A stretch of DNA of 35,402 bases, taken from Cyclobacteriaceae bacterium SS2. GTDB lineage: Bacteria; Bacteroidota; Bacteroidia; Cytophagales; Cyclobacteriaceae. Each line of letters starts with the position of its first letter. Position 1 is the first letter of the stretch. Made by a program: the position numbers and the translations under genes. The notes under the pieces were generated by a model that saw only the letters and a program-made list of their open reading frames with translations, did no database searches and was not told the origin of the DNA. The stretch lies in NCBI GenBank assembly GCA_019192515.1, contig JAHCMM010000090.1, forward strand, positions 1-35,402. The letters are read 5' to 3'. Shown here in pieces: positions 1 through 35,402 of the stretch.

Positions 1-1355
1 ATTTCGGATTTTACGCGGTGCTGAAACAGCTCCCAGTCCCCGCCACGAAACCGATAGATCGACTGCTTCACATCCCCCACGATCATACTAAACTCCCCTT
101 CATCGGTAGAGTTTTTCACAAGAGGTTTAAAATTGTTCCACTGGAATACGCTGGTATCCTGAAACTCGTCGATCGGGTAATGGCTGAAAATGGAGCCGAT
201 CTTCTCGTAGATGTAGGGCGTCTCACTATCGTGAATGATCTGCCGCAGAAAGTCAGGCAGGTCTGCAATGAGCATCACGTCCTGCTCTTCCCGGTATTTA
301 GTAAGGTATCGGTTGATCTCCGCCAGGATACCGAAGGTGTAGAGATAGCGCTGCACCTCCAGCACAGACACGTACTCCACCAGGTTTTTATCGATAAATG
401 AAATCAGCTCCTGGTACCTGCGAAGGATCAGCTCGTCCAACGCCTGGTGGAGGACTGCATTGCCCATATTGGCTTTCGTCAGCCACTTGCCTTTGTCCTC
501 AGCGGCCTCCCGGCGCGGACCGGATATTTCGTATTGCCTTTTTGGGTCGTCATTTTGGGTGACCTTGTAGAACAATCCCAGCGGGCCGCTCATCCCCCTG
601 CTAAAGTCCTTGGGATCGATCTGGTTTTTAGACAGGTACTGATCCACTTCTTTATGAATGCCTTTTACATGGTTCTCAAACTTGTATCTGCGCTGGTTGA
701 GTTCTTTCCTGAAGTTCTCGAAGAATTCCGGCTGGGCACTCAGCTGGAGTTCTGACGAAGCATGCTGTTTGAAATCATCTCGCAGGATCTCTCTGGCCAG
801 GGAGGCGATGTCGCGCCGGAAGTCCCAGCTCTGTCCCTCCTCTACTTTTTGTTCGGCAAACTGCGACAGCCAGGCTCTGAGCTGCTTGTGTTCCTCCTCC
901 CCGATCTCGAGCAGCATCTGGTCGATAACCTGCTGCATGACCTTGTCGAGGTCGAGGTCGATGGTGAAGGTACCCTGCAGCCCCATCTCGCGGGCAAAAG
1001 ACCGGATCACCTGGTGGAAGAAGCTGTCTATGGTGACGACGGAGAACCGGCCATAGTTGTGTAGAATATCCGTAAGAGTGGAAGCAGCCTTTTGCTGTAA
1101 TGCCTCTGCACTGACACCCAGTGCTTCGAGCAGCTCCCCGGTCATGGGGTTGGTGTTGCCAGCGGCGATATCTTTCAGGTAGTCGATGATGCGGCGCTTC
1201 ATCTCTTCCGAGGCCTTGTTGGTGAAGGTGACTCCCAGGATCTTGCGGAACGCACCGGGCCGGGTAAGGGCCAGCTTCAGGTATTCCCGCGAGAGAGTAA
1301 AGGTCTTGCCTGAGCCAGCAGAAGATCGGTAGATGTGAAAGGGTGCTTCGGGCAT
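1..1355 (-). CDS. UvrD/AddA-like ATP-dependent helicase/exonuclease, N-terminal part (truncated by window edge)
   Basis: Reverse-complement translation from the ATG at 1355 gives MPEAPFHIYRSSAGSGKTFTLSREYLKLALTRPGAFRKILGVTFTNKASEEMKRRI..., with Walker A SAGSGKT and TFTNKA motifs, and ...IFSHYPIDEFQDTS (Walker B) near 180. Open to the window edge; not listed in the ORF track. Confidence 0.9.
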   Translation of the reverse strand, partial: MPEAPFHIYRSSAGSGKTFTLSREYLKLALTRPGAFRKILGVTFTNKASEEMKRRIIDYLKDIAAGNTNPMTGELLEALGVSAEALQQKAASTLTDILHNYGRFSVVTIDSFFHQVIRSFAREMGLQGTFTIDLDLDKVMQQVIDQMLLEIGEEEHKQLRAWLSQFAEQKVEEGQSWDFRRDIASLAREILRDDFKQHASSELQLSAQPEFFENFRKELNQRRYKFENHVKGIHKEVDQYLSKNQIDPKDFSRGMSGPLGLFYKVTQNDDPKRQYEISGPRREAAEDKGKWLTKANMGNAVLHQALDELILRRYQELISFIDKNLVEYVSVLEVQRYLYTFGILAEINRYLTKYREEQDVMLIADLPDFLRQIIHDSETPYIYEKIGSIFSHYPIDEFQDTSVFQWNNFKPLVKNSTDEGEFSMIVGDVKQSIYRFRGGDWELFQHRVKSE

Positions 1356-1510
1356 GGGCTAAAATTAGTCAATGCGGCTGGGCTTGCGAGGGGATGTGGA
1401 TAAATTGGGGATAGGGTTGGCCAGACTACAAAAATTTATGAGTAGCCAAATATGATATTTAGATTAATTGTATTCAATTAATCAATTCGATAAAGTGGAT
1501 TACTTGAAAA

Positions 1511-1527
1511 CTTTTGTAGTCTGCGGG
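1511..1527 (+). repeat. Left copy of 17-nt direct repeat CTTTTGTAGTCTGCGGG flanking the TA module
   Basis: Exact match to 2333..2349; an inverted 12-nt portion (CAGACTACAAAA) is also at 1422..1433. Confidence 0.85.
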
Positions 1528-1608
1528 GTGGATTAGACAAACTAAGGAAAGCTGTATATATAAACTCATTTAATGATAATACGTATCTTTACTAAAAGCA
1601 CGTGCACC

Positions 1609-1866
1609 ATGAAAACCAAGTTGACACTGACAGTCAATAAATCCATCATAGAAAAGGCCAAGAAAGTGGCGAAGGAGAGAAGCGTATCGGTCTCCAGGCT
1701 ATTTGAAGAGGTATTTGAAGATGATTCCCCACAACCGCTAAGAAACGAAAGACAAAAAGCTGCATCGGAGCTGCTTAAGACTCTCGGTAATCAGGCAAAA
1801 ACACAAACTGCTGAGAAAAGTGATAAGGAACTGATCAAAAATTATGTCAACAAAAAGTATTCCTAA
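1609..1866 (+). CDS. Small antitoxin-like protein, ribbon-helix-helix / DUF6364-like
   Basis: ORF 1573..1866; the internal ATG at 1609 (MKTKLTLTVNKSIIEKAKKVAKERSVSVSRLFEEVFED) matches the short RHH antitoxin pattern. A TATCTTTA element (Bacteroidetes -7-like) at about 1584 lies upstream of 1609. It overlaps the downstream PIN gene by 23 nt. Confidence 0.75.
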   Translation: MKTKLTLTVNKSIIEKAKKVAKERSVSVSRLFEEVFEDDSPQPLRNERQKAASELLKTLGNQAKTQTAEKSDKELIKNYVNKKYS

Positions 1867-2278
1867 CGTATTTATAGACACTGATGTAGCCTTTGACATT
1901 GTTTCTAAGAGAGAACCTCATTATTCAATATCCAGCGAGTTAGTTTCTTTGGTATCTGCCGGCAAAATCATTCCATATATTTCTGAAAGTTCAATTTCAA
2001 AATTAATCTATCTGTCAGAAGCAAGTAAACTCTCCCAATTTGAGAAAATCATTTTTCAATTCATTGACATTTGTGAGGTTATTTCAGCAGGTAAAAAGAT
2101 GGTTCTGGATGCTCTTCATTCAAAATTTAGAGATAAAGAAGACGCCATTCAATATTATACAGCGCTAACAAATAACCTGGATTATTTCGTTACCAGAAAC
2201 ATTAAAGATTATAAACCTTTTTCATCCAGTATACGGATTTACTCACCTCAGGAATACTTGGATTTTATTGAAAAATAA
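1844..2278 (+). CDS. PIN-domain toxin (VapC-like ribonuclease)
   Basis: 144 aa; N-terminal VFIDTDVAFDIVSKREPHY, central DKEDAIQYYTA, C-terminal DYFVTRNIKDY: acidic residues arranged as in PIN domains; overlaps the antitoxin gene. Confidence 0.8.
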   Translation: MSTKSIPNVFIDTDVAFDIVSKREPHYSISSELVSLVSAGKIIPYISESSISKLIYLSEASKLSQFEKIIFQFIDICEVISAGKKMVLDALHSKFRDKEDAIQYYTALTNNLDYFVTRNIKDYKPFSSSIRIYSPQEYLDFIEK

Positions 2279-2332
2279 GGTCTTCATTAAGATTTTTAAT
2301 ATAATCAATGAAGATTCGGACACTCCAAAAAG

Positions 2333-2349
2333 CTTTTGTAGTCTGCGGG
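2333..2349 (+). repeat. Right copy of 17-nt direct repeat CTTTTGTAGTCTGCGGG flanking the TA module
   Basis: Exact match to 1511..1527. Confidence 0.85.
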
Positions 2350-2364
2350 TAGGGTGCTGGTTGG

Positions 2365-3657
2365 CTATACCACCTCGGTCAACACCTCTACAATCCGATC
2401 CATGTCGGCCAGCGTGTTGTAGATATGAGGCGAAAAGCGCAATCCCCCAGTAGGTGCACAGGCAATCTGATAATCACTGTAGAGCTTATTGTAAATGGCT
2501 GCCGAATCAGTATCCGGGATCCTGATGATGGTGACTCCGGCGCTCAATGCTTCGTCTACAGGAGTCACGAACTGTACCTGAGGGATACCCGCCTTTAGCT
2601 GCTGCTTTAGGTACGTATTGATCTGAGTGCTCCGTTCATTGATCTGTTTTTTGCCAATGGCCATATGAAAATCCAGGATGTTGCTAATAGCCGATGCTGT
2701 AGTATCATTTCGCTGACCCAGGACACAAAATTTTGCATCCACAGAAGTGCTATCAGGTTTCCATCCGGCACCCACCACGCTGGGCCAGACCTGGTCCTTC
2801 ACATCACCTCGCATGTAAACCACGCCATTTTCCAATGGGCCCATCAACCACTTGTGCATGCTGCCCGTATAGAAGTCGCAGCCAATAGATTGCAAATCGA
2901 TATCTATCACCCCAAATGACTGGGCACCGTCTACCATGCTGAGTATTCCCTTTTCTTTTGCCAGCATACACAGCTCCTTCGCCGGAAGTGCAAGACCGGA
3001 TACATTGGAGATATGTGAGAAAGAAAGCAGCCGTGTCTTGGAAGTGATCGCATCTGCAAAAGGTTGGATCAGCTCCGCTATAGAAGCAGGAGTGGTAGGA
3101 AGTGCAACCCACTTCACTTTAAATCCGAATCTTTTGGCCTGCTCCTCCCAGGCAATACCATTGGTGGGATGATTTTGCTCCCACAGTACTACCTCATCAC
3201 CCTTTTTCAGATCCAGCCCGTGCACTATGATGTTGTTGCTCTCTGAAGTGTTGCGGGTAATACCCACTTCGGATTCTGAAACATGTAGGAAATCGGCCAG
3301 CTTTTGCAGAGCCAGGCTTCGCTCCTCCGAAAACGCAGCACGATATTGAAAAGAAAGGTCTTTTTCCAGCCCGGCAAAAGAAGCATTGACCTGTTCATTG
3401 ACGAAATGGGGACTCGGACAGAGGTTAGCCGCATTTACCATCATCGTATGTCCGCTCACCGGGAACTGCTTTTTGACCATCTCCCAGTAGGCCTCCTCAG
3501 CAGGTGACTTTTCCGCCAGGTGCCGACACAAGTCAGGAAATGATTTATTTTCCTCGGCAGAGGCCCAGGCGGGAAATACCATAGCAGCAGCAGAGCCTGC
3601 AAAGGTTTGTTTAAGGAATAACCTTCTGCGCATAGCGGAGATCGAAGCATCTTTCAT
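2365..3657 (-). CDS. Class-V aminotransferase (isopenicillin-N epimerase / cysteine desulfurase-like) with Tat-type signal
   Basis: 430 aa; MRRRLFLKQTFAGSAAAMVFPAWASA signal; TRNTSESNN, DGAQSFG and GSMHKW (PLP lysine) motifs of fold-type I class V. Confidence 0.85.
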   Translation of the reverse strand: MKDASISAMRRRLFLKQTFAGSAAAMVFPAWASAEENKSFPDLCRHLAEKSPAEEAYWEMVKKQFPVSGHTMMVNAANLCPSPHFVNEQVNASFAGLEKDLSFQYRAAFSEERSLALQKLADFLHVSESEVGITRNTSESNNIIVHGLDLKKGDEVVLWEQNHPTNGIAWEEQAKRFGFKVKWVALPTTPASIAELIQPFADAITSKTRLLSFSHISNVSGLALPAKELCMLAKEKGILSMVDGAQSFGVIDIDLQSIGCDFYTGSMHKWLMGPLENGVVYMRGDVKDQVWPSVVGAGWKPDSTSVDAKFCVLGQRNDTTASAISNILDFHMAIGKKQINERSTQINTYLKQQLKAGIPQVQFVTPVDEALSAGVTIIRIPDTDSAAIYNKLYSDYQIACAPTGGLRFSPHIYNTLADMDRIVEVLTEVV

Positions 3658-3827
3658 AGAATAATAAGTAAGTGTTGTGAGAATTTACCGCGGGGTGAGG
3701 AGATGAAGTTAAGAAAAAATCTCAATAAAACTAACTGTAATAGGTCTAAGGATGTATTAATCTCTCTCACATTTGCAAATACTTCATATTATAAATAAGT
3801 TACCTGTAACTCCATTAACCACGCCCT

Positions 3828-5039
3828 ATGCTTGTTAAAACATATACCCTATTCTCACTGATTTTACTTTTATCTCTTAAATGCCTGAGTCAGACCAACT
3901 ACCAACCCGGCTTTTACATCACTTTAGAAAATGATACGATTCATGGATTGATCAATGACAGAAGTGGTATAGGAAATTTCAGCAACTGTCAATTCAAATC
4001 CGACAAGCCATCAAAACCTGTAAAGTATTTACCTGAAGACATCCAATCATATCAGTTCCTTGATGGCAGGTATTACCTATCCAAAAATATCTATGTTGAT
4101 AGTGTAAAAAGGCATGTGTTTGTAGAGTTTCTAGTAGATGGGATTTCGGACCTTTTTTTGTATCGGGATAATGAGCACTATTTCTATGTCATTGAAAATG
4201 CCGATGGTGAAACCATCGAACTTCAGAAAGAAGAGGCATCCGATTGGAGTGATCCTTCTCAGCATGATCCATATTTCCATGTCCGGAAACTCAAGGTAGC
4301 TTTTGCAGATTGTATGGAAATACAACCTCAAGTAGAGCAAGCTGACTTTTCTAATAAGTCATTGATTAAACTCACCAGAAATTACCATAACTATGTCTGC
4401 GATGAATATGAATGTATTGTTTATGAGAAGAGAATTGGTCCTCCACAGATTTACATCGCACCAGTAATTGGTATTAGCAAGTCCAGTCTGAGCTTTGATA
4501 AAGAATTCTATTCAAATTTCACTTATGAGGATAATCAGAATTTCAATTGCGGAATCCAGGTAGATTTTGTACTTGCTTTCATTAATGACCGAATGTCAGT
4601 ACAGGCACTTTTACTTTATGGAAAGAATGATTACAAAGGCACCTATAACAACTACTACGAGCTGGATGTGATGAATCACAGACTTCAAGGTGAATTACTC
4701 TTTAAGTACACCTTTCCTTTTGGTATGCTACGACCTTCACTGGGTTTTGGAATGCATAACGATTTTATCCGCAATGCAAGCTTTTTTGCGGTTGTAGATA
4801 ATAATCCCGGGAACCCTCCTAACGAGACCTACATAGACACCATCTTTATGAGATATAATTTATTTGGCGGAGTCTTACAAGCAGGTATGAACTTCAGGAT
4901 ATTTGGTAACCGGGAGTTTTTTACCAATTTCAGATATACTTACAGTGATGGCATTACCAATGGCCCTTCTGAAGCTGTCACCACCAGGATAAACGCTTAT
5001 AATTTCAATTTCGGCTTTTACCTGAGTAAGGTAAGATAG
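3828..5039 (+). CDS. Secreted / outer-membrane beta-barrel-like protein of unknown function
   Basis: 403 aa; signal peptide MLVKTYTLFSLILLLSLKCLSQ; alternating aromatic beta-strand-like C-terminus ending in FGFYLSKVR. Confidence 0.65.
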   Translation: MLVKTYTLFSLILLLSLKCLSQTNYQPGFYITLENDTIHGLINDRSGIGNFSNCQFKSDKPSKPVKYLPEDIQSYQFLDGRYYLSKNIYVDSVKRHVFVEFLVDGISDLFLYRDNEHYFYVIENADGETIELQKEEASDWSDPSQHDPYFHVRKLKVAFADCMEIQPQVEQADFSNKSLIKLTRNYHNYVCDEYECIVYEKRIGPPQIYIAPVIGISKSSLSFDKEFYSNFTYEDNQNFNCGIQVDFVLAFINDRMSVQALLLYGKNDYKGTYNNYYELDVMNHRLQGELLFKYTFPFGMLRPSLGFGMHNDFIRNASFFAVVDNNPGNPPNETYIDTIFMRYNLFGGVLQAGMNFRIFGNREFFTNFRYTYSDGITNGPSEAVTTRINAYNFNFGFYLSKVR

Positions 5040-5174
5040 ATCTTACTCATCCTCTACCTTCATTGACTAAAATCATATTTCCTTCAAATACAGGTCATAT
5101 TCAAAGGGCTTACCACGCCATACCTTGTTTTCGTTAATAAAAGTGAGGCTATACAGTTTACAAATGATAATGCT

Positions 5175-5990
5175 ATGAAGGACCAAAAGACCATTCTCTT
5201 TCCGACCGATTTTTCTCCCCGGGCCAGTAAAGCCCTGGATCAGGCAATCGATTTTGCAAAAAAGTTTAACTACAAGATGCTGGTATATCATGTATATCAC
5301 CGGCCCATCAACACGGAAGGCACAAGCACAACCTTATTACGCCAGATAGAAGGCAAAGCCGAAAAAAACCTCCATGACCTGGAAAAAAAGCATCCAACAC
5401 TAAAGGACATTACATTCAAATGCCGGAAAGAATTGGGAATCTCAGTTGAAAATATTGTAAAAACCGCCACTAAAGAAAATGTGGATTTGATCATCATGGC
5501 TACCAAAGGAGCCAAGGGGTTTGGAGAGCTTTGGGGAACAAAGACCGCCAAAATCATCAAAAGCGTGAACATACCAGTTTTGGTGATCCCTGACAACTCC
5601 AGCATCAGCGGCATAAAAAAAGCAGGTCTTGCCTGCGACTACAGCATGAAAACTGACTATGCCCAGCTTTCCTTTTTGATCGAGGTAGCTAAAAAACTAA
5701 AGCTGGACATCGATGTGATCACCCTCAACAGGGATGAGAAGATGATGACTCCAGGCGAACTGAAAAACAGGGAACTCATGCGCGGGCAATTCAAGAAAAA
5801 GGGGACCTCTTTTAGTTTTACTTTCAACAACAACATTGAAGAAGGTATTATTCAATATTGTACCCAGAATGACATCGGACTGATTGCTGTGCTACCTAAG
5901 AGCTATAGCTACATCAGATCCATCTTTCATGAAAGTCTGACTGAAAAGATGATCTTTCACAGTCCTTTACCACTTTTAGTACTTAAATAA
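5175..5990 (+). CDS. Universal stress protein (UspA), tandem domain
   Basis: 271 aa; ILFPTDFSPRASKALDQAIDFAKKF and VDLIIMATKGAKGFGELWGTKTAKIIKSVNIPVLVIP. Confidence 0.9.
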   Translation: MKDQKTILFPTDFSPRASKALDQAIDFAKKFNYKMLVYHVYHRPINTEGTSTTLLRQIEGKAEKNLHDLEKKHPTLKDITFKCRKELGISVENIVKTATKENVDLIIMATKGAKGFGELWGTKTAKIIKSVNIPVLVIPDNSSISGIKKAGLACDYSMKTDYAQLSFLIEVAKKLKLDIDVITLNRDEKMMTPGELKNRELMRGQFKKKGTSFSFTFNNNIEEGIIQYCTQNDIGLIAVLPKSYSYIRSIFHESLTEKMIFHSPLPLLVLK

Positions 5991-6118
5991 TCAGTGGTCA
6001 TGAAAGCTAAAAACCATTATTATCATATTTTTACTGAAAAGGTTATACCTGTAATAGGTAGGATTAGAAATCTGTCCTCTTACAGGAAGTCCAAGCTTGA
6101 AATATTCAAACACTAATT

Positions 6119-7042
6119 ATGGAGCCTCGTCATAAATCGTTCAAAATTGCATTGGTAGCATTGGATCTCACAGAAATGGATGAGTATATCATTCAGTATA
6201 CTGCCATGATTTCCAAACTGATACCCCTCGAACGAATCTTATTTGTACACGTGGCAAAGAACCTTGAGCTTCCGCCGGATTTACTTGAAAAATTCCCTGA
6301 TCTTATGGCCCCTTTGGACGAAAGCATCATGGAGGATATCAAGAGTAAGGTTGAGAAATATTTTAAAAACACTGACATTGAGCTGGACTACATTGTTCGG
6401 GAGGGAAACACCATCAATAAGATTCTGAAAATATCCAGGGTTAAAAATGTTGACCTGATCCTAATGGGTAGGAAGCAAAACCTTAAGGGTTCAGGAATTG
6501 TCTCCAGTCACATTGCCCGTGTCAGCCCATGCTCTTTGCTATTCGTGACGGAAAACTATCAGCCTGCAATCAAAAAAGTGATGGTTCCAATTGATTTTTC
6601 CCGGCATTCCATGATGGCCATAAAGCAGGCAGAAGAAATTGCTGAAAAAGCAGGTGCTGAGATTTGTTTTTCGCACGTATATAATGTTCCGGTAGGATAC
6701 ACCAAGACTGGAAAATCTTTCCAGGAATTTTCTGAAATCATGAAGAAGCATGCGCAAACTGATTGCAAGACATTTCTTCAAAAGAACAAGCTCACACTGG
6801 AAGCTCCCTGTGAATACATCCTCAACGAATCCAACAAACCAGCTGATCTAATCTATGCGTATGGCAAGAAAGTCGATGCTAACCTGATTATCGTTGGATC
6901 CAAAGGCAGGACATCTGCATCTGCATTTCTCATTGGCTCCATGGCAGAAAAGTTGGCATTGAAAGACAGTGATATTCCCATCCTGATCGTGAAAACCAAA
7001 GGTGAGATCATGGGCTTCCTGGAGTCATTGATGAGGGTATAA
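6119..7042 (+). CDS. Universal stress protein (UspA), tandem domain
   Basis: 307 aa; two Usp domains: VDLILMGRKQNLKGSGIVSSHIARVSPCSLLFV and VMVPIDFSRHSMMAIKQAEEIAEKAGAEICFSHVY...NLIIVGSKGRTSASAFLIGSMAEKL. Confidence 0.9.
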   Translation: MEPRHKSFKIALVALDLTEMDEYIIQYTAMISKLIPLERILFVHVAKNLELPPDLLEKFPDLMAPLDESIMEDIKSKVEKYFKNTDIELDYIVREGNTINKILKISRVKNVDLILMGRKQNLKGSGIVSSHIARVSPCSLLFVTENYQPAIKKVMVPIDFSRHSMMAIKQAEEIAEKAGAEICFSHVYNVPVGYTKTGKSFQEFSEIMKKHAQTDCKTFLQKNKLTLEAPCEYILNESNKPADLIYAYGKKVDANLIIVGSKGRTSASAFLIGSMAEKLALKDSDIPILIVKTKGEIMGFLESLMRV

Positions 7043-7138
7043 AACCCACATTTAGTGGTATCAAATTAATATTCAATTTTCTAAACCTTTCTCTTATACA
7101 CCCAGTTGTGCCATCGATACAATTAATCATTATTGATC

Positions 7139-7819
7139 ATGGCTAAGAAAAGTAATATCAAGACAACAGTGAAAAAGGAGCCAGGAAAGGCAGAGATTAT
7201 CCAGGCATACATTGACTATCTACTAAAAAATCACGATGATCCCGAAAGCATGTACCAGTTTGCTGGTATTCTCGGAATTAAAGAATCTGAAATTTATAAG
7301 CATTTTGCCTCGTTCACTGCAATTAAACAAACTGTATTTGAAGGCTTTTTTGAACAAACCGTCAGCATATTAGAAAAGGACAAGCTGTATACTGAGTACG
7401 ATGCTAAAAACAAGCTGTTAAGCTTTTACTATATCTTTTTTGAAATCCTGAAGGAAAACAGAAGCTACGTAATCCTGGTGCTTAAAAATGAATCTGGCAT
7501 GGAGCCTGTGAAGGTGCTCCAAAGATTAAGATCCCATTTCATCACTTATATAGACAACATAGGTGTCGAAACCATCAACTTCAAGAATGAAGATTTGGAT
7601 AAGATCAAACAAAAAGGATTGAAGGAAATGGCCTGGGGCCAGCTATTGGCTACCCTTAAGTACTGGATAAGTGATGATTCTCCGGATTTTGAGAAAACTG
7701 ATCTATTCATTGAGAAAAGTTTAAAAGCCAGCTTTGAACTTATCAATACCCAGCCACTCGAAAGCATCATCGATTTCACAAAGTTTTTATTTAGGGAGAA
7801 ATTATCAAGAAGTAACTGA
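7139..7819 (+). CDS. TetR/AcrR-family transcriptional regulator
   Basis: N-terminal HTH-like region IIQAYIDYLLKNHDDPESMYQFAGILGIKESEIYKHFASFTAIKQTVFEGF; helical C-terminal domain; stop overlaps the next ATG (ATGG/TGATGG junction). Confidence 0.75.
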   Translation: MAKKSNIKTTVKKEPGKAEIIQAYIDYLLKNHDDPESMYQFAGILGIKESEIYKHFASFTAIKQTVFEGFFEQTVSILEKDKLYTEYDAKNKLLSFYYIFFEILKENRSYVILVLKNESGMEPVKVLQRLRSHFITYIDNIGVETINFKNEDLDKIKQKGLKEMAWGQLLATLKYWISDDSPDFEKTDLFIEKSLKASFELINTQPLESIIDFTKFLFREKLSRSN

Positions 7820-9147
7820 TGGAGACCATAGACAATATTCCAACTTCCAAGATAAAGCGAGCTTCCAAGATCTTTTCTACAGGAGCTAAAGTAGGTATCA
7901 ATTATGCTAAATACTATGGGAATAGACTAACAAAGAGCAAGGAGGAGGCCAAAGAAGTGCTTGACCTGGAGAATGCTGACGATATCTACGATGGACTTAA
8001 AAGTCTTAAAGGAAGTGCACTAAAAGTGGCTCAAATGCTGAGCATGGACAAAAACATCATGCCCAGGGCCAATGTAGAAAAGTTCTCATTATCACAATTC
8101 TCAGTACCTCCTTTATCACCCGCATTGGTTGTCAAGACGTTCCGCAAGTATTTTGGTCAGGGACCTGACGAAATATTTGATTCATTTACTCCAAGCTCCG
8201 TCCATGCTGCGAGTATCGGGCAGGTTCATATGGCGGAAAAAGATGGAAAAAAACTAGCAGTGAAGATTCAATACCCGGGAGTGGCTGATAGTATTTCATC
8301 CGACCTGGCTTTGGTCAAGCCCATCGCCATGAAAATGTTTAATATCAAAGGAGAGGGATCTGATCAGTACTTTGAGGAAGTTCGGAATAAGCTCCTGGAA
8401 GAAACAGACTATACCCTGGAAGTTTCCCAGAGCAAGATCATTGCAGAAGCTTGCCATGAGCTTGAGAACATTGCATTTCCAAAGTATTACGAAGATTTGT
8501 CATCCAGCCGGATCATCACGATGGACTGGATGGATGGATTGCATCTCTCAGAATTTGCCAAAGTCAACAAAAATCCAAAATTGGCGGACCAGGTTGGTCA
8601 GGCACTATGGGATTTTTATATGTTTCAGATCCACAAGTTGCGTATGGTCCAGGCCGATCCCCATCCGGGAAATTTCCTGGTAGACCAAAAAGGCACCCTG
8701 CTTGCCCTTGATTTTGGGTGCATCAAACATCTGCCGAAAGATTTTTACAACCCTTATTTTGAATTAGCTTCCCCCGAAGGACTAAATAACCAGCAAAGAT
8801 TCATGGAGTTGCTATATGAGTTGGAAATCCTGAAAAAAGGTGATACCTCTCAAGAGATAGCATTTTTCAGTGAGATGTTTCACTCCATACTTTCCTTGTT
8901 TGTGAAGCCACTCCAGCATGAAACATTTAGCTTCACAGACCACCAATTTTTTGAAGAAATTTCTGCTTTGGGTGAAGATTATGCCCGTAGAACGGAATTA
9001 AGAAAAATGAATGGAAACAGAGGATCCAGACATTTTATCTATATGAACCGAACATTTTTCGGGCTATACAATTTAATGTTTGATCTGGGAGCTAGGGATG
9101 TGGAGATGATGAAATTTGTCAAAACAAACATGGAAGAAATTAATTAA
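7819..9147 (+). CDS. ABC1/AarF/UbiB-family atypical kinase
   Basis: 442 aa; GLKSLKGSALKVAQMLS, SVHAASIGQVHMAEKDGKKLAVKIQYPGV, QADPHPGNFLV and LALDFGCIKHL motifs. Confidence 0.92.
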   Translation: METIDNIPTSKIKRASKIFSTGAKVGINYAKYYGNRLTKSKEEAKEVLDLENADDIYDGLKSLKGSALKVAQMLSMDKNIMPRANVEKFSLSQFSVPPLSPALVVKTFRKYFGQGPDEIFDSFTPSSVHAASIGQVHMAEKDGKKLAVKIQYPGVADSISSDLALVKPIAMKMFNIKGEGSDQYFEEVRNKLLEETDYTLEVSQSKIIAEACHELENIAFPKYYEDLSSSRIITMDWMDGLHLSEFAKVNKNPKLADQVGQALWDFYMFQIHKLRMVQADPHPGNFLVDQKGTLLALDFGCIKHLPKDFYNPYFELASPEGLNNQQRFMELLYELEILKKGDTSQEIAFFSEMFHSILSLFVKPLQHETFSFTDHQFFEEISALGEDYARRTELRKMNGNRGSRHFIYMNRTFFGLYNLMFDLGARDVEMMKFVKTNMEEIN

Positions 9148-9219
9148 ACATCTGCGTTTGCTTAAAATCTCTTCAGAATTCACTTATATCATTGTAGCAT
9201 ATTAAACCAAAATTGAATT

Positions 9220-11595
9220 ATGCTGAGGCTCTCAAAATATCTGCTCGGACTTTTTCTCACTACCCAATTGTTTGCCCAATCCGGTAATGTCACCATAAGT
9301 GGCAAGGTCGTAGAATCAGACTCTGATTCACCTGTCGAATTCGCGACGGTCGCTATCATCAATTCAGCAGATGACAAGCCAATTACCGGTGCTACTACCT
9401 CACCAACAGGGACTTTTTCACTCACCACATCCGCCTCAGATTTTTACGTTGAAATCAGCTTTATCGGATTTCAAAAGAGGACTATCAGGAATTTAAATAT
9501 CTCCAATGGCCAAATAAATCTTGGCACCATCAACCTTTCCTCTGATAACAGGCAATTGGAAGAGATTGTAGTCGAAGGAGAAAGATCAAGTACTGAATTC
9601 AAGTTAGACAAAAGGGTTTTTAATGTAGGGGCTGACCTTAGCAATGCCGGAGGTAGTGCTCTGGATGTTTTAAATCATGTACCTTCTGTTAACGTCAACA
9701 TCGAAGGGGTTGTAAGCTTAAGAGGTAGCTCGGGTGTTCAGATCCTAATCAATGGAAAACCATCGGTTTTAACAGGTGACGACGGAAGTGGGTTAGGCAG
9801 CATTACCGCTGATATGATTGAAAGTGTAGAGGTAATTACCAACCCCTCGGCCAAATATGATGCTGAAGGTACGTCAGGAATCATCAACATCATCATCAAA
9901 AAAGAAGACAAAAAAGGAACAAATGGATCAGTCTCGCTTAATGGCGGTATACCAAGAAATCACAGTGTTGGGTTTAGTCTGAATCACAGGACTGAAAAAT
10001 TCAATCTATTTACACAAATGGGAGTGGGAACAAACAAGCTACCCAATGAAACCTCTATCGTCAACAGTAATCTTCTTAGCGATACTACAATTTACTCGTC
10101 AGGTAATGAATACAGGAATGAAAAGTATTATAACATCATGTTAGGTTCAGACTATTACATCAATGATCTGAACATTATTACACTATCGGGGAGCTTTGCT
10201 TTGGAAATAGAAGAACAACCTTCAAAGACCAACTACAGTATGGTAAGTGGGGGAAATCAAGCTACATTATCTGAATGGGTACGTACAGAAACAACTGAAG
10301 CTATTAATCCAAAATATCAATTTGACCTTCAATATAAACGAGATTTTGAAGATCATGAAGACCATGATTTGATCGTTTCAGCAGTGGGAAGATTTTTTGG
10401 AAAGGATCAGTCGTCTGATTTTGACAATACGACAACTTCCGGTGCTTCGATCTATGATCTTACACAAAAGACATTTACAAACTACAAATTAGGAACTTAT
10501 ACCTATAAGCTTGACTACACCAGGCCAATAGCAGAAGTTTTTACCATTGAAACTGGTGGACAATACCTAATAAATGATGTTGGAAATGATTTTGCTGTAG
10601 AAAACCTTGTCGGGGATGAATTTATTACCGATTCGACGCAAACAAATACGTTTGAATTTTACCAGGGTGTTCTAGGATTATATGGCACCACAGCATATGA
10701 AAAGGATAAATGGGGGTTGAAACTGGGTATGAGAGTTGAAAATACAGAGATCAACACCTATTTGGTCAATACTGATGAATCTAATGACCGAAATTATACA
10801 AATTTTTTCCCAAGTGTACACACCTCATATAAATTAAGAAACAATATCTCTGTCCAGGCCGGTTACTCGAGAAGAATTTATCGACCAGGACTTAGAGACC
10901 TGAATCCTTTCAATAATATTCGAAATAATTTCAGCATCCGCAGGGGTAATCCGGATCTTTTACCAGAGTTCACAGATTCTTATGAAATTGGGTCTATTTA
11001 TGATTTTGAAAAAATGTCTCTTAATACTGCCATTTATCACAGATATACAACCGATGTAATAGGCAATATCTCCGTCTTTGAGAACAATGTGAACATTAGC
11101 CGACCCGAGAATATCGGTATCAACAGGACTACCGGGGTCGAAGTAAATGCCAAATACGATCCGGTTAAGTGGTTAACAATGAATGCTGATTTTAACTATA
11201 ATTATTTTGACCGGAATGGGCAATTGGAAGGTGTAAATTTTGACTTTTCAACAGAGCAATGGACATCAAAAATCAACACTAAATTTAAATTGCCAGCCGA
11301 TATTGACATTGAACTTACGGGTCAGTACCAATCAGCATATCTAACAGTTCAGGGAGAAATGTCTGATATGCTATTTATGGATATGGGGGCAAGAAAGAAG
11401 ATTTTTAAAGGAAAAGGTGTCGTTAATCTTAGCGTTAGAGATGTTTTTGCCTCCAGAATCCGAATCAATCAGGTCTTCCAGGAGAACTTCTACCTTTACG
11501 ATCGAGATTTAAGAGGCAGATTCATTGTGGTAGGATTTAGCTATGGATTCGGCAAAGGCGAGGCTATGCAGTACGGTGGTAAAGGGCACAGGTAG
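9220..11595 (+). CDS. TonB-dependent receptor-like outer-membrane protein (carboxypeptidase-regulatory-like N-terminal domain)
   Basis: 791 aa; signal peptide; FATVAIINSADDKPITGATTSPTGTFSL, then plug-like LDVLNHVPSVNVNIEGVVSLRGSSGVQILINGKPSVL, and a long beta-barrel. Confidence 0.88.
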   Translation: MLRLSKYLLGLFLTTQLFAQSGNVTISGKVVESDSDSPVEFATVAIINSADDKPITGATTSPTGTFSLTTSASDFYVEISFIGFQKRTIRNLNISNGQINLGTINLSSDNRQLEEIVVEGERSSTEFKLDKRVFNVGADLSNAGGSALDVLNHVPSVNVNIEGVVSLRGSSGVQILINGKPSVLTGDDGSGLGSITADMIESVEVITNPSAKYDAEGTSGIINIIIKKEDKKGTNGSVSLNGGIPRNHSVGFSLNHRTEKFNLFTQMGVGTNKLPNETSIVNSNLLSDTTIYSSGNEYRNEKYYNIMLGSDYYINDLNIITLSGSFALEIEEQPSKTNYSMVSGGNQATLSEWVRTETTEAINPKYQFDLQYKRDFEDHEDHDLIVSAVGRFFGKDQSSDFDNTTTSGASIYDLTQKTFTNYKLGTYTYKLDYTRPIAEVFTIETGGQYLINDVGNDFAVENLVGDEFITDSTQTNTFEFYQGVLGLYGTTAYEKDKWGLKLGMRVENTEINTYLVNTDESNDRNYTNFFPSVHTSYKLRNNISVQAGYSRRIYRPGLRDLNPFNNIRNNFSIRRGNPDLLPEFTDSYEIGSIYDFEKMSLNTAIYHRYTTDVIGNISVFENNVNISRPENIGINRTTGVEVNAKYDPVKWLTMNADFNYNYFDRNGQLEGVNFDFSTEQWTSKINTKFKLPADIDIELTGQYQSAYLTVQGEMSDMLFMDMGARKKIFKGKGVVNLSVRDVFASRIRINQVFQENFYLYDRDLRGRFIVVGFSYGFGKGEAMQYGGKGHR

Positions 11596-11625
11596 TTTTT
11601 TCTATGATGCCGAATTCGTAAATAC

Positions 11626-12906
11626 TTATCTAAGCCACTCCCATCTTATAGCCCAATCATTCAGAAACTCTCTACGCCATTTCGCGACTGTTTGAGCTCC
11701 TTGTTGCTCCCCGATGAAATGTCCCGGACCTGGATCATCTCCATACCATTGATCACCAAGGACAATATCATGGTCTTTTTGCAGTCCAGGCCAGGGGTTG
11801 ACACTGGTGTATTGCCCGGATTGTTCTGTAAAACCTGGTATATTACTACTAAACTTGTATGATCCGGTCTCAGGCTTCTTGGAGGAATATCTAATTCCAT
11901 ATTTACCGGATCCCACATAATAACCAGGCCATTTCTGCCCTAAAATCTCAGCTTTGAAGCATGCAGAATCCAGGGGGATATCAATTTCCGGACCCTCGAA
12001 ATACCACTCGATTATAGAATAAACAGTGATGGTATCACTCGCCGAAGTGTTTCGTTCAAACAGATCTTTGGTGCTGTGACCAATTTTAACAAAACTACCA
12101 CCCCAACTCTCACTGGTTGGGTCTTCAGCCTCACCATGCATGAGATAAGCCAGAGAGGGTGTATCACCCATTTTGATGCTTCCACCATAGTGATTCTTAA
12201 AGTCTACCCCCATCTCACCATATCCCTTTATGAAATTCTCATAAAAATTGTCGTTGGAGAGCTCTTCAGGAGAATTATCATCCAGAAACCATCCTCTGTA
12301 AGTAGCATTGGCTTCAATCATCCAAATATCCGGATGATTTTCTGCAATGTATGTGTAACTGTTTACACTCCATTTCTTGTTGGGTCCGCCGATCCAATAG
12401 ACCCTGATCTTTTCAGCAATTTCCGGTTCATCATGTAATGCTTGTGCCAGGTCTTCCAGTCCTCCCCATACGAGTATCCAAAGTGGGTTATCGCTTTGTT
12501 TATTGGCAGCCTGAATAATCCACTCCGAACCTTCTGTTGTGGTTTTCCAGCCCTTGAAAGGAGCAGCTTCAATTGCTCCCTGTTTTGTAACAGATCTAAG
12601 ATCTTCGGGAGCTGGAAAATCAGCAGAATACTTCGACATTTTTGGCAAATCTTTCGCATATAAGTCAATCATATTCAAGATATGAGACTTACGACCTGGC
12701 CCATATGGTGAAGATATCAGACCTTCAATCTCAAAAAGATCAGCATACATAAATAGATGTATGATAGATTGATAGTCATCAGGGTCTGTGCCTCCAATAT
12801 CCGTAGAGACAATAACTCTGTGTTTAGTAATATCATCTTTCTGATCTGAACAAGAGTAGATTGCCACAGCCAGGATTGCTAACAACAGTATACCGAACTT
12901 TTCCAT
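11626..12906 (-). CDS. DUF1593 (nucleoside-hydrolase-like) lipoprotein
   Basis: ORF 11626..12921; likely start MEKFGILLLAILAVAIYSCSDQ (lipobox). VIVSTDIGGTDPDDYQSIIHLFMYADLFEIEGLISS and WILVWGGLEDLAQAL motifs. Confidence 0.85.
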   Translation of the reverse strand: MEKFGILLLAILAVAIYSCSDQKDDITKHRVIVSTDIGGTDPDDYQSIIHLFMYADLFEIEGLISSPYGPGRKSHILNMIDLYAKDLPKMSKYSADFPAPEDLRSVTKQGAIEAAPFKGWKTTTEGSEWIIQAANKQSDNPLWILVWGGLEDLAQALHDEPEIAEKIRVYWIGGPNKKWSVNSYTYIAENHPDIWMIEANATYRGWFLDDNSPEELSNDNFYENFIKGYGEMGVDFKNHYGGSIKMGDTPSLAYLMHGEAEDPTSESWGGSFVKIGHSTKDLFERNTSASDTITVYSIIEWYFEGPEIDIPLDSACFKAEILGQKWPGYYVGSGKYGIRYSSKKPETGSYKFSSNIPGFTEQSGQYTSVNPWPGLQKDHDIVLGDQWYGDDPGPGHFIGEQQGAQTVAKWRREFLNDWAIRWEWLR

Positions 12907-12947
12907 TATTTTAGTTTTCAATCAAGCTGTAAAGAAACAACAAGCCC

Positions 12948-14363
12948 ATGAAATCACTTCTCATAGTCGCAATGCTATCAATCCCATATTCTTTGTTGAT
13001 AGCCCAAAGTAATATGGAAAAACCAAGAATAATAATCCTTACCGACATTGAAAACGAACCGGACGATGCGATGTCCCTGGTCCGCTTTCTCACCTACTCT
13101 AACCAGTTTGATGTGGAGGGTCTGGTGGCTACCACTTCAATTCATCAGCAAAAAGAGATCGCTACCTGGAGAATTATTGAGATCGTGGAAGCTTACGGAA
13201 AAGTGAGGGACAATCTTGAAAAACATGAGCAGGGTTATCCTACCGAGCCATATTTAAAATCTGTGATCAGGGAAGGCAGGGCAGATTACGGGATGAATGC
13301 CGTAGGCAAAGGAATGGACTCACCTGGTGCTGATTTGATCATTGCGGCTGCTGACAAAAATGATGACCGCCCATTGTGGGTACTGGCATGGGGAGGACCT
13401 AATTGTCTGGCGCAGGCGCTGTGGAAAGTAAGGGAAACTCGATCATCAAAAGAATTAGAAAAGTTCGTCTCCAGGCTCAGGGTTTATACGATCTCAGACC
13501 AGGACGACAGTGGCCCATGGATGCGCAATAATTTCAAAAACCTGCACTACATTGTAAGTCCTGGTTTTCATCGTTATGGCGGATACCATCATGCAACATG
13601 GAGTGGTATCAGTGGTGATTTTTTCCATGCACGCTGCGATGGGGGCAACTTCGAGATTGTAGACAACCCCTGGCTTGACAAGCACATCAGAAGCAAAGGC
13701 CCCTTAGGTGCTCAATATCCCTACATGACCTATTTAATGGAAGGGGACTCCCCTAGCTTCATGGGATTGATCAATAATGGACTCAATGATCCGGATCATC
13801 CGAACTGGGGTGGCTGGGGTGGTCGCTATGAACTGTACCAGCCGAGAACAGAAAAGTGGTTTCTGGAACCTGAAACGCGCGCAATCTGGACTAATGTAAC
13901 AGATGAAGTGCTCGGGCATGATGGCAGGTGGCATGACACCAACCATGCTACTATCTGGCGATGGCGTGAACATTTTCAAAATGACTTCGAGGCAAGGATG
14001 GATTGGACAATCAGGGATTTTGACGAAGCTAATCATCCACCAGTTGCCAAACTAAATCACGATCAATACCTAACTGTAAAAGCCGGTGATCGTGTAAACC
14101 TTGATGCCACCGGATCTTCAGACCCTGATGAGGACAATCTCTCCTACAAATGGTTTTACTATGGCGAACCGGGAACTTTAGCTTTATCAACTGCCCGAAC
14201 AGGTTCTCCATTAAAAATCCAGGATGATGATATGGCAAAAGCCTGGTTTACAGCACCCCAAAATACGAAGCTCGGCACCATGCATATTATCCTGATGCTG
14301 ACTGATCATGGCACTCCGGCTTTGACCCGGTATCAAAGGGTGATAATTAATGTGAAGGAATGA
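12948..14363 (+). CDS. DUF1593 (nucleoside-hydrolase-like) secreted protein
   Basis: 471 aa; signal peptide; [52 protein letters not shown]-terminal PKD/Ig-like region ([28 protein letters not shown]). Confidence 0.88.
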
Positions 14364-15800
14364 AAAATCTGCTAAAATGTCTTTAATAACCCAAATTATA
14401 GGCTTTACTATATTTAGGGCCTGCACGTGCATGAAATGCAATGCTGATCTAAAAACCTTGTACTGGGACACCTGTTTTTAGATGCATACCGGGCTACCTC
14501 AAACGAGTATTACTACGAAGCAGCAGAAAAGGTAGCCCATGCCATTATCTGGGGACAAAGTCCTGAGGGAGGCTGGAACTACATGGTGGATTTTGCCGGT
14601 GACCGGTCACTGAGACAATGGTATAATACCATAGGCAAAAACTGATGGCGGCTGGAAGAATTTCAGCACTATTATGGCAACTCCACATTTGATGATGATG
14701 TCACCTCCGATGCTGCACGCTTTCTTCTCAGGATGTACCTGGAGAAGATGGACCCCACTTATAAACCCGCATTGGACAAAGTCATTGATTTTGTGTTAAA
14801 AAGTCAATATCCTACAGGTGGGTGGCCTCAACGCTACCCGTTGAGATATGACTTTAATAAGCAGGGATTCCCGGACTATACTTCATATTATACATTCAAT
14901 GATGATGTGATCTGGGAAAACATCCATTTTCTCATCCAATGTTATGAAGTATTGGGTGAGGGGCGTTTTCTAGACCCCATTCAGCGAGGGATGAATTTTT
15001 ATCGGATCTCCCAGGACCCCAGCGGAGGATGGGGACAGCAACTCAACATGGAGATGCGAGCTACAAGTGCAAGAACTTATGAACCAGCAGCTCTTTTGCC
15101 TGGTGCTACTTTCGCCAATGCCATGCTACTCATACGGTTTTATCAGTATACCGGAGACAAAGAATTTCTCACTGGTGTACCCAGAGCCATTGAGTGGCTG
15201 GAAAAGACCCAACTTCCCAAAAAACAGGCAGAAGGGAGCCGTACTCACCCTACTTTTATCGATGTGGAGACTCAAAAACCCATCTATGTACATCGGAAGG
15301 GCTCCAATGTGAAGTATGGACGTTATTATGTGGACAACAATGACAAAAACCTACTGGCACACTACGGTGGAAAAACCAGAATCGACATCCAAAGGCTAAA
15401 GGATGAATATGAGAAGGTAAAAGCTATACCAGCATCAGAAGTCACTAAGGAATCACCCCTCATTCCTCAGAAATTTCAATACCAGGGAACCCCTCAAAAA
15501 TATTATAACCTCAACAGAGGTCGTTCTTCCAAAGAAGTGGATACCACTGCCATCTCGGAAATAATCAACGCACTTGATGAGCAAAGCAGATGGCTTTCGA
15601 AGCGAGCATATATTAGTAATCCTTACATAGGCGACGGCCAGCTTACTGACCAAACAGATAAGTATGCCTCTACCCGGGTAGGTGATGAGACAGATACTTC
15701 ACCATATCTCAATGAGAGTGACCAGGAATATATATCTACAGGTGAATACATCAGAAACATGTCGTTGCTGATCAACTATCTAAAGAAGCAAAAACTATAA
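14360..15800 (+). pseudogene. Decayed pectate-lyase-like gene (PL10-like): N-terminus lost and in-frame TGA at 14643
   Basis: Frame through 14451..15800 reads ...GHLFLDAYRATSNEYYYEAAEKVAHAIIWGQSPEGGWNYMVDFAGDRSLRQWYNTIGKN*WRLEEFQHYYGNSTFDDDVTSDAARFLLRMYLEKMD..., with homology continuing across the TGA at 14643..14645. An upstream in-frame TGA at 14445 removes the N-terminus. ATG at 14360 (MKNLLKCL*) overlaps the stop of the DUF1593 gene and may be the original start. Confidence 0.8.
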
Positions 15801-15836
15801 CAGATAGTCTTCACAGAAAAGTTATCCAACCGTTCA

Positions 15837-17210
15837 TCAGGGCTTTACCAAATTACTCAGCTCAATATACTCGCAAAGTACAGCCACATTCCGGTTGAAA
15901 ACGGCACTGCTCACCCGGTCCATTTCGTCATATTCACCGTTCCAGCGGACGCCCCGTGGCATAGTTCTTTTGAATCGGTCATTTTTGTTGATCCAGGCAC
16001 CGTTTTTATCCTGGGTCCTGAGGATCTCATTCACCTGCTCCTCCAGTTCAGCGAGTCGTTTGCTGGCAGTCTCTTTGGTCCAGGAAGGATTTTCAGCCTT
16101 CATCAGGCCTTCACGACCCAGCTCAAGCACCATTTGATATCTTTTTGTTCCACGCTCGATTTGGGCTGAAATATCCGTTTCGTAACCATAGCCAGTTCTT
16201 CGCTCTATATGTAACTCATCCATACTCTCTACACGTATTCTTCCCCTATCATAGTACAGTGACTTATTAGTCCCAATCTCTACAAACCTGGCCCATTTGC
16301 CATTTTCCAGCCTGATCTCAGTTAACCACCTCAAAGCATCCGAAATGGGTTCCAGCAGCGGTCCGTAACCAAGCACAAGGTAGAGATCAACCAAAGAGTT
16401 GATGTTTTTGATGGTGACTGAAGGGCAAACAGATGCCGGTTCAAATGACCTGGCCCAGGCAGGCTGTAAGAATTCATTATACTGCTGTGCCCAACCTGGC
16501 TGTGGTGGAGGCAACTGCGAAATCATCATAAAACGGGCGGCCTTTCTCAGGCTTTTCTCAACAGCTTCATTTTCACTGTAATATTGATATGCTTCCATCA
16601 TCACCCGTAGGCAATCATTGATGCCTTCATCGTTGAAGGTAGCGTAATCATGATAATTGCCCTGCTCGGGCCATTTGTGTGGCCATCCGCCATTGTCAAG
16701 CTGAGTCATGATCATCATGTCCAGAGATTTTTTTACTGCCTCATCCAATTTTGGGTCATCAATCTCCTGATCCAGTGCCATCAGGAAGCTAACTGCTGTT
16801 TGCGTCTGGTCATCATCAAAGCTTACGGTTTCATTGCTCAAATCTGCAAAATTGATGGTGTGGTCCCAGCCTCCATGCTTGTTTTGTCCTCGTATCAACG
16901 CATAAGCAGCTTCTTTTGCAGCCTCCAGGGCCTTTTTATCTCCAGTGACCTGATGGGCTTTAAGAAATGCCAGACCCACGGCAGGTGTTCCGGGAGGTTG
17001 TACTTCTATCGTCTGCGCATCAGCAGGACTTTCACCCCATCTCAAGGACTGATCAGGGGTCACATAATACACATACCCACCATTGGAATTGATGGAGTAA
17101 AAGTAGGAGACTCCTTTTTTGAGCGCTTCTTCAGCTTTTTTACTGAGGTCTGAAGCCTCGTCATTAAAAGATAAAAGAAAGGTCAGGAATAAAAGAAATA
17201 GGGGTTTCAT
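15837..17210 (-). CDS. Pectate-lyase-like protein (PelA/PL10-like alpha/alpha repeats), secreted
   Basis: 457 aa; signal peptide MKPLFLLFLTFLLSF; PPGTPAVGLAFLKAHQVTGDKKALEAAKEAAYALIRGQNKHGGWDHTINF..., QLDNGGWPHKWP, PGWAQQYN...WARSFEPAS; resembles the adjacent pseudogene. Confidence 0.82.
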   Translation of the reverse strand: MKPLFLLFLTFLLSFNDEASDLSKKAEEALKKGVSYFYSINSNGGYVYYVTPDQSLRWGESPADAQTIEVQPPGTPAVGLAFLKAHQVTGDKKALEAAKEAAYALIRGQNKHGGWDHTINFADLSNETVSFDDDQTQTAVSFLMALDQEIDDPKLDEAVKKSLDMMIMTQLDNGGWPHKWPEQGNYHDYATFNDEGINDCLRVMMEAYQYYSENEAVEKSLRKAARFMMISQLPPPQPGWAQQYNEFLQPAWARSFEPASVCPSVTIKNINSLVDLYLVLGYGPLLEPISDALRWLTEIRLENGKWARFVEIGTNKSLYYDRGRIRVESMDELHIERRTGYGYETDISAQIERGTKRYQMVLELGREGLMKAENPSWTKETASKRLAELEEQVNEILRTQDKNGAWINKNDRFKRTMPRGVRWNGEYDEMDRVSSAVFNRNVAVLCEYIELSNLVKP

Positions 17211-17213
17211 TGG

Positions 17214-17277
17214 GTTTTAGGTTAATAGGTTAATAGGTTATTGGGTTGTTAGGTTATTGGGTTATTGGGTTATTGGG
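17214..17277. repeat. 8-nt tandem repeat, 8 units (consensus TTAWTRGG; minus strand CCYAWTAA)
   Basis: gttttagg|ttaatagg|ttaatagg|ttattggg|ttgttagg|ttattggg|ttattggg|ttattggg; uninterrupted 8-nt phase for 64 nt, ending 3 nt from the lyase start codon. Confidence 0.93.
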
Positions 17278-17290
17278 ATGAACTTTTATT

Positions 17291-18514
17291 CTAGGTCCAG
17301 CCCAGGATCTTATTGAAATCGTATGCTTCAGGGTTGTCCAGGTAGGTTTGTGCAACCGGATAATCTCTCTCAGAAAGGAAATGTAGATTTTGAAAGCAAA
17401 GGATACTGATTTGAGCATTCATGTCCACAAGTCGAGGAGGTATCTTACCATTCTCATCTTCCATTTCAGATAAGAACATTGGTGAAATGTCTCCCCGGGA
17501 ATTGGCTGTCACTATACATCCGGTCGTCCCTTCATCATATAATTTCTTTACACCGATACCCAGCAGGGTACAAAGTGTGAGATCATATCCTATTGGTCGG
17601 CAACACCTGAGTTCGTAACCCAGCTCCACCGGACGACTCTTGATCTTAATATCTAGTTGCTTAAGTTTCTCCTGAACAAGTACGTTGAAGATATTTGATT
17701 TACTCACATTACCGAGCTCCGGATGGCCATGGTCGTCATAGGTAAAGAGTATCCCACTGGATTTCAGCTCTTCCTCATCAATGTTGTGAAAAACACCTTC
17801 ACTCACCATGGCCACACCATATTTAATCCCCAGGATCCTACGCTTGATCATGGAAGAGATGATCAGGTTGATGATCTTCTCAAGGGTAGGTTTGGTCTTA
17901 TTAAACATTTCCGGGATGATCATCATCGGGAAATGACAGGCTGAAGCAATGCCAAATGCCAGGTGACCGGCACTACGACCCATAGCCGACATGATAAACC
18001 ATTGAAGGCTTGTACGAGCATCCTCGTATACCGTATTCCCAATCTTTACACCCTCGTCTTTGGCTGAATGAAAGCCAAATGTGGGATTGCGATCCGGCAA
18101 TGGAAGATCGTTGTCAATCGTCTTGGGAACGTGGATGTTCTTGACATCCAGGTTATTCTTTTGTAAGAATTTGGAGAGCCTGTTGGCGGTACTGGCTGTG
18201 TCGTCACCCCCAATTGTCACCAGAAGCTTTACATGATGCTTCTCGAAAAATTCAGTCTTGAATTCTGTGTCTTTTGGCTTGTGCCTGCTCATCACCAGGG
18301 TAGATCCTCCCCTGCTGAAAATCCTGTCGGCATGGTCAAAATCAAACTCCTTGATATCCGGATCTTCCGAAAATAGTCCCTTGTATCCCTCATGAATACC
18401 GAGGACACGATATCCGTCCTTAAGGAATATTTTTGCCACGGTACTGATCACCGTGTTGATCCCTGGTGCTGGTCCACCTCCACAAATAATCGCGATACTC
18501 TTTTTACTAGCCAT
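17291..18514 (-). CDS. Phosphofructokinase family, with motifs of the PPi-dependent type
   Basis: 407 aa; IAIICGGGPAPGINTVIS, TIGGDDTASTANRLSKFL, PKTIDNDLPLP, MSAMGRSAGHLA. Confidence 0.92.
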   Translation of the reverse strand: MASKKSIAIICGGGPAPGINTVISTVAKIFLKDGYRVLGIHEGYKGLFSEDPDIKEFDFDHADRIFSRGGSTLVMSRHKPKDTEFKTEFFEKHHVKLLVTIGGDDTASTANRLSKFLQKNNLDVKNIHVPKTIDNDLPLPDRNPTFGFHSAKDEGVKIGNTVYEDARTSLQWFIMSAMGRSAGHLAFGIASACHFPMMIIPEMFNKTKPTLEKIINLIISSMIKRRILGIKYGVAMVSEGVFHNIDEEELKSSGILFTYDDHGHPELGNVSKSNIFNVLVQEKLKQLDIKIKSRPVELGYELRCCRPIGYDLTLCTLLGIGVKKLYDEGTTGCIVTANSRGDISPMFLSEMEDENGKIPPRLVDMNAQISILCFQNLHFLSERDYPVAQTYLDNPEAYDFNKILGWT

Positions 18515-19042
18515 ACAGGCAAATTAACCTGATGCCACAAAAAATGGAAGGAAATCAACGGTTTATTACAGCCTTGAGGTCTTATGTAAGCAAAGTAACT
18601 TTAGCTTTTTGCAAATAGATATGATAGAAAATAGTCCTTTCATTATAACAATATAAAAAGGTGATAAAGATTATAAGCAGAGACTTAGTTAAACAAATAA
18701 CACCACCAGTTCCAGCAAAGGGATCAAGATCAATTTGTACAATTTGCACTACAAAGAATATGAGTTTTAGATAAAAATTATTGTTTGGGAAATTGAAAAG
18801 GAAAAAATGAAGGGAAAATTTCGGGAGATATTCTGTTAGAGTGGAGAATATTTAAGGGAATGAAATAGAAGTAATTAGGGTATAGCAGGAAAGATTTAGT
18901 CTAAGGAAGTAGCAGAAAGTATATGCAGATAAAAAAATAATTTTATATAATGATATTAGATTGGTATAGTTAGAATGAATATGTTTGTAATAAATATATG
19001 ACAGACATATATTTATGAATGTATACTTGTTATAAAAAGACA

Positions 19043-19072
19043 ATAAAAAACCAAGGCCATAAAGACCTTGGT
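19043..19072 (-). terminator. Rho-independent terminator (minus strand)
   Basis: Minus strand reads ACCAAGG tctttatgg CCTTGGT TTTTTATTG: perfect 7-bp stem plus U-tract. Confidence 0.75.
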
Positions 19073-19091
19073 CCCGATCTGTTAGGTGTAA

Positions 19092-19258
19092 CAAGAAAGT
19101 CTCACCAATGATACATCCAAGAAAGGCGAATTTGGTTCAGCAAATTTGCCTTTTTTTGCTTTCTGGTTATTGGGTCTTAAACTTGATAATATCAAGAAAG
19201 TCTCACCAATAATACCTCCATTAACAAATCCTGGTCACTGGGTCTTAAACTTGGCAAT
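19092..19258. repeat. Imperfect duplicated intergenic unit (two copies of CAAGAAAGTCTCACCAATRATACMTCCA and of CTGGTYAYTGGGTCTTAAACTTGRYAAT)
   Basis: 19092..19119 vs 19193..19220 (26/28 identical) and 19163..19190 vs 19231..19258 (24/28 identical), in the same order in both copies. Confidence 0.8.
19124..19157 (+). terminator. Rho-independent terminator-like hairpin (plus strand)
   Basis: aggcgaattt ggttcagc aaatttgcct tttttt: 10-bp stem with one G-U pair, then a T run. Confidence 0.65.
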
Positions 19259-19985
19259 TGATCAGTTGCATACCCAACTATCTACAAATCTATGGCTTAT
19301 AATTTGAAAATAAACAAGGGTTATGCAATCTTGTGCAATTTTTGTTGATAAGTCTTTTTATACACAAAATGGCCACATATTGCTGTAAATAAGGCATTTA
19401 TACAAATTTTTTGTAATCATAACTTGTAGCTTAATTGCAAATTTTGGACCATGAAAAAGTTGAAAAAAATGTTAATTTTTTTTAACCGTTAACTAAAATC
19501 ACTAAAAGACACATTATACAACCCTTTTTTGAACATTGCGGCTTTTTCGTAGAAATCAGCCATAATCTTAGGGTTCTTCTAACCCAGCTAACAAAAGAAC
19601 CATACTTAGAAGGAAATAGTCCCCACCAATGGTTAATCTATTGTCCAGGAATTTGATGTTTTAGAGATAAAAACATTAATTGTATCCTCATAGGCATCTC
19701 GCTCTATCTCAATACTTATCGATCTTGGTATATCTCAGAAACTGGCCTTTATAAATGATGGCCCTTGCCCTTTCCTCAGGCTATAGCCAGGAACTGCATG
19801 AAGTCGCTTCAGGAAGGTATGTTATCTAATTGGCTAGATTGATATATGCAACATTGTAGACGGTCATATTTCAGATGATCGAACAGAAGTTTGCCAGCAA
19901 ACTTGGTAAAAAAAGTATTGATGAAAAGTCCTGCTTTGCCAGTGCTTCAACAATCCTACATGTATTCCAAAACGATTCCTACAAC

Positions 19986-20780
19986 TCACAACTCCATCAC
20001 CTCGATCTTCCGGAAATGAATAGGGTGGCTTTCTGCCTGTAAAGAGATATAACCTTTGGAGATCAACAGGTTGTTTTCATCCGTGATGAGTTTTTGAGCA
20101 TCTGCATCTCTGGGATCCAGCTGAGGTTCTGTAAGCTCGAATACCAATTCACCATTCACATATTGTTTGATGGACTCGCTGCCCAGCACTTCCACTTCCA
20201 CGGTCACCCACTGGTCTCCATGAAAGGTCTTGGAAGAGGAGTTGATACAATGATTGGTAACCAATTCTCCATCTATCACCACATTGGTTCCGGGGGTACA
20301 TACATTGGCTGTGGTTCTCGGGTCATTGCCATTTCCTCCTAGCAGCTGACCTTCAATTGACACCGGAAAATCCTGATCAACTGCCATGGTTTTAGGATCC
20401 TGGCAATGCAGCATAATCCCATTATTTCTAAAAGCCCATCCTGGTCCATTGTTTACCTGATCATCTACGAACCTATACTCCACCCTGATCCTGTACCGGG
20501 AAAACTCTTCCTCATAAAAGATATGACCAAATTCTTCGTTGAAATCATCCCACTCATCATATGATATCTTCAACATCCCATCTTCTACCCGAAAAGTATT
20601 TCTTAGGTTTTCACCTAGTGGATAACCTGCAAATTTTGGTGTCCAGCCTGTCAGATCCTTACCATTAAAAATGGAGCGCCATTCATTCTTTTTGGGCCCG
20701 CAGGAATCAAAAAATAAGATGGTAATGATTAATAGAGTGATAGAGATTCCATCAAATGGTTTGATATGCTTAGTGGTCAT
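19986..20780 (-). CDS. DUF1080 (3-keto-disaccharide hydrolase-like) lipoprotein
   Basis: 264 aa; lipobox LFFDSC; EWRSIFNGKDLTGWTPKF, FRVEDGMLKI, NNGIMLHCQ and QLLGGNG motifs. Confidence 0.85.
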   Translation of the reverse strand: MTTKHIKPFDGISITLLIITILFFDSCGPKKNEWRSIFNGKDLTGWTPKFAGYPLGENLRNTFRVEDGMLKISYDEWDDFNEEFGHIFYEEEFSRYRIRVEYRFVDDQVNNGPGWAFRNNGIMLHCQDPKTMAVDQDFPVSIEGQLLGGNGNDPRTTANVCTPGTNVVIDGELVTNHCINSSSKTFHGDQWVTVEVEVLGSESIKQYVNGELVFELTEPQLDPRDADAQKLITDENNLLISKGYISLQAESHPIHFRKIEVMEL

Positions 20781-20791
20781 GTTGCTTGAGT

Positions 20792-22474
20792 TTAATTACG
20801 CCTTTTTCTTTTATAAAGAACTACAAATACAATGAATGCGGCTCCTAAAATAACAAAGCCCCAGTAACTTTTACTTTCATCCGGGACCTCTTCTATCCAC
20901 AGCAGTTGATTTACCTGCTGATTCAGTAAAATTTGCCTCTTACCTCCATTCCAGGTGACGATGACAGAATCTATCCTGGAAGCACTCCCTAGACCAAAAT
21001 GCGTAATGACAGAGTTTTGGGAGATATGTGAAGATCCCCCACCATCTATCTCCCGGATCATCTTCAATTGACCGGAAACGACCTTCACCCTCGACCCCAA
21101 ACCATTAAGTTCGGATTGGTTTCCCTTCAAACCTACTTTCAGCCAGTTTCCGGTTTCCGAATCATTTCTGAATAAATGAGTCCTGGATTCAACCGGATAA
21201 TCTTTTACCGCTTCCTGATTCACAACCAACAAATCCATGTCCCCATCATTCTCCAGGTCAAATATGACGGACCCTCTGCCCAACCCGTAATCAGCCACGC
21301 CAGCAAATGAGGCGATCTCCTCAAATTTTTCTCCTTTGTTTTCAAATAAATAATCCGCCATCGGCACACAATTGGGGTTTAGGTCTCCATTGGCAACAAA
21401 AAGATCCAGATCGCCATCCTGATCGAAATCTGCAAAATTTGCCCCCCAGCTGATGGTGTAATAGAAAGTACCCAGCTCTTTAGCGAGGTCCATGAACTTA
21501 CCATCCCGGAATCCCATAAACCTGTTGAACTTGATATTTGTAATGAAATAATCTAACCGCTCATCGTTGTTGTAGTCGCCCACTGCAGCGGTCATTGCAT
21601 TGATCTTCAGGTCCATATCAAAATCCTTCTCAACATAGCTAAATGAAGATTTTGGATAGTTGTTTCGCAGTAAATAATTGGGTTTTGCTTTATAACCAAA
21701 GTCATGGATCACATACAGGTCCTGATCTCCATCATTATCAAAGTCTGTAAACACTCCACCAAAACCAAACCCACGATGATCCAGACCATAATCATCATAT
21801 ACATTTTCAAATTCAGTTCCTCCTTTATTTTTGAGCAGATAACCATGAGCTGTTCTGCTGGCATTTACAATGGTAGCATCGTTGATTTCGTAAAGTGGTC
21901 CATCATATTCCTGGAAGTAATTACCTACATACAAATCAGGATACCCATCTACATTAAAGTCACCAAATGCCGCTCCTGTGCTAAAGGAATTTAGGTTAGC
22001 CAACTGATATTCTGCTGTTGCATTCCTGAAGGTATTATCTCCATTATTTAAGAAAAGCAGGTTGATGGCTCGTGGTATGACCTGCACACTGTCGGTGGAT
22101 GTATTGGTTGTGATGAAAAGATCCCTCCAGCCATCACGATTCACATCGGCCGATACCACTCCTTGAGTCACAAAGTGATTGGTGTATTCCAGACCAGACC
22201 CTTCGAAAATATCCCTGAATTTACCTCCTTCGTTTAGGTATAGCTTATCCTGATTAACCCCACTGGTAAGGTACAGGTCCTCAAATCCATCATTGTTTAC
22301 GTCAAATACGCAAATTCCTCCCCCGAATAGGCCCTGGTATACTTTGAAATAATGGTCTATCCCCGCGGAGTCTGTTACATCCGTAAATTTGATCTGCGCA
22401 TTTATGAGTGTGGTGCTTAGCAGAAATGCAAACACTACACCCCATCGCAATGCATGTATCAGTTTTTTCTCCAC
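20792..22474 (-). CDS. CRTAC1-like FG-GAP/VCBS protein with C-terminal ASPIC/UnbV domain and terminal TM + KRKRRN tail
   Basis: 560 aa; signal peptide; repeats DVNNDGFEDLYLTSG, DVNRDGWRDLFITTN, DFDNDGDQDLYVIHD; C-terminal GLGSRVKVVSG...SVITHFGLGSASRIDSVIVTWNGGKRQIL; SYWGFVILGAAFIVFVVLYKRKRRN. Confidence 0.9.
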   Translation of the reverse strand: MEKKLIHALRWGVVFAFLLSTTLINAQIKFTDVTDSAGIDHYFKVYQGLFGGGICVFDVNNDGFEDLYLTSGVNQDKLYLNEGGKFRDIFEGSGLEYTNHFVTQGVVSADVNRDGWRDLFITTNTSTDSVQVIPRAINLLFLNNGDNTFRNATAEYQLANLNSFSTGAAFGDFNVDGYPDLYVGNYFQEYDGPLYEINDATIVNASRTAHGYLLKNKGGTEFENVYDDYGLDHRGFGFGGVFTDFDNDGDQDLYVIHDFGYKAKPNYLLRNNYPKSSFSYVEKDFDMDLKINAMTAAVGDYNNDERLDYFITNIKFNRFMGFRDGKFMDLAKELGTFYYTISWGANFADFDQDGDLDLFVANGDLNPNCVPMADYLFENKGEKFEEIASFAGVADYGLGRGSVIFDLENDGDMDLLVVNQEAVKDYPVESRTHLFRNDSETGNWLKVGLKGNQSELNGLGSRVKVVSGQLKMIREIDGGGSSHISQNSVITHFGLGSASRIDSVIVTWNGGKRQILLNQQVNQLLWIEEVPDESKSYWGFVILGAAFIVFVVLYKRKRRN

Positions 22475-23817
22475 TGAAGGTTGTTTACATTTTCAGCAAT
22501 CTTTTTCCCTTCTCTCAATCCCACGTTATTGTCCTGAGGTACATGGATACCTCCATAAAACCTGGAGTCTGCTGTTTCCTGGGCAGCTCCCCAAAATGTG
22601 GTAAAAGAACGCTGCCTGAAATCAACATCACGAAGCTCATCACGCTCTCTCCCTACATGTGCACTATCCGTGAAAATAAATTCCTTACCATATAGATCTT
22701 CCAGTACAGTAGCAGCCGTGGCGGCCTGGATAGCATGCCCGGAAGGGAATGCCGGAAATGGAGGGTCAGGCCAGAACGATTCCCACTCCTGATCGATAAA
22801 CCTGGGGATATAGGTGTTAGGCCTTTCGGAAAAGAAATGATATTTCCATTTCCAGCAATTGATAAACGCATCTGCTACCGCAATCCCTACCCTCGCATAG
22901 GTTTCTGCTGCCTCTACTAAATTAGGCTGGTTTTTTCTTACGGCTATAGAAGCTATATAGTAAGAATGCCCTGGAGGAGTAAAAGTGACATCGGGATCAT
23001 CACCCCACCAAATGGCTATCTCCTTGTCTTCCTGTGTCAGCCGCTTATCCATTTCATAAACGGCCATAAACTGCTTGTAATATTCAGAACCAGGCGTCGT
23101 GTCATAAGGAATCATATACGGAATGGCAATGGTGTCATTCCCAGGTGCAAATCGTCTATTCTCTCCCCAATATGGGTGCAACGGATGATGACTGATGGAT
23201 TGTGAATACAATGGTGGCTCCCAGGATCCTGGATGCTCAGGGTGGACCCAATCCTTATCAAAATTTCGCAGGTATGCTCGGTGTCCGCCATCAGTCAATG
23301 ACCAGTTGAAAATGCTTTGAGCGACTGACTTACCAAATGCCACGGACCGGTCAACAATAATATCATCGCTGACCATGGATAACCTAGAATCCAGAATAGC
23401 ATTTTCCAGGGAATCAATCTTAGCCTTGTTTTCATCAGATGTTTGATTGTAAACCAACCTGATAATTTGGGCCTGGGCTGCGTTCATAGACAATATCCAG
23501 TCGATATCCTCATCATTTGCTGGAACAGGTAACGAGTCAAAACCGATCAGTTGTCCCTTTAATGAATTATGCGAGTCAAATCCATGCACCACAGACTCAT
23601 ACATAGTCAGACCGATATACCCAAAACATCTGGAAGCATAGGTTGGAGTATTGAGAGGTGTATATTGTGTAACATACAAGGCCAAATCAGCCCATTTTGA
23701 AGCAATTTCATATCCTGGGGTTGGGACTTGTTCGATATCCTGACATCTTGTGAAAAAAAGGACAACCAGCAGAACCACACCAATTGTTGGATAATTGAAT
23801 TTAGAGATAAGCTTCAT
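22459..23817 (-). CDS. Vanadium-dependent haloperoxidase (PAP2 superfamily) lipoprotein
   Basis: 452 aa; lipobox LFFTRC; full vanadate-binding set KYHFFSERP (KX6RP), PPFPAFPSGH (PSGH), SRFYGGIHVPQD (SRX5HX3D). Confidence 0.92.
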   Translation of the reverse strand: MKLISKFNYPTIGVVLLVVLFFTRCQDIEQVPTPGYEIASKWADLALYVTQYTPLNTPTYASRCFGYIGLTMYESVVHGFDSHNSLKGQLIGFDSLPVPANDEDIDWILSMNAAQAQIIRLVYNQTSDENKAKIDSLENAILDSRLSMVSDDIIVDRSVAFGKSVAQSIFNWSLTDGGHRAYLRNFDKDWVHPEHPGSWEPPLYSQSISHHPLHPYWGENRRFAPGNDTIAIPYMIPYDTTPGSEYYKQFMAVYEMDKRLTQEDKEIAIWWGDDPDVTFTPPGHSYYIASIAVRKNQPNLVEAAETYARVGIAVADAFINCWKWKYHFFSERPNTYIPRFIDQEWESFWPDPPFPAFPSGHAIQAATAATVLEDLYGKEFIFTDSAHVGRERDELRDVDFRQRSFTTFWGAAQETADSRFYGGIHVPQDNNVGLREGKKIAENVNNLQWRKN

Positions 23818-26800
23818 TGCACTAATCGGCTTTTGACTTGATAGGCTTTAACTGATGATTGATTCCTGGCAAACAGGAATAGGTCATCAATCTGAATAAC
23901 TTTCCTAATGTCTCCTGTCAGATTTAAACCGGAATTCAGCTGATTTACATAGCTAAATTGTCCGTTTCCATTACCCTGAAAGAGCATACCGTAGTTAGCA
24001 TCTGCTTTCCCTAACCTCAATTTCATACTGCTGTTGTTCCCACACAGCAACAAATCCTGATGACCATCCTGGTTATAGTCCAGCACATTGATGGTATAAA
24101 CCGGAGCAAACTGGGCTTGCATGGGGAGTTCCACATTTCGGTACTTCCCGTTTTCGCTAAGGAAAACAGAGGTTTTCAACTCATTGATCTCCAGCTTTTT
24201 GGCATTATCCAATTCCTCCTGAGTGAAAATATCGCTGATGGTCTCATCTGCAAAACTCTCATAGGACGTATATTTTGACTTGTACCTGGGAATCTGGTTT
24301 CTTAGCTCATCTCTGGTGAGGTCAGGGTAAGAGACTCCCTGGATGTAGTAACAAAAGATCGGATCGATATCCCCATTCTGATCAAAATCATCAAAATAGA
24401 GTTCTCCAGGTTCCTGATCCGAAACTTTAAACTGTAGGTTCTCCCCCATATTGCCGACAACCAGATCAGGGACTCCATCCCTATTGAAGTCTCCTGTCTC
24501 GATGACATTCCACAATCCCCTATACTCCTTGTCAAAATAACGATCAGATACATCGCTCAGAGAACTGCCTGTATTTTCAAACACCCGTACCGACATCCAA
24601 TCCCCTACTACCACTAATTCAGACTTACCATCACCATTTAGATCGGTAGCGATTGCATCCGTTACCATGCCTATGCTTGCCAATTCCTTTGACACTTCAA
24701 GCGTTTTATCTTCAAAATTTCCCGACCCATCATTGATCAGTACATAACTTGGAGGAGCTTCGGGATATTTCCCCGGTATCACACGTCCCCCAATAAACAG
24801 GTCATCATAACCATCTCCATTGATGTCCAGATTCACTGCAACAGATGAACTGGTAAGTATTTCAGGGAGTTCGACTTTTTTAAAGTTGCCTGAGCCATCA
24901 TTTAAATAAACCCGATCCTGCAGTGCCGGATCATCCTGCTTGAACAGGTGATACCCACCACTTGCCACATAAATATCCGGGAATCCATCCTTGTTGGCAT
25001 CAAAAACCAGCACATCAGTATCCACACTGGCTTTATCAGCTTCAAAAGCAGCGCCATTTCCCAGTACAAACTTTTTACTCCTCGTCTGGAAATACAGTCG
25101 AGCTGCCTGACCCTGCCCTCCTCCAATAAATATATCCTCCAGACCATCACCATTAAAATCGGCTTTACGCATGGTAGGACCTACCGCAGAGAATTGACTT
25201 GGCAACAACAACTGACGATTAAAGTCTCTCACAGTCACTTTTGCGTGGCCAAAATTAATAGGCGATCTCACCTCAGTAAACCAGGAATCATCTGTCTTTA
25301 TACCAGCAGATCCTTTTTTCGTTGATTCTGACTCCTGGATAACCACTCTGGTATTGGTGGGCTGGTTATACAATACAGACCTTTTCCCTCCCGGCCAATC
25401 TACCACGAGAGAATCGAGAACAGTCAAACTGTCTACTCCAAAATGCAGAACAGGAGAGACTGAAGACAGGTAACCCCTTACCGGATACTGCTCCAAAATC
25501 TGAAAGTTATTTTTGGCAAACAGGGAAACCTGGGCACCAACACCATCTGTATTGAGTCCTTCTCCTTTAAGTTCTAACTGAATGAAACGCTTTTTGGACG
25601 TGGATAGGTTTTCATAGACAAATGCAGGTTTATTGATATTATTGACCACCAAATCCAGGTCTCCATCATTATCAAGATCTGCATAGGCAGCACCATTGCT
25701 GTTGGCAATGTGCTCCAAACCCCAGTCAGTGGTTACATTGGAATAATTGATGTCCCCCGACTTTTTATACATATAGTTTGAGATGTCGGTAGAGGGCATC
25801 TGTTCAATAATTTTGAGGACATCTTCCCGTTGTATTCTTCCTCTCTTCTCAACATAGGAGTTCATGTAGTTGATAAAATCCAGGTTTGTATAATCCCGGT
25901 GGTATCCATTAGTAATAAAGAGGTCTTTCCATCCATCATTGTCATAGTCCGCTGCAAGTGCAGCCCATGACCAGTCGGTATTAGAAATACCAGCTATCTG
26001 ACCAACTTCACTGAAAGTAGTATTCCCATTATTCAACTGAAGCATATTGCGCATAAACTGGTAATGGAAACCGGTATTGAGGTTATGCTCAAACTTGTCG
26101 TAATTGTCCGGGGCAAGCAGAAGCTTTTGCCTTCTGTTGTCTTCTGGCAGCATATCCAGGGTGATGATATCCATATGGCCATCATTGTTGATATCTACTA
26201 CATCATTTCCCATGGAGAAATGACTACTATGACCAATGGACTCCTCCAAACTATTGTAGAATGTTCCATCCTGATTATTGATATACAAATAATCCGGCAC
26301 AGCGTAGTCATTGGAAACATAAAAGTCTGGCCATCCATCTTTATTAAGATCACTTATGCCGATTCCAAGCCCATACGTAAGCTGAGAACCGTTGATACCT
26401 GCCTTTTCCGTGATATCGGTAAACTTACCATTTTGCTGATTGTACAGCCTGATTCCCCGCATGGGGTCATCTACCGCAAATAATTCTTTCGTTTGCTGTT
26501 CATTAAGGATAGGGAGATTTCTAGGATTATGATTAAGCAGCAAAACATCCAGATCACCATCCAGATCATAATCAAGAAAATAGGCTTGGTTGCTAAAAGC
26601 CCTGCTGGCCAAACCGTAGTCCTCTGCCATTTCTTTGAAAAGGGGGACACCGTTTTCATCATTTCCCTGGTTGATGAAAAGCTCATTACGTCGTTTTTCC
26701 TCGGGCAAAGTACCTGAATAGCATAGATAGATATCCAGTCTGCCATCGCCATTGATGTCAATTATACTTGCCCCGGTTTTCCATGGACCTGGTCTGCCAG

Positions 26801-27155
26801 TGACACCAGACTTTGCTGTAATGTCTTTAAACTTCAATCCTGAGGATCCACTATTCAGGTATAATTTATTGGACTCCATATTGGAGGTAAAATAGATATC
26901 CACGAATCCATCGGCATTCAGATCACCTACGGCTACCCCTCCTCCATTGTAGAAATATTCATACATGAGAATATTGGTATTAAGCCCCTCCCTGAGATTA
27001 TTCGAGAAGGTAATTAGTGAACTATCAGGAGGGACAAGCCTGAAAAGTTTATCCTGATTTTCCGATACTTCACGGGATTCTTGTTGCTTACAGCTTATGA
27101 ATGCTACAAACGCCAGAAGAATGCTTAGCCAAAATTGGTTTTTAGACGTCATCAA
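23814..27155 (-). CDS. Large FG-GAP/VCBS repeat lipoprotein with internal ASPIC/UnbV domain
   Basis: 1113 aa; lipobox AFISC; many DxNxDGxxD repeats (DINGDGRLDIYLCYSG, DYDLDGDLDVLLLNHN, DLNKDGWPDFYVSND); UnbV-like GVGAQVSLF...VSPVLHFGVDSLTVLDSLVVDWPGGKRSVL in mid-protein, then a second repeat set. Confidence 0.9.
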   Translation of the reverse strand: MMTSKNQFWLSILLAFVAFISCKQQESREVSENQDKLFRLVPPDSSLITFSNNLREGLNTNILMYEYFYNGGGVAVGDLNADGFVDIYFTSNMESNKLYLNSGSSGLKFKDITAKSGVTGRPGPWKTGASIIDINGDGRLDIYLCYSGTLPEEKRRNELFINQGNDENGVPLFKEMAEDYGLASRAFSNQAYFLDYDLDGDLDVLLLNHNPRNLPILNEQQTKELFAVDDPMRGIRLYNQQNGKFTDITEKAGINGSQLTYGLGIGISDLNKDGWPDFYVSNDYAVPDYLYINNQDGTFYNSLEESIGHSSHFSMGNDVVDINNDGHMDIITLDMLPEDNRRQKLLLAPDNYDKFEHNLNTGFHYQFMRNMLQLNNGNTTFSEVGQIAGISNTDWSWAALAADYDNDGWKDLFITNGYHRDYTNLDFINYMNSYVEKRGRIQREDVLKIIEQMPSTDISNYMYKKSGDINYSNVTTDWGLEHIANSNGAAYADLDNDGDLDLVVNNINKPAFVYENLSTSKKRFIQLELKGEGLNTDGVGAQVSLFAKNNFQILEQYPVRGYLSSVSPVLHFGVDSLTVLDSLVVDWPGGKRSVLYNQPTNTRVVIQESESTKKGSAGIKTDDSWFTEVRSPINFGHAKVTVRDFNRQLLLPSQFSAVGPTMRKADFNGDGLEDIFIGGGQGQAARLYFQTRSKKFVLGNGAAFEADKASVDTDVLVFDANKDGFPDIYVASGGYHLFKQDDPALQDRVYLNDGSGNFKKVELPEILTSSSVAVNLDINGDGYDDLFIGGRVIPGKYPEAPPSYVLINDGSGNFEDKTLEVSKELASIGMVTDAIATDLNGDGKSELVVVGDWMSVRVFENTGSSLSDVSDRYFDKEYRGLWNVIETGDFNRDGVPDLVVGNMGENLQFKVSDQEPGELYFDDFDQNGDIDPIFCYYIQGVSYPDLTRDELRNQIPRYKSKYTSYESFADETISDIFTQEELDNAKKLEINELKTSVFLSENGKYRNVELPMQAQFAPVYTINVLDYNQDGHQDLLLCGNNSSMKLRLGKADANYGMLFQGNGNGQFSYVNQLNSGLNLTGDIRKVIQIDDLFLFARNQSSVKAYQVKSRLVQ

Positions 27156-27192
27156 GTCGTTGGTAATTATTTTCTCATATATATAAAGTTAA

Positions 27193-27231
27193 ACACCTCC
27201 GGCTCAAATCAATGATTTGCTCCGAAGGTGT
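27193..27231 (-). promoter_or_regulatory. Extended intercistronic hairpin between susD-like and FG-GAP genes (candidate attenuator / processing site)
   Basis: ACACCTCCGG ct CAAATC aat GATTTG ct CCGAAGGTGT: 10 bp with one mismatch plus 6 bp perfect; on the minus strand it is followed by TTTAACTTTATATAT. Confidence 0.65.
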
Positions 27232-27255
27232 AATAAACCAATTAACCTAAAACTC

Positions 27256-29151
27256 TTAATATCCGGGATTCTGTATCAACAGATCATTTCTATTGATCTC
27301 ATCCCTGCTAATCGGACGATAATACATCTTATCGTTCCACACTCTCGTTTCATTTTCTACATTATCCACCACGGTATAGGTATAATCATATCGGGTAGGG
27401 TCATGGGCATATCTGGTAGTTGGTAACATGCCTGGTTTCAAATCTGCTGTTACCTGAATGGACTTAATTCCCCGCCCAAGTTCAGTACCAATCATCCATC
27501 TCCTTCCATCATGATACCTGTGCTCTTCATAAGCTAGCTCAATCCTTCGCTCATTTCTCAGACGATCCATCAAAGCTGCTCCAGAATCATTAATTCCAGG
27601 CATACCTGCCCTAAACCTGACTTTATTGATCCAATCTCTGGCCTCCTGCTCCTGACCCAGCTCAATGCAGGCCTCAGCGTATAGAAATGCCATCTCTGTG
27701 TACCTGATAAATGGCCATGGAATTACCTGGGCATTTGATTGATTATCTGGTAAAGCCGGATCGGGATCAATAAACTTACGGGTATAGTAATGGGTCCTGG
27801 TACCATTCCAGTCTTCGACTGATGACTTCCTGGTATCTACTCCATTTATTGTAATAGGCTCTCCCGAAACCGGATCACGGCCCTCGTAAAATCCTGTCTG
27901 AATTTGATTAACTGAATCGTAACTCACTACATCATCTGGTCGCGGTTTCCAGCTGGCTCCATCATATAGGATGGTGGCATAAAACCGGGGATCCCTGTTG
28001 TCGTATGGCGCTGCAGCATGAGTCGGGTTACCCCAGTCAAATTCAGAACCATCCATCATTTCATAGTCATCTACAAGTTGTTGGATCGGTGTATTACCTG
28101 CCCAGTTGTGATATCCATTCGGACCATTATTGATACCATAGTGGATACCTCCTAATGGCCAGGCACTCTCCTGAGTATACAATGGTGTATGTGTCCTCTG
28201 GAAAATCAGTTCTATCGCTGCTGTTGCGTCACCTATCGCACTTTGTCCACCCATTGCTATGGATACATAGTTTGCTTCACCTTCTTCAGGGGTAACAGGC
28301 GCGGTAAGATTCATTTTATAACCCGATGTAGCATCAAGCACTGCTTTTGCTGCTGTTTGGGCAGCTGTCCACCGATCCGTCTGATTTCCAGAAGTATAGG
28401 CCACCAACTCAATGTTGTTGTAGCCAGCCAAAACACTTGAATTAGCTTGTGCGGTAGTTGCATCATGCAAATCACTGGCAGCATACGCTAAAACACGCGC
28501 CTTCAAAGCCATTGCACTTATTCTTGAAGCTCGTCCGGCAGTAACATCTTTACCTGTCAATAAAGTTGTAGCCTGATCCAAATCTGCGACAATAGCATCA
28601 ACACACTCAGCAAAAGTATTTCTGGCTATGGCATAATCTTCATCTAGACCATAAGGCTCCAAAATGAGTGGAACACCACCATAATACCTAAGTAATTGAT
28701 GATAATAGTAAGCTCTTAGAAAAAAAGCTTCACCTAACAATCGATCTCTCAAGGTTTCATCAAATGTAGCTTCTGGTAAGTTGGCAATGGCCACATTAGC
28801 TTCCCTTATAGCCAGGTACATATTACCCCATTCATATGTTCCACTGATCCAGGCTAAAGAACCAGGACTTTCAGTACCCTCGGTAAAACGATCAATGTTA
28901 CGTCCAGCATGGGTAAACATGGCTTCATCAGTAATGGATGCCAATGCCTGCTCTTCAAATCCACCATATCCCAGGAAGGAATAAACATTATAAACGAATG
29001 CCTGAGAAAGTGGTCCATCAGACCAGACAGCCTCACTGGAGACTTTATCTAATGGTTGCGTATTCAAAAATCCTTCATCACACGACCAGGGGAGCGCCAC
29101 GCAAACAGTTATAATTAAAATATTTATTGCTTTTTTCATTTTAATCTTCAT
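27256..29151 (-). CDS. RagB/SusD-family nutrient-binding outer-membrane lipoprotein
   Basis: 631 aa; lipobox LPWSC; FLNTQPLDKVSSEAVW, EAFFLRAYYYHQLLRYYGGVPLI, LRNERRIELAYEEHRYHDGRRWM. Confidence 0.95.
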   Translation of the reverse strand: MKIKMKKAINILIITVCVALPWSCDEGFLNTQPLDKVSSEAVWSDGPLSQAFVYNVYSFLGYGGFEEQALASITDEAMFTHAGRNIDRFTEGTESPGSLAWISGTYEWGNMYLAIREANVAIANLPEATFDETLRDRLLGEAFFLRAYYYHQLLRYYGGVPLILEPYGLDEDYAIARNTFAECVDAIVADLDQATTLLTGKDVTAGRASRISAMALKARVLAYAASDLHDATTAQANSSVLAGYNNIELVAYTSGNQTDRWTAAQTAAKAVLDATSGYKMNLTAPVTPEEGEANYVSIAMGGQSAIGDATAAIELIFQRTHTPLYTQESAWPLGGIHYGINNGPNGYHNWAGNTPIQQLVDDYEMMDGSEFDWGNPTHAAAPYDNRDPRFYATILYDGASWKPRPDDVVSYDSVNQIQTGFYEGRDPVSGEPITINGVDTRKSSVEDWNGTRTHYYTRKFIDPDPALPDNQSNAQVIPWPFIRYTEMAFLYAEACIELGQEQEARDWINKVRFRAGMPGINDSGAALMDRLRNERRIELAYEEHRYHDGRRWMIGTELGRGIKSIQVTADLKPGMLPTTRYAHDPTRYDYTYTVVDNVENETRVWNDKMYYRPISRDEINRNDLLIQNPGY

Positions 29152-29158
29152 TTAAAGG

Positions 29159-32100
29159 TTAGAATGATATTGTTACTCCGGTATTGATCACGCGAGCCTG
29201 AGGATAGTATGTGCCCGCCTGATTTTCAGATTCCGGATCAAAAATATTGTGCTCATCAAATGTCAACAGATTCAGCGCATTCACGTAGAATCTCACCTGT
29301 GCCAAACCAATTGACTCCAAGGGACCTGATGGCAGGGAATACCCAATTTCAATATTCTTAAGTCTGATATAATTCTTGCTGAATAACCAGTAAGTATTAT
29401 TTCCAAATGCTCCACCTGTATAGTAGGTGTCACCACGACTAGCCATTCTTGGGTGTTCACTACTAGGATTTGTGATGCTCCATCGATTGTCAAAGTGATA
29501 CTTCAAGAAGTTTCCAATATCCCCGGACTCTGTTTGAACCCGAATAGCTGCTCCGGTAGCCCCCTGGAATAACAGAGAGAAATCGAAGTTTTTGTAATAG
29601 ATATTGGCAGTTGCTCCAAAATTGAAAGTAGGTGTTGCATTTTTATCAATACGTATCTGATCATCTGCATCAATGATACCGTCTCCGTTTTGATCAATAA
29701 ACTTCATGTCACCTGGACGTAAATTCCCGGTAACTGCACTGTAGTCCAATGTATTGGCAGCAATGGCTTCTTCATCACGGAAAACTCCATCGGACTCATA
29801 AACCAGGTATGCACCAATCGGTTTTCCCTCCTGATGTTGATATTCAGGATTACCAGGTACCTCATCCATGAAGATTACTTCATTCTTAGCATAACCACCA
29901 TTCACACCAAAGTTGTAGGTAAGTTCTCCTCCTTGTCCACTATATAGGACGTCAAATTCGAATCCAGAATTCTTTACTTCTCCTTTGTTCTGAGGAGGTA
30001 ATAAAGCTGTAATTCCAGATGACGCTGGAGTAGAGCCTGTTTCCTGGATCAGGATCTGGCTTCTGTAATTGTAGAAGTATTCCAGACTTAAATCCAAACG
30101 GCCAAACAAGGTTGCATCAATACCACCGTTCCAGTTATTAGCTCTTTCCCAGGTGAAATTAGGGTTTGCAATAACCTGCTCAAACAAAGTGGCCTGAACC
30201 TGTCCATTGATTGGGTATTCACCAAATGAATAAGTTGACAGGTAGGCAAATTCCTGAAGGCTTCCATTAAAGAATACCTGGTCATTACCCATTTGTCCAT
30301 AAGACGCCCTTACTTTCAGGTAGTCTAAACCTGGAACATTAAACCAACTTTCATTAGAAGTATTCCATCCGACCAAAAATCCAGGGAAGAATCCAAATCG
30401 ACCTGATTCAGGAAAGATGTATGAACCATCATATCTCCAGATAAACTCTGCCAGATATTTTTCCTGGTAATTATACTGAGCTCTTCCGTAGTATCCCATT
30501 CTTGGTCTTGAATATGCCGTACCTCCATTGTCCTGGCCTTCTGTTCCTCCAACAAATAGCTGATCCACTGCTGGTGAAATATAGTTTCTACGATAGGCAT
30601 AGAAGTAGGTACCTGAGAATAGCTCCCTTGTCACACCTGCTAACAGGTTGATGGTATGATCCCCAAACTTTTTATCGTAGTTTAACATCGCCGTATAATT
30701 CGTATTAAGGGTGGTATTCATTCCCTGAGTCAATCTTGGGTCAGTGAAATTTGACCTTACAGCTGGCACCAGTAATGGAGTAACTCCATCAGATTCATAA
30801 GTAACACGATCCCAATAATACAATTCCCATGGTGTTTGCCATCTCTTCAAAAAATCATTGTTTTTGTCTATGGCTGCTGACAAAGTCAACTTCAATCCTT
30901 CAATCCATGGGTTGGTAATATCAACTGTTCCATTTACCTGGATCAGGTCCTTCGGATTATCTACATAACCAGTTGCATTTGTTGTGATCACATATGGATT
31001 TTGACCATTTTCGATATCAGGCCCAGGCTTTCCATTTGGCCACACTTCCGGTTCGGTTGGGCGACCTCTCATCAACATCCTAAATATCGAGCCAGCACTT
31101 TCAGTAGGAAAGTTTCTATCTTCCCTGCGTGCCATTACACCAACTTTGGTTTTAATGTACTCATTAATGTTGGCATCCAGGTTAACTCTTAGGTTGTACT
31201 GTTTGTATCGAGTAGCTGAGTTTTTGTAGTATGCATCCTGATCTACAAAACCAATTGAGGTGAAATATTTGAAATCATCATTTCCACCTCTAATAGAAAG
31301 ATTATGCCTGCTCTGAGGTGACCATGTTTTGAAAGCATCTCCAAACCAGTCTGTATCAGGATAGCCCCATGGGTCTGATCCAGAACCATGCCTCTGAAGT
31401 TCGTCCTGGGTAAGGTAGGCAATAGCTGTTCTATTATCTGATGGTGAAGTGTATTCATCATTAGCAAGGAAGCCAGCCCAGGCATCTTGCCACTCTGCAG
31501 GATCTGTAACTCCATTGAAGATAGCAATCTCATTCATAATAGTACCATATTCCACGGCGTTGGCCATTTCGGGTACTACTGTAGGTTGTGCCCAACCCTG
31601 ATTGTAACTGTAATCAATTACAGGTTTACCTGATGCACCTCTTTTAGTAGTGATCAGAATAACACCATTAGCTGCTCTCGCTCCATAGATGGCGGCTGAG
31701 GCATCTTTAAGAATTGAGATATTCTCAATATCCAATGGGCTTAATCTTCCTAATCCACCATCCCGATCAGGTATTCCGTCAATAACGACTAATGGACTGC
31801 TGTTTCCAAGTGTATTGATTCCTCTGATATTTATTCTGGCGCCATCATATCCTGGTTCGCCGCTGGTCTGGATCACTACAAGTCCGGGTAACCTTCCTGC
31901 CAGAGAGTTGGACATGTCAACCGCAGGAGATTTTACAATATCCTTTCCCTTCAAAGCACTTACCGCTCCTGTTACAGTTTCCTTTTTCTGAGTACCGTAT
32001 CCCACGACGACCACTTCCTGAAGTGATTCAACATCTGGTTTTAATGAAAGATCAATGGAGGTTCTACCCTCAACTGGAACTTCCATAGGAACGTAACCCA

Positions 32101-32665
32101 CGAAAGAGATTACTAAAATGGCATCATTATCTCCAACTGTAAGGGTGTAATTTCCATCTACATCTGTGATGGTTCCATTTGAAGTACCTTTTTCCTGAAT
32201 GGTAGTTCCTGGTAAACCAGAACCATTTTCATCGGTAATCACACCCCGAATAGTGGGCCCTTGATGAATGGCCACTGATACGCGGGGTTCGTCTGCTCTG
32301 CGCTTTCTTTTGCTTACACTGATGCTGTTGTTTACCTGACCAAACTGCAGATCCATTACTTTGGATAATTCCATCAGTACTTCTTCAACTGTGGCATTTA
32401 CCACATGAATATTACTGGTAATGGAGAGGTCAATCTTGTTGCTGCTTAAACTGAATCTGTAATTTGTTTTTCGCTCTATCTCTTCAAGGATGTCAGATAG
32501 TTTTGCATCTGTAAGGTTCAAGGAAATATTGACTGCTTTAATACTTTTTACCTGTGCCACAGTCTCATTGGCCAGGGCCAGATCTAAAGTAATAAAGAGA
32601 ATAGCAAGTACCTGAAAAGACAATTTAGAAACCATATATATGGTATTGGTAAATTTGTTATTCAT
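29159..32665 (-). CDS. SusC/RagA-family TonB-linked outer-membrane protein with N-terminal STN domain
   Basis: 1168 aa; STN-like KLSDILEEIERKTNYRFSL...VEEVLMELSKVMDLQF; carboxypeptidase-like domain; SLQEVVVVGYGTQKKETVTGAVSALKGKDI; NISILKDASAAIYGARAANGVILITTKRG. Confidence 0.96.
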   Translation of the reverse strand: MNNKFTNTIYMVSKLSFQVLAILFITLDLALANETVAQVKSIKAVNISLNLTDAKLSDILEEIERKTNYRFSLSSNKIDLSITSNIHVVNATVEEVLMELSKVMDLQFGQVNNSISVSKRKRRADEPRVSVAIHQGPTIRGVITDENGSGLPGTTIQEKGTSNGTITDVDGNYTLTVGDNDAILVISFVGYVPMEVPVEGRTSIDLSLKPDVESLQEVVVVGYGTQKKETVTGAVSALKGKDIVKSPAVDMSNSLAGRLPGLVVIQTSGEPGYDGARINIRGINTLGNSSPLVVIDGIPDRDGGLGRLSPLDIENISILKDASAAIYGARAANGVILITTKRGASGKPVIDYSYNQGWAQPTVVPEMANAVEYGTIMNEIAIFNGVTDPAEWQDAWAGFLANDEYTSPSDNRTAIAYLTQDELQRHGSGSDPWGYPDTDWFGDAFKTWSPQSRHNLSIRGGNDDFKYFTSIGFVDQDAYYKNSATRYKQYNLRVNLDANINEYIKTKVGVMARREDRNFPTESAGSIFRMLMRGRPTEPEVWPNGKPGPDIENGQNPYVITTNATGYVDNPKDLIQVNGTVDITNPWIEGLKLTLSAAIDKNNDFLKRWQTPWELYYWDRVTYESDGVTPLLVPAVRSNFTDPRLTQGMNTTLNTNYTAMLNYDKKFGDHTINLLAGVTRELFSGTYFYAYRRNYISPAVDQLFVGGTEGQDNGGTAYSRPRMGYYGRAQYNYQEKYLAEFIWRYDGSYIFPESGRFGFFPGFLVGWNTSNESWFNVPGLDYLKVRASYGQMGNDQVFFNGSLQEFAYLSTYSFGEYPINGQVQATLFEQVIANPNFTWERANNWNGGIDATLFGRLDLSLEYFYNYRSQILIQETGSTPASSGITALLPPQNKGEVKNSGFEFDVLYSGQGGELTYNFGVNGGYAKNEVIFMDEVPGNPEYQHQEGKPIGAYLVYESDGVFRDEEAIAANTLDYSAVTGNLRPGDMKFIDQNGDGIIDADDQIRIDKNATPTFNFGATANIYYKNFDFSLLFQGATGAAIRVQTESGDIGNFLKYHFDNRWSITNPSSEHPRMASRGDTYYTGGAFGNNTYWLFSKNYIRLKNIEIGYSLPSGPLESIGLAQVRFYVNALNLLTFDEHNIFDPESENQAGTYYPQARVINTGVTISF

Positions 32666-32752
32666 ATCTTTATGATTGGTTAAATAATGTTTTAACTACA
32701 ATGATTAGATGCGTGCTTATTTTGAAAGGTCTGCAGCATCAGATCATTGCAT

Positions 32753-32781
32753 AAGGACCAGCCTCGGCTGGTTCTTTTTTG
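32753..32781 (+). terminator. Hairpin plus T-run between fecR-like and susC-like genes (terminator geometry on plus strand)
   Basis: aaGGACCAGC ctcg GCTGGTTC tttttt: 8-bp stem with tetraloop (one G-T pair), then T6. Confidence 0.6.
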
Positions 32782-32794
32782 AATCTTTTTTATG

Positions 32795-33823
32795 TCATAG
32801 GCTCTTATTAAATTTTACTTTCACATTTTTTCCGGTTAATTCATACGTCATGTCCAATGCCTGGCTCATGGATTGCAGCACATTGGATAAGTATTCATTG
32901 TCAAACTCCCCTGAATACTTCACCTCTTCATATCCACCTGAAACATCGATCTGAACATCATACCAATTTTCAAGTGTCCTGAGTACTTCACTAATAGGTG
33001 TTTCTTTAAAGAAAATAATGCCCCTGGTCCAGAGCATATCTGTCATATCTTTTTGGAAGGAAGGTGCTCCTAAGCCTTTTTGTACAGAATAGGCCGTTTT
33101 TTGCATGGGCTCAAGTCTGATCACCTGATCCTTCTGATCTATTACACTTACTTCCACTGATCCTTCTGTGAGGAGTACATCCACTGATGCTTCAGTTGTC
33201 TTTACATTAAAGGCAGTCCCCAATGCCCGTGTTTCTATTTGTCGTGACTTTACAATGAAAGGATGCTCCGGATCTTTAGCTACCTTAAAATAGGCCTCAC
33301 CTTCTAATTCAATGTATCGGTTTTGTGCAAAATCACTGCTGTATGTAAGGGTACTATTGGAATTTAACATTACTCTGGTGCCATCGGTAAGTACAATTTC
33401 TGACTTCCTGCCTTTGGGGTTTGTTCTTTTGATGGTCTGTACTTCTACCTGATTACTGGCGACAACAGTAGCATTATCAAAGCCTTTGTAATAGAATAGT
33501 AGTCCAATTCCAATGGCCAACACAATACTTGCTGCAATTCGGAAATATCTGAAAGATCGCCTTTGCTCTGTCCCGAGTGAATTACCTGGTACCTGTAAAA
33601 TAGATTTAAGGATTTCATCTTTCTCTTCTTCATCAGGCTGTGAGGTAGAAGGATATTGGAGTGACAGGATCAACTCCCTGGCTCTAAGCACTTCTTTCTC
33701 ATATTGAGGATTGGCCTCCAGCCACTTCTCCCAGAATAGCGATGACTTGGGAGTAGGGTTAAGCACCCAGGATCTAAACTCCTTATCTGTGAGAAAATCT
33801 TCTAATTCCTTCTTATTAGACAT
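32795..33823 (-). CDS. FecR-family anti-sigma factor
   Basis: 342 aa; single TM IAASIVLAIGIGLLFYY; TNPKGRKSEIVLTDGTRVMLNSNSTLTYSSDF; GEAYFKVAKDPEHPFIV; C-terminal STN-like domain. Confidence 0.94.
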   Translation of the reverse strand: MSNKKELEDFLTDKEFRSWVLNPTPKSSLFWEKWLEANPQYEKEVLRARELILSLQYPSTSQPDEEEKDEILKSILQVPGNSLGTEQRRSFRYFRIAASIVLAIGIGLLFYYKGFDNATVVASNQVEVQTIKRTNPKGRKSEIVLTDGTRVMLNSNSTLTYSSDFAQNRYIELEGEAYFKVAKDPEHPFIVKSRQIETRALGTAFNVKTTEASVDVLLTEGSVEVSVIDQKDQVIRLEPMQKTAYSVQKGLGAPSFQKDMTDMLWTRGIIFFKETPISEVLRTLENWYDVQIDVSGGYEEVKYSGEFDNEYLSNVLQSMSQALDMTYELTGKNVKVKFNKSL

Positions 33824-33914
33824 AAATATTTCATGGACCTTTCAATTAATTGACAATCAGGACGATGAAATGACATCAGGAAAAGAGAGAAATATTTAGA
33901 TATTTACATTTAAT

Positions 33915-33937
33915 TAAATAATATCGGATATTATTTA
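33915..33937. promoter_or_regulatory. Perfect 11-bp-arm palindrome between ECF sigma and FecR genes (candidate operator)
   Basis: TAAATAATATC g GATATTATTTA; exact inverted repeat, 1-nt spacer. Confidence 0.5.
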
Positions 33938-33976
33938 TGAATACCTCAACAAATCATTAGTATTATTAAATATTAT

Positions 33977-34591
33977 TTACTTATCAAGAGTAAGCCTGAT
34001 GGCTTTCAGAGAACGATAAATAAGATTTCTGGCTGCTCGGGTACTTGTCATACCCATAATATCTGCAATCTCCGAATAACCCAGCTCTTCATAGAAGAAA
34101 AAATGGATGGCCTCACGTTGTCTTGCTGTCAGCTTTGCAATGGCCCAGCTTATCCTTCTTAATTGACTTTGTGAAAACTGCCTGGCGATGATTACAGTTT
34201 CGTGAGAGGGCGTTACCAGGAAAGGTTGATTAATTGAGGCCTCACTCAACGAATCCGATCGCTTACTCTTCTTGATCTCATTTAGTAGTTGATTTCTGAT
34301 ACTCTTGATGAGAAAGGCTTTCGGGGATTGCACTGAAGGCAAAGCTGACCGGTTTTTCCTCAGCTTGTAAAAAAGATCCTGAATACAATCCTTGCACAAC
34401 GGCTTATTGGATGTAAGCCTAAAACTGTAGTCATAAAGGATTTGGAAGTATTGATTGTAAACCTCAATAAAAGCGGCTTCGCTACCCTTCCTAAATTCTT
34501 CCCATAACCGAAGATGATCTATTGGCTCATCGTCAATTCTCGTCCCCTTTGGACTGTGGTGATCATTATGACTCTTGGGTAGCAAACTCAT
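33977..34591 (-). CDS. RNA polymerase ECF-type sigma factor
   Basis: 204 aa; region 2 AAFIEVYNQYFQILYDYSFRLTSN...IQDLFYKLRKNR; region 4 LTARQREAIHFFFYEELGYSEIADIMGMTSTRAARNLIYRSLKAIR. Confidence 0.93.
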   Translation of the reverse strand: MSLLPKSHNDHHSPKGTRIDDEPIDHLRLWEEFRKGSEAAFIEVYNQYFQILYDYSFRLTSNKPLCKDCIQDLFYKLRKNRSALPSVQSPKAFLIKSIRNQLLNEIKKSKRSDSLSEASINQPFLVTPSHETVIIARQFSQSQLRRISWAIAKLTARQREAIHFFFYEELGYSEIADIMGMTSTRAARNLIYRSLKAIRLTLDK

Positions 34592-34737
34592 AGAATGAAA
34601 TATTGCAAATACTGGATTACAAAATCACATCTACATTAAAATTATCAAAATAACAATATCTCACCAATTAAATATTAAATATTAATATTATGACGCTTTG
34701 ATTTTAATTTCCTGAAAAAATCACAAATATCAACAAA

Positions 34738-35402
34738 TCAGCCAACAAGCGATTTCAGTGATGATTCTACTTTTTTGAAGTCAAAACCTTCAACCACCTC
34801 ATCATATTTTTGTTGGATCTTTTCATTACCCAGATTACCGATACTTCCCAGGTGAGTATGCTTGATTTGTCTATTGGGTTTGTAGTTACCTGCTTCGATC
34901 TGCAGTCCGATTTCTTTGTAAGCATCTCTAAATGGCATCCCACCAAGTACCAGCTCGTTCACCAGTTCCACGGTGAATAAGTAGTCGTATTTAGGGTCAT
35001 TTAAAATGTCTTTGGAAATCATAATCTGACTTAAACTGAAATTGAGGATTTCGAGGCATTCTTTTGTGGTTTGAAGTGCCGGGAACAACCCCTCCTTCAA
35101 CTGCTGAAGGTCTCTGTGGTATCCACTTGGTAGATTATTGAGAATATAGCCGATCTCCACGGGCAATGCCTGCAATTGATTACATCTTCCACGAACCAGT
35201 TCAAAAACATCCGGATTTTTCTTGTGGGGCATGATGCTTGATCCCGTAGTAAGCTCATCAGGGAAGGAGAAGAAACCAAAATTCTGTCCCATGTACAGGC
35301 AGACATCCATAGATAGCTTACTCATTGTTGTTCCCAAAGTGGCGATGGCATTGGCAATGGCTTTTTCACTACGTCCCCTGGTCATCTGGGCGTACACCAC
35401 AT
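34738..35402 (-). CDS. argH: Argininosuccinate lyase, C-terminal part (truncated by window edge)
   Basis: SSIMPHKKNPDVFELVRGR (fumarase/ASL signature GSxxMPxKxNP), upstream region runs off the window; downstream ASL C-terminal helices. Confidence 0.9.
   Translation of the reverse strand, partial: VVYAQMTRGRSEKAIANAIATLGTTMSKLSMDVCLYMGQNFGFFSFPDELTTGSSIMPHKKNPDVFELVRGRCNQLQALPVEIGYILNNLPSGYHRDLQQLKEGLFPALQTTKECLEILNFSLSQIMISKDILNDPKYDYLFTVELVNELVLGGMPFRDAYKEIGLQIEAGNYKPNRQIKHTHLGSIGNLGNEKIQQKYDEVVEGFDFKKVESSLKSLVG

Follow-up and report, generated by a model that had tools for sequence, protein, structure and literature searches.

A vanadium-type haloperoxidase homolog in a conserved transporter-propeller gene run of Bacteroidota

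What is the role of a vanadium haloperoxidase (VHPO) homolog whose gene lies within a run of genes for an outer-membrane transporter and propeller proteins? The question arises from a contig of Cyclobacteriaceae bacterium SS2 (GCA_019192515.1, JAHCMM010000090.1), a stretch of 35,402 nucleotides analyzed at its full length and called the window below. VHPO-family matches were present in 78 of 396 sampled Bacteroidota genomes, and to our knowledge the Zobellia enzymes are the only Bacteroidota relatives with a characterized activity.

The haloperoxidase homolog and its N-terminus

The VHPO gene (22459..23817, minus strand) encodes a protein of 452 amino acids from an ATG start and has a complete set of predicted vanadate-site residues. 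KYHFFSERP (22819..22845, minus strand) holds K325 and R332, both expected to bind vanadate, with P333 following; PPFPAFPSGH (22735..22764, minus strand) holds the putative vanadate-binding pair S359-G360 and the acid/base residue H361, with Phe354 seven positions before that histidine (H-7); and SRFYGGIHVPQD (22531..22566, minus strand) holds R419, the predicted vanadate ligand H425, and D429. A sequence-only reading of this DNA had reported the open reading frame and the three motifs, and they are present exactly as claimed. Its further claim of a complete vanadate signature was borne out in an alignment of 102 sequences, where K325, R332, and H425 never vary and the remaining site residues are kept in 91 to 99 sequences (R419 in 99, H361 in 97, and S359 in 95). 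Every member of the clade of the window VHPO keeps the complete active site. Some Bacteroidota paralogs have lost catalytic residues: the acid/base histidine is replaced by leucine in L064, L065, and L068, and the SGH and Arg419 sites are altered in L114, L120, and L124.

A Pfam search of the protein returned PAP2 alone (E = 4.7e-10), and an NCBIfam search returned no match. The top PDB sequence match was the Zobellia vanadium iodoperoxidase 4CIT/4USZ (residues 55-444; E = 2.3e-45), algal bromoperoxidase and fungal chloroperoxidase being much weaker. The PAP2 match, the 4CIT/4USZ match, and the conserved site residues together put the motif set beyond chance. The window gene encodes a real and probably active vanadium-type haloperoxidase homolog, and the enzyme forms a new clade within an already known family.

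The signal peptide (23743..23817, minus strand) ends in a lipobox-like VLFFTRC that closes on Cys25. The lipobox of the sequence-only reading stands as regards this cysteine; the surrounding FFTRC-Q, with Arg at -1, is not canonical. All 21 same-clade relatives with an intact N-terminus have a cysteine closing the hydrophobic stretch, preceded by Gly, Ala, or Ser in about 16 of the 21 (read by eye), and the same-genus homolog has SRC at this position. This conservation makes lipidation credible, and the protein is likely to be lipid anchored at the cell surface.

Predicted fold, nearest relatives, and halide preference

An AlphaFold2 model built with 44 aligned homologs (mean pLDDT, 92.5; pTM, 0.90) has a full-length haloperoxidase fold. 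Foldseek ranked 4CIT and 4USZ first (E = 8.9e-24; TM score, 0.78 by query and 0.86 by target), followed at E values of about 1e-12 to 1e-11 by NapH3 (8cxl), the actinobacterial chloroperoxidase 3w35/3w36, XhnO11, and the fungal chloroperoxidase. Acid phosphatases came at E values of 6e-4 or worse, with TM scores of about 0.3 by query and alignment over about half of the model.

With Zg-VIPO1 of Zobellia galactanivorans (4CIT/4USZ), the window VHPO shares the vanadate-site residues, Phe at H-7, and the full-length fold. The two differ in having only about 30% identity and in residues near the site (P358 where 4CIT has Thr, D429 where it has Ala, and K323-W324 where it has Asp-Glu), and in an IQ-TREE analysis of 44 sequences they fall in clades set apart with 100/100 support; the window VHPO is thus outside the bacterial V-iodoperoxidase (Zg-VIPO1) clade by tree, and related to it. 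The Curvularia inaequalis chloroperoxidase (1IDQ/1VNC) has the signature, Phe at H-7, a near-identical PPFPA[FY]PSGHA stretch, and the WK-x-K lead-in in common with the window protein but is longer, has 17-18% identity over the fold, and is a weak sequence match (E = 0.1-1.2). The algal and cyanobacterial bromoperoxidases (1QI9, 1UP8, and 5LPC) share PSGH and the vanadate-site architecture, whereas they are larger, overlap poorly in fold (TM score below 0.3 by query), and, in 1QI9, have His at H-7.

Class A acid phosphatases (PAP2) have the signature motif in common with the VHPO and are about half its length. Foldseek did not find for the VHPO the compact single-domain fold, with phosphatases as nearest structures, that defines membership in that class. 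In both sequence and fold the protein is nearer to solved VHPOs than to phosphatases; an acid phosphatase family was ruled out on these two grounds, and the earlier assignment to the haloperoxidases is backed by them. Phosphatase activity was kept as a possibility. A surface phosphatase, working as a PAP2 enzyme without vanadate, would dephosphorylate a ligand so that SusC-SusD could import it; the solitary Pfam match to PAP2, the motif common to acid phosphatases, D429 in the H-X3-D element (as in the phosphatase signature and missing from 4CIT), and a linkage to SusCD genes that suits a ligand-trimming enzyme would all fit. We consider this reading unlikely, given a full-length haloperoxidase fold to which acid phosphatases align marginally, and given that the sequence relatives are haloperoxidases. 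Dephosphorylation is possible as a side activity by analogy with apo-haloperoxidases, which are capable of it (3bb0 is a trapped phosphate intermediate). NapH3, a haloperoxidase homolog that catalyzes another reaction, is a caution that haloperoxidase-like kinship leaves another reaction possible for the window protein as well.

Phe at H-7 had been put forward as a resemblance to the fungal chloroperoxidase. The residue is real, and the contrast is correct for the two enzymes concerned, the fungal chloroperoxidase having Phe (PPFPAYPSGHA) and the A. nodosum bromoperoxidase having His (SPTHPSYPSGHA). The hint of chloroperoxidase type is not supported: 4CIT, which with 4USZ is described as a vanadium iodoperoxidase in PDB titles and whose iodide specificity is also given in PMC13198595, likewise has Phe (PPFPEYTSGHS), and the residue is the family norm, found in 90 of the 102 aligned sequences. 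Since it is family-wide and present in an iodoperoxidase, Phe at H-7 does not discriminate, and we dropped it as a chloroperoxidase marker. The residues around it in the window VHPO, PPFPAFPSGHA, are closer to the fungal sequence than to that of 4CIT. According to a 2026 paper, the residues that set halide preference in these enzymes are largely unknown (PMC13198595); the algal and marine-bacterial enzymes described are all bromo- or iodoperoxidases (PMC10427571).

A conserved run of transporter, propeller, and haloperoxidase genes

On the minus strand, the window encodes in order an ECF sigma factor (33977..34591) and a FecR-type anti-sigma factor (32795..33823), both probable regulators; a SusC/RagA TonB-dependent outer-membrane transporter (29159..32665); a SusD/RagB lipoprotein (27256..29151); a double FG-GAP propeller lipoprotein of 1112 amino acids with UnbV/ASPIC (VCBS1113; 23814..27152); the VHPO; a CRTAC1-like propeller protein of 560 amino acids (FG-GAP plus UnbV/ASPIC; 20792..22474) with a signal peptide, a C-terminal membrane helix, and a basic tail; and, 11 bp downstream, a protein of the 3-keto-disaccharide hydrolase family (DUF1080; 19986..20780). 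The propeller gene overlaps the start of the VHPO gene by 4 bp, the end of the VHPO gene overlaps the CRTAC1-like gene by 16 bp, and 7 bp separate SusC from SusD. A promoter and terminator scan gave no clear excess over shuffled sequences. The DUF1080 gene is present in just 5 of 22 loci and is therefore accessory; it and the FecR/sigma pair (FecR in 6 of the 22) were dropped as core parts for their patchy occurrence. The window also contains two divergent neighboring genes of the Sde182 nucleoside-hydrolase-like family (11626-14363), two convergent adjoining genes with pectate-lyase (Pec_lyase) domains (14733-17210), and an open reading frame of 403 amino acids with no Pfam match (3828-5039).

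An AlphaFold2 model of the propeller lipoprotein retrieved CRTAC1 first with Foldseek and otherwise generic propellers. CRTAC1 (9ETN) combines an FG-GAP propeller with a UnbV/ASPIC domain, as do both window partners; these differ from it in that one is a lipoprotein with two propellers and the other has a membrane tail. The hydrophobic C-terminal helix and basic tail of the CRTAC1-like protein are conserved in its orthologs, an odd feature for an expected outer-surface protein.

A scan of 84,980 genomes in which the VHPO protein was the sole query yielded 18 loci, to which further genomes were added, so that the loci behind the gene-order counts were gathered mostly by VHPO similarity alone. 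Twenty-five VHPO genes form one clade (FastTree support, 0.991; IQ-TREE, 100/97 for 13 representatives), with hosts in the Flammeovirgaceae, Flavobacteriaceae, Saprospiraceae, and Jiulongibacter; those named include Flammeovirgaceae UBA7330 (84% identity), Splendidivirga corallicola, Jiulongibacter sediminis, Maribacter, Saprospiraceae, and Lewinella. Within this clade the CRTAC1-like gene is directly 3' of the VHPO gene in 25 of 25 loci, the propeller gene is directly 5' in 22 of the 24 loci that could be assessed, and SusC-SusD come before the propeller gene in 19 of 21 assessable ones. Two members (L167 and L168) keep the CRTAC1 partner and lack the propeller gene and SusCD. This conserved SusC-SusD-propeller-VHPO-CRTAC1 run is the most informative feature of the locus and was absent from the sequence-only reading.

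The association extends beyond the clade. A same-strand propeller gene lies within 300 bp of 50 of 101 Bacteroidota VHPO genes (window clade included), and in the window's own genome four of the five VHPO-family genes abut one of just nine propeller genes, against a chance expectation of about 0.02 by a simple Poisson calculation, in which neither operon structure nor common ancestry is taken into account. With the window SusD as the query, SusC-SusD-propeller modules were found in other genomes (SusD, 52-58% identical). Six of these, each from a different genome (L169-L174), are followed by VHPOs of the distant Zobellia-iodoperoxidase-type clade, L173 and L174 having a tandem VHPO pair behind a single module (L173:11752-14536 and L174:11702-14530). 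The clades between the two propeller-linked VHPO clades mostly have no propeller genes. The pairing may have had two origins or may have been lost in between; in both cases it is recurrent. A gene identical to 4CIT at 383 of 388 residues (L139) lies directly behind three tandem propeller genes and, like the window VHPO, has a lipoprotein-like N-terminus; unlike the window locus, it lacks both an immediately upstream SusCD pair and a CRTAC1-like gene on its downstream side. The structurally solved iodoperoxidase thus appears to share part of the window arrangement.

Five such modules lack a nearby VHPO (L160-L162, L164, and L165), and these, with the two clade members that have the CRTAC1 partner only, make the link strong and not absolute. 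A universal VHPO-propeller link was dropped, as sister VHPOs (L058, L059, L102, and L103) and members of other related clades (L110, L116, and L107) stand amid unrelated genes. In L160 (12775-17118) the place of a VHPO behind the module is taken by a ThuA-glucose/sorbosone dehydrogenase-cytochrome c-CBM6 protein together with one of the DUF1080 family, and by sequence likeness L161 likewise has a ThuA-sugar dehydrogenase-cytochrome c-CBM6 fusion and a separate DUF1080 protein. The genes downstream in L160 hint at a sugar-containing ligand.

A literature search combining VHPO with SusD, VCBS, FG-GAP, or SusC, and ASPIC/UnbV with SusC, found no paper on the cluster; with few subscription journals covered, this is weak evidence that the transporter-propeller-haloperoxidase run is unreported.

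Possible roles at the cell surface

Polysaccharide-utilization systems likewise have a SusC-SusD pair with ECF sigma and anti-sigma factors upstream. The window cluster differs from them in a conserved core that has no glycoside hydrolase or lyase, the VHPO being its sole conserved enzyme. Across the loci we found no conserved glycan-degrading enzyme, and within the cluster no conserved H2O2-producing enzyme and no known iodide transporter.

The explanation that we favor, with some reserve, is that the protein is a surface-lipoprotein haloperoxidase, in a clade of its own within the wider Bacteroidota group to which the Zobellia iodoperoxidase also belongs, and that it acts as the enzyme of a SusCD-propeller uptake assembly whose parts are specified by a single run of genes. 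SusC, as a TonB-dependent channel, and SusD, as its lid, would import a ligand that the double-propeller lipoprotein and the CRTAC1-like protein may bind or scaffold, perhaps within one physical complex. With vanadate bound, the VHPO would use H2O2 to convert a halide, most likely iodide or bromide, to hypohalous acid at the cell surface; the acid could oxidize or halogenate the captured material, or the enzyme might instead remove H2O2 that arrives with it. A bolder version, which we hold only tentatively and think doubtful, is a new outer-membrane uptake machine in which the VHPO replaces the glycoside hydrolase as the SusCD surface enzyme and hypohalous acid modifies or breaks up organic matter before import, two VHPO lineages being paired with the same type of module.

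A role in defense, in which the VHPO clears H2O2 or produces hypohalous acid to ward off competitors and is merely cotranscribed with a general uptake cluster, would agree with the related VHPOs that stand alone in other genomes and with the Zobellia V-iodoperoxidase vIPO3, which shows raised expression on the brown alga Ascophyllum and has been discussed in connection with algal halogenated-compound defense (PMC9296495). We judge it improbable, as it leaves unexplained why two distant VHPO clades lie beside homologous SusC-SusD-propeller modules. Least probable is iodide oxidation for iodine capture, with SusCD or the propellers holding oxidized iodine, as proposed for Arenibacter C-21, an H2O2-dependent iodine accumulator with at least five 4USZ homologs in its genome (PMC5064120); the missing iodide transporter argues against it, as do some clade members whose record titles give no hint of a marine source (e.g., isolate Ww117 and several Saprospiraceae).

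The part worth following is the conserved transporter-propeller-haloperoxidase gene run. The conserved link of a VHPO with SusCD and propeller lipoproteins gives these enzymes a role that can be tested directly, the handling of nutrients or halogens on the cell surface. The association could account for the abundance of VHPO genes in the Bacteroidota.
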